DNA from: a virus
Reading direction: 5' to 3' (one strand)
DNA length: 64,000 nt
Virus record (IMG/VR): IMGVR_UViG_3300028909_000017
Span: 61,415 to 125,414 of that record
A program made the translations under genes and the position numbers. Every line of letters starts with the position of its first letter. The stretch's first letter is position 1. This document shows positions 1-64,000 of the stretch, in pieces. The notes beneath the pieces are model-generated. The model was not told where the DNA came from and did no database searches. It saw nothing but the letters and a program-made list of their open reading frames with translations.

Positions 1-174
1 AACCGCCAGTTCAACCAAATAATGTTCTTTATCAACGAGGATTAGATTAAACGGAGGGTAATTGCTTTCCGGCAAATGAAGGTCGGAAAATTCATCAGCG
101 AATTTATCAAGTCCAATGAATAGTTTACGGAAGGTTGAATCAGAAAACGCAGGTGGAAGTAATAGTGTAGTCAT
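1..174 (-). CDS. Small heat-shock protein Hsp20/IbpA-like, N-terminal part
   Basis: Starts at 174 with ATG after a strong AGGAGAAAA ribosome site and runs off the left edge, leaving 58 residues. The visible end resembles IbpA: a phenylalanine-rich start followed by YPPFNLILVDKEHYLVELAV, matching the YPPYNIE...YRI.LAVAGF opening of the alpha-crystallin domain. The family holds unfolding proteins in a refoldable state in the cytoplasm. It follows clpX on the same strand, with its own promoter pair between them. The rest of the alpha-crystallin domain lies outside the window, so the family call rests on this opening alone. Confidence 0.75.
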   Translation of the reverse strand, partial: MTTLLLPPAFSDSTFRKLFIGLDKFADEFSDLHLPESNYPPFNLILVDKEHYLVELAV

Positions 175-236
175 TTGTTTTTCTCCTATGTACAGCGAGT
201 TTTAATTTTTGCTAGCCCTATCGGCACTAACAAACT

Positions 237-276
237 TATTTATACTAATTATAATTTGTTTTTAAGTGTAAGTCAA
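237..276 (-). promoter_or_regulatory. sigma70-type promoter plus TATAAATA motif for hsp20
   Basis: Minus-strand TTGACT (271-276), a 17-bp spacer and TATAAT (248-253) make a near-consensus promoter, overlapping the clpX stop codon. Just downstream TATAAATA (237-244) matches the T4 late-promoter -10 box, so hsp20 may have both early and late starts. Confidence 0.7.
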
Positions 277-1493
277 GATTTTTTTGCAGCAGAATATAAT
301 TCTATCGATGGAATTTCACCGGATAATGTATTGGAATCAAAAATCATTTTGGAAATATTACGTGATTTATATTCAGATAGCAAATATAAATGTTCCATCA
401 TAACAGATTCACATAATGTTCTTAAACCACGCACACCGGTTTTTTCTTTTTTGGATTTTTCAGCAACGGATTGTATAAATTCCGAGGTGAATTCTAAATC
501 GATATTATCTATTTTAAAATAGAACTTGGTTTCATTCAATATACTATTATCTAATGTTGTTAGAATTTTTATTAATTCATCTACCGTTAACTCATTGGTA
601 TGCGTTTTAATAGGAAATCGACCAATAAATTCGGGAATTATCCCATATTCAATAAAATCATCGGACGAATATTCATTCACAACTTTTAATTTGGGTTGAT
701 TATTAAATCCAATACTCTTTTTTTGTTTTTCTTTAAGAGTAATAACATCTTTCATTCCAGAAAATGCTCCACCGGCAATGAAAAGTATATTTGTTGTGTC
801 GATTTCAACTGTCTGGGGAATTAATGATCTTTTAGATTCAGAACTTACAGGAATTCTTATTTTTGATCCTTCTACCATTTTTAATAATGCAGATTGAATG
901 CCGGCCACTTTGTTTTCGCCTGAACTGACTCTTCCGTGACCAATAGAAATTTTATCAATTTCATCTAAAAATACAATTCCATGTTCGACCGCATCAATAT
1001 CACCATTCGCTTCTAAAACTAATCTGGAAATAATACTATCGACATTTTCACCAATGTATCCAGCTTCAGTTAATGTGGTTGCATCAACGGTGATAAAAGG
1101 AACATTTAAAAATTTTGCAACCGTTCCGACTAATAAACTTTTTCCACTTCCACTCGGTCCAGTAATAATTAGATTACTTTTTTCGATTTTTGCATCTGAA
1201 TCATACAACATTCTTTTATAATGATTTGCAATAACAACACTAAGAGTTATTTTTGCTTCATTTTGTCCGACAATATATTTGTCCAAAAATTCACGAATTA
1301 GGATGGGATTTAAATGATCATTATTTATTTTTTCGGGTTTGTTTGTATCAGATTGATGTGTTGCTTTTGTTAATAGTTCGCTAAATTTTGAAATACATTT
1401 GTCACAAATTAAATTTTCACCAATGCCGATTAATTTCGCACTTTCTGATCTAGTTTTATGGCAAAAATTACACTTGACATTATTAGTAGCCAA
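273..1493 (-). CDS. clpX: ClpX-like AAA+ unfoldase
   Basis: 406 residues, close to the usual ClpX length. Domains in order: a C4 zinc-binding domain (CNFC near residue 8 and CDKC near 30), then a AAA+ module with Walker A GPSGSGKS (about 113-120) and Walker B VFLDEID (about 173-179), and a C-terminal small domain with GVRGLRTLCE. The IVGQNEAK and PEFIGRFP motifs are also typical. ClpX unfolds tagged proteins and feeds them to ClpP. No clpP is in the window, so it may dock on the host ClpP or act as a free unfoldase during assembly. Confidence 0.93.
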   Translation of the reverse strand: MATNNVKCNFCHKTRSESAKLIGIGENLICDKCISKFSELLTKATHQSDTNKPEKINNDHLNPILIREFLDKYIVGQNEAKITLSVVIANHYKRMLYDSDAKIEKSNLIITGPSGSGKSLLVGTVAKFLNVPFITVDATTLTEAGYIGENVDSIISRLVLEANGDIDAVEHGIVFLDEIDKISIGHGRVSSGENKVAGIQSALLKMVEGSKIRIPVSSESKRSLIPQTVEIDTTNILFIAGGAFSGMKDVITLKEKQKKSIGFNNQPKLKVVNEYSSDDFIEYGIIPEFIGRFPIKTHTNELTVDELIKILTTLDNSILNETKFYFKIDNIDLEFTSEFIQSVAEKSKKEKTGVRGLRTLCESVMMEHLYLLSEYKSRNISKMIFDSNTLSGEIPSIELYSAAKKS

Positions 1494-1518
1494 TTAATTC
1501 TCCGGTTATAATTATATT

Positions 1519-1701
1519 TTAGAATACAAAAAAATATTTTTTAAATGGGAATCCGTTCCGTTTGTGGGCAATATACAACCATATCGATGCAACTACAATC
1601 AATAAGCACAATAATAAAATATAATGGTCTGTTATTTCACACAGGAAGGTTAATGATAAAAATAGTATTAACGGTAGTTGTTTAAGTAATGAAAAAATCA
1701 T
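1519..1701 (-). CDS. Small two-helix membrane protein
   Basis: 60 residues, almost entirely two hydrophobic stretches (about 4-20 and 26-45) with a short basic tail KRNGFPFKK. This suggests a small inner-membrane protein. No family recognised. It lies between clpX and a phosphoribosyltransferase gene on the same strand. Confidence 0.5.
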   Translation of the reverse strand: MIFSLLKQLPLILFLSLTFLCEITDHYILLLCLLIVVASIWLYIAHKRNGFPFKKYFFVF

Positions 1702-1780
1702 GGTTGAAGATCTCGATAAGGGTATTATTTAACTCATATGTTTCATATACATATTTATCCCTTATGTTAAAAATTCAGAA

Positions 1781-2248
1781 TTAAGAAATTGGCCGAAAAT
1801 ATTCTTCCCAGGTATAGTTACATAATTTTTTGAATTGATCGATTTTCATAAATTCACTATATAAACCAGAATCACAACATATTAAAATACCAATACATTT
1901 TGCTTTGGGAGAGAATTTTTTAATAGAGGTAATTATTTCACATACAGTTTTACCTGAATCAATAAAATCATCCACAATAATATATTTTTTAGATTTTGAA
2001 AATCCTTCAACATCTTTGAGGCTATGAGAACCTGCGTTCTTTTTTCGTACCATAATCATGTTTTTATTTAATCGTAGGGCCATACTTGGTCCCAAAATAG
2101 TCCCACTCATTCCGCGGAAAGCAACACTATCATACGATAAATTAACAACACATTTTTTTGCTCGAATTAAAACCTTTCGAAGTGAACCAGGATCTAATAA
2201 TGCATCTAAATAAGAAGATTCAATATTGTCATTATCTAATCTTTTCAT
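1781..2248 (-). CDS. Phosphoribosyltransferase-family protein
   Basis: 155 residues. The signature of type I phosphoribosyltransferases, a hydrophobic strand then two acidic residues and a glycine/threonine loop, is visible as YIIVDDFIDSGKT (about residues 95-107) and binds PRPP. The short N-terminal part with FRGMSGTILGP resembles the hood-less small members. The family joins bases or related groups to PRPP; the substrate cannot be told from sequence. It starts after AGGATG, two bases after the PP2C stop, so the two are likely cotranscribed. With nadV and the NadM gene it adds to a theme of ribose-phosphate chemistry. Confidence 0.75.
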   Translation of the reverse strand: MKRLDNDNIESSYLDALLDPGSLRKVLIRAKKCVVNLSYDSVAFRGMSGTILGPSMALRLNKNMIMVRKKNAGSHSLKDVEGFSKSKKYIIVDDFIDSGKTVCEIITSIKKFSPKAKCIGILICCDSGLYSEFMKIDQFKKLCNYTWEEYFRPIS

Positions 2249-2249
2249 T

Positions 2250-2987
2250 CTACATCCTAACTAGAATGGCAGTTGCGTTATCATCTTTGGGAGTATTTTG
2301 AATAATTATATCGGCGGTTGTATCAGGATTATCAATTAGTTCAATCATATTATGAATTAATAAATCAGAATCGATATGTCCTGCATCAAAAATTCCATCT
2401 GAGCCACACAAAATCCAACTATTTTCATTAATTGGGATTTGAAAAACTTCAGGATTACGATTTAAAATTGAATTAAAATCGGCATCACCCAATGCTCGAC
2501 TCATTTGCAATCCGCCATACCACGGTTTACGAGAATCACCAAGATATCCTTGCATAATAAATCCAGGATATTTTGTTACTGCTTTTTTTGCTTCAGCGGG
2601 ATTTGACCGAACATTATGCTCGGGCGCAATCCAAATATTATTATTTGCATCTCGAATAATAACCGGGCTATCACCTAAAATTGCTACATGTGCAATAGTA
2701 TGAGACGAATTAATAAAGACTAATGAAGCAGTCGATCCACTAACCCTGGCCGGAAAACTTGTCAGCGTATTGAGTTTGCGAATGATTCTTTTTAGTATTG
2801 TTGATTCGGGCTCTTTTTTGAGTTTATCAAAAATTTGCGGCGAATAGAGGGCGCAAAATTCAGAAACATCCTCCCCGCCGTGCCCATCAAAAACACCCAG
2901 TAAAATGGTTGAGTTTACTTCATGAACGAAAAAATTATCTTCTTGATATGGGCGATTATTTTTTTCTGTTGCGGTTGTAATATTCAT
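2250..2987 (-). CDS. PP2C-family serine/threonine phosphatase
   Basis: 245 residues from the ATG at 2987, chosen because TTAGGACA sits just upstream; an earlier ATG would overlap the neighbouring gene. PP2C motifs appear in order: NRPYQEDN near the start, LGVFDGHGGEDVS (metal-binding Asp and Gly), GSTASLVFI, WILCGSDGIFDA and a final DDNATAILV. These acidic residues hold the two metal ions. PP2C enzymes remove phosphate from Ser/Thr; in a phage it could reverse host kinase signalling. No partner kinase is seen in the window. Confidence 0.9.
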   Translation of the reverse strand: MNITTATEKNNRPYQEDNFFVHEVNSTILLGVFDGHGGEDVSEFCALYSPQIFDKLKKEPESTILKRIIRKLNTLTSFPARVSGSTASLVFINSSHTIAHVAILGDSPVIIRDANNNIWIAPEHNVRSNPAEAKKAVTKYPGFIMQGYLGDSRKPWYGGLQMSRALGDADFNSILNRNPEVFQIPINENSWILCGSDGIFDAGHIDSDLLIHNMIELIDNPDTTADIIIQNTPKDDNATAILVRM

Positions 2988-2994
2988 TTTTGTC

Positions 2995-3273
2995 CTAAGT
3001 AGAAAGCCCAATGATCATTAGTAAGTCTGGTGGATTGGGAATTTCAAAATATCCTTTTTTCTTCTTTTGATTTAATAAATCGTCGAAAATATTTTCGGCA
3101 TTATAAATTGAAGTCGGGGTGCCGGTTTTTGTTCCAAACTTTAAAGTTTTACCACGACGACCATATTGAAATTGGACCACATATTTATTATTTTCAACGC
3201 CAATAATCTGCAGGTGGTAAACCTTATCAGAAGTCCCTTTCGTGTTATGCAGGGAAATTGCTTTGTGAATCAT
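2995..3273 (-). CDS. WGR-domain protein
   Basis: 92 residues. The pattern YHLQIIG...YVVQFQYGRRGKTLKFGTKTG fits the WGR domain, a small nucleic-acid-associated module found next to PARP and in many phage orphans; here the W is replaced within the strand while the G-R-R-G core is kept. It overlaps the start region of the PP2C gene and the following membrane-protein gene, so the three are probably translationally coupled. The biochemical role is unknown. Confidence 0.72.
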   Translation of the reverse strand: MIHKAISLHNTKGTSDKVYHLQIIGVENNKYVVQFQYGRRGKTLKFGTKTGTPTSIYNAENIFDDLLNQKKKKGYFEIPNPPDLLMIIGLST

Positions 3274-3448
3274 TGTTATCCTTTGCTTTCTTCAAGATGA
3301 TGTTAATCCATAGCTGAATTATGCCCCATATTACAAAAATTACCAAGAAAAACCAATAAGATATATGCGCATTCAAAAATAGATTGGCAAAAAGAATTAA
3401 CGAGCAATTGACAATTATTAGATATGCGGTAATAAGAATACTTTTCAT
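3245..3448 (-). CDS. Small membrane protein
   Basis: 67 residues with two hydrophobic helices (about 4-24 and 31-51) and a charged KKAKDNND tail. Overlaps the WGR gene by 29 bases in another frame. No family recognised. Confidence 0.5.
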   Translation of the reverse strand: MKSILITAYLIIVNCSLILFANLFLNAHISYWFFLVIFVIWGIIQLWINIILKKAKDNNDSQSNFPA

Positions 3449-3691
3449 TTACGCTCGAAAAAATAACTCTTTCCATTGGTCAACGTCGAAAAATCCGGAA
3501 ATATAATCATTGATATACGCTACGGCGGGTGAAATGTACCATTCATATAAAAATGCGATATTTACCCACGAAGGACCATCAAGATCAAAATATATCGGCT
3601 GGGGAATAATGCGAAAAAATTGTAAAATAAAAAGAGAAGCCGAAACTAAAATTGCAGCAGAAATAATATCCTTTGACTTAAATGAAAACAT
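3449..3691 (-). CDS. Small membrane-anchored protein
   Basis: 80 residues with one clear membrane segment near residues 9-27 and an aromatic C-terminal half. Its stop abuts the next gene's start, so the pair with 3245..3448 looks coupled. Function unknown. Confidence 0.5.
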   Translation of the reverse strand: MFSFKSKDIISAAILVSASLFILQFFRIIPQPIYFDLDGPSWVNIAFLYEWYISPAVAYINDYISGFFDVDQWKELFFRA

Positions 3692-3693
3692 AT

Positions 3694-3918
3694 TTACCCT
3701 TTCTTAAGGTTGCTAGAGTTAAAATCATTGATAAGCCATCGATATGCACCAACATATGATGAAAATTTTGGAGAAATTTGAATATCTTCCGAGTTAATAA
3801 ATTTTGAAATACACCATTTATTCAACAAAATTCCGCATCTAACAATATTGAATTCTCGTTTGCCATCATAATATGGATTACAAAGTTTCTTCTTATTAAT
3901 TGTAATTCTTATGCTCAT
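3694..3918 (-). CDS. Hypothetical protein, 74 aa
   Basis: Basic N-terminus (RITINKKK) and mixed charged/aromatic sequence; no motif recognised. Starts with ATG overlapping the stop of the upstream gene at 3915 (ATGA), which supports real translation. Confidence 0.5.
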   Translation of the reverse strand: MSIRITINKKKLCNPYYDGKREFNIVRCGILLNKWCISKFINSEDIQISPKFSSYVGAYRWLINDFNSSNLKKG

Positions 3919-4190
3919 GTTGACAGCTTCATAATCATTAATTCATTTTTATATGCATTAAACAATTCTTCTAAATTCCATAACATTTGAATTGTACAAT
4001 CATTGTGAAGATTAATTATATCACAAATATTGTAAATGGTAACCCATTCTTTTGTTGTGTAATTTGTGCCTTTTGGCAAAGTTTCTGGACGTCTAAATGA
4101 TCTTCTATGAGTTAAAGGTTGACTACCGGTTAATAGAAGAATTAGTTTGCTTGCCTTTAAGACTCGTTCCTGCGCTGTACTTGTCGCCAT
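3915..4190 (-). CDS. Hypothetical protein, 91 aa
   Basis: Start taken at the ATG at 4190, inside a run after GGACGAT, rather than a TTG 21 bases upstream. Arg/Lys-rich N-terminal half (HRRSFRRPE), then a helix-like IYNICDIINLHNDCTIQ segment. No family recognised. Overlaps its downstream neighbour by four bases. Confidence 0.5.
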   Translation of the reverse strand: MATSTAQERVLKASKLILLLTGSQPLTHRRSFRRPETLPKGTNYTTKEWVTIYNICDIINLHNDCTIQMLWNLEELFNAYKNELMIMKLST

Positions 4191-4192
4191 TT

Positions 4193-4339
4193 TTATCGTC
4201 CGAAAAACCAATAAGGCAGTGTATTATCTCGTGAGCAAAAGAATGCAGTTGTTCGTTCAATGAATGTTGGTTCGGTATGATAGAATTGCTGATAGCGTTC
4301 TAGATAATATCGATATGTATCATTTGCTTGAATAATCAT
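4193..4339 (-). CDS. Hypothetical micro-protein, 48 aa
   Basis: ATG at 4339 follows GGAAAATTAA within the end of the upstream gene; the frame stays open to TAA at 4193. Rich in Tyr, Phe and Arg (YRYYLERYQQFYH). The tight fit between neighbours and the ribosome site support it; no function can be given. Confidence 0.5.
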   Translation of the reverse strand: MIIQANDTYRYYLERYQQFYHTEPTFIERTTAFFCSRDNTLPYWFFGR

Positions 4340-4609
4340 TTAATTTTCCAATCTGAAAAGAAATGCATCTTCTGGTTTTAGAATTGCAATTGTATACCAT
4401 GAATTTTGCAACTGCTCTTGAATAATTGAAATTTTCTTTAGCCAAGCAATTCCATATTTTTCAAAAATCCATTTATCATTTACGAAAATTAATTTTTTGA
4501 GTTCAGTCGGAAAAATGGCAAATGAATTTTTAAATCGTAATTTATTCAGGGTTGACTTTTTCAAAAAGTTCAATTCAACCAAATTAAAAACAGATGTCAT
4601 GTCTGGCAT
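4340..4609 (-). CDS. Hypothetical protein with LxxEDAFLFRLEN tail
   Basis: 89 residues. Its last ten residues (EDAFLFRLEN) match the conserved tail of the small SH3/KOW-like family concentrated at 60-63 kb (for example EDALIFKLTQ), while the body differs. It may be a diverged member or may only share a recognition tail. Confidence 0.5.
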   Translation of the reverse strand: MPDMTSVFNLVELNFLKKSTLNKLRFKNSFAIFPTELKKLIFVNDKWIFEKYGIAWLKKISIIQEQLQNSWYTIAILKPEDAFLFRLEN

Positions 4610-4620
4610 TATTTTTCCGA

Positions 4621-5241
4621 TCAGTTATTGTTTGGAAAACCGGATATAACCCGTATTAGATCAATTTGCGTGAGCAATACTTGTCGAATATTTTGATACG
4701 CGGATTCTTGCTCAGGAAAATTTTTACGTGCTTCTTTAAGCATGGGCAAAATATATTCCTCGGTTTCAGAAATATATGCCGATTGTTTTTCACGAGTAAA
4801 TACGCCTTGCATACGCTGATGATTATGAATTCGATCGATACCTTTGTTTAAACTTGCAATTGGATCAAACTGCATTTCGTGATAATAGCTTGCAGTCGGC
4901 TTTTTAATTCCGGATATCTGATTGGTCATCAATTCAACCGAATGACCAACTCGTCTTCCAAACAAATTAACGATTTCCTGGTTACTAACACCGTAATCTT
5001 CGCATACATCATGCAACCAGATCGTTGTCATCGTTTCTTCCGGATATTTAAAATCCTTTATTAAAGTTCGAGCATAATTTGCTTGGGATACCTGATGTTG
5101 AAATTCGGGTGTTACATTATCCTTACGAAAACCAATGTGCTTTTTACTGGCAAAATTCATTGCTCTCAATGCGTTATGAAAGCCACGGCCGACTTGCCAA
5201 TATTGAATAGCAATACGCAGTTTTTCGTAATTTTGAATCAT
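4621..5241 (-). CDS. RelA/SpoT-type HD-domain hydrolase
   Basis: 206 residues from the ATG at 5241 (GGAAAGAGAG upstream). The hydrolase signature of SpoT/MESH1 proteins is visible: a helix with H near HQVSQANYA, then WLHDVCEDYG (metal-binding HD plus ED), and KGIDRIHNHQ matching the K-ADR-hN motif. Such domains cleave the 3' diphosphate of (p)ppGpp or related nucleotides with Mn2+. No synthetase domain is present. I infer that the phage lowers a stress alarmone, but a different nucleotide substrate is possible. Has its own promoter at 5268-5296. Confidence 0.8.
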   Translation of the reverse strand: MIQNYEKLRIAIQYWQVGRGFHNALRAMNFASKKHIGFRKDNVTPEFQHQVSQANYARTLIKDFKYPEETMTTIWLHDVCEDYGVSNQEIVNLFGRRVGHSVELMTNQISGIKKPTASYYHEMQFDPIASLNKGIDRIHNHQRMQGVFTREKQSAYISETEEYILPMLKEARKNFPEQESAYQNIRQVLLTQIDLIRVISGFPNNN

Positions 5242-5267
5242 TATGCTCTCTTTCCAGCAACAAATTA

Positions 5268-5296
5268 AGTATATCAAACGTGAATCGGGAAGTCAA
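5268..5296 (-). promoter_or_regulatory. sigma70-type promoter
   Basis: TTGACT (5291-5296), 17-bp spacer, TATACT (5268-5273), reading leftward into the HD-hydrolase gene at 5241. Confidence 0.75.
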
Positions 5297-5299
5297 CCG

Positions 5300-5506
5300 T
5301 TATTTAAGATTCAGTGCTTCAAGAGAAATTATTGCGGCAAATATTTCTTCATCGCCAATACCTTTCGACCGTAAATCATTAAGAATATCGAGCGCTTCTT
5401 TTGCCGAATTATTGAGGCAAATATAATGAAGTGCAAGGTCTCTGGTGTCAAATTTGGCGATAAATTGATTCTTGTCGTCAAATACTGTGTGTCCGATGTT
5501 GTACAA
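5300..5506 (-). CDS. Hypothetical protein, 68 aa
   Basis: A longer frame opens at 5563 but that region is a perfect promoter, so translation must start downstream. The best start is TTG at 5506 after GAAGGGCAAAAA. The product is mixed alpha/beta with a helical C-terminus (KEALDILNDLRSKGIGDEE). No family recognised. Confidence 0.5.
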   Translation of the reverse strand: MYNIGHTVFDDKNQFIAKFDTRDLALHYICLNNSAKEALDILNDLRSKGIGDEEIFAAIISLEALNLK

Positions 5507-5534
5507 TTTTTGCCCTTCTTTCAAGTTCAAATAT

Positions 5535-5563
5535 AGTATAGCAAACCTAGAACCGTTTGTCAA
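5535..5563 (-). promoter_or_regulatory. Near-perfect sigma70 promoter
   Basis: TTGACA (5558-5563), 17-bp spacer, TATACT (5535-5540). It lies inside the longest open frame and so decides against the upstream start for the gene at 5300-5506. Confidence 0.85.
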
Positions 5564-5602
5564 GAGAAATTTTAAGTTGTTGAAATGATGGAATTTATCA
5601 TT

Positions 5603-6385
5603 TTAAATTGTTCGTAGTGAATCTGCTAACTTGGAATTGTCCTTAACCAAGTAGCTTTTACCATCTGTCCAACATTCACGGTTGGTTGGTATTTTAACTA
5701 TATTTTTGATGGTTGTCAAATGAAAATTATTTCGAGTCGGTGACAACATTAAATTGAAAAATTTTAAAAAATCATCTGATGTTTTACACAATTGCAAACG
5801 ATCTATCATTTCTAGAGATAATTTCCAGGCACCCAAAGTAGCTATCAATTGGGCTTTATGCTGAACGCACGATGATATTAATGCGTTAAAACTATTAGAT
5901 GAAAGTCCACTTTGTTGTAGGGCCTCATTAAAGTCGGATGGACCGTCATCATTTAAATCAATTAGAGATTGCGACCACATATCATTATGAGAGCAGATAC
6001 CAATTTTTGAACCATTAACGGGAAATATAATATATAAACCACCAAACATACCGGAATAATTTCCAGCAACCATACTATTTGTTGTGCAAATTAAACTTGA
6101 ATCCCTTCGAGGAAATCTACGCCAACTCGGCAAATTACTGAATAATAATGTATAGTAATTTGATGTATTTGCGCTTTTTCTTTTGGACAATTTTGGATCA
6201 GTAATCCATATATCAGGAAATTTACCATTAAATCCTTTGTATAATGCTCTTTTATCCTGAACAAACGATTGAAATGCATCCGAACATTCTGTCTTAATTA
6301 TATTAAGTAATTCTTTCGGGTTACGTTTAGAAGTATCGATAATTCGTTTATCTGGTTCTTTAATTAATATTTCGTTAATTTTCAT
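5603..6385 (-). CDS. Tagged protein, ADP-ribosyltransferase-like (possible Alt analogue)
   Basis: 260 residues. Starts MKINEILIKE: the shared N-terminal tag and an I-K-E site (8-10) as in prohead-protease substrates. The body has the layout of phage ADP-ribosyltransferase-like proteins: LYKGF (about 48-52), then a Ser/Asn-rich stretch, FPRRDSSLICTTN (about 93-105), a YSGMFGGLYIIFPVNG strand pair and later acidic NDDG. I infer an ART fold, with first-strand basic residue and an STS-like motif; the catalytic Glu is not certain. T4 Alt, also a packaged ADP-ribosyltransferase, is the obvious comparison. Confidence 0.5.
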   Translation of the reverse strand: MKINEILIKEPDKRIIDTSKRNPKELLNIIKTECSDAFQSFVQDKRALYKGFNGKFPDIWITDPKLSKRKSANTSNYYTLLFSNLPSWRRFPRRDSSLICTTNSMVAGNYSGMFGGLYIIFPVNGSKIGICSHNDMWSQSLIDLNDDGPSDFNEALQQSGLSSNSFNALISSCVQHKAQLIATLGAWKLSLEMIDRLQLCKTSDDFLKFFNLMLSPTRNNFHLTTIKNIVKIPTNRECWTDGKSYLVKDNSKLADSLRTI

Positions 6386-6406
6386 TGAGTAATCGCCACC
6401 AATAAG

Positions 6407-7069
6407 TTAAGTTCTTATTGTATTTATTTCCTTAAGCAAATTTTTCTTAGCTTGATTTTCCCATAGTAATTGTGAAATAGGTGATCTAAACAATGGTGTT
6501 TTCTGAAAAAATTTATTCAAAAATTCTTTGCGATTTTTATTAAATTCGACGTCTGAAACAAAAGAAAATTCTTTTCGAATATTTGTGGTATTTGTTGAAA
6601 ATTGTTCCCATTCGGCGCCCAAACCACATAAATCTAAATCAATAAATAAGTTAAAATCTGTCAAAAATCCATCATAGTAATCTAATTTTGGTTTAGCGTT
6701 AAGATGATCAGCCGTGCCTATAATCATATTTTCAACGACGGATACTTCCCAATTTGTTTCAAATTTATTATTTTGTAAAAATAATTGACAACTTTCGAAG
6801 ACATTAATAGAATCTTTTTGACAGTTTCCATCGGGCAATTGAGTTTTATAGATAGAATCATGCCAGAAAATAGCAGTTGCAATTAAATCGAATTGAACAG
6901 TCTGATTTTTTAATACATCTAATTTTCTTAACATATTTTCAATATGTTCCCAGGTATGATATGCTCGATGAGATTCAGAATAATTACGATTAAGAATATC
7001 CCATGATTCGGATTTATTTGAGACAGATAATTCATCCCATTTATTTTCGATATATTTAAGGTCAAACAT
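6407..7069 (-). CDS. HD-domain phosphohydrolase (COG4339-like)
   Basis: 220 residues from the ATG at 7069, which follows AAAAGGAATAG and overlaps the stop of the upstream micro-gene; an earlier in-frame ATG at 7090 lacks this. Metal-site motifs: YSESHRAYHTWEHI (His), AIFWHDSIY (HD), and IGTADH later. This matches a family of predicted metal-dependent HD phosphohydrolases of unknown substrate. Together with the RelA/SpoT-type gene it gives two HD hydrolases within 3 kb. Confidence 0.78.
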   Translation of the reverse strand: MFDLKYIENKWDELSVSNKSESWDILNRNYSESHRAYHTWEHIENMLRKLDVLKNQTVQFDLIATAIFWHDSIYKTQLPDGNCQKDSINVFESCQLFLQNNKFETNWEVSVVENMIIGTADHLNAKPKLDYYDGFLTDFNLFIDLDLCGLGAEWEQFSTNTTNIRKEFSFVSDVEFNKNRKEFLNKFFQKTPLFRSPISQLLWENQAKKNLLKEINTIRT

Positions 7070-7178
7070 TTCTATTCCTTTTTCTTTCATCTTTGCAAGA
7101 TTCGCACATATTTTCGTAAATAAAATTTTGGGCTTTTAATTCGGAAGAAAATCCTTTAATTGATTGGGTATTGATCAT
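7062..7178 (-). CDS. Micro-protein with CxxC, 38 aa
   Basis: ATG at 7178 to TGA at 7062, ending MCESCKDERKRNRNV. The single CxxC and basic tail suggest half of a zinc site. Its stop overlaps the start of the next gene (ATGTTTGA), the arrangement of a coupled gene pair. Ribosome site is weak. Confidence 0.4.
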   Translation of the reverse strand: MINTQSIKGFSSELKAQNFIYENMCESCKDERKRNRNV

Positions 7179-7201
7179 ATAAGCAACAGGCCACGAACAT
7201 T

Positions 7202-7333
7202 TTAACAATACCTCCACCAGGTTTTACATTTTGAACATGTATATCCATTACCTTTAAAAATAGGGTGTACGGTAGTTCCGACATTATTCTTAATACAACC
7301 CCAATGAAAAATTAGGCAAATTAATCGTTTCAT
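7202..7333 (-). CDS. Micro-protein with zinc-ribbon-like cysteines, 43 aa
   Basis: ATG at 7333 to TAA at 7202, immediately after the upstream gene. Carries CSKC and a second pair of more distant cysteines, plus a tryptophan/arginine end (WWRYC). Probably a small zinc protein; no function. Confidence 0.4.
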   Translation of the reverse strand: MKRLICLIFHWGCIKNNVGTTVHPIFKGNGYTCSKCKTWWRYC

Positions 7334-7335
7334 TT

Positions 7336-7548
7336 TTACCGTTCCACATGCTCTCTTGTATTTAAAATATTCTTTACGTTTTCATAGTATTCGTTAAAGA
7401 TGCGGTCCTCATTATCTAGCGGGGTATCACTTCTACCATAAAATGAAATTCTTCCAATAATCGGATTCAATGCTCGTTTGAGATTTAAAAGTCGGGCAGT
7501 TGTTAATTTTTGAAGTTGTTCAACTGTTAGTAAATTTTCACTTCTCAT
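7336..7548 (-). CDS. Hypothetical helical protein, 70 aa
   Basis: Start at the ATG at 7548 (AAGGAAAAT upstream), overlapping the end of the IleRS-tail gene by 11 bases. Mostly helical, basic, with LLTVEQLQKLTTARLLNLKR near the start. No family recognised. Confidence 0.55.
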   Translation of the reverse strand: MRSENLLTVEQLQKLTTARLLNLKRALNPIIGRISFYGRSDTPLDNEDRIFNEYYENVKNILNTREHVER

Positions 7549-8011
7549 ATTTTCCTTTCCTTTCATGCCATTCACGTTCATCAGCACATATATAAACATC
7601 ATCGTCTGTAATAGGAATATACGGTGGCCAATGAATATCTAATAAAACGTCTGCACACCGTGGACAAATTCGATGTTGGGGCAATGGCCAATATGGATGG
7701 CTAGCAACATCTACCGTGAATCGTTTACAACGATTGCATTTTTCTCCTTGAGCCGGTTGAATTTCAACATTTAATTCTTCGGATGATTCTTTAAGTTCAA
7801 CCTGTGAAACTTGATACATTTCTGGTAATCCGGGTAGAAGATCAAATAACTTTTCAATATCATTTACCGATCCCGAAATGATAATTCTTGCATCACTTGA
7901 TTTACCGATTAATTTTGCTTCTCGAGCAAGTTCAAGATTCTTAAGAACAATTGGTCGAACCGTGTTAATGGCCCAATCTAAATTTGGAAACATATCAGAT
8001 AATGATTTCAT
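7538..8011 (-). CDS. Stand-alone isoleucyl-tRNA synthetase C-terminal domain
   Basis: 157 residues aligning by eye with the extreme C-terminus of bacterial IleRS: W-AI-TVRP-VLKNLELAREAK-IGKSSDA, then ISGS-NDIEKL, and the zinc finger CNRCKRF...HRICPRCADVL. In full IleRS this part helps bind tRNA-Ile and the zinc is needed for aminoacylation. No catalytic HIGH/KMSKS domain is present and the gene starts cleanly, so it is a free domain, not a truncated end of a larger frame. The window holds two tRNA-Ile genes (GAT at 40275, TAT at 42547). Role inferred: tRNA-Ile or host IleRS binding. Confidence 0.8.
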   Translation of the reverse strand: MKSLSDMFPNLDWAINTVRPIVLKNLELAREAKLIGKSSDARIIISGSVNDIEKLFDLLPGLPEMYQVSQVELKESSEELNVEIQPAQGEKCNRCKRFTVDVASHPYWPLPQHRICPRCADVLLDIHWPPYIPITDDDVYICADEREWHERKGKYEK

Positions 8012-8015
8012 ATTT

Positions 8016-8345
8016 TTAACTTTCTTTTTCCATTGGATTTTTTGGTAAAGAATTTTTTCGACGCATGGAATGCATAGTCGTGATATCGGTTAAAATAAAC
8101 CAAATTAACCACCAATAAGATCCATGAATATATCCGAGAATATTTGCAAAGAAAAATAATGGAGAAAAAATCGGAAAAGCAAATAAAAATTTATCTTTGA
8201 TGTGCTTTTGAATAATTCCAAAAGAAAAATGATCACAGATAAAAAATAGCAGGAGCCACCAGAATGATATATGAATAATTCCGGTAAATGTTGCAAGCAA
8301 AAATACTTCACTGAAATATGGAAATGCAAAAGTAATATTTTTCAT
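8016..8345 (-). CDS. Membrane protein, four helices
   Basis: 109 residues of two internally repeated units: FAFPYFSEVFLLATFTGIIH and FAFPIFSPLFFFANILGYIH, each followed by SYWWL. This suggests a duplicated two-helix module. The aromatic repeats resemble phage membrane orphans. Function unknown. Confidence 0.55.
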   Translation of the reverse strand: MKNITFAFPYFSEVFLLATFTGIIHISFWWLLLFFICDHFSFGIIQKHIKDKFLFAFPIFSPLFFFANILGYIHGSYWWLIWFILTDITTMHSMRRKNSLPKNPMEKES

Positions 8346-8357
8346 TGTGAACCCTTT

Positions 8358-8690
8358 CTAGTAATGTTGAATAACTATTTCGTCATTTAAAGTCAAAATT
8401 TTCATTCTATAATTTTCCTTAACAAATTCAGAAAATTCCGGGCACCAATCAGATTGATTATATTCAGCCCATTCACTATTGGTGATTGTTAATTCTACAA
8501 TTTCACCAATGGGATGGTTGCCATATCGATCTTTATACTCTTTATTTCTGCGCCTTACATATAAAGAAACAGTTTCTTGGGGCTCATATGCAGGAGCGGT
8601 ACCTTTAAAATTATCTCGAGTTGATAATTGAATAACGGCCTTATCACCATTTTTTACAATGTTGCAAAAGTTTTTAGCTAGAATAGACAT
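8358..8690 (-). CDS. Hypothetical protein, 110 aa
   Basis: Start taken at ATG 8690 after AGAGGATAAA; an earlier ATG would lie inside the preceding small gene. Beta-rich with a basic YVRRRNKEYKDRYG segment. No family recognised. Confidence 0.55.
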   Translation of the reverse strand: MSILAKNFCNIVKNGDKAVIQLSTRDNFKGTAPAYEPQETVSLYVRRRNKEYKDRYGNHPIGEIVELTITNSEWAEYNQSDWCPEFSEFVKENYRMKILTLNDEIVIQHY

Positions 8691-8691
8691 T

Positions 8692-8856
8692 TTATCCTCT
8701 GAGAACCATTTTTGTTCCATCTTCTTTAACGAAAACGGAGATATGTGTATTGTATACAGTTCGAAGCCCTCTTAATTCGGCCAAATAATTTCTCAGTTCT
8801 AAATTTTCGTGGGAATATTTAGCGATTAATTCATCAAGGTGTTCATCAATTTTCAT
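8692..8856 (-). CDS. Hypothetical protein, 54 aa
   Basis: ATG at 8856 to TAA at 8692, the stop overlapping the ribosome site of the next gene. N-terminal helix (EHLDELIAKYSHENLELRNY) is amphipathic and may form a coiled coil. Starts MKIDEHL, near the shared tag pattern but without a clear protease site. Confidence 0.5.
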   Translation of the reverse strand: MKIDEHLDELIAKYSHENLELRNYLAELRGLRTVYNTHISVFVKEDGTKMVLRG

Positions 8857-8862
8857 ATGGAT

Positions 8863-9063
8863 TCACCGTTCGTCATCATATGCGCCCCTCTCATAATGTT
8901 CTTCATTATATCCATCTCGGTCAAAACCATGTTCATCATACCCGTAAGAATCGAAGCCATCACGGTCATAAAGATCATCTTCATGCTCACAATTGCTGTG
9001 AAACCAATTTTGATCTTGTTCATATAAATCAAACACAGTTGGAGAATATTTTGCAATCGACAT
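8863..9063 (-). CDS. Acidic Asp/Tyr/Gly repeat protein, 66 aa
   Basis: ATG at 9063 after GTGAGG. The second half repeats short units such as DRDGFD, SYGYDEHGFD and RDGYNEE, very acidic and aromatic. This could bind divalent metal or mimic nucleic acid. First gene after the promoter-terminator module at 9084-9126. Confidence 0.55.
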   Translation of the reverse strand: MSIAKYSPTVFDLYEQDQNWFHSNCEHEDDLYDRDGFDSYGYDEHGFDRDGYNEEHYERGAYDDER

Positions 9064-9083
9064 ATGAATACCTCACTATTTAA

Positions 9084-9113
9084 AGTATAGCAAAATGAGC
9101 AAGGTTTTGTCAA
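9084..9113 (-). promoter_or_regulatory. sigma70 promoter embedded in a terminator hairpin
   Basis: TTGACA (9108-9113), 18-bp spacer, TATACT (9084-9089). The -35 box forms the loop of the hairpin at 9092-9126, so one short sequence ends tRNA transcription and starts the next unit. Confidence 0.75.
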
Positions 9114-9126
9114 CCTTGCTCATTTT
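9092..9126 (-). terminator. Rho-independent terminator, 15-bp perfect stem
   Basis: Arms 9092-9106 and 9112-9126 are exact reverse complements around a 5-base loop, with a TTTT end on the minus strand. Closes the tRNA cluster at 9135-10447. Confidence 0.8.
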
Positions 9127-9134
9127 AAAGTAGT

Positions 9135-9226
9135 TGGAGTCACTGGAGAGATTCGAACTCGCAAAATTACTTTCGTAATTCTAACGGTTTTGCAGACCGC
9201 GGGCTTGCCATTTTGCCTTCAGTGAC
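9135..9226 (-). tRNA. tRNA-Cys(GCA) with long variable arm
   Basis: Acceptor GTCACTG/CAGTGAC with U73 (a Cys identity base) and encoded CCA; anticodon loop CTGCAAA. The variable region is about 22 nt with an ATTAC-GAAA-GTAAT stem, unusual because tRNA-Cys is normally class I. One C-T mismatch in the T stem. Confidence 0.85.
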
Positions 9227-9237
9227 CCAAAAATCAG

Positions 9238-9329
9238 CGGAAGTGGTAGGATTTGAACCTACGAAACCTGCTCTTCACAAGTTTATTGATTTTCAAGATT
9301 AACGCCTTCAACCACTCGGCCACACTTCC
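9238..9329 (-). tRNA. tRNA-Ser(TGA)
   Basis: Acceptor GGAAGTG/CACTTCC, G73, long variable arm, anticodon loop CTTGAAA. No CCA encoded. Confidence 0.9.
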
Positions 9330-9335
9330 AAATTT

Positions 9336-9425
9336 CGGATGGGGTGGGATTCGAACCCACGAAACCCATTAAATAGGTTTGATAGTTTTCGAGACTATTG
9401 TCGTAAACCACTTGACTACCCATCC
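9336..9425 (-). tRNA. tRNA-Ser(CGA)
   Basis: Acceptor GGATGGG/CCCATCC, G73, class II variable arm, anticodon loop CTCGAAA. No CCA encoded. Confidence 0.9.
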
Positions 9426-9445
9426 ATGAAACATATTTCCTAATA

Positions 9446-9637
9446 CTAATCTTTTCGGAGAGTACTCGACTTGAACGAGTACATGTCGATGTTATCAACA
9501 TGAGCCGGTTTTCCAAACCGGGGCGATACCATTCCGCTCAACTCTCCATTTTGATTCCCTTTGCAACATTCTTGATTATGCTGAAATAGCCGGGGGAAGT
9601 AATGGCATTCGCATTCGCAAATTTTTTGATCTGTCAT
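9446..9637 (-). CDS. Cys-rich small protein overlapping a tRNA gene
   Basis: 63 residues from ATG 9637, preceded by a strong AAGGAGAAAAAG ribosome site. The N-terminal half is cysteine rich (CECEC, then ECC), suggesting metal binding. The frame then runs through the whole tRNA-Ser(GGA) gene and stops at 9446. Either the C-terminus really is encoded by the tRNA or the gene was cut by tRNA insertion. Confidence 0.45.
   Translation of the reverse strand: MTDQKICECECHYFPRLFQHNQECCKGNQNGELSGMVSPRFGKPAHVDNIDMYSFKSSTLRKD
9456..9547 (-). tRNA. tRNA-Ser(GGA)
   Basis: Acceptor GGAGAGT/ACTCTCC, G73, class II variable arm, anticodon loop TTGGAAA. Lies wholly inside the open frame 9446-9637. Confidence 0.9.
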
Positions 9638-9659
9638 TCTTTTTCTCCTTTTTTAAGAT

Positions 9660-9746
9660 CGGATAGTGCAAGATTCGAACTTGCGAAACCTTTCGGTTTA
9701 ACACCTTAGCAGGGTGTCGATATAAGCCAGACTCATCCAACTATCC
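9660..9746 (-). tRNA. tRNA-Ser(GCT)
   Basis: Acceptor GGATAGT/ACTATCC, G73, variable arm, anticodon loop CTGCTAA. With the other three, all serine codons can be read. Confidence 0.9.
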
Positions 9747-9752
9747 ATAAGT

Positions 9753-10034
9753 TTACTTTCTGATTTTATTTCTTTCTCGGTCAAAAATTTCTGTACTATC
9801 AGGTGAGATTTCACCACTTTGAATTAATGTACGGGCCCCACCCAAATCGTGACACTTTCTCCTTGCCAATTCATTATCAATATTTTTCTTTTGGGACTGT
9901 AATGAATTTCTTTCAGTGATTAATTCTTTTAATTGATTTTCCAAAGAATTAATTGATTCATTGAGTCTATTAATTTCATTTGAAAACCGAACACCTTCTT
10001 GACATAACGTGCCGAGTGTGATATTTTCGTGCAT
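9753..10034 (-). CDS. Coiled-coil protein, 93 aa
   Basis: Residues about 18-58 form clear heptads (INRLNESINSLENQLKELI), then ERNSLQSQKKNIDNEL. The tail is charged. Sits between tRNA-Ser and tRNA-Trp genes, showing that the tRNA run also carries protein genes. Function unknown. Confidence 0.6.
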   Translation of the reverse strand: MHENITLGTLCQEGVRFSNEINRLNESINSLENQLKELITERNSLQSQKKNIDNELARRKCHDLGGARTLIQSGEISPDSTEIFDRERNKIRK

Positions 10035-10061
10035 TATTGTTACCTTTCTTTAATTGTTGGG

Positions 10062-10133
10062 CAGGAGAGCCGATGGTCGAAATCGGAAGTTCGGTTTTGG
10101 AGACCGACAGTTTGCCACTTAGCTTACTCTCCT
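10062..10133 (-). tRNA. tRNA-Trp(CCA)
   Basis: Acceptor AGGAGAG/CTCTCCT, G73, anticodon loop CTCCAAA. The gene continues CCC rather than CCA. Confidence 0.9.
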
Positions 10134-10142
10134 ACGAATTGT

Positions 10143-10227
10143 TGGTAGCCCCACTCAGATTTGAACTGAGACGCCTTAAAGACATTAGTTCCTAAGACTA
10201 ACGTGTCTTCCGTTCCACCATGGGGCC
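10143..10227 (-). tRNA. tRNA-Leu(TAG)
   Basis: Acceptor GGCCCCA/TGGGGCT, A73, CCA encoded, anticodon loop CTTAGGA, class II variable arm. Confidence 0.9.
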
Positions 10228-10255
10228 ACGTTTAAAAATATACTTCGAATAATTT

Positions 10256-10351
10256 TGGTGCAAGCAACTGGTGTCGAACCAGCAATATTAACTCACTATG
10301 GAGGACAGATTTACAGTCTGCTGCGACTAACCAACTATTCGCCTTACTTGC
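10256..10351 (-). tRNA. tRNA-Tyr(GTA)
   Basis: Acceptor GCAAGTA/TGCTTGC, A73, CCA encoded, anticodon loop CTGTAAA, long variable arm of about 22 nt as usual for bacterial tRNA-Tyr. Confidence 0.9.
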
Positions 10352-10369
10352 ATTTACAACTAAACTTTT

Positions 10370-10447
10370 TGGTGCCCGGAGTGGAACTCGAATCCACACT
10401 GGAAGGATTTTGAGTCCTTTGCCTCCTGCCAATTGGGCTACCCGGGC
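10370..10447 (-). tRNA. tRNA-Leu(CAA) with short variable loop
   Basis: Acceptor GCCCGGG/TCCGGGC, A73, CCA encoded, anticodon stem AAGGA/TCCTT with loop CTCAAAA, giving CAA. The variable region is short (class I), unlike normal tRNA-Leu. Confidence 0.8.
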
Positions 10448-10454
10448 ACAATAT

Positions 10455-10489
10455 AAAAACCCTGAATGATTATGTCATCCAGGGTTTTT
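10455..10489 (-). terminator. Rho-independent terminator
   Basis: AAAAACCCTG ... CAGGGTTTTT, with an inner GATGA/TCATT extension. Symmetric, so it can act on both strands. Lies just upstream of the tRNA cluster. Confidence 0.8.
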
Positions 10490-10511
10490 GTTTTCCGATT
10501 TAACATCGATT

Positions 10512-10601
10512 TTAACAATTACCTGGACGCATCAAACTCCAATAGAGCAGAGAATAATCTAATGAACATAAACTTGCCGAATTGGATTTTGAAAAAGTCA
10601 T
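10512..10601 (-). CDS. Micro-protein, 29 aa, alone between promoter and terminator
   Basis: ATG at 10601 follows TTAGGAAATAA; reads to TAA at 10512 and ends SLMRPGNC. It is the only open frame between the promoter at 10700-10728 and the terminator at 10455-10489, so it may be a monocistronic peptide gene, or the transcript may act as RNA. Confidence 0.5.
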   Translation of the reverse strand: MTFSKSNSASLCSLDYSLLYWSLMRPGNC

Positions 10602-10699
10602 TTTATTTCCTAAATTAAACGTGTGTTACTGTTCGCTTTTGATTATCATTAATTTACATTACTGATCGCTGTTTCACTTATTAATCAACTACATTATTT

Positions 10700-10728
10700 A
10701 TATTACATTGTTATTTAGTCTTTGTCAA
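10700..10728 (-). promoter_or_regulatory. sigma70-type promoter
   Basis: TTGACA (10723-10728), 17-bp spacer, TAATAT (10700-10705). Drives the micro-gene at 10601 and perhaps, by readthrough, the tRNA cluster. Confidence 0.75.
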
Positions 10729-10746
10729 GAGAAAAATGAAGAATTT

Positions 10747-11253
10747 TCATAAAATATCGACATTTTTATAATATCGATAAGCCGGCTTTACAAATCCTTT
10801 ATTTTTCCATTGTTTACGGTTATTATTAACCCATTCAAAATTAATCGAATTATTTTCAATAATGATTTGTGTTATTTCACCCGAATTAATTTTAGATTCT
10901 ACGGTATTTTTAATAATGTCAATTCCATTTTGATCGGTTATTTTAAAACCGTATCCACCTGATTGTAATAATCTTTCGATCCAAATTACTGATCTATGGG
11001 AAATTATAGAATTATTTATAATTAATTTTCTATTGGCTTCCAATAAACATATTGCCAATATAGTTAGTAGACCTGCAATTGTGCTCTGGGTATTAATTTG
11101 AAAAATTTGTCTTGATTCATTACCGATATTGCAATCAATCGTAATATTTGCCAAACTATTTTCATTTTTATCTTCAATGAAATAATTTTCATACGAATCT
11201 TCTTTTTCAATCCAAATTATGTTACCTTCAAAAGTTGTAAATTGATTTTTCAT
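10747..11253 (-). CDS. GNAT-like paralogue family 2, untagged member
   Basis: 168 residues. Shares with 11256, 39639 and 47467 the core GLLTILAICLLE...HRSVIWIERLLQSGGYGFKITDQ, a pattern like a helix then a second helix after a strand, as in degenerate GNAT folds. It lacks the MKIKEI tag carried by the other three. Ends with a basic aromatic tail (KPAYRYYKN) also seen in 39639. Function unknown. Confidence 0.55.
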   Translation of the reverse strand: MKNQFTTFEGNIIWIEKEDSYENYFIEDKNENSLANITIDCNIGNESRQIFQINTQSTIAGLLTILAICLLEANRKLIINNSIISHRSVIWIERLLQSGGYGFKITDQNGIDIIKNTVESKINSGEITQIIIENNSINFEWVNNNRKQWKNKGFVKPAYRYYKNVDIL

Positions 11254-11255
11254 AA

Positions 11256-11786
11256 TTATTTAAGAAATATAGTTGTTGGGCCGGCTTCTGATTCGTTTGT
11301 GCGCAATTTATTTCGAGCTTTGAGCCATTCTGCATATAAATCATTTGAATCGGGAAATTCATCATATTGATTAGATATTTTAATTCCGCGGCCTCCGGAT
11401 TTAACTAATTTGATTAGCCAGACAATTCCGCTTTCGGTTAATCCCTCTTTATTATCAATTTTAAAATATTTTCCTTTTTCTAATAACGATTTGATAATAA
11501 TTGTTATTAATCCTTTAATTCTATTTTTTGGATCCTTGTTTTTCAATGTTAAATTTTCGACGCGTATCAATGTATAGCATTTATTCACCATCGGTAGTAA
11601 AACTCCGATATACGCCATCAAATGTTTGTTATGATCTACAATTACAAACATATCTTTAATTTGAAAAATTTTATGACCATTTGCAATTGCAACTGGCTTT
11701 TTACCATCTATATATGTTGGGTTCCATAAGATTTCTGGTATTTCATCTGCGACATCTAGCTCTTTTAAAATTTCTTTTATTTTCAT
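11256..11786 (-). CDS. Tagged GNAT-like paralogue, family 2
   Basis: 176 residues. Tag MKIKEILKE with L-K-E at 7-9. Core: strand MAYIGVLLP, then RIKGLITIIIKSLLEKGKYF and LTESGIVWLIKLVKSGGRGI. The tail of the 39639 paralogue aligns across the full length. I infer a diverged acetyltransferase-like fold without a visible acetyl-CoA loop. Next to the untagged copy 10747, as a tandem duplication. Confidence 0.55.
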   Translation of the reverse strand: MKIKEILKELDVADEIPEILWNPTYIDGKKPVAIANGHKIFQIKDMFVIVDHNKHLMAYIGVLLPMVNKCYTLIRVENLTLKNKDPKNRIKGLITIIIKSLLEKGKYFKIDNKEGLTESGIVWLIKLVKSGGRGIKISNQYDEFPDSNDLYAEWLKARNKLRTNESEAGPTTIFLK

Positions 11787-11794
11787 ATTAATTT

Positions 11795-12151
11795 TTATAG
11801 GCCAAGTTCTTTTTTAAGGGTTTCAAGTTGATTTAATTTTTCTTGACGCTGGTTTAATTTTTTAACTTGGGTTGTCTCTTCCAAATATTGTTGCGCAGCT
11901 CTCACCGAATCTTTTGCGGTAAAAATATTAATCGGTAAGGTAATATGATTTGTCCAATCACTACCACGACAATATCCGCCATATTCAATCAAAACAAATT
12001 TACCTTCGGATTCAACCGAAAGTATCGAGCAATGATCGATGCCGAAAATTTTTAAAATCGGCATGATTTGTTTATCCCGAGCTTCTTTTGCATCGGATAA
12101 TTTTGTGTTGGCAATCCAAATTTTTTCGTTCAATTTATTGATATTGATCAT
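11795..12151 (-). CDS. Hypothetical protein, 118 aa
   Basis: Helix at the start (LNEKIWIANTKLSDAKEARD), beta-rich middle (HCSILSVESEGKFVLIEYGGY) and C-terminal coiled coil (VKKLNQRQEKLNQLETLKKE). First gene of the unit driven by the promoter at 12172-12201. No family recognised. Confidence 0.55.
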   Translation of the reverse strand: MININKLNEKIWIANTKLSDAKEARDKQIMPILKIFGIDHCSILSVESEGKFVLIEYGGYCRGSDWTNHITLPINIFTAKDSVRAAQQYLEETTQVKKLNQRQEKLNQLETLKKELGL

Positions 12152-12171
12152 ATTTGTCTTTCAATATTTAA

Positions 12172-12201
12172 ATTATAGCATATGCGTAGGCAAAAAGTCA
12201 A
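12172..12201 (-). promoter_or_regulatory. sigma70-type promoter directly after a terminator
   Basis: TTGACT (12196-12201), 18-bp spacer, TATAAT (12172-12177). The -35 box abuts the T-tract of the terminator at 12205-12237. Confidence 0.75.
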
Positions 12202-12204
12202 GAA

Positions 12205-12237
12205 AAATGGGGTCGGATATTAAATCCGACCCCATTT
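12205..12237 (-). terminator. Rho-independent terminator after tail-fibre gene
   Basis: Perfect 14-bp stem AAATGGGGTCGGAT/ATCCGACCCCATTT with a 5-base loop and a TTTTT end on the minus strand. Confidence 0.85.
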
Positions 12238-12391
12238 GTTAAAATTTCGGTTTATTTAACTCGAAGTGCTGAAATTTGTTACCACCCATCACCGGCTAAT
12301 GAAGCGCATGACTCATGGCCTAATAGTGCCTCATCCCTTCCGTCTCAGCAACAGCAGACTGCCTAAGTAGCGAACTCTCCGCTCTGTCAGT

Positions 12392-15300
12392 CTAGTTAAT
12401 CGGAATAGCGGCTGTGAACGAAATCCTTTCGTTATTGCCTATTGTGAATCCAAAAATGGTGTCACTCCACAAACTCGCATTATGCGTTATGTACGCAGAG
12501 GATGTATTTGAATACCCCCCTACAAAGATACCGACTTGTGTGCTTGTGAGTGGCTCTACGCTAGCTGAGATGGCGTCAAATGTTCCGGCTGAAAGTTGCG
12601 CACTTCCGACGTTTGTACCATCGATTCCCGCATACTGAGCACCACTAACAGTGGTAGGCAGTGGTGCGAGTGTGGTGTTTACCGTGTAACTTCCTGGGAG
12701 AGAAATCAGATATGCGCCGCTTCCAGATGCTGCACCCGCCGTCGATGCGGCATAGTAGGTAAAGTTCAAATAAAGAGTTTTTCCTAGAACAGCGTATAAG
12801 GCTGTCGTCGTTCGCGTGGCAGCGCGCGACGGCGTTGTCCCGGTCGCTACGATGCTTGGGGAGTATGCCTGCCACACCATAGCGTTGCACACCGTAACAG
12901 CCGGATTCTGTAACTCCCAATAAGTGCCGTCATAGGTGAACGTCTGTATCTTGAGTAACCCCAGATCACCAACCGCTGCTGCCTGCTGCCCACACACTGT
13001 TACCGTCTTCGCAGCCAGTCCGCTCACAGCAATAGTAGGCGTGATCGTTGTGCTGGCTGTCAGCGGAACAAACTTGATAATGGTGCCAGTGGAAAGAGCA
13101 GTGATGGTCGAAGCGCCATTCATCGCTACGGTGTATGCCAAGCCCGATCCGGTCCCTGCATCCGTTCCGGTTATCGACGTGCCGAGAGCATTTCCGCTGA
13201 TTGTGGTCTGAGCGACATACACATTGTTCGCGGGAAGTTCTTCGACATAAATGTATTGTGTAGAACCGTTGGTTGGAATGAGCGTGCCGGGATTTACTCC
13301 AGCTACATATCTAAAAGCCACATTGGTTGCTATGGCAGCCTGGACGATCCCTGAGCACGGGCCATTTGAAGGGGTAAGGTTAATTGCCCCAGCACTGTTT
13401 AGATAAAGGCATCCCGACGACGGGACCGATGCCGCCGACGTGATGTTATAGATGTCAAAATACGAAGAAGACCCGCTAGTCGATCCAAAGTTCACATAAC
13501 CTGGACTTGCCTGTATGGAATACGTATGACCCGCCGCTAGTGTTACAACACCCGTCGATGTGTTGATGCTTATGTCAGATCCTGCGCTTGTCTGGAGCGT
13601 GTTGAGAACAATATATCCGCCAGCAGACGGTTCCCCTTGGCTAACTGAACTATATGCCCGCAAGTAATTGGCAACCTGCGAAACGCTGCTCACTGCGAGG
13701 CTGCTCGATACAGTTTCGGCCCAAACATTCACGTATGGATTACTGCCGATGCTCGTCAGCAGTCCAACCGACCCAGTTTCCAGATGGACGTAAGTATCTG
13801 CGGTTGGCGTATAATACGCCTCGGCGTAAGGGGTATTTGGAGCGGAGTTCGATGTGGCCATGTCAGAATCAGTCTGTCCAACATTTCCGAGCGTCGTACC
13901 GCTACCACCAGTCGCACCAGTACGCCACAGGAATGTTACAAAACCATTATTTCCTGAGAAGTTAGCATAGCCGATAGACGCACGCAAATGATAAGTGTAT
14001 CCAGCCTTGAGAAAAAGTGTATTTCCACTTTGTGTTACAAGGGTTCCGCTCGACATGTCAGTGGTACCGAGCGCGATAACGACACCAGTTGCAGACACTG
14101 ATTGACCACTACTGGCGGCTGCATGTAAATAGCTCGCCGTAGCTGATGATCCTCCCCCACTTTGAGTCTGCCACGTAAGATACTTATTGGTAATATCCGT
14201 GACCACCGGAACTTGATTCGCTAGAGTTGGCGAGTTAGTAAAACCGTATCCTTGAAGACCATCGACAATTGGTACCGTGGCCGTTCCACCAAGGTCACCA
14301 GTCAGTGATACCGCGCCAAGAGTGCTGGTAGTTGCGGCGGGCAAGTCGCTAGCTGTAAGGATTCCGTATTGTTGTGCTGATGTGCTAGAACTCATAAGAA
14401 TCTGTCTAGCAGCAGTCGGAGCACTAACAGGTGCCGTTACACCATTAAGATTAACGACCGTAGCTACTCCACCGCTAGTCATCGATACGTCCCCACTAAT
14501 TGTTCTAGGTGTGTAGACACCCGCACTCGATGCGACTGGCATCTGTCCGACCGTTGCGGCAGTGCTACTTCCCGTCCCGCCTTCAGTTTGAGGAAGTGAT
14601 GTCGTGAGTCCGGTTAACGAAGTAATATTTGAGTTAGTTCCACTGGAGGCGGCACCAACTAATGACGAATATGGAATAGTTGTTGAGGCCGTATCTGCAC
14701 CACCTCCATTTGCGTATCGATATCCAGTTAATACACCAGCACCAGTTCCGCCTTGCGATGTACTTAATGGGGTTGTAAGACCAGTGAGCGAAGTAATGTC
14801 GCTATTAACACCACTTTTTGCTGCTACTAGATTTGTTCTAGAGGTGGTTGCATTGGAAACGTCGGAAAGATTGTTGGTTGCAAGTAATGAACCAGATGCA
14901 CTGGATGCTTGAACCCAAGTACCTGAGGTAGAATTATAAACGAATATTTTGCCACCATTTGCCGTTCCTTCAGTTACATACGCCGCGTCACCATTAGCCG
15001 GAACGCCTGTTCCGGCTTGGCCATCGGTTGTCAATGTCAAGGTTATTGACGTGCCCACTCCAGCGACGGAATAAACTTTGTTTAAATATGTTCCTGCACT
15101 AGCATTTGTGAATAATATTCGGTCATTATTAATCAATGCAAATCCGTCAGATGTGTATGCACTTGATCCGACGATTGTGGTTCCCGGTGCGGTAACAGTT
15201 GAATCTAAATGTTGTACTGCAGGACGCCAAGCAAGACCATTTACTTTGTTCCCAACATAAGTTACAACGGCTTTTTGACTAGGAATAATTGTGTTACTAT

Positions 15301-16748
15301 TTGCCGTTAATGCCCCATCCACACTAATTGCAGTTCCACTAACTCCAGAGGTTCCTGCATTTAAAATTAATGAACTTGCTCCTGTACTGTTACCTATGGT
15401 TACCGTCTTTGCATTTGCTCCCGTACCCACGCCGACTGGTCCACCAGTACCACTATCGAAAGTTGCTGCCCCAGTCGTTCCTGACGTAACTGATAATGCG
15501 GTTCCTGCCGCCGTATTCATACCGCCGGCTGGTATTGTAAGTGGTTCGGTTAATGTTACGGCTGTGGGTGAAAAAGTAGCAATTGTTTGGGTAGTAGTTG
15601 TTCCGCCAGCATTAATCGTAACTGATTTACCTGCACCTGCCGCTGCGAGATTTAGATTACCCGTTGTGTAACAATAACCATCATCTGCTCCACCGGTATT
15701 GAATCCAGAAACACTATATGCTGAAGAATTAATACCACAATCAATAAAGTTTGTTGTATTTGTACCATTGTCGGCAGTTGCTACAAAATCACTGGATGCT
15801 GAGGCATCACTCGATGTGTTTTGTACATTTATTTGAGTTGTTGTACCAACATTGCTCTGAGTAGCATTTATTACGGCTCCTGAAAGCGGAGTTCCACTAC
15901 CGACAGCCACAGATGTCGTAAAATTGCCAATTGGTCCAGTAAATGTTCCGGTAAATGTTGGACTTGCACTTGATAGCCCACCAATACTTGCTAACGCTGT
16001 TGCTGGGCTGTAAACATCCAATGTCCAACTCGCTGCCGGTATTGCATGTGGTCCGATAGTTACTGCATTGCCAGTTAATGTTCCACCGATATTTACCGAT
16101 GGGCCACTTAATGTTCCGGTATATGTTGGACTTGCACTAGTTAATCCGCCCAAATTTGTTAATGCGGTTGAAGCGGTATTTGAACCTGTGCCGCCTTCCG
16201 TAATAGGTAATGGAGTTGTTAGACTAGTCAACGAAGTAATATCAGAATTAATACCACTTTTGGCTGCCGAAAGATTTGCTCTGGCGGTAGTTGCATTTGT
16301 TAAATCGGATAAATTATTTGAGGAAAGCAGATAATTTAAACCAGATCCACCATAGGTAAATTCTGTTCGTGTATCAGTAATTGTTGAAATACTAGAACCA
16401 CCAGTAATTACAATTGCAATTGGCACGTCTGAGGAAGTAAAAATTGTCGTTTTAACAGCGGGAACACAATTTGATGCAGTGTTTAAATAAACATAATTTG
16501 TAGTGGATGCAGACATCGTTAATGTTCCACCACTATAATTAGCTATAGAACCATTGCAAAATGCGGTGCCAGAAGCAAGATTTAATATTAACCCAGCATT
16601 AATAGTCGGCCAATAACCAGGACCAGCACCTTGTACATATTTTGCGTTTACAGCATATATGGGTGCGGTTGATGTCTGCGCTTGCTGTGAATTGCCAACA
16701 CCGGCCATTATAATTAAAAATAAAAATAAAAATAATAATTTTTTTCAT
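12392..16748 (-). CDS. Large tail-fibre/adhesin protein with signal-peptide-like start (frameshift at 16739)
   Basis: The long open frame encodes 1438 residues. Upstream, AGAGGAAC plus ATG at 16748 begins MKK and, if a run of seven A (16739-16745) were six, would join it as MKKLLFLFLFLIIMAGVGN, a signal-peptide-like start. The body has repeats of SLTGLTTPL...GGTG, the trimeric fibre motif linking shaft modules, at least six times. The C-terminal third has two tandem C1q/TNF-like jelly-roll modules (AGYTYHLRASIGYANF and AGHTYSIQASPGYVNF), likely receptor binding. The portion at about 12400-14300 is visibly GC-richer than the rest, suggesting exchange by recombination. Confidence 0.8.
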
Positions 16749-16758
16749 TGTCGTTCCT

Positions 16759-16983
16759 CTATGACGCGGGGCTAAAGATTAAAACGTTAGCAGTTAAAGA
16801 AGTATCGGATGCTGTTAAATAAATGTTTGTTGAATCATACGGGTTGGCAAATTGCAGCCACATTTGACCGGACGTTTCCATCTGTACAGATACCGCTGTG
16901 GGAATTGTACTTAATCCGTGAGCAACTGTCAGGTTTCCCGGAGCCGAACTTGTAACTAAAATATTTGTTAATTGCTGTAGCAT
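16759..16983 (-). CDS. Small tail-associated domain protein
   Basis: 74 residues made of one domain: GNLTVAHGLSTIPTAVSVQM...IYLTASDTSLTANVLIF. The same domain ends the next upstream gene (NTTVAHGLGKTPSAVIIQM). It is beta-rich and typical of fibre-tip or accessory tail proteins. Lies between two tail genes. Confidence 0.65.
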   Translation of the reverse strand: MLQQLTNILVTSSAPGNLTVAHGLSTIPTAVSVQMETSGQMWLQFANPYDSTNIYLTASDTSLTANVLIFSPAS

Positions 16984-16993
16984 TTATATTCCC

Positions 16994-17716
16994 CTATCTT
17001 GTTATAATATCTGTTATCAGATAGATAATAGCTGTTAAATTTGTATCAGATGCTGTTAGATATAAATTAGTTGAATCATTTCCTGTCATCCATATTTCCC
17101 CCGCGCTTGTCATTTGAATAATAACGGCTGAAGGAGTTTTTCCCAATCCATGTGCAACCGTTGTATTTCCCGAAGTTGAAAGGGAAATATTTAACGGCGT
17201 AATTGTTGAATTTAAAATTGGTTCAATATCGCCTGACATTGCCCAAGGATGCCCTTGTGTTGGTGACACCGTGCCAATATAAACATTTAAAATTCGGTAT
17301 GATGGTGTTCCAATTTTTTGTCGCTCTGGCTGTGCAATATGAATTAATTTAAATAATCTTCGTTGTGATTTGGGCAACGAATTAAGAATTGCATTCCAAT
17401 TAGTTCCAATACTAAAAACACTGCTCGATGAAAATGTTGGATTTGGAATAGTTCCGGATATTATTGTAATATTTGAATTAACACCATATTTACCCGTTTT
17501 AATTCCGGCAGTTGCTAACGGTTTATTAATATTATCTGTTTCTGTTAAATAAAATGGACCAGGAGCATTATATATAATATTGATATTTCCCGACGTTATA
17601 TTAGCTGTTACACCATATATATTTGCAGAATTAATCGAATTTACAAATGCTGTTTTAGTTGTGCCATTAATAGTAATAGCAGATCCTGAAACAGCATTTT
17701 TAAAGGTATTATTCAT
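16994..17716 (-). CDS. Tail protein with TVAHGL domain
   Basis: 240 residues: N-terminal beta-rich region, a middle TFSSSSVFSIGTNWNAILNSLPKSQRRLFKLIHIAQPERQ-like linker (shown here in part), and a C-terminal copy of the TVAHGL domain found alone at 16759. TATAAATA lies five bases upstream of the ATG, consistent with late expression of a structural protein. Confidence 0.65.
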   Translation of the reverse strand: MNNTFKNAVSGSAITINGTTKTAFVNSINSANIYGVTANITSGNINIIYNAPGPFYLTETDNINKPLATAGIKTGKYGVNSNITIISGTIPNPTFSSSSVFSIGTNWNAILNSLPKSQRRLFKLIHIAQPERQKIGTPSYRILNVYIGTVSPTQGHPWAMSGDIEPILNSTITPLNISLSTSGNTTVAHGLGKTPSAVIIQMTSAGEIWMTGNDSTNLYLTASDTNLTAIIYLITDIITR

Positions 17717-17721
17717 GTTAG

Positions 17722-17729
17722 TATTTATA
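17722..17729 (-). promoter_or_regulatory. T4-type late promoter box TATAAATA
   Basis: TATAAATA, five bases before the ATG at 17716. A start site six or seven bases downstream would make the mRNA nearly leaderless. Confidence 0.5.
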
Positions 17730-17740
17730 CCAGGTATGAA

Positions 17741-19306
17741 TTATGGGAGACATGGGTAATTGGCACATAATTTAATGTTTCGAAACCAAATATCATCCCC
17801 AGAAGCCTGTGTTCCATAGTTATTATAACTACCCATGAAGAGGCTCTGATACGTTGTACTGGGAACTTGGTCTGGTATTGTTCCATTTCCAACCAAGGTA
17901 CATGCTCCAGGACACCCTGAATAAAATGACATTGAGTCTGTCCCGCCCGGATTATAACTACCCGTAACCCAATAGGTGGTATTTGTGCCCATATTACCCA
18001 GTGTTACATTACTATTGCTAGTGGAAATTATTTGTGCAGAAATAGCAGTTCCGCTAGGAATCAATTCCAATGAAAATAATGAAGTATTTGTAGTGGAATA
18101 TATTCCAAATGGAATATATGAATGAGTGTTGGAATCATTCTGTGGAATATTAAATTGAATATATCCACCAAAATTTATCGAACTCTGATTAGGCTGTACT
18201 CCATAGCAAAGCATATCTCCCGCAGTTCCCGTCGTGAATTGCAAATTATATGCACCATTTCCTGTGTAAAGTATTTGTTGTGTCGGAAGATATAAAGGAG
18301 TTCCAAACAAGGAAGTTGGACCTGATATACTTCCTGAGATGTCTAAATTTGTATTTTGTAGTGCCCATCGAATTGCATCTGCACTACATTGTCCTCCTAA
18401 ATATGCATATGTGTCTACCTCACCACCCACCCATCCATTTACACCTCCACTTGCAGACAAGCTGAGTGTTGTAAGAGTTGGTGCGGTAGTTCCTATTCCA
18501 TTAAAGTTTATAACCAACCATTGATATGGGGCTACTCCTGGGGTGGATGTTGATGGTTTTAGAATTATGCATGATAGGCCGTAAGCATCCGGAGGAGTAA
18601 TTGATGTCCAAGGGCAGGTTGTCGTTGTTGCTGTTGATTGGGTCCAATACTCCATTCCCAGATATGCATTTGTTGAACTAATTGCTGTAAAATTTGCTCC
18701 CGGAACTAAAACATCATTTGGTGTGTTGCCATCATTTAATAAACTAACGACCATTTCCCCATTACCAGATGGGGTAATAGGAGATGAAAGGGCAGCGGAT
18801 GATTGCGCGGTAGTATCACCTGAATCACCGGCTACATCAAGAAAATTTGTCGTGCGTGTATTTTTAACAGCCATGCAAACCATTTCCAATGGATTTCCAA
18901 TTGCAGTTGATTCACCCGTAATAATAATTGTTCCCGCAGCCGAATTGGACACGGCCCATTGTCCAACCCATGCATGATGTGCTGCCCACGCATGAGCATA
19001 ATTCATAGCACTCCAGGTTCCATTTAATGGGTCAGAAAATCTGTAATTTCCCGCCTCGTCCCCGCCATTAACACCACAAATTAGTGTATCTCCAACGGTT
19101 ACATTATTAAGAGTACATGTGGTAGATGCACCACTTGTAATTGTTGCAGAGCAAGGCGTAACGGCTGGATCGTATATAACTGTGGTGGGAGCCGTTACCG
19201 TTCCAAATACAGAACCACTCAAAATAATTGTTGGGCCAATTATTTGTATCTGACCAACACAAATACAAGAGGTTAAGAACACAGATAATAATATAAATAA
19301 TTTCAT
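17741..19306 (-). CDS. Secreted-type adhesin/tail protein with lectin-like domain
   Basis: 521 residues. Starts MKLFILLSVFLTSCICVGQ, a textbook signal peptide with a possible lipoprotein box (LTSC). Cysteines occur in pairs, e.g. CSATITSGASTTCTLNN. The C-terminal 200 residues resemble a concanavalin/laminin-G-like jelly roll (NLQFTTGTAGDMLCYG ... WVTGSYNPGGTDSMSFYSG). Its place at the head of the fibre operon suggests a receptor or surface-binding protein, but an exported signal is odd for a phage structural protein. Confidence 0.65.
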   Translation of the reverse strand: MKLFILLSVFLTSCICVGQIQIIGPTIILSGSVFGTVTAPTTVIYDPAVTPCSATITSGASTTCTLNNVTVGDTLICGVNGGDEAGNYRFSDPLNGTWSAMNYAHAWAAHHAWVGQWAVSNSAAGTIIITGESTAIGNPLEMVCMAVKNTRTTNFLDVAGDSGDTTAQSSAALSSPITPSGNGEMVVSLLNDGNTPNDVLVPGANFTAISSTNAYLGMEYWTQSTATTTTCPWTSITPPDAYGLSCIILKPSTSTPGVAPYQWLVINFNGIGTTAPTLTTLSLSASGGVNGWVGGEVDTYAYLGGQCSADAIRWALQNTNLDISGSISGPTSLFGTPLYLPTQQILYTGNGAYNLQFTTGTAGDMLCYGVQPNQSSINFGGYIQFNIPQNDSNTHSYIPFGIYSTTNTSLFSLELIPSGTAISAQIISTSNSNVTLGNMGTNTTYWVTGSYNPGGTDSMSFYSGCPGACTLVGNGTIPDQVPSTTYQSLFMGSYNNYGTQASGDDIWFRNIKLCANYPCLP

Positions 19307-19335
19307 TAATTTACCTCAAAAATAAATATCAAACA

Positions 19336-19343
19336 TATTTATG
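19336..19343 (-). promoter_or_regulatory. Late-promoter-like box CATAAATA for the fibre operon
   Basis: CATAAATA, about 29 bases before the ATG at 19306 and directly after the terminator at 19352-19385, a typical T4 late-promoter position. Confidence 0.45.
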
Positions 19344-19351
19344 AACAAACA

Positions 19352-19385
19352 GAAACGGACGGCAATTTAACTTGCCGTCCGTTTC
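19352..19385 (-). terminator. Hairpin terminator, 14-bp stem
   Basis: GAAACGGACGGCAA/TTGCCGTCCGTTTC, loop of six, followed by a short T-rich tail on the minus strand. Separates the HNH gene unit from the fibre operon. Confidence 0.75.
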
Positions 19386-19400
19386 AAAATTATTACATAT

Positions 19401-19619
19401 TTAAATTATCGAATTTCTTCGTTTAAATCTAAATTTTGCTGCTTTTTTCTTTCGAATTTTGTTCCATAATCTACGAGATTCCTTTTTAATCGTAAATCCA
19501 TTATCTTTTTTGAAAAACCCTGGTGAGTCAACATCATATAGTTCACCTTTTTGTTTAAGCATTCTAAGCCGTTTGTTTGCTATTTTATTGGTTCTGTCTC
19601 TTCGAGTTCCCCTGTCCAT
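19401..19619 (-). CDS. Very basic small protein, 72 aa
   Basis: About 40 percent Lys/Arg (RLRMLKQKGEL, ESRRLWNKIRKKKAAKFRFK). Probably binds nucleic acid. It overlaps the end of the HNH gene by 39 bases, which suggests coupling or a shared role in DNA contact. Confidence 0.55.
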   Translation of the reverse strand: MDRGTRRDRTNKIANKRLRMLKQKGELYDVDSPGFFKKDNGFTIKKESRRLWNKIRKKKAAKFRFKRRNSII

Positions 19620-20191
19620 TGATTTTCTCCTGAATGATCAAAAAACAAAAATTTTCTCCAATTTGGATCGTCTGCGCCCATATTACGAAGCAAATATCTA
19701 CTGGTGTGAATATTAATTACGGATGGATGACTGTGCAATGTCATATCATCAATTTCACTTAATAATCTATCACCTTTTTTCCTGTTGCATTCTCCGCAGG
19801 CCGTAACCAGATTCGACCAAGATGATTTGCCGCCTTTAGATTTAGGATAAATGTGATCCAGAGTTAATTTTTTCGGTGAAAATACTTTCATACAATATTG
19901 ACAAGTATTACGATCACGATTAAGAATATTTTTGCGAGATAAAATTTGCATACGAATGGGAATATATTTATATGTTAATAATCGAATAACCGATGGCAAG
20001 TATAAATCAATGTTAATAAAATCGCCGGTTACTTCATCCCATAATTTACTGGTATGGACTTTAATATCATATGTTTTTTCTGATTTGGCCACATTTTTGC
20101 AAATTAAACCAAGCGCTCGTTTTGCAGAGCAAATAGATAATGGTTCATATGATTGATTTAACACTAGCACGGATTTTTTTGTTAGGTCCAT
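19580..20191 (-). CDS. HNH endonuclease
   Basis: 203 residues. The HNH core is NTCQYC...LTLDHIYPKSKGG...WSNLVTACGECNRKKG: zinc cysteines CQYC and CGEC flank the DH/N catalytic residues. The N-terminal part (VLVLNQSYEPLSICSAKRALGLI) is that of the free-standing McrA-like HNH family of phages and bacteria. It may be a homing or packaging-associated nuclease; no split target gene is visible nearby. Confidence 0.88.
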   Translation of the reverse strand: MDLTKKSVLVLNQSYEPLSICSAKRALGLICKNVAKSEKTYDIKVHTSKLWDEVTGDFINIDLYLPSVIRLLTYKYIPIRMQILSRKNILNRDRNTCQYCMKVFSPKKLTLDHIYPKSKGGKSSWSNLVTACGECNRKKGDRLLSEIDDMTLHSHPSVINIHTSRYLLRNMGADDPNWRKFLFFDHSGENQWTGELEETEPIK

Positions 20192-20221
20192 GATAATTTC
20201 CTCTTTCAGTATTTACTCGGA

Positions 20222-20425
20222 TTATTCTTCCAGTCTTTCTATTAATTTTTGATCACACCATAATTTAGCATGATTCCACGCTATTTCTTCAGAAATGGTG
20301 GAGACACCTTTTACATTAGACCAAGCTATGTTGTTATCAAAATAAATTTCAAATTGAATTCCGAAAGGATCTATTCTACAAATAGATTTGGGATAAATTG
20401 ATTTTACATATTCTTTATCTGTCAT
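20222..20425 (-). CDS. YPDA/W-family protein, 67 aa
   Basis: Opens MTDKEYVKSIYPKS and ends with a helix bearing EEIAWNHAKLWCDQ, the two hallmarks of a family repeated at 20422, 20669, 20980, 22557, 22844 and 36132. Shortest copy. Unknown function. Confidence 0.55.
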   Translation of the reverse strand: MTDKEYVKSIYPKSICRIDPFGIQFEIYFDNNIAWSNVKGVSTISEEIAWNHAKLWCDQKLIERLEE

Positions 20426-20678
20426 TTTGTAAATTTATCTGCTGACGATTCTTTAATAACTTCCCAGGCATGGTGCCATGCTAAGTTTTCCGATGTTGAA
20501 TTCCATTTGGACATAAAAGTAAATGTACGGCTTAATTCATCAAAATTCGTAATAGTTTTACATTTCAATGAATTATCCCGTGGAATTCCAATTACATAAC
20601 TTACTTTAAAATTATATGCTATTTCTTCTAGCACTCTGGCAGTTGGATGCACGGAAAGAACTCTATTTTTATAGACAT
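20422..20678 (-). CDS. YPDA/W-family protein (start region frameshifted)
   Basis: The frame ending in ENLAWHHAWEVIKES has no good start. ATG at 20678 would give MSIKNRVLSVHPTARV, the family opening, if the run of five A at 20666-20670 had six. I take this as one gene with a homopolymer miscount. Overlaps 20222 by four bases. Confidence 0.5.
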
Positions 20679-20983
20679 AATTTTTTCTCAGCAGCAATTC
20701 TAATGTCATTAGCGACTTCCCACCAGGCTTCTTTAATTGAAGGTAACCATGTTGATAGCATATATTTTTCATCTCTTTTATACCGCCAATTATTGGAATT
20801 ACTAAATAATTCTAATGTAAAATCTTTTTGTATTTTTGAGGAATTTCGCCCACCTCTCATAATACAAAAATAATTAGATAAAATAGTATCCGTAATGTCA
20901 AAATCGTATCGATATTTGTCGCTAATTGCAATTGCGTCAGGATATACTGAACGAACCAATTTAATTATTTCTTCCTCATTCAT
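20669..20983 (-). CDS. YPDA/W-family protein, 104 aa
   Basis: Opens MNEEEIIKLVRSVYPDAIAI and ends IKEAWWEVANDIRIAAEKK. The middle is beta-rich. ATGA overlap with the next upstream gene at 20980. Unknown function. Confidence 0.55.
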   Translation of the reverse strand: MNEEEIIKLVRSVYPDAIAISDKYRYDFDITDTILSNYFCIMRGGRNSSKIQKDFTLELFSNSNNWRYKRDEKYMLSTWLPSIKEAWWEVANDIRIAAEKKLCL

Positions 20984-21270
20984 TTTGATAACGCCAAATT
21001 AAATTTATTTTGCATTTGGGCCCACGCATTCAACCATGCTGCATCAATAGTTCGACACCAAACGCTCAATGGATTTATTTTAATTTTTGATCTTAAATGG
21101 GTAAAATCTAATGTAATTTCATCATTTTTAACCTGGTTGCGAAATTCATTTGGTAAATTATGAATAATTAAAAATGGTAATACTCCGCCTGGTTCGGTAC
21201 CATAATTGTGAGTATCACCTAATACAACTGCATCCGGATAGATCGAAAGAACATTTTCCTTATTTGTCAT
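20980..21270 (-). CDS. YPDA/W-family protein, 96 aa
   Basis: MTNKENVLSIYPDAVVLGD opening and TIDAAWLNAWAQMQNK closing helix. Overlaps the ATP-grasp gene end. Same family as neighbours. Confidence 0.58.
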   Translation of the reverse strand: MTNKENVLSIYPDAVVLGDTHNYGTEPGGVLPFLIIHNLPNEFRNQVKNDEITLDFTHLRSKIKINPLSVWCRTIDAAWLNAWAQMQNKFNLALSK

Positions 21271-22033
21271 AAACCTTTTTTACTTCTAAAATAATTTTTG
21301 AAATATCGGCATGATAAAATCCTGAACTATTTATCGAATTGAATTCAACAATTTTAAATGATCCATCGCGTAACTCTGCTATATCCATTACAATTGTTGA
21401 ATTAGGAATCCAATCATCGGCGAGATTTTTGGCTTCCCTGTAAATTTTATCTTCAATTGGAGAATTAATAGCAAGACATCCATATTTTTTGTATTGCGAT
21501 CCAGTAATTATTTTATCATTAATTATCCAAAAACGCCATTCTCTTTCTATATTTTGTAATGGTGAACAACAAATTTTTAGATCATCTGGTAAATGAGAAT
21601 ATTCTTTTTCCCACCATTCCAAATCTTCTTTTTCAATTACATGACCGGTAAATGTTTTAATATCCATTGGTTTTATGAATGTCGGAATATTAACCCAATT
21701 ATTTTTTAATTCAAAAATTGTTTTAATTTCAATATTTTGATTGAGCATATTATTACAATTTTGAATCCAATAATTGGGATTAAACCAGTTGTCTTCCCAA
21801 AATACTCCGGGATAACAATTTAATGGCTTTGCAAACACCGGTAATAATGTTGAACCATAAAAAAATGTTGGTAAAGATAAATCAATATTTTCAATTCCGG
21901 TAATTAACTTTTCATCCGGAATTATTCCACACAAGGAATAATTGCAATTAAGTTTTTTTAATTCAGCAATTAACGGTTCGCAATTATTTTTTAATGCCGT
22001 CCAGGTCATTGCGTCTTGTATAATCCAATTCAT
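21260..22033 (-). CDS. ATP-grasp-fold protein (DUF4343-like)
   Basis: 257 residues. C-terminal signature SPLQNIEREWRFWIINDKII, then VMDIAELRDGSFKIVEFNSIN, supplies the acidic and asparagine metal/ATP ligands (D, E, N) of ATP-grasp ligases; the middle has FIKP and a Lys that could contact ATP. Similar orphan proteins occur in many large phages. ATP-grasp enzymes join a carboxylate to an amine or thiol; the substrate is unknown. The amidoligase-like gene at 26396 offers a second ligase in the window. Confidence 0.75.
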   Translation of the reverse strand: MNWIIQDAMTWTALKNNCEPLIAELKKLNCNYSLCGIIPDEKLITGIENIDLSLPTFFYGSTLLPVFAKPLNCYPGVFWEDNWFNPNYWIQNCNNMLNQNIEIKTIFELKNNWVNIPTFIKPMDIKTFTGHVIEKEDLEWWEKEYSHLPDDLKICCSPLQNIEREWRFWIINDKIITGSQYKKYGCLAINSPIEDKIYREAKNLADDWIPNSTIVMDIAELRDGSFKIVEFNSINSSGFYHADISKIILEVKKVYDK

Positions 22034-22045
22034 TTGTTTTCCTAC

Positions 22046-22306
22046 TTATATTGTTAATTTTATAAGTAATTCGGTTTCTTCATCTGGGGTAAATCCAATA
22101 TTGTATGTTTGTGTGGAGTAAATAAGATTATCTAGAAATGTTCGAATTATATAATTTCCGTAGCAAGAAACCTTCCACTTTTTCTTTACAACAAATCTTA
22201 ATTCTGGTACTGTGAAATTACAAATCCAGTGCGTATCTGGTTCGGAATCTCTATCCCACTGTTCTACCTTTGGTAAAATATTTTCAATGAAAAATTTGTC
22301 AATCAT
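22046..22306 (-). CDS. Hypothetical protein, paired paralogue of 22303
   Basis: 86 residues. With 22303 it shares a plan: acidic opening, WICNFTVPELRFVVKKKWKVS versus WYADVTLHELLWIAKQPDWTLS, and an end with EExELxIKLxx. A tandem duplication. Unknown function. Confidence 0.55.
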   Translation of the reverse strand: MIDKFFIENILPKVEQWDRDSEPDTHWICNFTVPELRFVVKKKWKVSCYGNYIIRTFLDNLIYSTQTYNIGFTPDEETELLIKLTI

Positions 22307-22560
22307 AATGCCAATCTCATTTGTAATTCAATTTCACGGGGAGGGTTAAAAATAATTTCAATTTGACTAACTTCATCGTTTTCCCTTGTATATTTGGCCC
22401 AGCTTAAAATATTTCTTGTGCTGTTTGATAATGTCCAATCGGGTTGTTTCGCAATCCATAACAATTCATGCAACGTAACATCGGCATACCATTTTAGATC
22501 ATGTTCATAAACTAATTCACATGGCTTACTTTTTTCGAGTATTGAATCTAAAATTGTCAT
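22303..22560 (-). CDS. Hypothetical protein, paired paralogue of 22046
   Basis: 85 residues, same plan as 22046 (WYADVTLHELLWIAKQPDW; ends REIELQMRLAL). Four-base overlaps on both sides show translational coupling. Confidence 0.55.
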   Translation of the reverse strand: MTILDSILEKSKPCELVYEHDLKWYADVTLHELLWIAKQPDWTLSNSTRNILSWAKYTRENDEVSQIEIIFNPPREIELQMRLAL

Positions 22561-22847
22561 ATAATTAAATTATCTTTCGTTTTATTTTTAATCCATTCCC
22601 AAGCACTTTTCCATGCTGACAATTCTGTCTTAGAAAGGCAAGATAAAATTTTTACTTTGTTTTTAAAAATCATTTCACTTTCTTTTGTCCATTTAAACCA
22701 ATCAATGCAAGATAATTTATTTGTTTCTAATGGAAATATGCCTTCACCGCGTACAATAATAAATGGATAATCTTGATAATATGGGCTCGTATCTTTAATT
22801 GCTTTTGCATCAGGATAAACTGCCAATACTTTTTGTTTATTTGTCAT
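22557..22847 (-). CDS. YPDA/W-family protein, 96 aa
   Basis: MTNKQKVLAVYPDAKAIKD opening; LSAWKSAWEWIKNKTK closing helix. Same family as 20980; the first 13 residues are nearly identical. Confidence 0.58.
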   Translation of the reverse strand: MTNKQKVLAVYPDAKAIKDTSPYYQDYPFIIVRGEGIFPLETNKLSCIDWFKWTKESEMIFKNKVKILSCLSKTELSAWKSAWEWIKNKTKDNLII

Positions 22848-23125
22848 TGTGCTAGCCGAGAAATAATTTCTTCGTTATATCGTTTCCAGGCATTTTTCCA
22901 TGCATCTTTCTCTGTATCTGACCATTTACCTAAGCGGAGCCAATTTCCAGTGGCATATTTATATCCAACACTATTTTTCTGCAATAGTTTCGGTTTATCG
23001 ATGAAATGCTTATAATCTTTTTCTCCAGATACAATTACAAATTGGGGTTTTTTAAAATCGGATACAAATGCTGAAATTGCGTCAGGATAAATTTTCCGTA
23101 TTTTATTTTTAAATGAAGCGGCCAT
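22844..23125 (-). CDS. YPDA/W-family protein, 93 aa, probably leaderless
   Basis: MAASFKNKIRKIYPDAISAF opening; DAWKNAWKRYNEE closing helix. The -10 box of its promoter ends only seven bases before the ATG, so the transcript likely starts at or near the start codon. First gene of a run of nine overlapping genes down to 20222. Confidence 0.6.
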   Translation of the reverse strand: MAASFKNKIRKIYPDAISAFVSDFKKPQFVIVSGEKDYKHFIDKPKLLQKNSVGYKYATGNWLRLGKWSDTEKDAWKNAWKRYNEEIISRLAQ

Positions 23126-23131
23126 GCTTTA

Positions 23132-23160
23132 ATGATAGCATGGCCGTGTAAAAATGTCAA
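23132..23160 (-). promoter_or_regulatory. sigma70 promoter with inverted repeat over -10
   Basis: TTGACA (23155-23160), 17-bp spacer, TATCAT (23132-23137). The repeat GCCATGCT...AGCATGGC (about 23121-23144) straddles the -10 and start codon, a possible operator. Confidence 0.7.
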
Positions 23161-23181
23161 ATATATTTCGATTATTTTAAA

Positions 23182-23269
23182 AATGGGTGTCGGACGGAAA
23201 TCGAATCCGCGTTGCCTTAAGGCCCAGAGTCACAGTCTGGCGTAACAAACCAACAGTTACCTCCGACAC
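23182..23269 (-). tRNA. tRNA-His(GTG), extended variable region
   Basis: Anticodon stem CCAGA/TCTGG with loop CTGTGAC; acceptor GTGTCGG/CCGACAC with C73, the His identity base. Variable region about 13 nt containing GCCTTAAGGC, longer than normal. Confidence 0.8.
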
Positions 23270-23303
23270 ACTTGCCGAACCGGTATAAACACGGTTCATA
23301 ATT

Positions 23304-23700
23304 TCACTTAATCCAATTCCATCGCCCTTGTTTTGGTGTAGTAGAATGTCCGGTTAATGATTCGGTCTCACTAATACTCGTAACCCAGAATGTATCATTG
23401 CCGTCTAAAAATACTTGCCCATTTACGCCTGATTTTCCCTCACCAAATTCATTTGGCCATACTCGTACAACAAGTAACGGCAATGTATCTCCAGCGGATG
23501 AGGTATTTCCAATATGAGCCTGAGCACCAATCGGCCAATGCTGAGGAACAACCGCACTACCAGTTAAAAATTCCCCCATTATGTTTAATACGATGAGCAA
23601 TGCTTTCCTTGGTTGTTCTACGTCGATTAATTTGGCTAGCATCTTCTTCCGTTAAAGTGTATTGAACGATGTCACCTACGGTTGGTTGAAAATTTTCCAT
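23304..23700 (-). CDS. Conserved phage protein (frameshift at a G5 run)
   Basis: ATG at 23700 opens MENFQPTVGDIVQYTLTEED and continues to IKHNG; the frame ending FWVTSISETESLTGHSTTP begins just after. Reading the five G at 23573-23577 as four joins them into about 131 residues. The joined sequence (WPIGAQAHIGN, PLLVVRVWPNEFG, VNGQVFLDGND) matches a widespread phage orphan I recognise, whose function is unknown. Confidence 0.7.
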
Positions 23701-23704
23701 TAAT

Positions 23705-24001
23705 TTATCCTTTTATATATTGTCCCGGCCCTACGCCCAATTGGGGTTTGAAATTTTTATCATTAATAGAATTACCGATACTTGCAATCAATTCATCGAT
23801 CGTATAATCAAAATCAGCTTCGTCCAAAAAGACGCAAACAAATTTCCCATCAATATTCAATTGTAATGCTAATTCATCGGTCCATCCATCGAGATCTGAA
23901 CCATATTTTGCATAGGTTATCGAGTGATGACATTTATTTGGGGGAGGAATTACGTGTTCTAACCTTTTTAAAAATTTAATTAGAAATGTTCTTTGATTCA
24001 T
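23705..24001 (-). CDS. Hypothetical protein, 98 aa
   Basis: ATG at 24001 after AAGGACAATA; the longer frame upstream runs into a tRNA gene. Contains FLIKFLKRLEHVI near the start and an acidic FLDEADFDYTIDEL. No family recognised. Confidence 0.6.
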   Translation of the reverse strand: MNQRTFLIKFLKRLEHVIPPPNKCHHSITYAKYGSDLDGWTDELALQLNIDGKFVCVFLDEADFDYTIDELIASIGNSINDKNFKPQLGVGPGQYIKG

Positions 24002-24021
24002 TATTGTCCTTTTTGAAAATG

Positions 24022-24103
24022 CTCCGGGAGAGGGATTCGAACCCCCACGCGATTTCTCTGCCTGATTCAGAGTCAGGTGCCCTGCCAATTAGGCTATCCC
24101 GGA
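24022..24103 (-). tRNA. tRNA-Gln(CTG), extended variable region
   Basis: Acceptor TCCGGGA/TCCCGGA, G73, anticodon stem CCTGA/TCAGG with loop CTCTGAA. Variable region of about 12-15 nt is longer than usual. Confidence 0.85.
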
Positions 24104-24109
24104 ATAAAC

Positions 24110-24295
24110 TTATTTACCTTTCTTATAGTCCGTTTCGTACCAGCCTGTTCCTTTGAAATTAAAAGTTGGTGCATTTAAAATTCTTATAGAAATATGTTCA
24201 CAATTTGGACATTTTTGAATTTCTAGAGAATTCATTTTTTGTATCTTTTCAAATATTTTCCCACATTTTAAACATTTGTATTCATATAATGGCAT
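24110..24295 (-). CDS. FmdB-type zinc-ribbon protein
   Basis: 61 residues. MPLYEYKCLKCGKIFE...KCPNCE is the classic FmdB putative regulator signature with two CxxC pairs; ends with a basic aromatic GWYETDYKK. These are small zinc proteins of unclear regulatory role. Overlaps the next upstream gene by one base. Confidence 0.85.
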   Translation of the reverse strand: MPLYEYKCLKCGKIFEKIQKMNSLEIQKCPNCEHISIRILNAPTFNFKGTGWYETDYKKGK

Positions 24296-24471
24296 TACAA
24301 AATACCTGCTTTTAATCCTAATTTATAAATTTCTAAATCATAATCAATATCTTGTTGAGTCGGGTAATATTTTTCTGAACATTCTTTACATAAAAGGTTT
24401 TCTGAACCCGGAAAATAAGTTAACGGCTTTTCATAGCTTTTGCAAGAAAAACATGGATATGTATTGTTCAT
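24295..24471 (-). CDS. Small zinc-finger-like protein, 58 aa
   Basis: ATG at 24471 after AAAGGAGAATC. CFSC...CKEC forms a likely zinc site in the first half, then an acidic helix. Probably translated with the FmdB gene. Confidence 0.6.
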   Translation of the reverse strand: MNNTYPCFSCKSYEKPLTYFPGSENLLCKECSEKYYPTQQDIDYDLEIYKLGLKAGIL

Positions 24472-24536
24472 CGATTCTCCTTTGTGAACTACCACGACCA
24501 AAAAAGTGATTTCCGAAGCCAATTGGCCTCATCTTT

Positions 24537-24736
24537 TATTCCTGCTTCCAATAATACATATCTAGAAATTAATTTCCTCGATAGAGGTATCTCCACAGAC
24601 GTGTGAGGAATTGCAAGCAATCCCGTCAATTTCCGAAGGAACTTCGGAATTTTAAATTACAATTGAATTTCTTGGTTATCGAAATCCATTTATAAAGTTG
24701 GCGATTTTACGCTCGTAAGTTGGAAATAAATTCGAC
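24537..24736 (+). mobile_element. TnpB/OrfB 3'-end relic with right-end hairpins (copy A)
   Basis: Plus-strand, about 200 nt, homologous to 38647-38879. It carries the last codons of a TnpB-like frame (IEVSPQTCEELQAIPSISE, stop at about 24650), then TCCGAAG/CTTCGGA and a weaker TTTCTTGGTTATCGAAA hairpin. Only the 3' end survives, the part that in such elements forms the omega RNA and transposon right end. Its end overlaps the 3' codons of the minus-strand gene 24707. Confidence 0.55.
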
Positions 24737-25027
24737 ATAAAATTTTTCAGTTTTTGGTGATCCATTTAATTCGAAAGTTGCATCAATAGATTTGTAATGT
24801 GTATCATCAATTTTGACCTTTATACTCTCACAATAGACGACCGCGGTATTCCATATAATTTTACCGTGCATTTCTTGGCAGATGTAATAGTAATCTTCAT
24901 CATCACTTGCAATACCCAATAATCGATATAATCTGTCAGAACAAATAACTATATCATTGTGAAATGGATACATTTCTTTTATAAATCGATTATTTGTTAA
25001 AAATGTTTGTTCCAATGGCTCTGACAT
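24707..25027 (-). CDS. Hypothetical protein, 106 aa
   Basis: Acidic beta-rich protein (GIASDDEDYYYICQEM). Its last codons lie inside the mobile-element relic, so the natural C-terminus may have been replaced. Overlaps the next gene by 31 bases. Confidence 0.5.
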   Translation of the reverse strand: MSEPLEQTFLTNNRFIKEMYPFHNDIVICSDRLYRLLGIASDDEDYYYICQEMHGKIIWNTAVVYCESIKVKIDDTHYKSIDATFELNGSPKTEKFYVEFISNLRA

Positions 25028-25347
25028 CTTACTTTAGCCCATCCCTCATTATTTAATGTGCCTGCTTCCCCACATATTTCACAGGTGTGATATGCTTTCT
25101 TTTCTGCTTCCCGAATCAAATTATAAATGTCGTTATTAGTCATATTGGTTGTATAACATCTTAATCCACCGAATTTTTCTTTTACCTGCAAGATTTGGAA
25201 TGACAAATCTACAACTAATGGTTCTATTTTTTCAAATAATTCGTAAAGAATATTGAACCAACCATCCCCAATTTCAAGGCCCCATTTTCTCTGGAACCAA
25301 GATTTCGGAAACCGATCATAAATTTTATTTTCTAATTCTTTTGTCAT
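24997..25347 (-). CDS. Phage zinc-binding orphan, 116 aa
   Basis: Features QVKEKFGGLRCYTT followed by an AEKKAYHTCEICG zinc pair and a C-terminal C/H (VRCQSHW), a combination common in orphan phage proteins. Metal-binding likely; role unknown. Coupled to guaC through a one-base overlap. Confidence 0.65.
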   Translation of the reverse strand: MTKELENKIYDRFPKSWFQRKWGLEIGDGWFNILYELFEKIEPLVVDLSFQILQVKEKFGGLRCYTTNMTNNDIYNLIREAEKKAYHTCEICGEAGTLNNEGWAKVRCQSHWNKHF

Positions 25348-26393
25348 TATTGATTTCCTAATTTTTCGTATATCGTATTGTGAGTATGATTAACTCGAAC
25401 AAATGTTGTTTTTTCATTCATTTCTGAAATTTCATGGGCCCCAATATAGGTCATTGTACTTCGTAAACCACCAAGAATATCTAAAATAGTGCGTTCAACC
25501 GGTCCTTTTGCTGGCAACATTACATGTCGTCCTTCACTAGTTCGATATTTCGACATACCATTATTAAATTCTTGCATAGCTTTTTCACTGCTCATTCCAT
25601 AAAATTCTACAAATGTTTTTCCAGATGAATCGGTAACTTTTTTTGAATCAACTTCATCGTGTCCAGCTAACATTGATCCGAGCATTACAAAATCTGATCC
25701 CGCGCCAAATGCTTTTCCAATATCTCCCGGAGTTTTGCATCCACCATCTGAACAAATATATGCATTCATATCGTATGCAACTTCCGTGCATTCAATTAAC
25801 GCGCTAATCATTGGATAACCAACGCCTGTTTTTAATCGAGTCAGACATCCAGCCCCGCCCCCAATCCCACATTTAATTATCGAAGCGCCTGCATTAATTA
25901 ATGCAATAGTTTGATCTGGTGTTACAACATTACCCGCCATAATTATTGCGTCGGGATTTTCATTACGTAATTGTGAAACTGTATCAAGAAAAGTATTTCG
26001 ATATCCATTTGCAACATCGATACATATTTTGTCTATATTTTTATTATAATTAACTTTTTTAAATTTGTCAAGATCTTCTTTCTTTGATCCCACCGTGTAC
26101 CAACATAAATCTTTTGCTGGACTATTTTCAAAAAATTTCTGTAAATCATATTCAGAATAATATTTGTGTAACGCCGACATCATATTGTGTTTGGCCAATT
26201 CTTCCGCCATTTTAAAACTTGACACGGTTGTCATATTAGCAGAAATAATTGGGACACAAGACAATGTTTTTGTTGTATTAAGAAAGGTAAATTCTCTGAT
26301 TAAATTTACATCTGACCGTGAATTTAAATTATTAGGTTGGGGCACGATTAATACATCATCAAAATCTAATTTAATGTCGTTTAATATTTTCAT
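25347..26393 (-). CDS. guaC: GMP reductase
   Basis: 348 residues, the same length as bacterial GuaC. Opens LDFDDVLIVPQPN; the catalytic loop is GIGGGAGCLTRLKTGVGYP with the active-site Cys and Thr, then SDGGCKTPGDIGKAFGAGSDFVMLG (phosphate binding), EFYGMSSEKAM and LGGLRSTMTYIGA. GMP reductase converts GMP to IMP and ammonia using NADPH, moving guanine nucleotides to the adenine pool. No CBS domains, which favours GuaC over IMP dehydrogenase. In a phage it may rebalance purines for AT-rich DNA. Confidence 0.92.
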   Translation of the reverse strand: MKILNDIKLDFDDVLIVPQPNNLNSRSDVNLIREFTFLNTTKTLSCVPIISANMTTVSSFKMAEELAKHNMMSALHKYYSEYDLQKFFENSPAKDLCWYTVGSKKEDLDKFKKVNYNKNIDKICIDVANGYRNTFLDTVSQLRNENPDAIIMAGNVVTPDQTIALINAGASIIKCGIGGGAGCLTRLKTGVGYPMISALIECTEVAYDMNAYICSDGGCKTPGDIGKAFGAGSDFVMLGSMLAGHDEVDSKKVTDSSGKTFVEFYGMSSEKAMQEFNNGMSKYRTSEGRHVMLPAKGPVERTILDILGGLRSTMTYIGAHEISEMNEKTTFVRVNHTHNTIYEKLGNQ

Positions 26394-26395
26394 TT

Positions 26396-27849
26396 TTATC
26401 CTGGGTATGATTTTACCGAATTAAGGTAAAGGTATTTTTTCTTATTGCTATCTTTCTTTCGTATTGCTTGAATTTCACGAAAATATTGGATCATTGCCGC
26501 CTGGCTTAATTGTCCGGAAATATATGCAGAAACATATTGGGCATATTCTTTTTCTTCCGGAGAAATTGTATATTGAGATAGTAAAATATATAATTTTTTA
26601 AGATATTGATGTTTCATTTTTTCTGGATTACATGCTGCATCTAAAGCAACAATAAATCGAGCAATTGTTGATTCTAGTTTTGCAGTATCGGTATTAAGCC
26701 AATCCCACCGGGACTTCGAAATTCAATATAGCCATCTTTTATATTTACGCTTGTATATTTTTCGGTCTTATTGAAAATGCCACTTATAATTCTTATTGCC
26801 CACCCATTTAATTTATGTTTCATATTATTAAGATATTGGTTTAATATTTCCGAATCAGTTCCTAATTTAGCTCCTATTGTTCCTAAAGCAGGCTTACAAA
26901 ATGAATTTGCACCTCTTCCAAATTCATCCAATATATAATTATCTCCCAACATTAACACAAGTTTTACATAATCGAGTTTTGAAACATTATAATTTGGAAG
27001 GCTAACATTAATATGTAAACCGGTCGAGTCATTTGTGTAACATCCCTGCGTATTTGCCCATGTTTTTACGCGGTGAAGGTCAGAAATCATGTCTTGAAAA
27101 GATAAAGGCGGTGAAATAAATTCAAGCCCGGCATCACTTTCGCTGTCGACAGTTATACTTGCATCTGTTTCTACACTATAGCCTGATGTACTTCGTTTTG
27201 CACCATGATATTCGGATGACGAAAAACTAACGGGGCGAACTGCTTCCGAAAATGAATCGGTAATATATTCTAAATCTAATTCATCTTCTCCGCTAATTTC
27301 ATTATAATACGGCCAATCAATGTCGTATTGTTGTTCAACATCACTCATCCATAGTAACCCTTCATAGTTTAGCCAATCGGCTTCATTACTATATTGATCA
27401 TCCGCTCTATCATCTAGCCATTCTTGCTTTATCTCATCATAACTAGAACCTTTCTCATTATATAAATCTTCTTCTATTTGATCTTTATCATCTGAATCGA
27501 TTATTGATAAGAATTCATTAATTGCATTTCTTTTACCATAATTATTCCAATCATCATCACAAGTTTCCGACCACCATATATCAAAACTGTTTGTTAATTT
27601 TGTTTTAAATCTATCTAATATGTATGTTGAATTATAATTAACATAATCAAAAAATTCTACTATTTGGTCGATACTTTCACATCGAATATCTGCATCGTCA
27701 TCTCTTTCCTCAGTAGTATCTGACTTACTTATAATATCTTGGACACACATTTCAAATTCAATACCCACTTTCGCGGGAATTTTTGAGGCAATTGAAATTA
27801 AGACGTTTGGGCTTGCTTTATATTCGGTAATTATTTCTTTGATTCTCAT
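26396..27849 (-). CDS. Tagged amidoligase-family protein (frameshift at 26704)
   Basis: Starts at MRIKEIITE (tag; I-T-E at 7-9); a longer frame upstream is only a tRNA gene. Features GIEFEM, VETDASI, GLEFISPPL and GLHINVS fit the amidoligase_2 family, related to glutamine-synthetase/GCS folds, which makes amide bonds on peptides or cell-wall precursors. After RSPGG the frame breaks; adding one G to the GGG at 26704-26706 continues into DWLNTDTAKLESTIARF and the separate frame ending at 26396, about 484 residues in all. TATAAATA lies five bases upstream of the ATG. Confidence 0.7.
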
Positions 27850-27854
27850 ATATG

Positions 27855-27862
27855 TATTTATA
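27855..27862 (-). promoter_or_regulatory. TATAAATA box, five bases before amidoligase ATG
   Basis: Same element and spacing as at 17722 and 33416. Lies between the tRNA-Gly 3' end and the gene. Confidence 0.5.
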
Positions 27863-27867
27863 GTTTT

Positions 27868-27941
27868 TGGAGCGTCCAATCGGATTTGAACCGATACCCA
27901 CTGGGTGGAAACCAGTGATACTACCATTATACTATGGACGC
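27868..27941 (-). tRNA. tRNA-Gly(TCC)
   Basis: Acceptor GCGTCCA/TGGACGC, U73, CCA encoded, anticodon loop TTTCCAC in stem ACTGG/CCAGT. Confidence 0.92.
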
Positions 27942-27949
27942 GTGAAAGT

Positions 27950-28024
27950 TGGAGCCCCGAGCCGGAATTGAACCGGCGACATTTCGCTTACAAGGCGAAT
28001 GCTCTACAACTGAGCTACCGGGGC
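27950..28024 (-). tRNA. tRNA-Thr(TGT)
   Basis: Acceptor GCCCCGG/TCGGGGC with one wobble, CCA encoded, anticodon stem TTCGC/GCGAA, loop CTTGTAA. Confidence 0.92.
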
Positions 28025-28048
28025 ATACTAATATTTATCTTTAATCTT

Positions 28049-28123
28049 TGGTGCTCCTAGGCAAAATCGAATTGCCATTTTCAACTTAGGGGGTTGTTTT
28101 CTTATCCGTTAGAAGATAGGAGC
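28049..28123 (-). tRNA. tRNA-Arg(CCT) with C33
   Basis: Acceptor GCTCCTA/TAGGAGC, A73, CCA encoded. Anticodon stem CAAC/GTTG, loop CCCCTAA: C at position 33 instead of the near-universal U. Confidence 0.8.
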
Positions 28124-28128
28124 AAATT

Positions 28129-28707
28129 TCACTTTAGAACATCGACTACGAAATCGTGAAAATTATTAACCTCAATAACATCAATATCTGGTTGAACTCG
28201 ATACGAAAAAATTCGATAATATAATTGTGTTTCTGGTGAATATTTATCAATCGAAACTAAATTAGTATAATTATCGTCAATGAATGCATCTAAGTCTAAT
28301 GCGGCAACAACCGGACCTTTTTCATTAGTTACAATCACTGTCGGACATTGAATTTGAAAAATATTTTTGATCCATCTATTTGTTTGTTTTTCAACCGGAT
28401 CACCTAAAGTCGATGTTCTTGTGGTAATGAAATATAATTTTGCCATGTCATCTAAAAGTTCAAGATGAATATTTTTAACATCGTTTTGTTTTTCTAGTGT
28501 TTCCCAAAAATTATGGTACTGAGATAATTTACTCCAAGATTGCTTTAACTGATCCGGGGATAAATTCCAATTCTTAAAATCCCAATCTGTTGGATCATCG
28601 ACAATCGATGTACCATGCAATTCATTATTCAAATTACGAAAAGTTTTGACAAAATTTGATAAAACCCCGTCAATGTCTATTCCAATCTTTTTTCGATTAT
28701 CTTTCAT
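28129..28707 (-). CDS. 5'(3')-deoxyribonucleotidase-like HAD hydrolase
   Basis: 192 residues. HAD motif I GIDIDGVLSNF (nucleophile Asp), motif II LYFITTRT, and C-terminal AFIDDNYTN acidic pair with a preceding Lys. The NT5C/YorS type fits by length and by the DIDGVL start. Such enzymes dephosphorylate (deoxy)nucleoside monophosphates; in phages they tune dNTP pools. Sits between the tRNA-Arg and the first of six family 1 paralogues. Confidence 0.82.
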   Translation of the reverse strand: MKDNRKKIGIDIDGVLSNFVKTFRNLNNELHGTSIVDDPTDWDFKNWNLSPDQLKQSWSKLSQYHNFWETLEKQNDVKNIHLELLDDMAKLYFITTRTSTLGDPVEKQTNRWIKNIFQIQCPTVIVTNEKGPVVAALDLDAFIDDNYTNLVSIDKYSPETQLYYRIFSYRVQPDIDVIEVNNFHDFVVDVLK

Positions 28708-28709
28708 TA

Positions 28710-29384
28710 TTACTCCAAAGGTAGATTATTTTCTTCACGCGCCTTACGAATTTTAAATGAAGGCCAAATATCAATTTGGGCATTTTTGGATTCTGATAAA
28801 ACATATCGATAATTTTGATAATTACGATCAAGCCCAAAAAAAGATTTCAATTCATCTTCATTCTCACATCGTATAAAAGTTTCACCTGGTTTTGTTCTAT
28901 CATATACCGAAACAACATGCCCATCCGCAAATAATTTTTTCCAAATTTTGAAACCAGATGTACTCAATGTTTTATCACTGATTAATAAATTTTTAGGTGA
29001 ACCATCTAAATTTTTTAAATCGTTAAGAATTGCAAGATAAAGATCACTTGCATATGGACTTCCTGTTGCCTCAGGATTTTTGCCTGTTATTAACACAGCG
29101 ACATTTCTTGGTTTCTTTTCCAAAGAAGTTCCGACCCAAAATATACCATTTTTTTCAAACCAATAGTAAACATCATCCGTTAGTTCAATACGAAATAAAT
29201 TATTATTTAATTTTTCAATTGAATTTGGCTTTGCTTTTCTAATATCATCAATATCATTTTTAATTGTCGGCCATGCAGCAAATTCCATTACTTCAGGTTC
29301 TTCATATAACCACGATTCGTTAAAAGCGGTTCTTCCAAATTTGTTTTTCCAATTATTTGTTGATATAATTTCTTTAATTTTCAT
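28710..29384 (-). CDS. Tagged paralogue family 1, intact copy
   Basis: 224 residues. Tag MKIKEII; an L-Y-E motif in SWLYEEPE near residue 29. Core: DDVYYWFEKNGIFWVGTSLE, YASDLYLAILND, then SDKTLSTSGFKIWKKLFADGH and a closing RYVLSES. The SDxTLSxxGFxIWKKL segment matches one in the GNAT protein at 40658, so I infer a diverged GNAT fold without the acetyl-CoA loop. Six copies occur: here, 29387, 30463, 31576, 36668 and 56719. Confidence 0.6.
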   Translation of the reverse strand: MKIKEIISTNNWKNKFGRTAFNESWLYEEPEVMEFAAWPTIKNDIDDIRKAKPNSIEKLNNNLFRIELTDDVYYWFEKNGIFWVGTSLEKKPRNVAVLITGKNPEATGSPYASDLYLAILNDLKNLDGSPKNLLISDKTLSTSGFKIWKKLFADGHVVSVYDRTKPGETFIRCENEDELKSFFGLDRNYQNYRYVLSESKNAQIDIWPSFKIRKAREENNLPLE

Positions 29385-29386
29385 TT

Positions 29387-30036
29387 TTAATCTTCTAATG
29401 GTAAATTATTTTCTTCCCTTAATTTTCTTAAACCAAAATATGAATATATTTCAGCAAATTTTTTCGATGATTCAGATAAAATATATTGATAATTTTGATA
29501 ACTTTTTCCAACCCCAAAATATTTTTGCATTTCTTCAAAGGACTTAAAATGTTCAAATGATTCTCCGGGTTTACTTCTGTTGTATAAAGAAATTTTATGA
29601 CCATCGTTAAATAATTTTTTCCGAATTTTAAATCCATCGTCACTAAGAGTTTTATCGCTGCTAAGACAAACATTATTTCCGCAATCCTTTAAAATCGATA
29701 AATATAAATCGATCGCATATGGTTGTTTTCCAGTATATTTTGGATCTTTTCCGACCATTCTAACAATGTAGGCATATTTTTGCTTTTCTAAAGTTACGCC
29801 CAAAACAATTTTAGAATTAATTTCAACCCAATAATAAATATTTTCTGTTAACTCCATTTTTTAATACCATTATTCAAGGTAATAATGTTATCCGGATAAA
29901 TCTGTATTATTTCTAAAATAACATTTTTAATACCCGGCCAAGAATTAAACGTCATTTTTTCGGGTGATTCCGACAAAAATGATCTATTAAAATATGTTCT
30001 ATCCGAGCAACTATTAATTATTTCTTTAATTTTCAT
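29387..30036 (-). CDS. Tagged paralogue family 1 (one frameshift)
   Basis: ATG at 30036 opens MKIKEIINS with LSESPE (L-S-E) near residue 27. The frame breaks at GIKKWS; one more A in the six-A run at 29857-29862 gives GIKK-MELTENIYYWV and continues to the end at 29387. The rest is a complete family member. A -1 shift on AAAAAA is possible, but similar breaks in unrelated genes favour a miscount. Confidence 0.55.
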
Positions 30037-30054
30037 TTATATTCCTTTATTTTA

Positions 30055-30132
30055 TGGTGCCCGTGGAGAGATTCGAACTCCCGACCCTTTGCTTAGAAGG
30101 CAAATGCTCTAATCCAACTGAGCTACACGGGC
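30055..30132 (-). tRNA. tRNA-Arg(TCT)
   Basis: Acceptor GCCCGTG/CACGGGC, A73, CCA encoded, anticodon stem TTTGC/GCAAA, loop CTTCTAA. Confidence 0.92.
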
Positions 30133-30139
30133 AAAACTT

Positions 30140-30214
30140 TGGAGCCGTTCCCGAGATTTGCGCTCGGCTCTTATCGTTACGAAGGATAAAAATCGCTATC
30201 TATTATTGAACGGC
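30140..30214 (-). tRNA. tRNA-like, possibly Thr(CGT)
   Basis: Acceptor GCCGTTC/GAACGGC, U73 and CCA are good. The anticodon stem has a C-C mismatch and the T loop reads CGCAAAT, lacking TTC. CGT fits a 7-base loop; a 9-base loop with TCG is the alternative. Degenerate or atypical. Confidence 0.5.
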
Positions 30215-30224
30215 ATAAAATACA

Positions 30225-30461
30225 TTACTTATCTTTTCTATAATGTGTATTATTGTATGACCATTTTTTAAGTTTATTTACCACTTTTACAATTTCCGGA
30301 GTTGTAAAATCCGGATTCATACCGCATAAAAGTTGTCCAATTGGTCGAAAGCTTTTTCTAAGTTGATTTATATATTCCCTTTTAATCTTTAAAGGAAGTC
30401 GGTGATATTGTGCGAGAATAAATATTGCCGTTGCTTCAATTTCATTAAATCTAATTGGCAT
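30225..30461 (-). CDS. Hypothetical helical protein, 78 aa
   Basis: ATG at 30461, right after the family 1 gene end. Helical, basic (IKREYINQLRKSFRP). No family recognised. Confidence 0.5.
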   Translation of the reverse strand: MPIRFNEIEATAIFILAQYHRLPLKIKREYINQLRKSFRPIGQLLCGMNPDFTTPEIVKVVNKLKKWSYNNTHYRKDK

Positions 30462-30462
30462 A

Positions 30463-31133
30463 TTAATCATCTGTTCCCAATGGTGTATTCTCTCGAATTT
30501 TTCGTATTCCGAAATTACTCATCACCGATCCTAACATATAATTTGATTCGCATAATACATATTGGTAATTCTGATATTTTTTATCAGTGTTAAAATAATT
30601 TTGCATATCATCTAATGTTAAAAATTTAACAAACGTTGCCCCTGGCTTATTTTTATCATATAAACCAACTCGATGTCCATTATTATACAACTTTTCCCAA
30701 ATTTTAAAACCATCTTCACTTAATTTATCATCACTCATCAATCGAATATTTTTTCCAATATCTTTTAAAATGTTTAAATACAAATCACTCGCGTAAGGTG
30801 CTTTTCCTGTAAAAATAGGATTTTTTCCCAGTAATTCACCAACAGCCGCCTGTGGTCGTAATGATAAAGAAACTCCGATGGCAAAAACATTATCAATTTC
30901 AATCCAATAAAATACATGCTCCAGGAAAACAATTTTTTAAGTCCATTAGTTAAGTCAATTATACCATTAGCGTATGGTATAAATTCATCTATTATATTTT
31001 TAATTCCTGGCCATGTTGGAAATTTCCCAATATTTATTGGTGATTCATACAACCAGGTTTCATTAAAATCAGTTCTACTTGTTTGCCCGTTGCCCCATTT
31101 TTTATTTTTTAATATAATTTCATTAATTTTCAT
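30463..31133 (-). CDS. Tagged paralogue family 1 (one frameshift)
   Basis: ATG at 31133 after AGGAATATAG: MKINEIILK, with WLYESP (L-Y-E). The first frame ends in nonsense after LKKLFSW; adding one A to the six-A run at 30933-30938 gives LKKIVFLEHVFYWIEID and joins the frame from 30783 to 30463 (SDDKLSEDGFKIWEKLYNNGH). Same position in the gene as the break in 29387. Confidence 0.55.
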
Positions 31134-31139
31134 CTATAT

Positions 31140-31330
31140 TCCTATAATTATTTTTCATTGGTGGGTTACTTATTAACCGCTAGATTAATATATTACCACT
31201 ATTCAGCTAGCCCATCGGACCTCCCATATATTGCCGTGATCGCATATATATTTCGACTGATTTAGGACTGCATCACCTGCGCCTTCCCTTATGTCCACTC
31301 CACAATGCAATGAAAATTTAATCTTTTATA
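31140..31330. other. Non-coding stretch between gene 30463 and tRNA-Val
   Basis: No open frame with a ribosome site seen. Contains short inverted segments (for example GCGATCACGGCAATATATGG) but no clear cloverleaf. Confidence 0.4.
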
Positions 31331-31405
31331 TAGCCGCTCTCGGATTTGAACCGAGGACCTCTTCTTTGTAAGAGAAGCGTTCTAAACCATCTGGACTAAG
31401 CGGCT
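31331..31405 (-). tRNA. tRNA-Val(TAC)
   Basis: Acceptor AGCCGCT/AGCGGCT, A73, no CCA, anticodon stem CTTCT/AGAAG, loop CTTACAA. Confidence 0.88.
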
Positions 31406-31434
31406 TCGTTATAACTTTTTAATATCTTGGACTT

Positions 31435-31558
31435 ACGGCGGAGAATGATAGAAGCATCATCTATCAAGAAGGAGAGCAGCATCCTAGTTCTTATGCGCAT
31501 TATCATCTAGGCCCTCGCTCTTAGTGCGACCTCTTCCGACTGAGCTGTCGTTCTCTCC
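31435..31558 (-). ncRNA. tRNA-like RNA with very long variable/T region
   Basis: The 5' half looks like a tRNA: acceptor GGAGAGA, a D arm with CAGCTCAGTCGGAAG, and TCGC-ACTAAGA-GCGA. It is followed by nested stems (CCTAG...CTAGG, GATAG...CTATC) before an ATTCTCC 3' strand. TAA (Leu) would be the anticodon. A normal tRNA-Leu(TAA) exists at 44834, so this may be a relic or a distinct RNA. Confidence 0.35.
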
Positions 31559-31575
31559 CGTAAATCCACGATATT

Positions 31576-32246
31576 TTAATCATCTGTTCCCAATGGCGTT
31601 TCTTCTCGAATTTTTCTAATACCAAAAATTCCAGTTAGATTACCCAATTCATTTTTTGATTCACACAAAACAAAATTATAATTTCGATAATTTTTATCTT
31701 TTTTGAAATATGATTCTATGTCTGCCAATGTAAGAAATTTTACAAATGTTTTGCCGGGTTTATTTTTATCATATATGGCAACCGTATGACCCAATGCATA
31801 TAATTTTTTCCAAATGTTAAATCCGTCTTTACTTAATTTATCATCACTTTGCAATCGAATATTTTTGCCGCAATCTGCGAGAATATTTAAGTAAAAATCA
31901 CTTCCATACGGCGGTTTTCCTTTCAATTCAGGATTTTTTTCCAGTATTTCTAATTACATTACTATATGGACGTTTTTCTAAAACAGATCCAATTGTTACT
32001 TTTCCATCTTTTTCCACCCCAATAAAATAATTGTTCTGACGTTTCGATTTTATATATTTCTACTGGCAATAAAATTGGTTTGAAAAAATTTTTCATATCC
32101 GAAATTATATCTACCAAACCATCATATGTAGGAAATTCCCCGGTATCTTCGGGTGATTCAATTAAAAAAGATTCGTTAAACGAGGTTCTATCTGTACTGC
32201 CAATTCCCCATTTTTTACTGCTCGAAAATAATTCTTTTATTTTCAT
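31576..32246 (-). CDS. Tagged paralogue family 1 (two frameshifts)
   Basis: ATG at 32246: MKIKELFSS with FLIESPE (L-I-E). Frame breaks at YWGG (GGGG at 32017-32020, should be three) and again before PELKGKPP (seven A at 31934-31940, should be six); with both fixed the protein is full length and ends GIRKIREETPLGTDD. Nearly identical in ending to 30463, so the pair arose by recent duplication. Confidence 0.5.
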
Positions 32247-32259
32247 GTATTCTCTAAAG

Positions 32260-32335
32260 TGGTGATCCCGGGAGAAGTTGCATCTCCATATCAGGTTTCG
32301 TAGACCTGTACCTTATCTAGTTAGATGACGGGACC
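32260..32335 (-). tRNA. tRNA-Arg(ACG)
   Basis: Acceptor GGTCCCG/CGGGATC (one G-T), A73, CCA encoded, anticodon stem CAGGT/ACCTG, loop CTACGAA. T loop TGCAACT is atypical. Confidence 0.85.
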
Positions 32336-32344
32336 AAAAATATT

Positions 32345-32417
32345 TGATCCCCGTAGAATTCGAATCTACATTTACGGTTTCGAAGACCGTTACTCTATCC
32401 AATTGAGTTAGAGGACC
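32345..32417 (-). tRNA. tRNA-Arg(TCG)
   Basis: Acceptor GGTCCTC/GGGGATC with wobbles, A73, no CCA, anticodon stem ACGGT/ACCGT, loop CTTCGAA. Confidence 0.88.
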
Positions 32418-32465
32418 GTATAATTTTATTAATTTCGAGCTAACCTTCCTATTTTGAAAAATAAA

Positions 32466-33410
32466 TTACAAATCTTTAACCCAAAAGGTGCCTTCAAAAG
32501 TAGGTTCCATTACCATTTCTTTGGAAAACCCAAAACTTTTTGCCAAATTATCATAAAACATTTTAATTTTATTAATTTCTGTACCTACCAAGGGGTCCCG
32601 CTTACTTATGCTTTCTGCGGTATGTAAAGCAATATGTTTTATATTGCTTTTTCTTGCTATTGAAATTAAACTCGATAGGCCTTCTTCCATCCAATCACGA
32701 AATAAAAATACTAATCTATTTTTAATTTCTTCGAGTTTTTCAACTGTATAACCATAACGAGGAATCATTTCTTTTGCCTGATAAAATTGTTCATGACTTA
32801 TCTTGGCACGAAGCATTTCTTTCCCTTTTTCACCTAATGTCGATTCAAAATCTTCGTATGTATCCGATAATAAAATAGCGGTTGCTTGCTTAATTGAGTT
32901 TATGAGATCAGATTGCACTTCATCAATTAAAATCCAATCTTTATTAATATCATCAATTCTCATCCATCCCACTGTTGTTTTCGAAACAGGGTGACCGGAT
33001 TGTTGACTGCTCTGATTAACCATATCTAAATATTGAAATAATAAACGATCTTTTTTAATTTCGTTAGATATATTTGCATTACGATTAATTTGCATTACCG
33101 TTTGCTTAACTGGTCGAAAAGAAGTTTCTGGATCATTATATGATGCATAAGAAATATTATATTTTTTGGGCGAAATATAATTATCTAAATATGATTTAAC
33201 ATCTTCTATTTTAATATTTGGCTGATTATGTCGAATCTTTTCAATTACATAATTAAATTTTTGCCCAATTTGTTGAAATTTTTTTTGAAAATCGCGCCAA
33301 GAAATTGAAGAAATATTATTATTTTTCATCCATTGATATACTGTCGATATAGCTTCATATTCTGGCGATAACGTATGTTTAAGGTCGGTTGTTATTTCAT
33401 AAAGTCTCAT
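32466..33410 (-). CDS. Tagged polyvalent-protein-type domain protein
   Basis: 314 residues. Tag-like start MRLYEITTD (L-Y-E at 3-5). Contains TVGWMRIDD...WILIDEVQSDLI, then a long helical part and IKHIALHTAESISKRDP...KIKMFYDNLAKSFGF...GTFWVKDL. This arrangement (IDEVQSD plus a KxxxxY-D fold-back) is one I associate with large polyvalent proteins that phages eject with their DNA. Here it stands alone. A TATAAATA-like box (CATAAATA) lies five bases before the ATG. Confidence 0.6.
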   Translation of the reverse strand: MRLYEITTDLKHTLSPEYEAISTVYQWMKNNNISSISWRDFQKKFQQIGQKFNYVIEKIRHNQPNIKIEDVKSYLDNYISPKKYNISYASYNDPETSFRPVKQTVMQINRNANISNEIKKDRLLFQYLDMVNQSSQQSGHPVSKTTVGWMRIDDINKDWILIDEVQSDLINSIKQATAILLSDTYEDFESTLGEKGKEMLRAKISHEQFYQAKEMIPRYGYTVEKLEEIKNRLVFLFRDWMEEGLSSLISIARKSNIKHIALHTAESISKRDPLVGTEINKIKMFYDNLAKSFGFSKEMVMEPTFEGTFWVKDL

Positions 33411-33415
33411 ATTGT

Positions 33416-33423
33416 TATTTATG
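33416..33423 (-). promoter_or_regulatory. CATAAATA box, five bases before ATG 33410
   Basis: One mismatch from TATAAATA; spacing identical to 17722 and 27855. Confidence 0.45.
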
Positions 33424-33459
33424 ACAATGAACTACCGTGAGCCCAACAATAAATTTTTA

Positions 33460-33512
33460 ATTAATTTTCGCTTCCGATAATTCTTTAATTAATGAATCCA
33501 CATAATTATTTA
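33460..33512. repeat. Direct repeat copy 1 flanking the AlaRS-like gene
   Basis: About 50 bp matching 34511-34564 with four or five mismatches (core TTCTTTAATTAATGAATCCA). On the minus strand it still encodes VDSLIKELSEAKIN, a piece of the neighbouring gene's C-terminus, so it is a duplicated fragment. Confidence 0.65.
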
Positions 33513-34430
33513 CTCTAACAATTTAATTTCTTCCGGAAGGATTCCAAATGTTTCCCACCAAAATTCCGGACCACGATCTTTAAATTTTTTCCAAACTTTA
33601 TGACCGTCACTTAATTTTTTATTCATAAGAATTACTTCTGCTTCCATCAATTCTTTAAATGAAAACATTTTAAAATCTTTTTCGTCTTTAATAAACCTTC
33701 GAATTAATTTCCTACAAATATATTGTTTACCTTTTCCACCAGGAAAAATATTTTGAGATATTAAAAGTCTGATTGTTCTTAAATGATCTCGGCTTATGGG
33801 AGATAAATTTTGGTCAAATAAAGAGCTTTCATCTACCCTACTACAACCTCCAATTAATTGAATCAATCTTTCAAAACCAAATCCAACATCAATAGAATGC
33901 TTATTAGGATTTACCAAATTACCTATTTCTAATTTATTGCTGAACATTTCACAACAATAATCACCATTGTCGGTTTCACATGATTTCCATATACATTCCG
34001 AATCGAATTTTGTTTTAAATCCCAATTTAACCCAAATATTTTGATGATTGGACATCGGATTACACGTTACATAATCAATATTAATTCCCAAATTATTAAT
34101 AATATTTGACCACATTTCGCAATGTTGTTCGTAATTATTGGTACCGAATCCAAAACTACCAACCATAGTAAAACTAGTTAGATGAGATCCATCTCCGACT
34201 AAATCGATATCATTTGTTCGAATACATTTTTGAAAAGTGCCCAACTGTGTTTTATTGGGATTATTGAATAAATGCTTTAATGGCTGCATTCCAGAACATA
34301 TAAATAATGTACTTTTGTCAATATCATTTGGAATAATGTTATTATTGGTTGACCAGATAATATTATTTTTTCTAAATTCATCGGTAATCACATTGATTAC
34401 TGATTTCGAATTGTGTCCTGCTGTGTACAC
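33510..34430 (-). CDS. Alanyl-tRNA synthetase catalytic-core-like protein
   Basis: 306 residues from GTG 34430 (GGAGG five bases upstream). Class II AlaRS landmarks: STLFICSGMQPLKHLF (as TLLFTNAGMNQFKD), QKCIRTNDIDLVG, TSFTMVGSFGFG (motif 2: FEMLGNFSFGDYF), IWVKLGF, SCETDNGDYCCEMF (GDTGPCGPCTEIF) and SIDVGFGFERL (motif 3). It lacks the tRNA-recognition, editing and C-Ala domains of an 875-residue AlaRS. It might charge a phage tRNA-Ala or an amino-acid carrier. Its stop lies in one of two flanking direct repeats. Confidence 0.78.
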   Translation of the reverse strand: MYTAGHNSKSVINVITDEFRKNNIIWSTNNNIIPNDIDKSTLFICSGMQPLKHLFNNPNKTQLGTFQKCIRTNDIDLVGDGSHLTSFTMVGSFGFGTNNYEQHCEMWSNIINNLGINIDYVTCNPMSNHQNIWVKLGFKTKFDSECIWKSCETDNGDYCCEMFSNKLEIGNLVNPNKHSIDVGFGFERLIQLIGGCSRVDESSLFDQNLSPISRDHLRTIRLLISQNIFPGGKGKQYICRKLIRRFIKDEKDFKMFSFKELMEAEVILMNKKLSDGHKVWKKFKDRGPEFWWETFGILPEEIKLLE

Positions 34431-34447
34431 AGCATCCTCCCAGAATG

Positions 34448-35365
34448 TTAATTTTGTTTTTGCAATTTTTCTGCTACAGCATTTCTTTCTTCTTCGTTTA
34501 ATTGATCGACATTAATTTTTGCTTCCAATAATTCTTTAATTAATGAATCCACATTTTTATTTAGTTTACGAGTTCTTTTATGTTTTATGACGGGAGATTC
34601 GGTAATTTCAGATGATTTATGTAAATCAAATGCAAGTAACATTGATAACGCCAAAGGATCAAAAACTATTACCAATAAAATAATCATCCATCGAACTGCT
34701 CGATCTAATAAATTTTGGTTGGGATTATCACCATATAACATTTCAGCAATATATTTAATTGGACCAACATCAACACTATTTTTTTGCAATTCTAATTTAA
34801 TTGGTGCTTCTTTTTGTTGTAATTGATTAATTTGATTTTGCTTGTCTTGTATATCAGAATTAATTTGTGAACGTTCTTTTTGTTGGCTATTACGAACGGT
34901 TAATGCTTTTGTTGCCCCATTTTCATTTGTACTACTCGAAATTATTTGGGTAATTGCATTATCTAATTGTTTAAGGGTATTTTCATCTGATTGCTTTTCT
35001 GATTGTAAAGTATTAATTTGCCTATCAAAAATTTCAATATTTGACTGAATAGAATCACCGGTTAAACTCTGTGCAATATGCGCTTTAGATAAGAAACCAA
35101 AAATTCCAATGGAAGTAATCGTCATTAAAATTATAATTGCTAATACTAAATAAATTCTTAATAAAATTTTAGTTCGATTCCAATTTTCATGCAGAAATAA
35201 AGTTAAAATTACTTTGGAAATTTCAAGGGAAATACCCATGATGACAACCGCAACAAATGCGCCAGAAAAAATACTTGTTAACCCATTAATAGAATATAAC
35301 GCCGCTGTACAACTTATCGATAATGCCGCAAATAAAAGAGCATAATCTAAAAATTTGTTTTTCAA
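34448..35365 (-). CDS. Membrane protein with central coiled coil
   Basis: 305 residues: three N-terminal membrane helices (about 10-95), FLHENW turn, a long coiled coil (about 115-205, EIFDRQINTLQSEKQSDENT), then one helix (DRAVRWMIILLVIVFDPLAL) and a cytoplasmic acidic/basic tail ending NVDSLIKELLEAKIN. This architecture is common to orphan membrane proteins of T4-like and marine phages. Function unknown; a role in host-envelope remodelling is possible. Confidence 0.7.
   Translation of the reverse strand: MKNKFLDYALLFAALSISCTAALYSINGLTSIFSGAFVAVVIMGISLEISKVILTLFLHENWNRTKILLRIYLVLAIIILMTITSIGIFGFLSKAHIAQSLTGDSIQSNIEIFDRQINTLQSEKQSDENTLKQLDNAITQIISSSTNENGATKALTVRNSQQKERSQINSDIQDKQNQINQLQQKEAPIKLELQKNSVDVGPIKYIAEMLYGDNPNQNLLDRAVRWMIILLVIVFDPLALSMLLAFDLHKSSEITESPVIKHKRTRKLNKNVDSLIKELLEAKINVDQLNEEERNAVAEKLQKQN
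34511..34564. repeat. Direct repeat copy 2 flanking the AlaRS-like gene
   Basis: The parent copy of 33460-33512, inside the C-terminal codons of 34448-35365. Confidence 0.65.
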
Positions 35366-35381
35366 TTCATTGTCCTAAGAG

Positions 35382-36101
35382 TTAATCAGAATCGTAATCG
35401 TTTATATATTGATCATACACGAAAATTTTATTTTTTACAAGTTTTATATGATTCAATGTTTCCTGATCTTTTTTATTATTAATTAATGACTGTAAAATAT
35501 CGAATTGTGCCTCACGTTGCTGAGAAATCATTGCCTGCTCTTCTCGATTATGATTCCACATTCGATCACCTTTTTTACGGGCAGCAGCTAAAATTTTCCA
35601 TGCATCCGGTGAAGTCATTTTTCCATATTCTTCTTTACCTGAAACAGGAAATTTATTTCTCATTGACGATGATAAATGATCTTGAAGAATATGTGTTAAT
35701 TCATGCGCCACCAATTGATCGGCTGCACCTGATAAAAATGTTTTAATATATCTGGGATTCACATAAATTATTCGTTCGCCTTCAGCTACCTGGCACACTG
35801 CATTTGATTCGCCGCCATCCGGTATACCTGAAACAAATTCAATAGTTTTCGGATCTCCAATTCGTTTTTGTATTACCATTGGCAAATTTTTAATCATTGA
35901 TTGACCAACCGAAGTTAGTTCCGAATTAACTTTTGAATCTAAAGAATATGATTGATTCTTCGGAAAATTATGATATACCGAAATTCCACCTAATGTCGAT
36001 GCAGCAAGAGCGGCGACTGCGGCTCCCTTTTTTATTTTTGATGGGGTATCATCCAAAAAATTTTCGTTAATAGTTGGTTTATCAAATTCAATTATTTTCA
36101 T
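35382..36101 (-). CDS. Tagged zinc metallopeptidase-like membrane protein
   Basis: 239 residues. Tag-like MKIIEFDKPTINE (I-N-E at 11-13), a hydrophobic AAVAALAASTLGGISVY segment, then VAHELTHILQDHL, the HExxH zinc-binding helix, and EEQAMISQQREAQFD as possible third ligand region. The fold resembles M48-type or gluzincin peptidases in general plan. I infer a packaged peptidase, perhaps acting during DNA entry. A TATAAATA box lies eight bases before the ATG. Confidence 0.65.
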   Translation of the reverse strand: MKIIEFDKPTINENFLDDTPSKIKKGAAVAALAASTLGGISVYHNFPKNQSYSLDSKVNSELTSVGQSMIKNLPMVIQKRIGDPKTIEFVSGIPDGGESNAVCQVAEGERIIYVNPRYIKTFLSGAADQLVAHELTHILQDHLSSSMRNKFPVSGKEEYGKMTSPDAWKILAAARKKGDRMWNHNREEQAMISQQREAQFDILQSLINNKKDQETLNHIKLVKNKIFVYDQYINDYDSD

Positions 36102-36109
36102 TACATAAT

Positions 36110-36117
36110 TATTTATA
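36110..36117 (-). promoter_or_regulatory. TATAAATA box upstream of metallopeptidase
   Basis: Exact TATAAATA, eight bases before ATG 36101. Confidence 0.5.
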
Positions 36118-36131
36118 TGGATATACGGTAA

Positions 36132-36345
36132 TTATAGTTCGAGCATATATTTCATCGCTTCCATAATTTCATTTGCCGCTTCTTTCCATGCTTCATCTAT
36201 TGATTCGGGCATTGAATTTGCCAAAAATTTAGATCGAAAATTACTATCGATTATATATCTCCTTGGTTTAGTGCCCGGTAATACCCCAGCTTATCGCGTT
36301 GGGATATTTTGACAAGACAATATTTTTTGCATCTGTTATATTCAT
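36132..36345 (-). CDS. YPDA/W-family protein (frameshift)
   Basis: ATG at 36345 opens MNITDAKNIVLSKYPNAISW; the frame stops after GITGH. Removing one G from the GGG at 36274-36276 gives GITGTKPRRYIIDSN and SMPESIDEAWKEAANEIMEA, the family ending. It is the only member outside the 20-23 kb cluster. Confidence 0.5.
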
Positions 36346-36351
36346 AATTTT

Positions 36352-36428
36352 TGGTGGCCCAAGTGGAATTTGAATCCACAATCTTTTCCTTGAAAGGGAA
36401 ATGTCCAAACCAATTAGACGGTTGGGCC
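36352..36428 (-). tRNA. tRNA-Glu(TTC)
   Basis: Acceptor GGCCCAA/TTGGGCC, A73, CCA encoded, anticodon stem TTTCC/GGAAA, loop CTTTCAA. Confidence 0.92.
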
Positions 36429-36671
36429 TTATTTTTCTAATAAATAAATTAGTTTTTCTTCATCGGATAATTTACGAGTAATTTCTGATTCTAAAATTAA
36501 TCCTACATTATCAATTTCGTAAGCATTATTTACACTATAAGTCACCCGGCTCGTTAATGTTGCAATTTTGGGGCATTCTTCGTTAATAACATATTCAACT
36601 ATATCTCCGATTTTGAATTTGTATGTGCTATTAGGTAATTCATTTATTGAAACCGGAAGAACTTTTTTCAA
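36429..36671 (-). CDS. SH3/KOW-like small protein family member
   Basis: 80 residues with central YKFKIGDIVEYV and tail TRKLSDEEKLIYLLEK, the two hallmarks of the small family clustered at 60-63 kb. Directly coupled to the family 1 gene upstream (4-base overlap). Confidence 0.6.
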   Translation of the reverse strand: MKKVLPVSINELPNSTYKFKIGDIVEYVINEECPKIATLTSRVTYSVNNAYEIDNVGLILESEITRKLSDEEKLIYLLEK

Positions 36672-37339
36672 TTAATTACTCCTAAATTATTATCTTCACG
36701 AATTTTTCGGGTTGCAAAATGTCCCATTACATTTCCAAAACCAAACTGCGACTCACATAAAACATAACTATAATTTCGATATGATTTATCTTTTTTGAAA
36801 TATTTTTCCATTTCCTCCAATGATGAAAATTTTTCTAAAGTTTGTGTAGGTTTATCCTTTGCATAAAGACAAACTTTATGACCGGAATTAAATAATTTTT
36901 TCCAAATTTTAAAACCATCTTCACTTAATGTTTCATCACTGTGCAAGCAAATATCTTTTTTTGAATCTTTAAGAATGTTCAAATAAACATCAGAAGCAAA
37001 TGGTGGTCGTTTTCTAAATGCGGGATCTTTGCCACTCATACGAACTACTAATGCGTACGGTCTTTTTTCTAATGAAATTCCCAATATTATTTTTTTCTCA
37101 TTTGTAATCCAATAATATATTTGGTCGGTTAATTCTAATTTATGAAAATTTGGTTTAATATTGACCACTTTACTTTCATAATATTCTAAATAATCTTCAA
37201 TTATATTTTTAATTCCCGGCCATGATTCAAATAGGTGATTTTCTGGTGACTCGACTAGATATGTTTCATTGAAGGAACTTCTACCGGTAATATCATTATT
37301 CCATTTGCCGCCAATTCCTAACATTTCATTAATTTTCAT
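36668..37339 (-). CDS. Tagged paralogue family 1, intact copy
   Basis: 223 residues. MKINEMLG tag; YLVESPE (L-V-E) near residue 31. Core DQIYYWITNEKKIILGISLEKRP, FASDVYLNILKD, SDETLSEDGFKIWKKLFNSGH, SYVLCES. TATAAATA lies 20 bases before the ATG, the usual late-promoter distance. Confidence 0.62.
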   Translation of the reverse strand: MKINEMLGIGGKWNNDITGRSSFNETYLVESPENHLFESWPGIKNIIEDYLEYYESKVVNIKPNFHKLELTDQIYYWITNEKKIILGISLEKRPYALVVRMSGKDPAFRKRPPFASDVYLNILKDSKKDICLHSDETLSEDGFKIWKKLFNSGHKVCLYAKDKPTQTLEKFSSLEEMEKYFKKDKSYRNYSYVLCESQFGFGNVMGHFATRKIREDNNLGVIN

Positions 37340-37359
37340 ATCGGACCTTTCGAAATCAA

Positions 37360-37367
37360 TATTTATA
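37360..37367 (-). promoter_or_regulatory. TATAAATA late-promoter-like box
   Basis: Exact TATAAATA 20 bases before ATG 37339. Confidence 0.5.
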
Positions 37368-37370
37368 ATT

Positions 37371-37442
37371 GTGGTCCGGAGGCAATTGAAACCTCATATG
37401 GGATTCCACAGATCCCCGCCTAAACCTTTCGGCCACGGCCAC
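37371..37442 (-). tRNA. tRNA-His(GTG), second copy, bulged acceptor
   Basis: Anticodon stem GGGAT/ATCCC, loop CTGTGGA; G before position 1 and C73 as in tRNA-His. The acceptor pairs only with a one-base bulge (TGGCCG/CGG-A-CCA), maybe another indel. Confidence 0.65.
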
Positions 37443-37477
37443 ACTTGTTAGAACCGGTTAAATCACAGTTCAAAAAT

Positions 37478-37553
37478 TGGTCTCCGAGGCCGGATTTGAA
37501 CCGGCGCCATATCGCCCCGAACGATAGATGCTACCAGGCTACACTACTCAGAG
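37478..37553 (-). tRNA. tRNA-Pro(CGG)
   Basis: Acceptor CTCTGAG/CTCGGAG (C1-G72), A73, CCA encoded, anticodon stem TATCG/CGATA, loop TTCGGGG. Confidence 0.88.
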
Positions 37554-37614
37554 ATATAGCAAACTACCCATACGTTGAATTTGGTTGGTTTTCCTTCCTT
37601 CAACAGTTTGCCGG

Positions 37615-37799
37615 TTAAACTTTATTAGATATTTCTAAACTTTTCGTATTACCTTCTTCATTAATCATAATTGATTCATCGCATAATGGGCATTTATATC
37701 CCGCAAATCCCACTATAGAGAATCCATCCCATTCAAATTCCTAGGATATTTTTGATCTTCATTAATTATTTTCGGGCAAGATGTATGATATATTTCCAT
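37615..37799 (-). CDS. Small zinc-ribbon-like protein (frameshift)
   Basis: ATG at 37799 opens MEIYHTSCPKIINEDQKYPR; a second frame continues EFEWDGFSIVGFAGYKCPLCDES to the stop at 37615. One more G at 37740-37741 joins them into 61 residues with CPLC and an early Cys. Below this gene, 37559-37611 has nested inverted repeats (GCAAACT...AGTTTGC). Confidence 0.45.
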
Positions 37800-37801
37800 T
37801 T

Positions 37802-38035
37802 TTAAAAGGCTTTCGACCAATGATGTCGTTGTGCGTTATTGAAATTACAGGCCAATGTTTGGTTTTGAGTTAAAACAATTTGAATGTCAGCGGCTGAATT
37901 TCCTACATGGCTAACAAGCGCCATTATCTTTTTGTGTGGTTCTTTGGAACATTGAAAACAATCGTTAATATTACCAGGTTTATTCGGCGTCAAAATGAAT
38001 TCTTCACCGCATGAACGACAAATTCGTTTATTCAA
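37802..38035 (-). CDS. Zinc-binding protein, 77 aa
   Basis: CRSCGEEF...CFQCS gives a two-pair zinc ribbon at the N-terminus; the C-terminal half (HHWSKAF) is His/aromatic. Unknown function. Confidence 0.6.
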   Translation of the reverse strand: MNKRICRSCGEEFILTPNKPGNINDCFQCSKEPHKKIMALVSHVGNSAADIQIVLTQNQTLACNFNNAQRHHWSKAF

Positions 38036-38055
38036 TATAATTCCTTTCTTTAAAA

Positions 38056-38199
38056 TGGTGGCCCTGAATGGATTCGAACCATTATCTTTGCATCAATTCA
38101 TCCTGATTACAAATTGATAGCAACGGTTTACCGTTGACACTACTCCACTAGCAAGCACACGAACATACGTTTTCGATGTCTTACCAATATCTAAGGGCC
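38056..38199 (-). ncRNA. Interrupted tRNA-like gene, 144 nt
   Basis: Canonical ends: acceptor GGCCCTT/CAGGGCC (one mismatch), D-like GAT...ATC, T arm AATGG-TTCGAAT-CCATT, A73 and CCA. Between them are about 70 extra bases with stems CAACGG/CCGTTG and ATCAATT/AATTGAT. No clear anticodon arm. Could be an intron-containing tRNA or one with an insertion. Confidence 0.4.
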
Positions 38200-38207
38200 A
38201 AAATTAT

Positions 38208-38594
38208 TTAAATACGATCTGGGTATTGTTTTCTATCTAATCCCGTAATTACTCGATCAGTAATAGATTCGGGATCACATAAATTTTTAAACTTTTTTAT
38301 TGCTTTATTTACCTCGTCGCGCCGCTGTGATATATATTCAGGCAAACGGTTCACCTTTTGATCGAAAACACAATATTTGAGTAATTGTGGTGGTAAATTG
38401 TCTTCTAACCACCACCCATCTTCGTCGGGGAACATTTTGAAAAATAAGTAGTATTCTTTACTCCCAGGAATACACTCCTTTGGCATTTCATATTTACGAA
38501 CATACCGTCGTTCTAGTAAGGCAAAATCCCAATACCAATCAATTCGGAGCATTTGGCCATTTGTTTTATCAAAGCCCGTTAATTTGTAATACAT
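38208..38594 (-). CDS. Hypothetical protein, 128 aa
   Basis: Aromatic and basic (LRIDWYWDFALLERRYVRKY), acidic DEDGWWLEDN middle. No family recognised. Upstream lies a TnpB relic on the opposite strand. Confidence 0.55.
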   Translation of the reverse strand: MYYKLTGFDKTNGQMLRIDWYWDFALLERRYVRKYEMPKECIPGSKEYYLFFKMFPDEDGWWLEDNLPPQLLKYCVFDQKVNRLPEYISQRRDEVNKAIKKFKNLCDPESITDRVITGLDRKQYPDRI

Positions 38595-38646
38595 GAACCC
38601 CCCTCCTTAAAGGGTTTGACTCTTAAGGCGATTTGCCCCAAGAATT

Positions 38647-38879
38647 TGTTCCTGCTTCAATAATACATAATTAGTAACTGGTATACCAGTTACCCCATTA
38701 GAGGTATTTCCACAGGCGTGTGAGGAATTACAAGTAATCCCATCAATTTCCGAAGTTCCTTCGGTATTTTGAAATTATAATTGAGTTTCTTGGTTATCGA
38801 AACTCAATTATATTTATTCAACTCGCTTATATTCCCAACCAAAGTTGGTGGTTTTGCTCGTAAGTCGGAAATAAATTCC
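38647..38879 (+). mobile_element. TnpB/OrfB 3'-end relic with right-end hairpin (copy B)
   Basis: Plus-strand homologue of 24537-24736. Frame 38671-38772 ends LEVFPQACEELQVIPSISEV plus four codons, then a perfect 13-bp hairpin ATAATTGAGTTTC/GAAACTCAATTAT. Homology ends at both sides at similar places, so both are the same truncated element. Confidence 0.55.
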
Positions 38880-39071
38880 TTTCAAAAATTTAATTATTAC
38901 GTCTGGGATCAAACCAGCACCTCCGGACTCCACGCCCGGTGTTCAGCACAGTATCGGTTTCGTAATTCATAAATGTCGCGACATTTATGAATTAATTCCT
39001 ACCGTTTAGCCCCGGGATGCACAAGTGCCCCCGCTATTCCCCCGATCTTTTGAACTTCGCAATAAACTTGT
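38880..39071. other. Structured non-coding stretch
   Basis: No gene seen. Contains tRNA-like pieces on the minus strand (ATTACG...CGTAAT ends, CCGGG-CGTGGAG-TCCGG arm with TGG, GCTGG-TTTGATC arm) that do not form a convincing tRNA, and the palindrome at 38963-38994. Confidence 0.4.
38963..38994. repeat. 32-bp perfect palindrome
   Basis: Symmetric about TCGCGA: half-site TAATTCATAAATGTCG. No loop. Same length as the unrelated-sequence palindrome at 42476-42507. Confidence 0.8.
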
Positions 39072-39623
39072 TTAGAATGCAGTATCACCGTAATCTTCAG
39101 TAAGACTTTCATGATTTTCGACAAAATTCTTGAGAGTATTATTAATTAATTCATTCAGAGTAATATCTTGCTCATGAGCTAATTTCATTAATGAAAATAA
39201 TTGATCATGCCTAAAATCTAAGGAAACAGTTACTCGGTCATCATACGATTCACCATTGGAAATAGCATGGAACTTTTCGATAAAATCTTCGTCAACATCG
39301 AGATCAATAAAAGGAACATTCTCCCAGGCTTCATCAATATTAATGGAGCCGGTTGGATCACGCTTTGCAACTTCCTCGGAATGTTCGTTGATATAATCCG
39401 GATTAATAATACGATATGCTCGATTATTTTTGTAATCACAAACTTCGATTTCAAATACCTTTTCGGAATTTGCTTCAAAAATAATACTGGTTTCATATCC
39501 ATTTTGATCGTCATTCCAATAATTCATAATTCGGGCTTTGTTACCATAACAATCCCATTCGAATTTTACACTATCGGTAATAAGATAGTTAGTAAGTTTC
39601 ATCCATTCATTTAGAGTAATCAT
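39072..39623 (-). CDS. Hypothetical protein with RHH-like C-terminus
   Basis: 183 residues. The C-terminal part (RVTVSLDFRHDQLFSLMKLA, then ITLNELINNTLKNFVE) has the strand-helix-helix pattern of ribbon-helix-helix DNA-binding domains; the N-terminal two thirds are acidic and aromatic. Possibly a phage regulator, but the N-terminal domain dominates and is unknown. Confidence 0.55.
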   Translation of the reverse strand: MITLNEWMKLTNYLITDSVKFEWDCYGNKARIMNYWNDDQNGYETSIIFEANSEKVFEIEVCDYKNNRAYRIINPDYINEHSEEVAKRDPTGSINIDEAWENVPFIDLDVDEDFIEKFHAISNGESYDDRVTVSLDFRHDQLFSLMKLAHEQDITLNELINNTLKNFVENHESLTEDYGDTAF

Positions 39624-39638
39624 TTTTGTTCCTTTCGG

Positions 39639-40265
39639 TTATAGTAATTCATCATTTTTGAAATAATGATAATACGGCTTTAATAGACGATTATCATTCC
39701 ATTGGTTATTATCTTCGTTTAATTTCGGTACATCAATTGATTTATTTTCGATAAAAATTGAAGTTGGGCCAGTTGTATCCAAAGAATTATCTGAATTAAA
39801 GTCGTCAAAAGATTTATTCCATTCAGCCTGAATTAATTTTACTGTTGGAATTTCTCCAGTTTGTGTTTTTAAATTTAAACCTGCACCATTCTTTTTGATT
39901 ATTTTAATTAACCATCTTAGTCCGGAATATGTTAATTTTTCGGTATCTTTAATTACAAATTTTAATCCCGATGCAATTAATGAAACAACTATCATTGTTG
40001 CTAATCCACCAATACCCGAAATATTTTCAAGTCGAACCAATGGTAATAATTTTTCATTAGTTTTTTCTGTAGCAATATACGCTTGCAATTCATTTTGGGC
40101 ATCAACGATGATAAAAAAATTATTAGCTTTATCGGTCAATTTTAAAATTTCATGCCCTTCAATATTTGAAAAATGTTCGGTATATTGAATAAGTGACGGG
40201 TTCCAATTTAACTTTGGGCAAATTGAAGTCATTCCAATTTCATTTAATATTTCTTTAATTTTCAT
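39639..40265 (-). CDS. Tagged GNAT-like paralogue, family 2
   Basis: 208 residues from ATG 40265. Tag MKIKEILNE with L-N-E at 7-9, the closest match to T4 capsid-targeting sequences. Core GGLATMIVVSLIASGLKFVI and LTYSGLRWLIKIIKKNGAGL as in 11256; ends KPYYHYFKN. Follows tRNA-Ile(GAT) by ten bases. Confidence 0.6.
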   Translation of the reverse strand: MKIKEILNEIGMTSICPKLNWNPSLIQYTEHFSNIEGHEILKLTDKANNFFIIVDAQNELQAYIATEKTNEKLLPLVRLENISGIGGLATMIVVSLIASGLKFVIKDTEKLTYSGLRWLIKIIKKNGAGLNLKTQTGEIPTVKLIQAEWNKSFDDFNSDNSLDTTGPTSIFIENKSIDVPKLNEDNNQWNDNRLLKPYYHYFKNDELL

Positions 40266-40274
40266 TTTAACCTT

Positions 40275-40352
40275 TGGTAGGCGTGGTTGGAATTGCGCCA
40301 ACGACCTCGAAATTATCAGTTTCGCGCTCTAAACTAACTGAGCTACGCGCCT
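40275..40352 (-). tRNA. tRNA-Ile(GAT)
   Basis: Acceptor AGGCGCG/CACGCCT (one mismatch), A73, CCA encoded, anticodon stem CGAAA/TTTCG, loop CTGATAA. T loop CGCAATT is unusual. Confidence 0.82.
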
Positions 40353-40408
40353 ATATTTCAATCACTTAAGAATATAGATTTAATGTTTTTGTACTTCACT
40401 ACTTTTTA

Positions 40409-40437
40409 AGTATATCAAATTTATAATCGATTGTCAA
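40409..40437 (-). promoter_or_regulatory. sigma70-type promoter
   Basis: TTGACA (40432-40437), 17-bp spacer, TATACT (40409-40414). Drives tRNA-Ile and the genes after it. Confidence 0.8.
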
Positions 40438-40465
40438 GAATAATTTATTTACCATTTTAAATTAG

Positions 40466-40539
40466 TAGCGAGATCGGAACTCGAATCCGAAACTGTATTT
40501 TATGAGAATACCGAAATTATCCACTTTTTCTACCTCGCC
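40466..40539 (-). tRNA. tRNA-Met(CAT) or Ile2
   Basis: Acceptor GGCGAGG/TCTCGCT with wobbles, A73, anticodon stem GTATT/AATAC, loop CTCATAA. Could be lysidine-modified Ile2. Confidence 0.8.
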
Positions 40540-40550
40540 GTAATTTATAT

Positions 40551-40625
40551 TGGTTGCGGGTACCGGATTTGCACCGGATCTTTAGATTATGAGTCTAATG
40601 TATGACGCTACGCTACCAACCCGCT
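40551..40625 (-). tRNA. tRNA-Met(CAT), unpaired 1-72
   Basis: Best fold has A1 opposite A72, then GCGGGT/ACCCGC, A73, CCA; anticodon stem TTAGA/TCTAA, loop CTCATAA. An unpaired 1-72 position is an initiator hallmark, but the anticodon stem lacks the three G-C pairs. Confidence 0.75.
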
Positions 40626-40657
40626 TCAAAATTTGTATATTAATTCGTCATTTAAAA

Positions 40658-41275
40658 TTAAGGATTTATATAATCTTTACTACTACTCAACGAACCGTAA
40701 AATAGGCTGTCATAATCTCTTCCATTTTTCTTTTTCCGTGTATTATTACGATCCCAATTTTCTAGTAATTCTGGAGAAAAAATATTTTTTCTAATAAGTA
40801 ATACGGTTGAATCTTGTTCGTTCCAAATTTCATTTTCAGGAACTAATGATGCCAAAATTATATTTTTTGTTTCCATATTTAATACGTAGATACTTATTTT
40901 TTCACTTGGATGTTTAATTAAACTTTTCCATGCATTTTTCGACTCATCTGTTTGGTGAGTGTCGGATAAAATTTCACTATGTCGATTAACCGAAGTATTA
41001 ATTAAATATCTGAAACATCCTTGACCTTGATAATTTATATCTGTTTCCGTATACGAAATTTGAAATCTATTACCCGGCGTTCTAATTTCAAGGTGTAAAA
41101 AAGCTATCAAATTATCATTGTTAAATAACCCCAAATAATGGTCCTCTAATTCGATTAGTTCAGCAAATTTTAAATTTCCAAATGCAGATATCTTTTTTAG
41201 ATCATCAAATATCCATTGATATTTTTCCATTGGATCAGATCGACTAACCAAACTTACAATTTCTGTTATTTTCAT
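40658..41275 (-). CDS. Tagged GNAT-family acetyltransferase-like protein
   Basis: 205 residues. Starts MKITEIV (I-T-E at 3-5). LIAFLHLEIRTP strand then DINYQGQGCFRYLI, the acetyl-CoA binding loop (Q/RxxGxG/A) of GNAT enzymes, and SDTHQTDESKNAWKSLIKH, which parallels the SDxTLSxxGFxIWKKL of family 1. It therefore links those families to GNAT. Substrate unknown. Confidence 0.68.
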   Translation of the reverse strand: MKITEIVSLVSRSDPMEKYQWIFDDLKKISAFGNLKFAELIELEDHYLGLFNNDNLIAFLHLEIRTPGNRFQISYTETDINYQGQGCFRYLINTSVNRHSEILSDTHQTDESKNAWKSLIKHPSEKISIYVLNMETKNIILASLVPENEIWNEQDSTVLLIRKNIFSPELLENWDRNNTRKKKNGRDYDSLFYGSLSSSKDYINP

Positions 41276-41466
41276 TACTGCCTTATATTTAAAGAGTCAA
41301 TATGATCATGACCACATTTTGGATATCCACAACAAGGGCAATTTTTCTTTTCTGCTAGCTTTCCACATGGTGTCAGGCACGATGAACAGCGAATAATTGC
41401 AGTTAATTCAATGTCATCAAAATTCACTATTTCCAATGGAGCATTACAACCGTATTTGCATTTCAT
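41275..41466 (-). CDS. Cys-rich zinc protein, 63 aa
   Basis: Nine or more cysteines in CKYGC, CSSC, CGKL, CPCC and CGHDH, enough for two zinc sites. Overlaps the GNAT gene by one base. Unknown role. Confidence 0.6.
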   Translation of the reverse strand: MKCKYGCNAPLEIVNFDDIELTAIIRCSSCLTPCGKLAEKKNCPCCGYPKCGHDHIDSLNIRQ

Positions 41467-41487
41467 AATTATCCTCGTTAACGATTA

Positions 41488-41590
41488 ATATCGGGTGTTC
41501 CTAATATCTCCTTCGATATTTTGTAGGACTTGGACTTTAAGACCCCTATGCTGGCTTTACATCTTTTCGTATGTAAAGGCACCCGATATT
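41488..41590 (-). ncRNA. Structured RNA candidate closed by 14-bp inverted repeat
   Basis: Ends ATTAATATCGGGTG/CACCCGATATTAAT are exact complements. Inside are CTTTACAT/ATGTAAAG, a GGTCTT/AAGTCC arm and AATATC/GATATT within TCCTA/TAGGA: a three-armed, cloverleaf-like fold without tRNA loops. Its 5' end overlaps the stop of the gene at 41589. Confidence 0.5.
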
Positions 41591-41828
41591 AATTTTCTAA
41601 AATATAAATTAATGATTCATTTTCCGATGCTTTAATTAATTCGTTGGCATCCCAAAAATAATTTTCGTTATTTACATTTAACGATATAAACGACTCACCG
41701 GGTTTTAAAGTTTCAATTATTCGGTTAATTTGACCCAATATTAAAGTTGAGTTATTATGCAATGCAGGAATAACCGGTAACCATACAACATCTCCGATTT
41801 TTAATGAAATACCATTTCCATCGATCAT
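41589..41828 (-). CDS. SH3/KOW-like small protein family member
   Basis: 79 residues: MIDGNGISLKIGDVVWLPV opening and SENESLIYILEN tail. One of the most typical members outside the 60-63 kb array. Confidence 0.62.
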   Translation of the reverse strand: MIDGNGISLKIGDVVWLPVIPALHNNSTLILGQINRIIETLKPGESFISLNVNNENYFWDANELIKASENESLIYILEN

Positions 41829-41995
41829 TATTTTTCAATTTTAATTATCTGATGATCGTTAGTATTGCACTCGCCATTCATATGCATCAATTTAAGTTGC
41901 TTTCGATTTTTTGCCCACCATTGCCGCCAATTAATAGTTCTTTTATTGTTTCGTAATGGCAGCAAATGTTCACAATTTTTACACCAGAGTTGCAT
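41828..41995 (-). CDS. Small basic protein with WCKNC, 55 aa
   Basis: ATG 41995 after AGAGGAGAAAG, a strong ribosome site; stops overlapping the next gene's start. WCKNCEH plus a Trp/Arg/Lys-rich middle (NWRQWWAKNRK) suggest a nucleic-acid-binding zinc peptide. Confidence 0.6.
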   Translation of the reverse strand: MQLWCKNCEHLLPLRNNKRTINWRQWWAKNRKQLKLMHMNGECNTNDHQIIKIEK

Positions 41996-42112
41996 TAATC
42001 TTTCTCCTCTTTATTTTGCGTTTATACGGTGCGGACCCGTCTTTTCTTCTTTAACGATAACCTGCAGATTACCAACAAAGTGTCCTAAATCCGTTAGACG
42101 ATCGCGCAAAAA

Positions 42113-42328
42113 TTATTTTTCCAATAAGTAAATCATTGCTTCATCGGTTGATAATTCACGAATAATTTCACTTTCCAGAATCGTAAATGAACCATCAATT
42201 ATATATGCCTGAGTTATGCCCGTCAAATTTCTACATTCTATAATTTTTCCTATATGAGAATTTCGGGGTGGTCTTTCGGAATAATAACTATATTCGACAT
42301 ATGACCCTATCGCATATTTATAATTCAT
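42113..42328 (-). CDS. SH3/KOW-like small protein family member
   Basis: 71 residues: MNYKYAIGSYVEYSYY opening, IRELSTDEAMIYLLEK tail. Intact partner of the broken copy at 42337. Confidence 0.6.
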   Translation of the reverse strand: MNYKYAIGSYVEYSYYSERPPRNSHIGKIIECRNLTGITQAYIIDGSFTILESEIIRELSTDEAMIYLLEK

Positions 42329-42336
42329 TGAAGTTG

Positions 42337-42535
42337 TTACCTTTCCAATAGATATATTAACGATTCTTCCCTGGTTAATTCACGAATAATTTCATTCTGA
42401 AGAACATTCTAGCTATCAATATTATATAATTGGTTTACCGTTCCCGTTGAATAACGCGAAATAATTTTACCTATTTTGTTATAGATACTAGATAGTATCT
42501 ATAACAAATAAACCAATTTCATATTTGTATGTCAT
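42337..42535 (-). pseudogene. Broken SH3/KOW family copy interrupted by a palindrome
   Basis: Opens MTYKYEIGLFV like 42113, then hits the palindrome at 42476-42507 and stops; homology resumes with KIGKIISRYS...IIRELTREESLIYLLER but with another stop (TAG). The palindrome replaces about ten residues. Confidence 0.65.
42476..42507. repeat. 32-bp palindrome inside a broken gene
   Basis: Half-site TTGTTATAGATACTA, two central bases. Looks like an inserted element or the footprint of one, since the intact paralogue 42113 lacks it. Confidence 0.75.
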
Positions 42536-42546
42536 TTTAATCTTTT

Positions 42547-42621
42547 TGGTAGGCGAGGAGAATTTCGAAATCTCGATCTTCCTCTTATAAGGGGGACGCT
42601 TTACCTCTAAGCTACTCGCCT
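42547..42621 (-). tRNA. tRNA-Ile(TAT)
   Basis: Acceptor AGGCGAG/CTCGCCT, A73, CCA encoded, anticodon loop CTTATAA (stem with one mismatch). Reads the rare AUA codon. Confidence 0.82.
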
Positions 42622-42641
42622 ACATTTTAAATCTAATCTTT

Positions 42642-42719
42642 TGGTGGGACTAGTGGGCATCGAACCCACGACCTCCGCCTTAAAGGGGCGTTGCTGCTGC
42701 CAAACTGAGCTATAGTCCC
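42642..42719 (-). tRNA. tRNA-Lys(TTT) with C33
   Basis: Acceptor GGGACTA/TAGTCCC, A73, CCA; stem CGCC/GGCG, loop CCTTTAA, so C at 33. Confidence 0.82.
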
Positions 42720-42732
42720 GTTTTAAAACTTT

Positions 42733-42825
42733 TGGTGCGACCGGTGAGATTTGAACTCACGGTGGGAGAATTACTCTCCATCAGATTAAGAGTCTGGTCT
42801 CTGCTAGCCTCTCGAGTACGATCGC
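42733..42825 (-). tRNA. tRNA-Lys(CTT) with long variable arm
   Basis: Acceptor GCGATCG/CGGTCGC, A73, CCA encoded; stem CAGA/TCTG, loop CTCTTAA gives CTT. Variable arm GGAGA-GTAA-TTCTCC is class II, unexpected for Lys. Confidence 0.72.
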
Positions 42826-42897
42826 ATTTTAAAATCGTTACCAATTTTTAACCCTTGAATTTTTCCTGTATGTTTCGTTCGCGTGTGCTATAAACTA

Positions 42898-42973
42898 TTG
42901 TCAGAGTGAGTCTCGACCTCACATTTCCCAGGCTTACAGCCGTAAGGGCGTCTTACCATTAAACTATCTGACT
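42898..42973 (-). tRNA. tRNA-like, possibly Tyr(GTA)
   Basis: Acceptor GTCAGA/TCTGAC, T arm GTGAG-GTCGAGA-CTCAC, D arm GTTTAATGGTAAGAC are good. The anticodon arm pairs poorly around CTGTAAG; position 1-72 is A-A. Identity uncertain. Confidence 0.55.
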
Positions 42974-43028
42974 AGCTCGAGACTTCTACTCGAGATCGCT
43001 TCACAATGTCAAAAAGCGTTTGAATCGA

Positions 43029-43211
43029 TTAAAATTTGTTTAAAGACCGAATAAAGTCAAGAGGTAAACTATCATCCCACCCTTTATTGCTACTCCACTT
43101 TTCTATAGTGTCAATATACATTGCAACAAATATACATAGAATCATTGGGCTAATAGTCAATAAAACAACCAAATAAAAAATCTTAAATATTAATCTTACA
43201 ACAAATTTCAT
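43029..43211 (-). CDS. Small membrane protein, 60 aa
   Basis: ATG after AAAGGATAAT. One long membrane helix (about 8-33) and an acidic/aromatic tail. Function unknown. Confidence 0.55.
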   Translation of the reverse strand: MKFVVRLIFKIFYLVVLLTISPMILCIFVAMYIDTIEKWSSNKGWDDSLPLDFIRSLNKF

Positions 43212-43315
43212 ATTATCCTTTCTTAAATTATTTGCTGATACTTATCACGTATCAATCTCAACATTCAATATTATCGAACTGTCGACTGTCGTCATGCTCG
43301 ACCCACAAATAAAGT

Positions 43316-43450
43316 TGGCTGAAGGGGTGGGATTCGGACCCACAATGACTTTCATCGCTCGGTTACTTTTGGTCTTACTGGAATCAAACCAGCATAATGC
43401 AAACCTGCGAGACCCACAGCCGAGTGCCTTACCATTCGGCACACCCTTCA
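43316..43450 (-). tRNA. tRNA (Gln-like) with 50-nt insertion in the anticodon loop
   Basis: Outer fold is complete: acceptor TGAAGGG/CCCTTCA, G73, CCA, D arm TGCC...GGCA, anticodon stem CTCGG/CCGAG, hairpin variable arm, T arm GTGGG-TCCGAAT-CCCAC. The anticodon loop (43363-43419) is 57 nt instead of 7 and holds a smaller acceptor-plus-T-arm-like piece (GGTCT...AGACC, CTGG-TTTGATT-CCAG). T1 and G73 suggest Gln. Anticodon cannot be read. Confidence 0.6.
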
Positions 43451-43462
43451 AAAATTCATTTT

Positions 43463-43612
43463 TTAAGTTTCATCATATATCTTTTTCTGACAGTATAAAC
43501 ATATATGCCGCATATTTATTTCCCTGTAAATTTCTTCATCAAATGGATCAGCAACGTATTCTACATCTGGTTTAACTTCACCACATTCATCGCAAGTTGA
43601 TTCATGATCCAT
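43463..43612 (-). CDS. Zinc-ribbon micro-protein, 49 aa
   Basis: ATG at 43612 after TTGGAGAACAT. CDEC near the start and CLYC near the end form one zinc ribbon; acidic in between. Own promoter at 43636-43665. Confidence 0.65.
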   Translation of the reverse strand: MDHESTCDECGEVKPDVEYVADPFDEEIYREINMRHICLYCQKKIYDET

Positions 43613-43635
43613 AATGTTCTCCAATCACTATTTAA

Positions 43636-43665
43636 ATAGTATCATATCTGCCATTAAATTGTCAA
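43636..43665 (-). promoter_or_regulatory. sigma70-type promoter
   Basis: TTGACA (43660-43665) with GATACT 16 bp away or TACTAT 18 bp away (43636-43643). Confidence 0.65.
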
Positions 43666-43674
43666 TCTGAAATT

Positions 43675-43748
43675 CGGTTCTGACAAAATTCGAATTTGCA
43701 TCTTTCTCCGTGACAAGGAGACGCTCTATCCAGTTAAGCTACAGAACC
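43675..43748 (-). tRNA. tRNA-Asp(GTC)
   Basis: Acceptor GGTTCTG/CAGAACC, G73 (Asp identity), anticodon stem TCTCC/GGAGA, loop TTGTCAC. No CCA. Confidence 0.9.
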
Positions 43749-43753
43749 ATTAT

Positions 43754-43834
43754 TGCGGTTGATAGGATTTGATACCTATACTAAAGTGGAAGAAATCATC
43801 TACCCACTGCCTCTGTTGTTTGGGCTACAACCGC
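43754..43834 (-). tRNA. tRNA-like with enlarged anticodon loop
   Basis: Acceptor GCGGTTG/CAACCGC, A73 and a D arm with GCC/GGC. The AGTGG/CCACT stem encloses 14 bases instead of 7 and the T arm is irregular, so identity is not assignable. Confidence 0.45.
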
Positions 43835-43846
43835 AAATTTTAAAAT

Positions 43847-43932
43847 TGGTCAGAGCGGAGAGATTCGAACTCTCGATACCCGAAGGTGCCGCGCCCCAAA
43901 CGCGGAGGCAAACCAGACCTGCCGCCGCTCTG
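43847..43932 (-). tRNA. tRNA-Pro(TGG), extended variable arm
   Basis: Acceptor CAGAGCG/CGCTCTG (C1-G72), A73, CCA, anticodon stem CCGCG/CGCGG, loop TTTGGGG; variable region ACC-TTCG-GGT. Confidence 0.88.
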
Positions 43933-43954
43933 ACATTTAAATTTCTGAAAGTAT

Positions 43955-44041
43955 TGGAGCGGGTGAGGAGATTTGAACTCCCAGTGATTTTTCAATCTCC
44001 GGTTTGGAAGACCGGTTCCATACCAAATAGGATTCACCCGC
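43955..44041 (-). tRNA. tRNA-Gly(TCC), second copy, extended variable arm
   Basis: Acceptor GCGGGTG/CACCCGC, U73, CCA, anticodon stem CCGGT/ACCGG, loop CTTCCAA; variable arm GATT/AATC. Confidence 0.88.
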
Positions 44042-44049
44042 ATGTTAAA

Positions 44050-44586
44050 TTAATTTCGTTTAAAACTCTTATGTGTTTTCCAAAAATCTGATCGACATTC
44101 CGGTGGAATTACATCCAATCCTAATTTTTCAAAAACATCGTTTTCTGTTTTGCTTGCAACACTAATGCCGTTTTTAAACAGACCATATTGATTCAATTTC
44201 TCAAAACCTTTATTCTTGCAATATGTCCTTAAACTGATATTGAACTGGGCATTTCCCGTTGCATGAATGCAAGCTGAACCAAAACTATCTAACGGAACGG
44301 TAATAAATTCAACTCTTACGGTCTTGTTTTCAAATACAATATCCAAACTCAAAAGTGCATCACCGCTTCGTACAATTGTATAAGGATAAACATTTTTGAT
44401 GATAAAGAGTAAATCATTAATTGAACAATCCGTTACAACAATATCCAAATCACCGATTTCTTCTTTATGTCGTCTCCATGAACCACAAACCTTATGATTG
44501 ATATTATTTTTATCTAAAATCGTTTGATATTTTTGAATAATTTCAGACGCTTGAATTCTCGAAATTTTGTTTTCAGTTTGCGACAT
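44050..44586 (-). CDS. Polymerase beta-like (PolX) nucleotidyltransferase
   Basis: 178 residues. KVCGSWRRHKEEIGDLDIVV is the GS...DxD nucleotidyltransferase motif with the two metal Asp; then LDIVFENKTVRVEFITVP (third Asp/Glu strand), and TGNAQFNISLRTYCKNKGFEKLNQYGLF, the PolX thumb. Only the palm and thumb are present, about half the length of Pol beta. Could fill DNA gaps in repair or add nucleotides. Confidence 0.82.
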   Translation of the reverse strand: MSQTENKISRIQASEIIQKYQTILDKNNINHKVCGSWRRHKEEIGDLDIVVTDCSINDLLFIIKNVYPYTIVRSGDALLSLDIVFENKTVRVEFITVPLDSFGSACIHATGNAQFNISLRTYCKNKGFEKLNQYGLFKNGISVASKTENDVFEKLGLDVIPPECRSDFWKTHKSFKRN

Positions 44587-44587
44587 T

Positions 44588-44764
44588 TCAACCTTTCTTT
44601 AGTCGTGCCTCAATGATTGCTTTTACCAATTCCGGATCTGCTGATTTTAATCCACCAAGAATTAAAGATTTTTTAATTTCATGTAATGGGTCATCTTCCG
44701 GTATTAAACAATCGTTTTCTCTAGGATAATCTAAATTATGTGTCGTTATTTTTATCTGCGTCAT
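44588..44764 (-). CDS. Hypothetical acidic protein, 58 aa
   Basis: ATG 44764 to TGA 44588, ending 1-2 bases before the PolX start. Charged, helical C-terminus (SADPELVKAIIEARLKK). A 24-aa frame at 44736-44810 (MAVKTVNFQVGNWATYD) overlaps its start and may be a leader. Confidence 0.5.
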   Translation of the reverse strand: MTQIKITTHNLDYPRENDCLIPEDDPLHEIKKSLILGGLKSADPELVKAIIEARLKKG

Positions 44765-44833
44765 ATGTTGCCCAATTCCCTACTTGAAAATTCACGGTTT
44801 TTACTGCCATATTTGTATGGTTCTTATTAAAAT

Positions 44834-44917
44834 TGGTAGCCCACCTCGGATTTGAACCGAGACGCTCGAAAGCGGACGCTCTTAAGGCGTATGTGTCTGC
44901 CGTTCCACCAGTGGGCC
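44834..44917 (-). tRNA. tRNA-Leu(TAA)
   Basis: Acceptor GGCCCAC/GTGGGCT, A73, CCA, anticodon stem ACGC/GCGT, loop CTTAAGA, class II variable arm. Confidence 0.9.
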
Positions 44918-44924
44918 AAAACTT

Positions 44925-45350
44925 AATTCTCAATGGAGGGGCCTTATATGCAGGTTCGAATCCCACAACTTCGGCGCCCCCAATGATAGGGATAAATTAC
45001 GAGGAACAGCTTCGAATACTGTACACTCTACTTTATCCCGACTTCAAATTTAATGGCGATTGACCGTATGAGCAAGAGGTCGACTTTGCTGCTTCGGTGT
45101 CGCCTAGTGAGATAAAATCGTATGTATGCATATTCGAATATGCATGGCTTCAATTTTATCCCTTTAAATTTTTTGTGAGGGGTTTCACCTCACACCATCA
45201 TGAATTATTCTTTACATGACTAACGTTCAATCTTTATTACGTCGCATTTTTAGGCAAAATGCGGAAACAAACCGGGGAGCAATGAATTTCACGAAACGTT
45301 CCGCTATCGATGATCAATCGAATTATGCGTCTATCTGCCCCTGGTATGCT
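44925..45350. other. Gene-free stretch with tRNA-like fragments and hairpins
   Basis: No supported gene in 425 bases. Contains a plus-strand mini tRNA-like piece (about 44935-44981: GGGGC...GCCCC ends with GGTTCGAATCC), a 20-bp palindrome ATGCATATTCGAATATGCAT (45129-45148), a GTGAGG/CCTCAC hairpin and GCATTTT/AAAATGC. Probably decayed or mobile RNA sequence. Confidence 0.45.
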
Positions 45351-45352
45351 GT

Positions 45353-45422
45353 TAGTTACAATGGGATTCGAACCCATAACCACGGCTCAACCGCCGTTGC
45401 TCTACCATTGAGCTATGTAATT
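45353..45422 (-). tRNA. tRNA-Gln(TTG) or Asn(GTT), 6-base anticodon loop
   Basis: Acceptor AATTACA/TGTAACT (one mismatch), A73, T arm ATGGG-TTCGAAT-CCCAT. Stem ACGGC/GCCGT encloses only GGTTGA, so the anticodon frame is ambiguous; a missing base is possible. Confidence 0.55.
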
Positions 45423-45424
45423 AT

Positions 45425-45640
45425 TAAGCATACCAATTTCAAAAATTTATTGCTATGGAACTCTTATCCTGGATAAACAAGACGGTTTAATTGTATCAAT
45501 CCTATTCAGCCATTCTATCTAAACTGTATTGCTCTGGAATTGAAACGACGGATAACTCACGCAGGGATTTATTGAGCAGACGCTTATTCATCCATTCCAG
45601 TTAAATCTAAACTTTGCCAGTATTTCAGGCCACTAGCCAG
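45425..45640. other. Gene-free stretch upstream of tandem promoters
   Basis: No open frame with ribosome site and no clear RNA fold. Probably the leader region transcribed from the promoters at 45644-45738. Confidence 0.4.
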
Positions 45641-45643
45641 ACC

Positions 45644-45672
45644 TAAATAACATCATTTATTTCAATTGTCAA
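45644..45672 (-). promoter_or_regulatory. sigma70-type promoter
   Basis: TTGACA (45667-45672), 17-bp spacer, TATTTA (45644-45649). Confidence 0.6.
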
Positions 45673-45709
45673 ATATCCAAAATTCATTTTGGCCTAAGCC
45701 AACTTTTCA

Positions 45710-45738
45710 AGTTTAACACTTTAAAAATCTGTTGTCAA
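45710..45738 (-). promoter_or_regulatory. sigma70-type promoter
   Basis: TTGACA (45733-45738), 17-bp spacer, TAAACT (45710-45715). Tandem with the previous one. Confidence 0.65.
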
Positions 45739-45745
45739 CTTCTTT

Positions 45746-45898
45746 TTAACTCATCCAACCACGAAATTTCATCTTTACCGGAGCATTTTCGGGATCCATC
45801 TTTCCAGCTCGTCGCATTCCCTTTGATGCTCTTCGCTTCAAAAATCTACGATAGCCAATTGAGGAAGCGTCAATCTTTTCAACCTTGCAAAATTTCAT
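45746..45898 (-). CDS. Very basic small protein, 50 aa
   Basis: ATG 45898 after AAAGGCAG. Rich in Arg/Lys (YRRFLKRRASKGMRRAGK), likely nucleic-acid binding. A tiny 18-aa frame precedes it. Driven by the promoter at 45958-45986. Confidence 0.6.
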   Translation of the reverse strand: MKFCKVEKIDASSIGYRRFLKRRASKGMRRAGKMDPENAPVKMKFRGWMS

Positions 45899-45957
45899 AT
45901 TCTGCCTTTCTTGCTACAACTTTGAATTCTTCCATTTGAACTTCCTACCACTCTCTT

Positions 45958-45986
45958 AGTGTATCAAATTGGCGTTAAAATGTCAA
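45958..45986 (-). promoter_or_regulatory. sigma70-type promoter
   Basis: TTGACA (45981-45986), 17-bp spacer, TACACT (45958-45963). Overlaps the stop region of the upstream gene. Confidence 0.75.
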
Positions 45987-46162
45987 CCGTTAATTTCTTC
46001 TCTCAAACGAATTACAACATCATCTTGATCAGCAAATCGATTTCCTTTAATTACCTCACCGTCAACGGTTTCGTAATTTCCCGTCGGAGCAATAGTTCGA
46101 TACAATTCAATCAGCCTTTGTTCCTCCACTCTAAAAATTGCTCGTGATTGTAAATCCGCCAT
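45983..46162 (-). CDS. Hypothetical protein, 59 aa
   Basis: ATG 46162 after GTGAGGAGATCAGAC. MADLQSRAIFRVEEQRLIEL opening is helical; ends DDVVIRLREE. Follows one of three copies of a promoter-leader cassette. Unknown function. Confidence 0.6.
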   Translation of the reverse strand: MADLQSRAIFRVEEQRLIELYRTIAPTGNYETVDGEVIKGNRFADQDDVVIRLREEING

Positions 46163-46163
46163 G

Positions 46164-46238
46164 TCTGATCTCCTCACTGAAATAATTATAGCAAATGTTG
46201 CCACCGAATGCAAGAAAATAATTTCTATTGAAAACAAA
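46164..46238. repeat. 75-bp direct repeat, copy 1 (promoter-leader cassette)
   Basis: Identical to 47031-47105. Carries promoter, 5' leader and GAGGAGAT ribosome site. Confidence 0.9.
46185..46213 (-). promoter_or_regulatory. sigma70-type promoter in repeated cassette
   Basis: TTGCAT (46208-46213), 17-bp spacer, TATAAT (46185-46190). Confidence 0.75.
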
Positions 46239-46359
46239 GGACTTAAAAATCTATTTCAGGATACAAATTTTAGGGTAATATCAATGCTTGCACTACTACC
46301 TAGTAGAGCGTTATGGGGCAATTTTACTTAAATCTGCCCTTTAACATCAACAATTTAAT

Positions 46360-46435
46360 TGGTGGCTACTGCGGGTTTCGAGCCCGCGACACCGACGTCT
46401 TCAACGTCGTGCTCTACCATCTGAGCTAAGTAGCC
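46360..46435 (-). tRNA. tRNA-Phe(GAA)
   Basis: Acceptor GGCTACT/AGTAGCC, A73, CCA, anticodon stem CGACG/CGTCG, loop TTGAAGA. Confidence 0.93.
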
Positions 46436-46506
46436 AATTGGTGATTCCGACCTTTCATCGAACGGGACGAACCCTTTCAATCTTATCGTCTCTGGAGTTT
46501 GATTTT

Positions 46507-46575
46507 TGGTGGATTGTGTGGGACTTGGCACCCACTTGTTCGGCGCTAGCACTATGCCAACCCATCTGAAATTCC
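46507..46575 (-). tRNA. Degenerate tRNA-like, possibly Ala(TGC)
   Basis: CCA and A73 at 46507-46510, T-like GTGGG...CCCAC with an 8-base loop, GGCAT/GCGCC anticodon stem with loop AGTGCTA. Acceptor has two mismatches. Probably a relic. Confidence 0.35.
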
Positions 46576-46611
46576 ATAAGCCGAATTCCGGACGTGTTCA
46601 AAAATTTTTTG

Positions 46612-46683
46612 TGGACCTGGAGAATTTTGAAATCTCGACCTTCGCATTGCAAATGCGACGCGCTGCCTCTGCGCCACAGGCCC
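46612..46683 (-). tRNA. tRNA-Ala(TGC)
   Basis: Acceptor GGGCCTG/CAGGTCC, A73, anticodon stem TCGCA/TGCGA, loop TTTGCAA; CCA replaced by CAA. Confidence 0.9.
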
Positions 46684-46897
46684 ATATTACTAGATTCAGT
46701 TTTTTCGAATAACCATTATTTTGTGTTCCCATCTGAACATGAATCCTATGCTGTTACTACAATTATACAACATAAGATTCATGTTTGTCTACAATTTCAA
46801 TTGTCAAATATTGCCAATTCTGACCATCTGTACGATCAGCGCGCTCTAAAACGCCTTCAAACTTTTTAATTATACAACATTTACTTCTGGTTGTACA

Positions 46898-47029
46898 TCA
46901 ATCCACGTATTCTTCCCAATCATAAAAATCGTCGTTCCAATAATCATCTTCACATTGAAAATAAAAATCGTCATCATTGTCGTCAAACTCGTCATCGTAG
47001 ATTTCATCAAACTCGTCAAAACATGACAT
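46898..47029 (-). CDS. Ultra-acidic micro-protein, 43 aa
   Basis: ATG 47029 after GTGAGGAGATCAGAT. More than half Asp/Glu, with aromatic residues (FDEFDEIYDDEFDDNDDDF). A DNA-mimic type composition. Sits behind the second promoter-leader cassette. Confidence 0.6.
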   Translation of the reverse strand: MSCFDEFDEIYDDEFDDNDDDFYFQCEDDYWNDDFYDWEEYVD

Positions 47030-47030
47030 A

Positions 47031-47105
47031 TCTGATCTCCTCACTGAAATAATTATAGCAAATGTTGCCACCGAATGCAAGAAAATAATTTCTATTGAAA
47101 ACAAA
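47031..47105. repeat. 75-bp direct repeat, copy 2 (promoter-leader cassette)
   Basis: Identical to 46164-46238; the first half recurs at 63877-63906. Confidence 0.9.
47052..47080 (-). promoter_or_regulatory. sigma70-type promoter in repeated cassette
   Basis: TTGCAT (47075-47080), 17-bp spacer, TATAAT (47052-47057). Confidence 0.75.
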
Positions 47106-47122
47106 AGAGTTATAGATTAATT

Positions 47123-47194
47123 TGGATCTCATCGGATTCGAACCGATTTCTACGACTTGCGGAGCCATTATTCTACCAATTAAACTAGAGACCC
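47123..47194 (-). tRNA. tRNA-Ala(CGC) with C33
   Basis: Acceptor GGGTCTC/GAGATCC, A73, stem ATGGC/GTCGT, loop TCCGCAA giving CGC with C at 33. No CCA. Confidence 0.7.
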
Positions 47195-47217
47195 ATTTAA
47201 AACTTTACTGCAATGAA

Positions 47218-47244
47218 AAACCCTGACCATTATAGTCAGGGTTT
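47218..47244 (-). terminator. Rho-independent terminator
   Basis: AAACCCTGAC/GTCAGGGTTT stem, loop of seven, TTTTT end. Similar in sequence to the terminator at 10455. Confidence 0.8.
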
Positions 47245-47267
47245 GGAAATACTTCCTATTCCTGACG

Positions 47268-47426
47268 TTACTCAATAGCCTTTGGTGCAAATTTGGGTTC
47301 ATTTATCATGTGTTTATTATTCGATTCGACGTCATCGATAAATAAATCATCTTCGGTTAACACATCGAACTTGCGTTCAGTTAATATCGGCTTTTCATTT
47401 ATTCGATTTGTTAATGTCTGCTTCAT
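47268..47426 (-). CDS. Hypothetical protein, 52 aa, tag-like start
   Basis: MKQTLTNRINE opening with I-N-E at 9-11 and a later L-T-E; acidic, ends KFAPKAIE. CTAAATA lies five bases before the ATG, as in the TATAAATA-controlled genes. Possibly another packaged peptide. Confidence 0.5.
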   Translation of the reverse strand: MKQTLTNRINEKPILTERKFDVLTEDDLFIDDVESNNKHMINEPKFAPKAIE

Positions 47427-47466
47427 ATAGTTATTTAGTCTTCCTTAAGGAAAAGTTCACATTATT

Positions 47467-48021
47467 TTAGAATAATTCTTTATCGCCAACCCATTTAATC
47501 ATGGGCATAAGTAGATCAATATTTTTCTTTCTTTGCTTGGAAAATGCTTCTGCCAAACTATTTTTGGGGTTAATAATTATTCCTATTTTACCCTCATCAT
47601 TAAACCAATCTTTATCTAATTCTTCAGAAGATACTGGATTATTATTATAATCGGTAATAGAAAAATATTTTTGAAGCCGAGCAACTTTTAATAACCATTT
47701 AAATCCATCAAAAGTTAAATCTTCCGATGGCTTAATTTTTATTTGCCGTTCTTTTTCCAATATTGCCAAAATAATTATCGTTATTAATCCTTTCTTTTTG
47801 GAAATATTTCCGAGTCGAATAAGTTCATTATTTAATGTTGTTATTACCAATGAAGTTAAACAATTATTTTCATCTATAGTAAAATATGCAATCGAAGAAG
47901 TTCCAATACTTTTGTAGATTTTTTCTAAATCTACAATTTTATATAATTTAGAATTCAATGGCCTCTTTTTACCTGATGCACTTACTAATTCTGATGACCG
48001 TGTAATTTCATTAATTTTCAT
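47467..48021 (-). CDS. Tagged GNAT-like paralogue, family 2
   Basis: 184 residues. MKINEITRS tag (I-N-E at 3-5). Core KGLITIIILAILEKERQIKI and LTFDGFKWLLKVARLQKYF match 11256 and 39639. GGAAAAAT lies before the ATG. Confidence 0.58.
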   Translation of the reverse strand: MKINEITRSSELVSASGKKRPLNSKLYKIVDLEKIYKSIGTSSIAYFTIDENNCLTSLVITTLNNELIRLGNISKKKGLITIIILAILEKERQIKIKPSEDLTFDGFKWLLKVARLQKYFSITDYNNNPVSSEELDKDWFNDEGKIGIIINPKNSLAEAFSKQRKKNIDLLMPMIKWVGDKELF

Positions 48022-48246
48022 CTATTTTTCCAAATTATAAATTAATATTTCATCTGTTGTTAAATGTCGCATCCAGGAAGTATATCGAATTATATTTTTA
48101 TGCTCTAACGTAATCACCGCGGCACCTGAATTTTTTAACCATGTGCTGCTCACTACTCCTATTGAAATTCCATCTTCTGGTGGATAAAATTCCATATAAT
48201 CGCCAATCGTCACCGGAATATTATCTGTATCTTTCGGATCACCCAT
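48022..48246 (-). CDS. SH3/KOW-like small protein family member
   Basis: Start taken at ATG 48246 (MGDPKDTDNIPVTIGDYMEF). Tail HLTTDEILIYNLEK. Coupled to 47467. Confidence 0.58.
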   Translation of the reverse strand: MGDPKDTDNIPVTIGDYMEFYPPEDGISIGVVSSTWLKNSGAAVITLEHKNIIRYTSWMRHLTTDEILIYNLEK

Positions 48247-48248
48247 TT

Positions 48249-48491
48249 TTAGAACCATCCTTCCCTGGGTAACCACGGAATATTGGGCTGATTTTTTCGA
48301 TCAAATTCGGTTGCTAAAATTTCCTCTTGAACCAATTTCAAATCAGCAGGGTTATTTCTATCAGCTTTATGAATTGAACCAATGCAATGTTCCCAACGTT
48401 CTTTATTTTCCTTGGCTTCACACGCATCTATTTCAAGTCCATAAAATACAAATTTTCCATATGTTGGAATTGTAATTATCCAATAATCCAT
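48249..48491 (-). CDS. Hypothetical protein, 80 aa
   Basis: MDYWIITIPTYGKFVFYG, then helical KENKERWEHCIGSIHK; ends WLPREGWF. No family recognised. Confidence 0.55.
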   Translation of the reverse strand: MDYWIITIPTYGKFVFYGLEIDACEAKENKERWEHCIGSIHKADRNNPADLKLVQEEILATEFDRKNQPNIPWLPREGWF

Positions 48492-48512
48492 ATTATTCTT
48501 TTCCCCAAAAAA

Positions 48513-48698
48513 TTAGTTTTCCGGCCACCACGGATCTTGCGGTAAAATGCATAAGGTTTCTTTAACTGAGTTATCCGAACATTTTCCATCATTCCAATGT
48601 GGACAATCATCTGTAAGACATCCTAAATTAGAGCGGAAAACAATTGTTCCGTCTTTGGTTCTTCGAAAAAATGGTAAAAATAACGAATCATTATCCAT
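48513..48698 (-). CDS. Cys-containing small protein, 61 aa
   Basis: Four cysteines (GCLTDDCPHW, GKCSD, TLCILP) likely bind one metal. Acidic and aromatic. Unknown role. Confidence 0.55.
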   Translation of the reverse strand: MDNDSLFLPFFRRTKDGTIVFRSNLGCLTDDCPHWNDGKCSDNSVKETLCILPQDPWWPEN

Positions 48699-48705
48699 TC
48701 TTTAA

Positions 48706-49149
48706 TTACTTCCTTTCGGGTGTAACTCTTGACCATGTTCGAGTTGCTGGATCGTATTGAACATCATCACCCCATCCATTATCTCTTTTTACAGAATCAA
48801 CAGCAGATTTAATTGCTTTAACAATATCTTCAGATATTGGTCGATATTTGGTTTGAATCGGTTCAATTTCTTTTTGAAAAGAATCATCTAAACTCTTAAG
48901 TTTATCCAATTGAATAGAAACCAAAATATCCCCGGATACTGTTTGATCGCCAATCTTAGCAGACTTCGGAACTAAAATTTGTTTTCCAGGAGTCACCTCC
49001 CCTGCTACTATATTTGAAGTATTGGGTGAATCACTGGTTGCTTTAGATGGAACTGCTACCTTTGTTGAATCATTTTGTTTTGCTTGCCCAGGCAAATACA
49101 TTAAACTACCTCCCAGTAAAAATAATACTGCAATACTAATGTTTTTCAA
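48706..49149 (-). CDS. Exported or membrane-anchored protein, 147 aa
   Basis: TTG start at 49149 after GGAGAAATTAC. Signal-peptide-like KNISIAVLFLLGGSLMYLPG, then Ser/Thr/Pro-rich linker and a helical charged end. Upstream ATG starts would translate insertion-element sequence. Confidence 0.55.
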   Translation of the reverse strand: MKNISIAVLFLLGGSLMYLPGQAKQNDSTKVAVPSKATSDSPNTSNIVAGEVTPGKQILVPKSAKIGDQTVSGDILVSIQLDKLKSLDDSFQKEIEPIQTKYRPISEDIVKAIKSAVDSVKRDNGWGDDVQYDPATRTWSRVTPERK

Positions 49150-49190
49150 GTAATTTCTCCAATAAAATAAGTATAACACATATTAAACAA

Positions 49191-50480
49191 TTAAACAATT
49201 ATATGTTCAAATATTCCTGATTTTATTGAATTAAATCTAAAGACACACGAATTAATATCTTCGAGTGGAACCCGGTACTTTATTCCGGACTTCTTTATTG
49301 CATTATGTATTTCTACCCATTTTGAAGCAATTGGCGAAGTATTATCTTCTCTTAATATTTTCGCAAGTAAAAGTCCCACGGCTTCCTCTTCCTTCCATTG
49401 GTTTAGAACGCGAACTTTACTTAAATTGGTATTTGGATACATACACAAACTTTTTACATATTTGTTTGGTCCACGTCTTGCTATTTCTTTTGCTGCGGCA
49501 CACGGGTCTGGTAAATTCCTGAAAAGAACATTACCGATTGTACTCGAATAAGCACAGTTTACTAATTTACATTCGATATTATATCGGTCACTTAGTTTTC
49601 TGATTTGCCACTGAAACAAGTTTCGGTTCCATTCATTGTTTACTAACCGATTGAAACCACGTCCTTTCTTCGTATTTCGAGAGCCCATTGTTAGTTCTTC
49701 TAAAACAACCATTGATACATGAAAATGTACAGCAAGTTTTATAATTCGACATGCAATTTCTTTTGTTTCGTGATTTCGTTTGTTTTTATTTTTACGAGTT
49801 TTATCAGTAAATTTAAATACTTCGTGAAAAACATCACTGCCATTATCGGTAATTGAAATGCCAATATTATTTGGATTCATATCAATACCAAGTATTCGAT
49901 TTGTTATTTTATCGATATTTTCGATTTTTTCTTGCTCGTAAGTAAGGCAAATTTGATTCTTTTTAAGTAAAACCTGAATCGGCATTTTACTAATATTATT
50001 CAGCAAATAAATTATTTCTTTTCTCTGATTTTTACTTATTTTGAATGGTATTTCTATTTTATTATTCTTGTTTGGCTTATAAATTAAAATATCCTGATCT
50101 AATTTTGAAAAATCAAATAACCGATTTGATTTCTGATTGGTTTCGCCCTGAATTTTAACCGGTCTATTTCTTAATTCATGCCATTGATCAGCGGATATTT
50201 TATTTGACCTTCTCTTTTCAAAGGTTTTTCTTCCACCCCAAATAATTTTATAATCTTTTTTCTTTGATTTATAAATGTTAAATTCTTGAACTGCATCTAA
50301 AACGGCCATTCGTTGAAGATAACATCCTAAATTACTAAACATGGATTTTAGTAAAATACTAATATCTTTTTGAATACTTCCCTCAATAATTCTTTTAAAT
50401 GCAAATCTAAATGCCGATGAATATTCCCGTTGAAATGGAATTATTGGTAAATCGGCATTTAATTTTAGTGTCTTCTGCAT
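49191..50480 (-). CDS. tnpB: TnpB-like RuvC nuclease of IS607 element
   Basis: 429 residues. RuvC pieces: ILGIDMNPNNIGIS (Asp), VVLEEL (Glu) and DPCAAAKEIARRG (Asp). The usual CxxC zinc ribbon before the last motif is not visible. N-terminus LKLNADLPIIPFQREYS with a basic RRKTFEKRRSNK region. TnpB proteins are RNA-guided nucleases that keep their element at the site. Nearly identical over long stretches to copy 2. Confidence 0.82.
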   Translation of the reverse strand: MQKTLKLNADLPIIPFQREYSSAFRFAFKRIIEGSIQKDISILLKSMFSNLGCYLQRMAVLDAVQEFNIYKSKKKDYKIIWGGRKTFEKRRSNKISADQWHELRNRPVKIQGETNQKSNRLFDFSKLDQDILIYKPNKNNKIEIPFKISKNQRKEIIYLLNNISKMPIQVLLKKNQICLTYEQEKIENIDKITNRILGIDMNPNNIGISITDNGSDVFHEVFKFTDKTRKNKNKRNHETKEIACRIIKLAVHFHVSMVVLEELTMGSRNTKKGRGFNRLVNNEWNRNLFQWQIRKLSDRYNIECKLVNCAYSSTIGNVLFRNLPDPCAAAKEIARRGPNKYVKSLCMYPNTNLSKVRVLNQWKEEEAVGLLLAKILREDNTSPIASKWVEIHNAIKKSGIKYRVPLEDINSCVFRFNSIKSGIFEHIIV

Positions 50481-50500
50481 AATTTTATATATTTATATCT

Positions 50501-50605
50501 TTAGAAAGCAATTCTTAAGAGATTGATTTTGCGCCAATAATACAATTTTTGTGGGGAAATACCAAGAAATTTAATTACTTCTCTTGCACTGATATATTTT
50601 GCCAT
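50501..50605 (-). pseudogene. tnpA remnant (serine recombinase, 5' part only)
   Basis: 34 codons: MAKYISAREVIKFLGISPQK then YYWRK, the MerR-like DNA-binding start of copy 2's TnpA, then an early stop. The catalytic resolvase part is deleted. Confidence 0.8.
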
Positions 50606-50622
50606 GATAAATACTCCCCTTT

Positions 50623-50889
50623 TTATTCTTCCAATTTCCAAAGTAAAACATCTTTTTTGGTTCCTATTTTAATTAAAGTCCAGGGACGTGTTGGCAATAC
50701 TCGTTGATGTGTTGTTAAAAACCATACGTGACCGCAATACGAATAAAAACAAAAAATATTTCTTAACCAAAAAATTTTATGAGTCCCAGGACAAATCCTG
50801 GGCAAGAAAGCAAATTCTTTTTTATTCATATGACTTCTGAAATTTTCAGAAGTATAAGGTATATTCGGGACTTTTAAAGGACGACCCAT
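50623..50889 (-). CDS. Hypothetical protein with FWLRNI motif
   Basis: 88 residues. CPGTHKIFWLRNIF parallels DPQTKDVFWLEKI in the next gene; tail KKDVLLWKLEE resembles the SH3/KOW family end. One-base overlap with 50889. Forms a small paralogue group with 50889 and the pseudogene at 51462. Confidence 0.55.
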   Translation of the reverse strand: MGRPLKVPNIPYTSENFRSHMNKKEFAFLPRICPGTHKIFWLRNIFCFYSYCGHVWFLTTHQRVLPTRPWTLIKIGTKKDVLLWKLEE

Positions 50890-51200
50890 TATTCACTCAA
50901 CTTATTCACAATTCGACCACTAAATTTAATAATTTTATATAATTTATAGGGAAAATGACCATCATAAATAGAGTTGTCTTTCCCTTCAAGTCTATCATAT
51001 TCAGTAGAATAGAAATTAACATACGTCATGTAAATTTTTTCTAACCAGAAAACATCTTTTGTTTGTGGATCCTGAATTGGAAATAAAGAAAAACCGGATT
51101 CATATTGAAATAAAGGCGCTTTTAAATAACCACCATTATTGAGCGCTGCATCTACCCAACTATATGGTTTTTTCCTCGACATTTTATGTTTAAAAACCAT
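50889..51200 (-). CDS. Hypothetical protein with FWLEKI motif
   Basis: 103 residues, ATG 51200 after AAAGGAATTC. SLFPIQDPQTKDVFWLEKIY is shared with neighbours; ends SGRIVNKLSE. Unknown function. Confidence 0.55.
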   Translation of the reverse strand: MVFKHKMSRKKPYSWVDAALNNGGYLKAPLFQYESGFSLFPIQDPQTKDVFWLEKIYMTYVNFYSTEYDRLEGKDNSIYDGHFPYKLYKIIKFSGRIVNKLSE

Positions 51201-51210
51201 GAATTCCTTT

Positions 51211-51465
51211 CTAAAAATCTACAAATTTGTCTCTTATCTCTGGAGTAATTCGAGTTAAACAATCAGAACATCGTTCATACCATTCTGTACCTTCTCCATC
51301 GTGTGGACCAAAAGAAGTACCACAATGATTGCATTCATCAGGATGTAATCTTAAATATTTACCTCGACGTCGTAAAAAATCAACATACGATTCCCCCATT
51401 AACCAAGAAGGCATTTCATCTGGTGATCTTGGGTCAAAAGGAAATACCAGTTGCTCTCCTTTCAT
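51211..51465 (-). CDS. Zinc-ribbon protein, 84 aa
   Basis: CNHCGTSFGPHDGEGTEWYERCSDC makes a zinc ribbon in the C-terminal half; basic FLRRRGKYLRL before it. Start overlaps the previous stop (ATGA). Confidence 0.62.
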   Translation of the reverse strand: MKGEQLVFPFDPRSPDEMPSWLMGESYVDFLRRRGKYLRLHPDECNHCGTSFGPHDGEGTEWYERCSDCLTRITPEIRDKFVDF

Positions 51466-51680
51466 TTTGCTTCTTTATTAAGCGGTTTTATTTCGAGTAT
51501 ACACCATATTCGAAACATTCCAGGAGTATAATCGGGATCGGTATCAATTTCATACTTTTCTGTAATTATTACAGATTCTAGCCAATATGTAATATTTGTT
51601 AACGGTCAAGTTAATGGAAATAATGTAAATATTTTCCTATGTCGTATATCACCCATTTCAAATTTATTTTTCCAATGCAT
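51462..51680 (-). pseudogene. FWLE-family gene with one in-frame TGA
   Basis: ATG 51680: MHWKNKFEMGDIRHRKIFTLFPLT, TGA, then PLTNITYWLESVIITEKYEI to TGA 51462. The frame is otherwise intact and aligns with 50889 (LFPIQDP...FWLEKI), so a single mutation or readthrough site separates the halves. Confidence 0.6.
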
Positions 51681-51711
51681 AATTACTCCTTAAGAAGTCA
51701 AGGTAAAGTAT

Positions 51712-53133
51712 CTAAACTTCAGCAAGTGAACGAATTTCATCAAGAGTCTGGTGGCGAATAACTTTCCCATTACGAAAGACCAATTCTAATTGATCTCCAT
51801 ATACACCATTTCCAGATTCATCCTGCACTGTGCTAAACAAACCGGTACTTTCAGAATAAATTAATACTGGCCGACCTTTGAATGATGCCTTTGTTGGATC
51901 TCCCTTTGGCTGCTTAAATACCGGAGTATCTACATCATTGAGTCGAATATTACAGAATTTCATTGCCGATTTCATTGAATCTCTGTTTACTTTTTGCAGA
52001 AGTCCACCGCCCATACCCACGATAACATTTTCCACACTCCAACCAGATAACCTCAGTGTTTCATATAATTTGCGAATGCTAAAAATATCCATACCATCGC
52101 CCCAAAGTAATCCAACACAAGGGCTAAGAACTTTAAAACCTTTACTATTGACGGTATAGCCAAATTTTTCAGCCAAGATGTCGAGTAAAATTGGAACCTT
52201 GATTGATGGATCTCCTGAATCTGGACGGGCAACAACTTTTGTTTTACCATGAAGAATTTGATCACGGAAAGTTCCACCCATAATTTCTCGAACGAAATAT
52301 TCATCATCGTAACTATCAATAACCATACTTACAACCGGCGCATCTTTATAAACTCCCAAAATTCGACTAACAACATTTCGTTCGCCGTTAGGACCTTCCA
52401 TCGTCATTACAAAATGCTCACTAGCAGGAACACTATAAGCTGATACGCGAGGAGCATCATAATATTGATGCAGCAAACTCATTGCAATTCCGGTATCTGT
52501 TCCCTTAAAATTAATAAGATGCGCAGCTCCGCCAATAGCTGCCTGTGTTCCACAAGATACCGCTCGCCCACCAAAATCATGCAACATGAACGGTAAGCCA
52601 TCATAAGATTCGGATGTAATAGTAAGATATTCCTTGGCTAACTTTTTAACTTCCCGACTCTGCGTAGCAACGATACTCCCGTACCAATTACGCATGAATC
52701 GAGTTTCACACCATCCGGGCAGCCATGCACAATTTTCATCGGTACTTTCAACCGTGAAAACAACATTATTAACGCCGTTATTGGAAATATTAAATGGGCG
52801 TCCTTCCTTGATTGCACGAATTTCAATCGGAAGTCTCCCATCATATTTGTCAAGAATATATTGCCATTGTGCCTTAGGGTATGGGAATCCATCATAAAAA
52901 TGGACCTGACTGTCAGCATATGCTTCGTCAAGATTTTCCTGAGTGAAGAATTTGCCTTCAAATTCGGCCATTAATTGATATTGCAATCCAAAAAATACGG
53001 CTTCGCTATAAATACCTCCTCGATTGCAATAATAATTCATTGCTTGTGAAAGAGTATGTGGGAGCATCGCGGGGTGGGTTTTTTTGTAGGAATCGTCATC
53101 AAGAAGCGGATTAATTACGAGTGGTTGTGGCAT
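51712..53133 (-). CDS. nadV: Nicotinamide phosphoribosyltransferase
   Basis: 473 residues, the usual NAMPT length. Landmarks: DSYKKTHPAMLP (start), FGLQYQL, RPFNISNNGVNNVVFTVEST, then ENCAWLPGWCETRFMR, HDFGGRAVSCGTQAAIGGAAHLINFKGTDT (here in part), YSVPASEHFVM, and VVARPDSGDP with GLLWGDGMD binding PRPP and Nam. It makes NMN from nicotinamide and PRPP. With NMN adenylyltransferase at 57400 it completes a two-step route to NAD+. Own promoter at 53158-53186. Confidence 0.95.
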   Translation of the reverse strand: MPQPLVINPLLDDDSYKKTHPAMLPHTLSQAMNYYCNRGGIYSEAVFFGLQYQLMAEFEGKFFTQENLDEAYADSQVHFYDGFPYPKAQWQYILDKYDGRLPIEIRAIKEGRPFNISNNGVNNVVFTVESTDENCAWLPGWCETRFMRNWYGSIVATQSREVKKLAKEYLTITSESYDGLPFMLHDFGGRAVSCGTQAAIGGAAHLINFKGTDTGIAMSLLHQYYDAPRVSAYSVPASEHFVMTMEGPNGERNVVSRILGVYKDAPVVSMVIDSYDDEYFVREIMGGTFRDQILHGKTKVVARPDSGDPSIKVPILLDILAEKFGYTVNSKGFKVLSPCVGLLWGDGMDIFSIRKLYETLRLSGWSVENVIVGMGGGLLQKVNRDSMKSAMKFCNIRLNDVDTPVFKQPKGDPTKASFKGRPVLIYSESTGLFSTVQDESGNGVYGDQLELVFRNGKVIRHQTLDEIRSLAEV

Positions 53134-53157
53134 TATATTCCTTTCAATTATATTACG

Positions 53158-53186
53158 ATTATATACTATTTCCGTTATTAAAGCAA
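53158..53186 (-). promoter_or_regulatory. sigma70-type promoter for nadV
   Basis: TTGCTT (53181-53186), 17-bp spacer, TATAAT (53158-53163). Confidence 0.7.
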
Positions 53187-53189
53187 GAA

Positions 53190-53696
53190 TTAATTTCGGT
53201 CAAAACCGACCGAAGTTCCGATACCGTCTTGTGTACGCGGCTTGTTTTTCATGCTTCGAAGCCTATTTAAAACAATATTATACGGTTGTTCGAGGCACAA
53301 AACAGCAGCAGATAATTCTCTTAGATGTGCAATGCTTAATTGATCGGTATCAACTACCCATTGTTTAAGTTCTTTCTTTGACAATTCAGGAGCAACCGTT
53401 TGCAAATACATTTCACGGGCGGCGGCGGTTGGCATTCCGACCAAAATACGTTCATCAAATCGTGAAGGTCGATTAATAATTCGAGCACCCAAACGGTCTG
53501 GATAATTTGTCGTGGCAACCATAACGATATTCTCTACTTGATTTTCACCGTCTAATAATGCTAATAATTCGTGTTCACCATAACGAGAAATAATTTCATC
53601 AATATCCTCGAGAATACAAATAATTCTTCGATCGGGTTCAATCCTGCGTAACGCTGACAATCCATCAGATGTCATGGAAGGATTATTACACATGAT
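53190..53696 (-). pseudogene. AAA+ ATPase, C-terminal half, cut by IS607 element
   Basis: Resumes with FIMCNNPSMTSDGLSALRRI, then IICILEDIDEIIS (Walker B), VATTNYPDRLG (sensor 1) and NRPSRFDERI (arginine finger) and a helical end. The N-terminal half with Walker A is at 55684-56160. The join point falls in the strand after the first helix. Confidence 0.8.
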
Positions 53697-53732
53697 AAAG
53701 TAACTTTCCCAATAAAAACAGTACAACGAATA

Positions 53733-55020
53733 TTAAACAATTATATGTTCAAATATTCCTGATTTTATTGAATTAAATCTAAAGACATTAGACCTGATTG
53801 AATCTAATGGAACCCGGTACTTTATTCCGGACTTCTTTATTGCATTATGTATTTCTACCCATTTTGAAGCAATTGAAGAACAAGAGTCCTCCAATATTTT
53901 CACAAGTAAAAGTCCCGCGGCTTCCGCTTCCTTCCATTGGTTTAGAACGCGAACTTTACTTAAATTGGTATTTGGATACATACACAAACTTTTAACGTAT
54001 TTGTTGGGGCCTCTACGGGCTATTTCTTTTGCCGCGGCACATGGATCTGGTAAATTTCTGAATAAAATATTTCCAATAGTTGAACTATATGCGCAATTAA
54101 CTAATTTACATTCGATGCCGAATTTATCTGATAATTTTCTTATTTGCCATTGAAACAAATTTCGGTTCCACTCGTTGTTTACTAGCCGATTGAAACTACG
54201 GCCTTTCTTTGCATCTTTTGCGCCCATTTTAAGTTCTTCAAGAACAACCATTGACACGTGAAAATGTATGGCAAGTTTAATAATTCGACATGCAATTTCT
54301 TTGGTTTCGTGATTTCGTTTGTTTTTATTTTTACGAGTCCGATCAGTAAATTTAAACACTTCATGAAATACGTCTTTACCCGAATCGGTAATTGAAATGC
54401 CAATATTATTTGGATTCATATCAATTCCAAGTATTCGATTTGCTATCGGTTGTTCTATGAATACTTTTTCTTGTTCATAAGTTAGACAAATTTGATTCTT
54501 TTTAAGTAAAACTTGAATCGGAATCTGACCGATTTTATCTAATAAATAAGTTATTTCTTTTCTCTGATTTTTACTTATTTTGAATGGTATTTCTTGATGA
54601 ATATTTTTACTGGGTTTAAAAATTAAAATATTATCTGATAATTTTGAAAAATCAAACATTCGATTTGATTTTTGATTGGATTCACCCTGTATTTTAACCG
54701 GCCTATTTCTTAATTCCTTCCATTGATCAGACGATATTTTATTTGCACTTCGTTTTTCAAAGTTCTTTCTTCCACCCCCAAACAATTTTATAATCTCGTT
54801 TCTTGGATTTATAAATGTTAAATTCTTGTACGGCATCTAAAACAGCCATATGTTGCAGATATGAACCCAAATTAGGGAATTTGTCTTTTAGAAATGATCG
54901 AACTTCTTTTTGGGTATAATTATCTGTAATTCTTTTGAATGCAAATCTAAATGCCGATGAATATTCCCTGTGAAATGGAATTATTGGTAACTCGGCATTT
55001 AATTTTAGTGTCTTCTGCAT
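53733..55020 (-). CDS. tnpB: TnpB-like RuvC nuclease (frameshift at G5)
   Basis: ATG 55020 opens MQKTLKLNAELPIIPFHREY; frame breaks at VWGWKKEL. Reading five G at 54775-54779 as four gives GGRKNFEKRSANK and joins the frame ending 53733. RuvC motifs ILGIDMNPNN, VVLEEL and DPCAAAKEIARRG as in copy 1. Restored length about 429 residues. Confidence 0.75.
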
Positions 55021-55024
55021 ATTT

Positions 55025-55630
55025 TTATTTATATATATCCGCAGAAAGCAGCTCTTTAGTGATTGTTTTTAGTTGTTTCCTTCTATTGCTATACATTTTC
55101 ATACTGAAATAATGAATAATAGAAATTAAATCTTGGGTAAGTTCTGATTGAAAATCTTCTTCCGCAGTTGCATTAATAACAACAATTTTAACATTCATTT
55201 TATTGAATAATTGCTGAAATGATTCAAATCCAAATCGAACTAATCTATCTTTATATGTCACATATATAGTGTCTACTTCATTATTTGCTACTAGATCTAG
55301 TAGCTGGATAAATCCAGCGCGATTTTCATTCATTCCCGAACCAATATCTTCAATTGATTTATCTGGAATAATTCCGTTTGCTGCGGCATATGTGTGTAAT
55401 AATTGGGTTTGTCGTTTAAGATCATCCACTTGTTTGGTATTTGAAACCCGAGCATATAAAATATGAATCTTTTTAGTTGTTTCGCCTTTAAACTTAGTCA
55501 GATCATACAAATAAATTTTATTTGCAACTTTTATGAAGTCAATTTGATTGGTTTTTCGCCAATAATACAATTTTTGTGGGGAAATACCCAAAAATTTAAT
55601 TACTTCCCTTGCACTGCTATATTTTGCCAT
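55025..55630 (-). CDS. tnpA: IS607-family serine recombinase
   Basis: 201 residues: N-terminal MerR-like helix-turn-helix (SAREVIKFLGISPQKLYYWRK) then a resolvase domain with the catalytic serine in YARVSNTKQVDDLKRQ, DIGSGMNENRAGFIQLL and YVTYKDRLVRFGFE. The order (DNA-binding first) is the IS607 hallmark. Upstream GGAGG ribosome site; tnpB follows within five bases. Confidence 0.9.
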   Translation of the reverse strand: MAKYSSAREVIKFLGISPQKLYYWRKTNQIDFIKVANKIYLYDLTKFKGETTKKIHILYARVSNTKQVDDLKRQTQLLHTYAAANGIIPDKSIEDIGSGMNENRAGFIQLLDLVANNEVDTIYVTYKDRLVRFGFESFQQLFNKMNVKIVVINATAEEDFQSELTQDLISIIHYFSMKMYSNRRKQLKTITKELLSADIYK

Positions 55631-55683
55631 GATAAATACCTCCTTCTATTATTTGTATTTATCATTAATGGTTGTATAAACTG

Positions 55684-56160
55684 CTAGTTAACAATACCAT
55701 TATTTTCGATCAATGTTTTACTTAGTAAGGTTAATGTTGCTGTTTTGCCGCTTCCAGGAGGGCCCCAAAGCAAAATACCTCTCTTGTAAAGTAATCCATG
55801 ATTACGATATCGGTCTTCCATTTTCCAAAAAGTTCTCATACCAGATAATACCTGCTCACTTGAATTATCCGGAAGCATAATTAATGAATCAGTAATAATT
55901 TTAATTCTATTTAGATAAAGTCCATAATCATCACGCTCAAAAGAATATGTGCCTGGTGGCAATTTTTCTCGAGTTAATCCGGCAGGTCGGAAGGTATCAT
56001 TTTTTCCAATTTGCCATTGTCGGAATTCTATATTTGTTGAATCTCGATCGGTTGTTTGACGTTTACCTGGTGATGGGTCACAGTCATTTCGACTATTACT
56101 GCTTAATCGTTTATTAGGATTATTTTCCAATATTTCATTCAATTGATCTTCATCATTCAT
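55684..56160 (-). pseudogene. AAA+ ATPase, N-terminal half, cut by IS607 element
   Basis: ATG 56160 after GGAAGAG (MNDEDQLNEILENNPNKR). Ends shortly after Walker A in LLWGPPGSGKTATLTLLSK. C-terminal half at 53190. Together about 325 residues, a phage AAA+ of unknown target. Confidence 0.8.
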
Positions 56161-56161
56161 T

Positions 56162-56458
56162 CTACTCTTCCTTGTCCTTAAATTTGATCGAAGAATTAAA
56201 CCATTCATTAATTTTTGAAAGTATGAAATTATTTTGGTGGCTGTTATACTTTTTGCAAAGCCAATTTTTAATACGAATACCCAAAAGCATAAATGGAACA
56301 GCAATTAATGTAACAAGAATCATAACTCCCATATACAAATAGATAATAGGAGAAAAAATTAATTGCAGCCAAAAAGAAAATGGGGTAATATAATCAATAT
56401 GTTGAATACCCCACATACTCACAATTTTATATACTAACGAATTTTTATCGATTAACAT
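56162..56458 (-). CDS. Membrane protein, 98 aa
   Basis: Two membrane helices (about 21-60), FSPIIYLYMGVMILVTLIAV, then a basic, charged tail. Next to the AAA+ gene. Unknown function. Confidence 0.55.
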   Translation of the reverse strand: MLIDKNSLVYKIVSMWGIQHIDYITPFSFWLQLIFSPIIYLYMGVMILVTLIAVPFMLLGIRIKNWLCKKYNSHQNNFILSKINEWFNSSIKFKDKEE

Positions 56459-56459
56459 C

Positions 56460-56714
56460 TTATTGCTCCAATTTCTTCACAAGTTTTTCTGAAAAATATT
56501 CTTTCCAAGTTCCGATATTCCATTCGCACGGTTGAATATTATTATAAATATGACCCATTATAAATTCTGGCTTAATAGAATCAATTACTTCAGCCATACC
56601 GATACGCATAATTACATTTTCCCAATTCTTTACAATAATTTCATCATTATTTTCGGAAAAGTCCCAGCTATATTCATATACTATATCGCCGTTTGATTTT
56701 TCTCTATATTTCAT
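56460..56714 (-). CDS. Hypothetical protein, 84 aa
   Basis: Acidic Trp-rich (YEYSWDFSENNDEII), ends WKEYFSEKLVKKLEQ. Only the tail vaguely recalls the SH3/KOW family. Unknown. Confidence 0.5.
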   Translation of the reverse strand: MKYREKSNGDIVYEYSWDFSENNDEIIVKNWENVIMRIGMAEVIDSIKPEFIMGHIYNNIQPCEWNIGTWKEYFSEKLVKKLEQ

Positions 56715-56718
56715 TATT

Positions 56719-57387
56719 CTATTCTTCCAATGGTAAATTATTAATTTCTCGATGCAAACGTATTCTAAAGGATGCCCATGTTTCCGCCTGAGTTTTTAAT
56801 GATTCAGATAATACAAATCTCCACTTTTGAAATTCTTTACCTTTATGATAGAAATTTTTAAGTTCATCTTCTGAATTAATACGAGAAAACGATTTACCCG
56901 GCTCATCGGTATTATAAACTAGCAATTTACATCCCTGTTTAAATAATCTATGCCATGTATTAAATCCTGTTTGACTTAGGGTTTTATCACTGATAATTAC
57001 ATCATTTTTAAGATCTTTAAGAATTAATAAATATAAATCACTTGCGAACGGAGGTTTACTTTTATAATTTTTTGATTTACCCGACATTATAATTGCATAT
57101 CCCCGTGGTTTTCTTTCCAAGGAAACCCCGAGTATAATTTCATGATTATCATTTTCCACCCAAAAATAAATTAAATTAGTTAATTTTAATTTATAAATAT
57201 TATTTTCTAATGGTTTAATTTTGTCATGCGCAATTTGTTTTATTTCTTCTATATCGTGCTTTAATATTTCCCAAGTCGGAAATTCTAAGACATCAGGTGA
57301 CTCAAATAAAAAGGTATAATTAAATGCATCTCGCCCATATTTTCCAGACCAGGTCCTTTTTGCATGTATAATTTCATTAATATTCAT
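56719..57387 (-). CDS. Tagged paralogue family 1, intact copy
   Basis: 222 residues. MNINEIIHAK tag, FLFESPD (L-F-E) near residue 29. Core LIYFWVENDNHEIILGVSLE, FASDLYLLILKD, SDKTLSQTGFNTWHRLF, RFVLSES. The most distant copy, 20 kb from the others. Confidence 0.6.
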   Translation of the reverse strand: MNINEIIHAKRTWSGKYGRDAFNYTFLFESPDVLEFPTWEILKHDIEEIKQIAHDKIKPLENNIYKLKLTNLIYFWVENDNHEIILGVSLERKPRGYAIIMSGKSKNYKSKPPFASDLYLLILKDLKNDVIISDKTLSQTGFNTWHRLFKQGCKLLVYNTDEPGKSFSRINSEDELKNFYHKGKEFQKWRFVLSESLKTQAETWASFRIRLHREINNLPLEE

Positions 57388-57399
57388 TACAATTTTATC

Positions 57400-58488
57400 T
57401 TACCTTCTTGGATAACGTAATTCGGAACTATAGTCTGTTAATTCCGCTGCGCGATCGTTCATTTCCATAATAATAGAACCTTCATCCGGATATGAATCGA
57501 TAATTGATTTATTGTTAATATTCCGATTACTATATAAATAATTTTTTAACATTTTATATAAGATCTTATGTTCGGGTTCAAACATATCTAATGTTACCTC
57601 TTCTAATGGGAAAAATTTTGTATAAGAAATATCATCTCCACCGGTTGTTTCCAACGTGGGAACTTCACCCAAAAAGAAAATAGTCTTTATTGTTTCAGAA
57701 GTATCCTTATATCTCCAATCGGCAATTTGTGTACTTCCGATATATTTAAATGATTGCGGAGCAGTAGATGTTTCCTCGTAACTTTCCATTTTGGCGTCAT
57801 CTTCATAACCAACATTTTCCGGCTTCATCTTACCCATTGCATGACCACCCGGGAATCTCCACCCATTTTCGTCAGATCGTTTCGCTAGCAGTAATTCAAT
57901 ACCAGATGAAAGATATGTATCTGTATTGGGATCATGTGTAGACAGTCCTCGATGAATAATAGCAATATCAACAGTGGGGATTACGCGGTCGAATGTATTT
58001 CTTGTCGCGTAAATAATACCTGCTCGAAAGGAAGGACTATCTATCACAACATTTGTTGCCGCATTTCGTAAGTCTGCTGCGGAAATATTTGGAGATACCG
58101 GCAATGTTAATTCAACAACTTTTCGATGCCCATGATAACTTTTAAGAAAGGAATCTCGACTGCCATATAATGTCGCTTTTCCATATGGAACTCGTTCGGT
58201 AATTAACCGGTCAAGATCAGCACTCCACAATTCATCTGTCTTCCGATTATGGATGGGATAAACTTCATAATTTGGATACGCATTCTGAATCATTTTACGG
58301 CGGGTTTCGAAATCCAATGGATCATTTTTTGTCGGAGCCGTGCCACCTGGCAAGCAACCAACAAAAATAATAACCCGAGGATGAAGATTTCCAACCGCAT
58401 CTAGTAGAGCAATATGACCTTCATGCAACTCTGGAATTTGAAACCGACCAATCAAAACTCCGTAATTCGGTGCCGTAATATTTGACAT
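57400..58488 (-). CDS. nadM: Bifunctional NMN adenylyltransferase / Nudix hydrolase
   Basis: 362 residues from ATG 58488 (AAAGGGAAAATA). N-terminal nucleotidyltransferase: GRFQIPELHEGH, GSRDSFLKSYHGH, ISAADLRNAA. C-terminal Nudix: GWRFPGGHAMGK...ESYEETS. The first domain makes NAD+ from NMN and ATP; the Nudix part in such fusions cleaves ADP-ribose. With nadV this is a complete phage NAD+ rebuilding route, and the Nudix domain can clear NADase products. Confidence 0.92.
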   Translation of the reverse strand: MSNITAPNYGVLIGRFQIPELHEGHIALLDAVGNLHPRVIIFVGCLPGGTAPTKNDPLDFETRRKMIQNAYPNYEVYPIHNRKTDELWSADLDRLITERVPYGKATLYGSRDSFLKSYHGHRKVVELTLPVSPNISAADLRNAATNVVIDSPSFRAGIIYATRNTFDRVIPTVDIAIIHRGLSTHDPNTDTYLSSGIELLLAKRSDENGWRFPGGHAMGKMKPENVGYEDDAKMESYEETSTAPQSFKYIGSTQIADWRYKDTSETIKTIFFLGEVPTLETTGGDDISYTKFFPLEEVTLDMFEPEHKILYKMLKNYLYSNRNINNKSIIDSYPDEGSIIMEMNDRAAELTDYSSELRYPRR

Positions 58489-58519
58489 TATTTTCCCTTT
58501 CAATACACTATCTAATTAA

Positions 58520-58548
58520 ATTATAGCATGAAAAATGATTATTGTCCA
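58520..58548 (-). promoter_or_regulatory. sigma70-type promoter for nadM
   Basis: TGGACA (58543-58548), 17-bp spacer, TATAAT (58520-58525), inside the 3' end of the NADAR gene. Confidence 0.7.
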
Positions 58549-58973
58549 GATAAACCTTCCCGAATTAACATTAAAATTTGTCCAAGATTATTTTCACCGA
58601 TACCGTCGCAAACTCCCCAAAAACAATCCCCCCAAGTATTACCTTCTATTAAAGTTGCATTTCCGGTTGATAATAGTTTTGACCGAAACGGTTCTTTCGA
58701 AAATTTTTGACATAATAGATCGGTAATTAAATCGATTTTAATATTGTCCCAGTCGGGTCTTATTACAACATTTTTTCCAAGTCGTTTTGCCATACCTGCT
58801 GACTTTGCATTACATATTTCGACTCGTTGAGTCATATTCAAAGTTTTTGCTGCCTGATAGGCATGTTCCACCGATGGATATATTGAACTATCAAATGGTA
58901 GAACGATACCTCTCCGAACATATGCAAAATTACTCAAAAAAGCATATTCTTCTGAAAATGAATCAATAATCAT
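58539..58973 (-). CDS. NADAR-family (YbiA-like) hydrolase
   Basis: 144 residues, typical length. FLSNFAY, SIYPSVEHAYQAAKTL, AKRLGKNVVIRPDW, LIEGNTWGDCFWGVCDGIGENNLG and LMLIREG are the full NADAR signature. NADAR proteins act on ADP-ribosylated compounds; family members have been shown to remove ADP-ribose from guanine in DNA. Position between the NAD genes suggests repair of host-imposed ADP-ribosylation. Confidence 0.93.
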   Translation of the reverse strand: MIIDSFSEEYAFLSNFAYVRRGIVLPFDSSIYPSVEHAYQAAKTLNMTQRVEICNAKSAGMAKRLGKNVVIRPDWDNIKIDLITDLLCQKFSKEPFRSKLLSTGNATLIEGNTWGDCFWGVCDGIGENNLGQILMLIREGLSGQ

Positions 58974-58981
58974 TTTACCCT

Positions 58982-59200
58982 CTAAAAATTATTTTTTAGC
59001 ATTTCAAACATCATTTTGGGCCAGGTAAGAAAAACAATAAGACATGCGAAAAATGTAATAACCTTTCGATAAGATTCATTCGTTGAAATAGTATCAAGCA
59101 TTTTATCGAAATGATCTCGACTTAATGGGTTAGTCGCCAAAGTATTTAAAAATAATGCTGCAAAAAATAATCCTGAATAAATGTAAAACATCCAAAACAT
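58982..59200 (-). CDS. Membrane protein, 72 aa
   Basis: Two membrane segments (about 3-22 and 48-68) around a charged loop. Unknown function. Confidence 0.55.
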   Translation of the reverse strand: MFWMFYIYSGLFFAALFLNTLATNPLSRDHFDKMLDTISTNESYRKVITFFACLIVFLTWPKMMFEMLKNNF

Positions 59201-59218
59201 AATTATCCTTTCTTAAAA

Positions 59219-60223
59219 TTACTTTAGGTTGTAATATTTTCTAAGCCAAGGCAACATCCATACATCCAAATCCTTCTTTAATTCCGTACTCAATTTGGGT
59301 AAGGCAGATGAATCAGCCAATGATTGCAATTTATCGACACCAGAAACAATTTCGTCCCGAATTTTTTCAATATCATGCTCTCCACGAATAATCGATCTAA
59401 GATAATTAGCATAATCTTTATCCAATGGAAATCTTAATTTTTTAGTTGTCAATAAAGTAATTCCTTCATTGATAATTCGAACAGCATGTGCCGTTGCTTT
59501 CCAATCAGAACTAGATATAGAAGCTGCAATCGCTCTAGATCCAAAATCTGAAATAATTGAATCAATCGTAATTAAACTAGTCGAAAATGTATTAGTAAAC
59601 GGTAAAATTTTTGTTAATAATTTAGTGCAGGGTCTCAATGTTTGACCAGTTGAATCAACCGCATATTCTGAAATACCAAAATATTCCGGATAATCATTTT
59701 CAATTTCTTCAGCCAGTTTCTTAAATTCTGCTGCATGATCCATTATTCTATGAGATAACGAAAATTTCTGATATAATCTTTTAACTGCCCTGGCGGCATT
59801 TAATCGATCACCTTTATCAGAATAAATTTTTGCCTGATTAACTGCATATCCTGCCATTGCATTAATATTAGAAGTTAAAAAATGTTCTCGTAATTCCGAG
59901 CAAAATTTCGAAAAACTCCCTTCATAAATGGCCTGCTCGGCATCAACCCCTTCAACAGCAAAACATAATTCTATGGCATATGTTTGCCCTTCTAGGAAAT
60001 CTCGTGCAAAAATGTATAAAGGAATATCTTCGCTATCAATATCCCCGACACCATTTTTTTCACCTAATTTTTTATTTTTATGTTTTACTGAATTTTTCGG
60101 TGCTTTTCCAAGCAGCATTAAATCTAAATCAGGCAATACAACTCTTTTATAATCACGATCAGATGTTGGCATCGTGGTTCCATAAAGTGATGATCCAAAT
60201 AATGTTTCAAACAATACTCTCAT
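59219..60223 (-). CDS. YcgL-type nucleotidyltransferase
   Basis: 334 residues. LFGSSLYGTTMPTSDRDYK carries GS and DxD of the nucleotidyltransferase fold; then LPDLDLMLLGK and a long helical C-terminal region (ARAVKRLYQKFSLSHRIMD). This is the predicted nucleotidyltransferase family found in phages and in bacterial RNA-repair contexts. Substrate, perhaps tRNA ends, is not established. Confidence 0.82.
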   Translation of the reverse strand: MRVLFETLFGSSLYGTTMPTSDRDYKRVVLPDLDLMLLGKAPKNSVKHKNKKLGEKNGVGDIDSEDIPLYIFARDFLEGQTYAIELCFAVEGVDAEQAIYEGSFSKFCSELREHFLTSNINAMAGYAVNQAKIYSDKGDRLNAARAVKRLYQKFSLSHRIMDHAAEFKKLAEEIENDYPEYFGISEYAVDSTGQTLRPCTKLLTKILPFTNTFSTSLITIDSIISDFGSRAIAASISSSDWKATAHAVRIINEGITLLTTKKLRFPLDKDYANYLRSIIRGEHDIEKIRDEIVSGVDKLQSLADSSALPKLSTELKKDLDVWMLPWLRKYYNLK

Positions 60224-60234
60224 TTTAACTCCAA

Positions 60235-60447
60235 TTAATTTTCAAGGTACCATTGGAAAATATCTTTTTCCAATATTTTCGTTACTTTCAACCACCAGTT
60301 TTCTTTCCGATTTTTTACGGTAACAATAAGAAAATTATTAGTTGTATCGATGCTGTATATATGACCCAATTCGGTTCCAAATATTGTTGTGTGTATTACC
60401 CAATCTCCAACTTTTAATTCTGTCCCATTTTTATCGAGCATTTTCAT
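60235..60447 (-). CDS. SH3/KOW-like small protein, array member
   Basis: 70 residues: MKMLDKNGTELKVGDWVIHTT, strand-rich middle, tail EKDIFQWYLEN. First of an array of more than ten coupled genes to 63202. Confidence 0.62.
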   Translation of the reverse strand: MKMLDKNGTELKVGDWVIHTTIFGTELGHIYSIDTTNNFLIVTVKNRKENWWLKVTKILEKDIFQWYLEN

Positions 60448-60677
60448 TGCTCCAATTTTTTAACCATAAGATAAGAAATAGCTTTTTCCTCGGATACAAT
60501 TACAACTTTACTGGTCTTCTGAATTCCGCCCCAACGAATATCATTTTCGGTGATCAATAAAATTTTTGTTTTTAAAATGGCATCGACTTTTAATAATATC
60601 AAATCCTGACCCTTATAACCAGGAGTTAATACCCAATCTCCAACTTTTAATTCTATTCCGAAAAAATCTTTCATCAT
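60444..60677 (-). CDS. SH3/KOW-like small protein, array member
   Basis: 77 residues: MMKDFFGIELKVGDWVLTPG; the end YLMVKKLEQ departs from the usual tail but keeps LExQ. Confidence 0.6.
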   Translation of the reverse strand: MMKDFFGIELKVGDWVLTPGYKGQDLILLKVDAILKTKILLITENDIRWGGIQKTSKVVIVSEEKAISYLMVKKLEQ

Positions 60678-60865
60678 TTCTCCAGTAAATAAATCAATAC
60701 TTCATTCTTATTTAATTTCTCAACTTTTGTCGAAATAATTGATCTATTGAAGTAACCATCTTGTAAATATAGATCTAGAAAATTAAAACCAATAATTCGA
60801 TAAATTTCCGATTTAAATCTAACATAATCAAAAATTTCCAATTCATTCCCATTTTTATCGATCAT
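60674..60865 (-). CDS. SH3/KOW-like small protein, array member
   Basis: Start at ATG 60865 (MIDKNGNELEIFDYV), overlapping the upstream stop as ATGA; tail KNEVLIYLLEK. Confidence 0.62.
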   Translation of the reverse strand: MIDKNGNELEIFDYVRFKSEIYRIIGFNFLDLYLQDGYFNRSIISTKVEKLNKNEVLIYLLEK

Positions 60866-61059
60866 TGCGATAATCTCCAAATCATTATTTCATCCTGGGT
60901 AATTTTAATAACTCTTCCGGATTCGATTAATGTTCCCAATAAATCAGAGGTAATATGAACGCTTTTATCATAAAATGCATCAATACAGCATGGCACCGGG
61001 AAATATGGTATATAAACCCAATCGCCAATGTTTAATTTTGCTCCGTTTTTATCGACCAT
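60862..61059 (-). CDS. SH3/KOW-like small protein, array member
   Basis: 65 residues: MVDKNGAKLNIGDWVYIPYF; tail QDEIMIWRLSQ. Confidence 0.62.
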   Translation of the reverse strand: MVDKNGAKLNIGDWVYIPYFPVPCCIDAFYDKSVHITSDLLGTLIESGRVIKITQDEIMIWRLSQ

Positions 61060-61267
61060 TTAATGTTCCAATCTCCAAATCAGATAATTTTTTAATAGAA
61101 GATAATTTCCATCTTTCTGCAAATTTTGTTTCCGAATTAATAAATAGATTAATTATGCAACATTCATTACGAATCGATTTAATTTTACCAACGGCACCAC
61201 GGCGCATATCTTTACACCATAAAACATAATCACCGATTAATAATTCGTTTCCATTCTTATCTGTCAT
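61049..61267 (-). CDS. SH3/KOW-like small protein, array member
   Basis: 72 residues: MTDKNGNELLIGDYVLW; tail altered to LSDLEIGTLNGR. Confidence 0.6.
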   Translation of the reverse strand: MTDKNGNELLIGDYVLWCKDMRRGAVGKIKSIRNECCIINLFINSETKFAERWKLSSIKKLSDLEIGTLNGR

Positions 61268-61271
61268 ATTT

Positions 61272-61502
61272 TCACTGTGTTAGTTTAAAAATTAAAGCAT
61301 CTTCGGGATTCATTTTGTACAATGCGCTGAAATATTTTAACGATTGTGTTTGCCCTTTTTCATTTTTTAGTTCAACCATTTTCTTCGTAAATCGTACTAC
61401 GTAACCGATATCCAATGAATTTGCCCAATTAGAGAAAACAACCCAATCACCAATAAACAGAGGGCGATTAATTCGATCAACAAAAATATGTTCATTATTC
61501 AT
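61272..61502 (-). CDS. SH3/KOW-like small protein, array member
   Basis: 76 residues: opening RINRPLFIGDWVVFSNW, tail NPEDALIFKLTQ. Confidence 0.6.
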   Translation of the reverse strand: MNNEHIFVDRINRPLFIGDWVVFSNWANSLDIGYVVRFTKKMVELKNEKGQTQSLKYFSALYKMNPEDALIFKLTQ

Positions 61503-61510
61503 AAATTTCC

Positions 61511-61738
61511 TTAGTAAGACAACAAATATGCAATTAATTCATCTTCAGACGACAGTTCCATTTCAGATGCCTTTAAATGTATATTCTTGAAAAAATCTAA
61601 TGGTATAAAATCTGATCGACATTCAAAAAATTTGGATTTAATATCTTCGTCCGTAATTCTTCCAAAATACAATTCACGATCGAATTGTATTTTTACAATG
61701 TCGCCTATATGCAATTGATTATTATTTTTGTCAACCAT
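61511..61738 (-). CDS. SH3/KOW-like small protein, array member
   Basis: 75 residues: MVDKNNNQLHIGDIVKIQFD; tail SEDELIAYLLSY. Confidence 0.62.
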   Translation of the reverse strand: MVDKNNNQLHIGDIVKIQFDRELYFGRITDEDIKSKFFECRSDFIPLDFFKNIHLKASEMELSSEDELIAYLLSY

Positions 61739-62007
61739 TATTCACTCAATTTCCAAACTATCAATTCTTCTTCTGTCGCGTATTCAACTTTTGTTCGAAT
61801 TAAATAGCACCGTTCATTCTTAGATAAATGTTTTATATTAATATATTGACGATAATAAGGTTTTTGAATACCTACCCCGATATTATATTCAAGATGATAA
61901 GGTTCTGGAATATGACTACCCCGACTCTACGAACACCATAAGGATCCAAATAAAAAACTTTATCACCCCTTTAATTCCCTCCCGTTCTTATCGATAACAG
62001 TTGTCAA
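61738..62007 (-). pseudogene. SH3/KOW array member with two frameshifts
   Basis: VIDKNGRELKG then break; reading GGGG at 61966-61969 and 61919-61922 as GGG restores DKVFYLDPYGVRRVG and SHIPEPYHLEYNIG to EELIVWKLSE. Start likely TTG 62007 or lost. Confidence 0.5.
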
Positions 62008-62278
62008 AATTTTCCCTCGTTGCGATTAATGGATATGTTTCTTTATAAATTTCAAATCGTTTTTCATAACTGTATAATTTCCATTGAAATTTCAATGGAA
62101 AAATTATATCATAAGATATTAATTCCGAAATTAACGAAATGGGACCCATAATAGACAACCATAAACATATTTTAAAATTATTCATATACGGAAATCTACG
62201 AGCCCATCCGTTAACGGAAAGTCCCCACGTAATAATCGAACATACAACCCAAAAAATAATGAAACCAATAATAATCAT
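61988..62278 (-). CDS. Membrane protein, 96 aa
   Basis: N-terminal helix MIIIGFIIFWVVCSIITWGL and a second one near 34-60; charged end. An insertion in the middle of the small-protein array. Confidence 0.55.
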   Translation of the reverse strand: MIIIGFIIFWVVCSIITWGLSVNGWARRFPYMNNFKICLWLSIMGPISLISELISYDIIFPLKFQWKLYSYEKRFEIYKETYPLIATRENFDNCYR

Positions 62279-62280
62279 TG

Positions 62281-62499
62281 TTACTCCTTTTCTAGCATAT
62301 ATATTAATGCTTCAGATTTTGAAAGTTTTTGAATAGCAGCGGTCTTATAATAAATTTTTTGATTCAATTTAAAATTTGCCGAATCAAAATTTTTAATTTC
62401 AAAAATTCCGTGTGAAATATCAATAATTTTTCCGAGTCTACCATAAATTATAATATAATTCCCTTTATGCAATTTTCTACCAAACAAATCAACCATCAT
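62281..62499 (-). CDS. SH3/KOW-like small protein, array member
   Basis: 72 residues: MMVDLFGRKLHKGNYIIIYG; tail SKSEALIYMLEKE. Confidence 0.6.
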   Translation of the reverse strand: MMVDLFGRKLHKGNYIIIYGRLGKIIDISHGIFEIKNFDSANFKLNQKIYYKTAAIQKLSKSEALIYMLEKE

Positions 62500-62514
62500 A
62501 ATATTCTCCCAAAA

Positions 62515-62748
62515 TTATTCTGCCAGTCTATATGCAACCATTTCTTCTTCAGTAAGTTTTACAATTTGAGAACCTTTAACTGGAAAAATTGAGCCGGCCT
62601 TCCTATAAGAATAATCTTCAAATACCACTATCCAAATATTGTCGCACCACCATTCACCTATCTTCTTAATTTTTCCCGGGATCGGATTTAAATCCAAAAA
62701 TATTATATAATCATTAACCTCAACGTGATTATTATTTTTGTCGACCAT
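62515..62748 (-). CDS. SH3/KOW-like small protein, array member
   Basis: 77 residues: MVDKNNNHVEVNDYIIF; tail TEEEMVAYRLAE. Confidence 0.62.
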   Translation of the reverse strand: MVDKNNNHVEVNDYIIFLDLNPIPGKIKKIGEWWCDNIWIVVFEDYSYRKAGSIFPVKGSQIVKLTEEEMVAYRLAE

Positions 62749-62751
62749 TAT

Positions 62752-62955
62752 TCATTCACCCAATCGATAAACAACCATTTCTTCTTCACTCAATAATTGC
62801 AAATCTTTTTCATTAACACAAAATCCACGGCCAGCTTTAAAAGCTGAAAAATTTTCAAACAAAATAATTAAAGGATAGCCATCATTGTGATTTTTAAAAA
62901 TACGACCCGGTATATCGTGGTATAAAATATAATCGTCTTTGTAAAAAGTTTTCAC
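62752..62955 (-). CDS. SH3/KOW-like small protein, array member
   Basis: GTG start at 62955 after GGAGGAATAATT. MKTFYKDDYILYHDIPGR; FKAGRGF middle shared with 62515; tail SEEEMVVYRLGE. Confidence 0.6.
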   Translation of the reverse strand: MKTFYKDDYILYHDIPGRIFKNHNDGYPLIILFENFSAFKAGRGFCVNEKDLQLLSEEEMVVYRLGE

Positions 62956-62957
62956 AA

Positions 62958-63202
62958 TTATTCCTCCAAGCGTGAAATTAATACGTAATTTTCCGAAATA
63001 AATTCAATTTCAACACTACTACGCCAATAATCAGTGTGATTATATTCCAATATTGCAACATCATATGAATTAATAGTATCACCGAAAATTCGGGAAGTAT
63101 CTGTTATTTTTGAATACGATTATATCGGTAAAAATTTTCCCATCTCTGAGTCAATTTAACCCAATCCCCGACTTTTAATTCAATGCCGTTTTTGTCTGTC
63201 AT
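62958..63202 (-). CDS. SH3/KOW-like small protein, array member (frameshift)
   Basis: MTDKNGIELKVGDWVKLTQR to IQK, stop, then ITDTSRIFGDTINSYDV to YVLISRLEE. One more A at 63107-63111 joins them into about 81 residues. Confidence 0.55.
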
Positions 63203-63208
63203 GAAATC

Positions 63209-63622
63209 TCACAGTTTAATCTCCGCCGGATTGCCATCTTCATCATAAAATCGAACTCGCTTAATTCCACTAATCTTAATCAATCCCATGCACAGCTTAC
63301 ACGGACGAGAACATCCGGGCTTATCCTTTGTTTGACGAGAATTGGTCGTAGTACGAGAAACGTATAGCGTTAGATTTCGATTATGATCAAAATGTCGACG
63401 GCGCAGAATTGCAACCATTTCAGCATGTGTGTTTCCCTGCCAATTTCCCACTTTCGAAAGCGGATTGCTCTTATACCAATTATTACAACCAACCGAAAGT
63501 AAATTTGAACCAGCATACAATGCAGCGCCCAACATATAGCCACGCTGAGGACCATTGCTCAACCTACTCGATGCTTCAGCTACCGCAAAGCCACGTTTCC
63601 ACGAACCAGATATCTCCGACAT
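63209..63622 (-). CDS. Cytidine/dCMP deaminase-family protein
   Basis: 137 residues. THAEMVAIL supplies the zinc His and catalytic Glu; PGCSRPCKLCMGLIKISG supplies the PCxxC zinc pair. The family removes the amino group from (deoxy)cytidine or dCMP. The basic SRTTTNSRQTKD loop between motifs is unusual in length, so a nucleoside or free-base substrate is possible. Could feed dUMP for thymidylate synthesis. Confidence 0.82.
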   Translation of the reverse strand: MSEISGSWKRGFAVAEASSRLSNGPQRGYMLGAALYAGSNLLSVGCNNWYKSNPLSKVGNWQGNTHAEMVAILRRRHFDHNRNLTLYVSRTTTNSRQTKDKPGCSRPCKLCMGLIKISGIKRVRFYDEDGNPAEIKL

Positions 63623-63636
63623 TAATTTACTCTTTC

Positions 63637-63876
63637 CTAAATCGTCTGCGCTTCGAAATGAATGCGGCCTTTTAAAATCTTAATCCTATGAATATTCTTT
63701 CGAAATTGATTAATAATCTGCACAAAATTAGTAGAAATTCGAGACCAATCATTACTCGATAATTCTTCGTTATCGAGTATATTTTTGAAATATTGTTTAT
63801 CATATTCCAGTTGTCGATTATCAGACGCCAACTTCACAATTTCCTCATACGCATCGTTGACCTTTTTAATATCCAT
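63637..63876 (-). CDS. Helical protein, 79 aa
   Basis: ATG 63876 after GTGAGGAGATC of the third promoter-leader cassette. Helical with a coiled-coil-like RQLEYDKQYFKNILDNEE. Unknown role. Confidence 0.58.
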   Translation of the reverse strand: MDIKKVNDAYEEIVKLASDNRQLEYDKQYFKNILDNEELSSNDWSRISTNFVQIINQFRKNIHRIKILKGRIHFEAQTI

Positions 63877-63896
63877 CTGATCTCCTCACTGAAATA

Positions 63897-63925
63897 ATTA
63901 TAGCAAAATTCGGTATTAATGTCAA
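63897..63925 (-). promoter_or_regulatory. sigma70-type promoter, third cassette copy
   Basis: TTGACA (63920-63925), 17-bp spacer, TATAAT (63897-63902); the leader TATTTCAGTGAGGAGATCAG is shared with 46164 and 47031, while the -35 differs. Confidence 0.82.
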
Positions 63926-64000
63926 CCGAAATTAGTAAATTAATTTCGCATACATTTGTACATTGATTGTTGGGTTTTTAATATATTCAAGTGCCTCGAC

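What the first reader, a model, noticed from the sequence alone, without database searches (positions are those of the whole stretch)
51712..58973. NAD+ rebuilding and ADP-ribose repair cluster
nadV (NAMPT), nadM-Nudix and NADAR lie within 7.3 kb. NAMPT plus NMN adenylyltransferase matches the phage NAD+ reconstitution route reported to defeat NAD-depleting defences; the Nudix domain can remove ADP-ribose; NADAR enzymes can reverse guanine ADP-ribosylation. With the ART-like protein at 5603 this phage seems to handle NAD+ from several sides.
Basis: partly seen in the sequence, partly recalled or inferred. Interest (0 to 1): 0.7.

Follow-up and report, generated by a model that had tools for sequence, protein, structure and literature searches.

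The report
Phage NAD+ salvage gene pair
A large phage carries the known two-enzyme pair that rebuilds the coenzyme NAD+ from nicotinamide, in a sequence-divergent but widespread form, with an ADP-ribose-removing enzyme that happens to lie next to it; this is a further member of a known kind of phage system, not a new one.

Summary
In detail: NadV (NAMPT) 51712-53133, NadM-Nudix 57400-58488 and NADAR 58539-58973, all on the minus strand, with catalytic residues mostly intact and all three under purifying selection. NadM-Nudix followed by NadV is a real, old cassette: 58 of 60 non-redundant viral/phage loci, and 44 of 53 bacterial loci (mainly Bacteroidota). NADAR is not generally part of that unit: it is adjacent only here and in one sibling contig, 42 kb away in the next relative, and its proximity across 19 records is no better than chance (P 0.08-0.32). 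Nicotinamide + PRPP -> NMN -> NAD+ is the best reading (as in KVP40 NadV/NatV and NARP2). The Nudix half keeps its metal-binding glutamates but has a degenerate box. Phage NADAR near NadM/NadV was described in 2022. The gap in the cassette holds an IS607 element that splits an AAA+ ATPase gene. The 'ART-like' protein at 5603 belongs to a 7-copy family with an R-S-E-like motif layout, expanded in giant phages, but no profile search confirms an ART, and this copy has Lys for the motif Arg. Verdict: new member of a known kind.

The parts
51712..53133 (-). nadV: nicotinamide phosphoribosyltransferase (NAMPT), 473 aa
   Evidence: PF04095/PF18127; PDB NAMPT E 1e-107; Y16, F187, R190, D213, H240, R303, D305, R384 invariant in A3; 84-85% identical in L002 and L009
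57400..58488 (-). nadM-nudix: divergent bifunctional NMN adenylyltransferase / Nudix hydrolase, 362 aa from ATG (TTG at 58503 also possible)
   Evidence: PF01467 + PF00293; profile to 2qjt/2qjo; H22-E-G-H25 and I135-S-A-A-D-L-R141; Nudix box M234-E235..E238-E239; far below NCBIfam NadM-Nudix cut-offs
58539..58973 (-). NADAR (YbiA-type) hydrolase, 144 aa
   Evidence: PF08719; 2b3w; E36, K43, E110 conserved; 56% identical in L002, 52% in G003 where it lies 42 kb away
53697..55689 (-). IS607-family insertion element (1993 bp) inside an AAA+ ATPase gene
   Evidence: flanks rejoin to one 373-aa frame that aligns without a gap at the junction to the intact AAA gene of L015; copy repeated at 49.15-50.6 kb
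55025..55630 (-). TnpA serine recombinase of the IS607 element
   Evidence: NF033518 IS607 transposase E 3.5e-50, over cut-off; PF00239
53733..55020 (-). TnpB-like gene of the element, split in two overlapping frames (54757-55020 and 53733-54836)
   Evidence: ORFs; 84%/75% identical to the intact copy 49191-50480
55690..56304 (-). AAA+ ATPase gene, 5' part (Walker A GPPGSGKT)
53190..53696 (-). AAA+ ATPase gene, 3' part; homologous intact AAA genes directly follow nadV in L011-L015 and L057
   Evidence: PF00004 E 3e-7
56719..57387 (-). GNAT-like protein of a family with several copies in the window; lies between nadM and the AAA gene
   Evidence: A4; AlphaFold pLDDT 60; best PDB fold match a GNAT acetyltransferase E 1.6e-4, TM below 0.5
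59219..60223 (-). nucleotidyltransferase (PHROG 388), recurrent neighbour upstream of nadM
   Evidence: phrog_388 E 3e-50; also in L002, L009, L083, L067 and an annotated nucleotidyltransferase near natV in phage OC
5603..6385 (-). member of a 7-copy R-S-E-like (ART-like by motif) family; Lys in place of the motif Arg
   Evidence: no Pfam/PDB/hhalign support

Best explanation
A phage NAD+ salvage cassette. NadV joins nicotinamide to PRPP (taken from the host) to give NMN. The adenylyltransferase half of NadM-Nudix adenylates NMN with ATP to give NAD+. The Nudix half probably hydrolyses ADP-ribose or NAD(H)-type pyrophosphates, though weakly or with altered specificity. Shown here: gene identity, active-site residues, purifying selection, old linkage of the two genes. 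Inferred: the reactions, and that the point is to keep NAD+ available during infection, including when host NADase defences destroy it (NARP2-like). The neighbouring NADAR probably acts separately on ADP-ribosylated guanine or small ADP-ribose/N-glycoside metabolites; its position next to the pair looks lineage-specific rather than a conserved trio.
For: Domain and structure-profile matches. NAMPT residues invariant. NMNAT H-x-G-H and the R141 of the ISxxxxR motif retained; R141 invariant in 69 sequences. NadM followed by NadV in 58/60 non-redundant viral/phage loci and next to NadV in 44/53 bacterial loci, with an NrtR-type regulator gene just upstream in L107. PRPP synthetase directly downstream of NadV in L053, in a family seen in 4 loci. 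Well-supported viral clade for both enzymes. Purifying selection. Functional precedent: KVP40 NadV/NatV (cited in PMC7139368) and NARP2 (cited in PMC11984713, PMC12028318).
Against: No activity tested. NadM is far below the NCBIfam bifunctional NadM cut-off (24.5 vs 397 bits). The usual Thr of the ISxTxxR motif is Ala here. The Nudix box lacks its Arg (Met) and carries a 4-residue insert. Host unknown, so whether the host lacks this route or has NADase defence is unknown. No PRPP synthetase found in the record, so PRPP must come from the host.
Confidence: 0.8

Rival explanations
1. The pair serves general NAD supply (metabolic support of phage replication), not defence evasion; it is a host-type salvage operon kept by a large phage.
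For: The same NadM-NadV order is found in Bacteroidota genomes, including very large contigs of named Chitinophaga strains, with an NrtR-type Nudix regulator in at least one Bacteroidota locus. KVP40's pair was described as a salvage pathway (PMC7139368 citing Lee 2017). dN/dS gives no hint of an arms race.
Against: NAMPT/NMNAT pairs are reported to defeat NAD-depleting defence (NARP2, cited in PMC11984713, PMC12028318). Both roles are compatible.
Confidence: 0.4
2. A true functional trio: NADAR, Nudix and NadM/NadV together reverse ADP-ribosylation and recycle the products to NAD+.
For: NADAR adjacent in the window and in L002. NADAR near NadM and NadV reported before in phages (PMC9503650). 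NADAR active-site residues intact.
Against: In G003, whose NadM is 73% identical, the NADAR relative is 42 kb away. NADAR in 19/46 records but not closer than chance. Guanine-ADP-ribose hydrolysis yields ADP-ribose, which NadV/NadM cannot use directly (pathway knowledge).
Confidence: 0.15
3. The pair feeds NAD+ to the phage's own NAD-consuming enzymes, the expanded ART-like paralogs.
For: Seven copies plus a split copy of an R-S-E-like family in the same 125-kb record. T4 uses three NAD-consuming ARTs (PMC10468400).
Against: ART identity unproven. Among the searched records that carry this NadM, only G000, G003 and W02 have any member. The giant phages with 11-14 copies were found through the ART-like protein, not through this NadM.
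Confidence: 0.1

Closest known systems
Vibrio phage KVP40 NadV/NatV NAD+ salvage; Ochrobactrum phage vB_OspM_OC natV-nadV
   Same: In OC, NadM-Nudix (NatV) and NadV lie on the same strand with small ORFs between, a nucleotidyltransferase gene upstream and a NADAR elsewhere; OC NatV aligns over the full length by profile (prob 98.4, E 7e-15)
   Different: Sequence subfamily is distinct: BLASTP of window NadM to OC NatV gives only short weak pieces, best 31% over 62 aa; tblastn with window NadM finds only 5 of 50,697 phage records; no PnuC/NadR seen next to it
NARP2 (Nampt + NMN adenylyltransferase; Osterman et al. 2024, cited in PMC11984713)
   Same: Both enzymes of the two-step nicotinamide route present
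   Different: Counter-defence activity untested here; the NMNAT half is fused to a Nudix domain
Phage NADAR-NadM-NadV neighbourhoods (Iyer et al. 2022, PMC9503650)
   Same: Same three families in one neighbourhood, already described
   Different: In this NadM subfamily the NADAR link is seen in two sibling genomes only
YbiA-family NADARs (PMC11125620, PMC11543638)
   Same: E36, K43 and a YbiA-type Glu110; no fold extension (144 aa)
   Different: Not of the gp30.3 type (His) or the DarT1-linked type (Asp); below the riboflavin N-glycosidase cut-off (56 vs 73.7 bits)
Bacteroidota nadM-nudix/nadV operons
   Same: Same divergent NadM family and gene order
   Different: Bacterial, with an NrtR-type regulator gene upstream in L107; the window cassette sits in a separate well-supported viral clade

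Membership tests
NAMPT (NadV) | PF04095 + NAMPT_N over cut-off; catalytic His and Arg/Asp pairs | tested here: met
   H240, D213, R303, D305, F187, R190, Y16
NARP1 (Namat + Adps) | Partner Adps gene (expected to resemble PRPP synthetase, own knowledge) | tested here: not met
   no PF13793 match in G000 (record may be incomplete); best structures are canonical NAMPTs; Namat clamp residues not mapped
Bifunctional NadM-Nudix (NatV) | Full-length match of NMNAT + Nudix; (H/T)xGH and ISxTxxR motifs | tested here: met
   full-length to 2qjt; HEGH and R141 kept, the motif Thr is Ala; a divergent subfamily
Active Nudix hydrolase | GX5EX7REUXEEXGU box | tested here: inconclusive
   E235, E238, E239 kept; R is Met, G is Ser, 4-residue insert
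NARP2 | NAMPT + NMNAT encoded together | tested here: met
NARP2 | Restores NAD+ against NADase defence | not testable with these tools
   needs infection assays
NADAR, YbiA type | Catalytic Glu/Lys and Glu in the last strand | tested here: met
   E36, K43, E110
ART superfamily (5603 protein) | Detectable similarity to a known ART family | tested here: not met
   no ART family in Pfam or PDB; hhalign to T4 ModB prob 4%, ModA 0.5%; AlphaFold pLDDT 40, unusable
ART superfamily (5603 protein) | R-S-E motif triad | tested here: inconclusive
   present in most of 20 family members, but R is Lys in 5603

The most novel reading that the evidence does not exclude
This phage (and giant relatives) injects or expresses a large set of unrecognised ADP-ribosyltransferase-like effectors marked by a shared N-terminal MKINEI-type targeting motif, and the NadM-NadV cassette with NADAR sustains and cleans up after that NAD+ use.
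Probability: 0.08. Interest if true: 0.7.

Novelty: new member of a known kind. Interest (0 to 1): 0.3.

Why it matters
It adds a divergent NadM-Nudix subfamily, missed by standard NadM models yet paired with NadV in 58 of 60 viral loci, to the catalogue of phage NAD+ reconstitution genes, so counts of such phages are probably too low. It also warns that a NADAR lying beside the pair need not be part of it. The multi-copy R-S-E-like family in giant phages is the more open question.

Tried and rejected
(1) NADAR as a conserved third member: rejected as a general rule by the distance test. (2) NARP1 reading: no PRPP-synthetase-like gene. (3) Macro-domain partner: none in G000, G001 or G003. (4) ART identity of 5603 by Pfam, PDB profile and hhalign to T4 ModA/ModB: no support; single-sequence AlphaFold too poor (pLDDT 40). 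(6) Group I intron/IStron idea for the AAA interruption: no Rfam match other than tRNA; the clean junction supports a plain IS607 insertion. (7) My first guess of a GG target site did not restore the frame; the junction at TT did.

Full report
What is there. The window is the last 64 kb of a 125,414-base virus record, 34% G+C, with 29 tRNA genes predicted in the window. All named genes of the finding lie on the minus strand. NadV (51712-53133) matches PF04095 and PF18127 and solved NAMPTs at E 1e-107. NadM-Nudix (57400-58488) matches PF01467 and PF00293 only just over their cut-offs and no solved structure by single sequence. A profile of eight relatives, however, hits the Francisella and Synechocystis bifunctional NMN adenylyltransferase/Nudix enzymes 2qjt and 2qjo, over the full length for 2qjt. 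NADAR (58539-58973) matches PF08719 and E. coli YbiA.

Active sites. In NadV the residues that correspond to human NAMPT Tyr18, Phe193, Arg196, Asp219, His247, Arg311 and Asp313 (numbering and roles from my own knowledge) are present as Y16, F187, R190, D213, H240, R303 and D305, and are invariant among six relatives. In NadM the HEGH motif and R141 of the second motif are intact; the Thr of that motif is Ala. The Nudix box keeps E235, E238 and E239, but the usual Arg is Met (Arg in 47 of 69 relatives, Met in 3) and a four-residue insert precedes it; both features are shared by the two closest relatives. By general Nudix knowledge this predicts reduced or altered, not necessarily absent, hydrolysis. 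In NADAR E36, K43 and E110 match the catalytic Glu, Lys and YbiA-type Glu of PMC11543638.

Linkage. A scan of IMG/VR with the NadM profile found 184 relatives, of which the best 80 were kept. After collapsing at 90% identity there are 60 loci (with the window and phage records), and in 58 NadM is followed by NadV on the same strand, median gap 4 nt; the window's 4.2-kb gap is the longest. The same pair occurs in 44 of 53 bacterial loci, mostly Bacteroidota; in Flaviaesturariibacter (L107) an NrtR-type regulator gene lies just upstream, and Nudix-like ORFs that may be the same lie upstream in many others. Trees of both enzymes place the window with L002 and L009 (support 1.0) inside viral clades (0.98 for NadM, 0.976 for NadV), so this does not look like a recent host acquisition. 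dN/dS is low for all three genes against L002, with dS near saturation.

NADAR is a different case. It is adjacent to NadM in the window and in L002 only. In G003, whose NadM is 73% identical, the NADAR (52% identical) is 42 kb away. Of 46 records tested 19 carry a NADAR; random placement gives 0.47 expected within 2 kb against 2 seen (P 0.08; P 0.32 without the sibling) and 1.9 within 10 kb against 4 seen (P 0.10). The trio is therefore a local arrangement, not a demonstrated unit. With only 19 records the test has little power, so a weak tendency is not excluded.

Prior knowledge. PMC9503650 states that in phages with their own NAD+ synthesis NADAR domains occur in neighbourhoods with NadM and NadV, that every NadM phage has NadV, and that the system counters NADase effectors. 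PMC7824862 makes a similar argument for jumbo phages. PMC7139368 describes natV and nadV in phage OC and cites KVP40's functional pathway; its annotated neighbourhood shows natV, small ORFs, nadV, and a nucleotidyltransferase upstream. NARP2 is cited in PMC11984713 and PMC12028318; the NARP2 paper itself was not read here. What is new is the divergent subfamily: 24.5 bits against a cut-off of 397 for the NCBIfam model, 5 of 50,697 phage records by tblastn, yet very consistently paired.

The interruption. Between NadV and NadM an AAA+ ATPase gene is split by a 1993-bp IS607-family element (53697-55689). Joining the flanks gives one open frame of 373 aa that aligns through the junction, without a gap there, to the intact AAA gene of L015; such genes lie directly after nadV in L011-L015 and L057. 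TnpA is a clear IS607 transposase. The element's tnpB is split by a frameshift, while a second copy at 49.15-50.6 kb keeps an intact tnpB and only a remnant of tnpA.

The 5603 protein. It belongs to a family with seven copies plus one split copy in this record, 13 matches in Agrobacterium phage Atu_ph07, 11 in Salicola phage SCTP-2 and 14 in LR756508, the Atu_ph07 ones largely in tandem. Twenty members share, with exceptions, (L/I)(Y/F)RG, RSxS.CTT and a late E, the layout of R-S-E ARTs such as T4 ModB (R73-G74; PMC10468400), but Pfam, PDB profiles and hhalign to ModA/ModB show nothing. The 5603 copy itself has YKG. The ART label is a lead, not a result.

Verdict. The best reading is an NAD+ salvage pair of the KVP40/NARP2 kind (0.8 for the biochemical function). 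Whether its main use is counter-defence or supply is open. Interest is modest because the system is known.

Noticed in passing
G000 20081-30622 (L093) and window 5603-6385: Seven paralogs plus one split copy of an R-S-E-like family of unknown function (PHROG 12810 for the 5603 copy), hugely expanded in giant phages Atu_ph07, SCTP-2 and LR756508.
   Followed up: partly
first codons of about 15 ORFs in G000, e.g. window 5603-6385, 28710-29384, 47467-48021, 56719-57387: N-terminal motif M[KRN]I[NKTDR]E[ILMV] at the first Met of 15 of 275 ORFs versus 1 of 666 other Met, shared by unrelated families; possibly a capsid-targeting-type signal like that of T4 internal proteins. Several carriers are paralogs of one another, so the count overstates independence.
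   Followed up: partly
window 53697-55689 and about 49150-50614: Two IS607-family copies that complement each other: one with tnpA and a frameshifted tnpB, one with intact tnpB and tnpA lost. The TnpB has no Pfam match and only a sub-threshold TIGR01766 match; relatives occur in Prevotella Lak phages.
   Followed up: partly
window 28710-29384, 29387-29857, 30463-32246, 36668-37339, 56719-57387: GNAT-like family with about eight whole or partial copies; the fold match to GNAT acetyltransferases is weak.
   Followed up: partly
window 60235-61738 and elsewhere: Array of small paralogous proteins of about 70 aa with a 'DKNGxxLxIGDWV' start, also present in L002.
   Followed up: no
L053 7318-8313: PRPP synthetase gene directly downstream of NadV, in a family seen in 4 of 60 loci, which would supply the NadV co-substrate.
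   Followed up: partly
window 9135-47195: At least 29 tRNA genes spread through the window.
   Followed up: no
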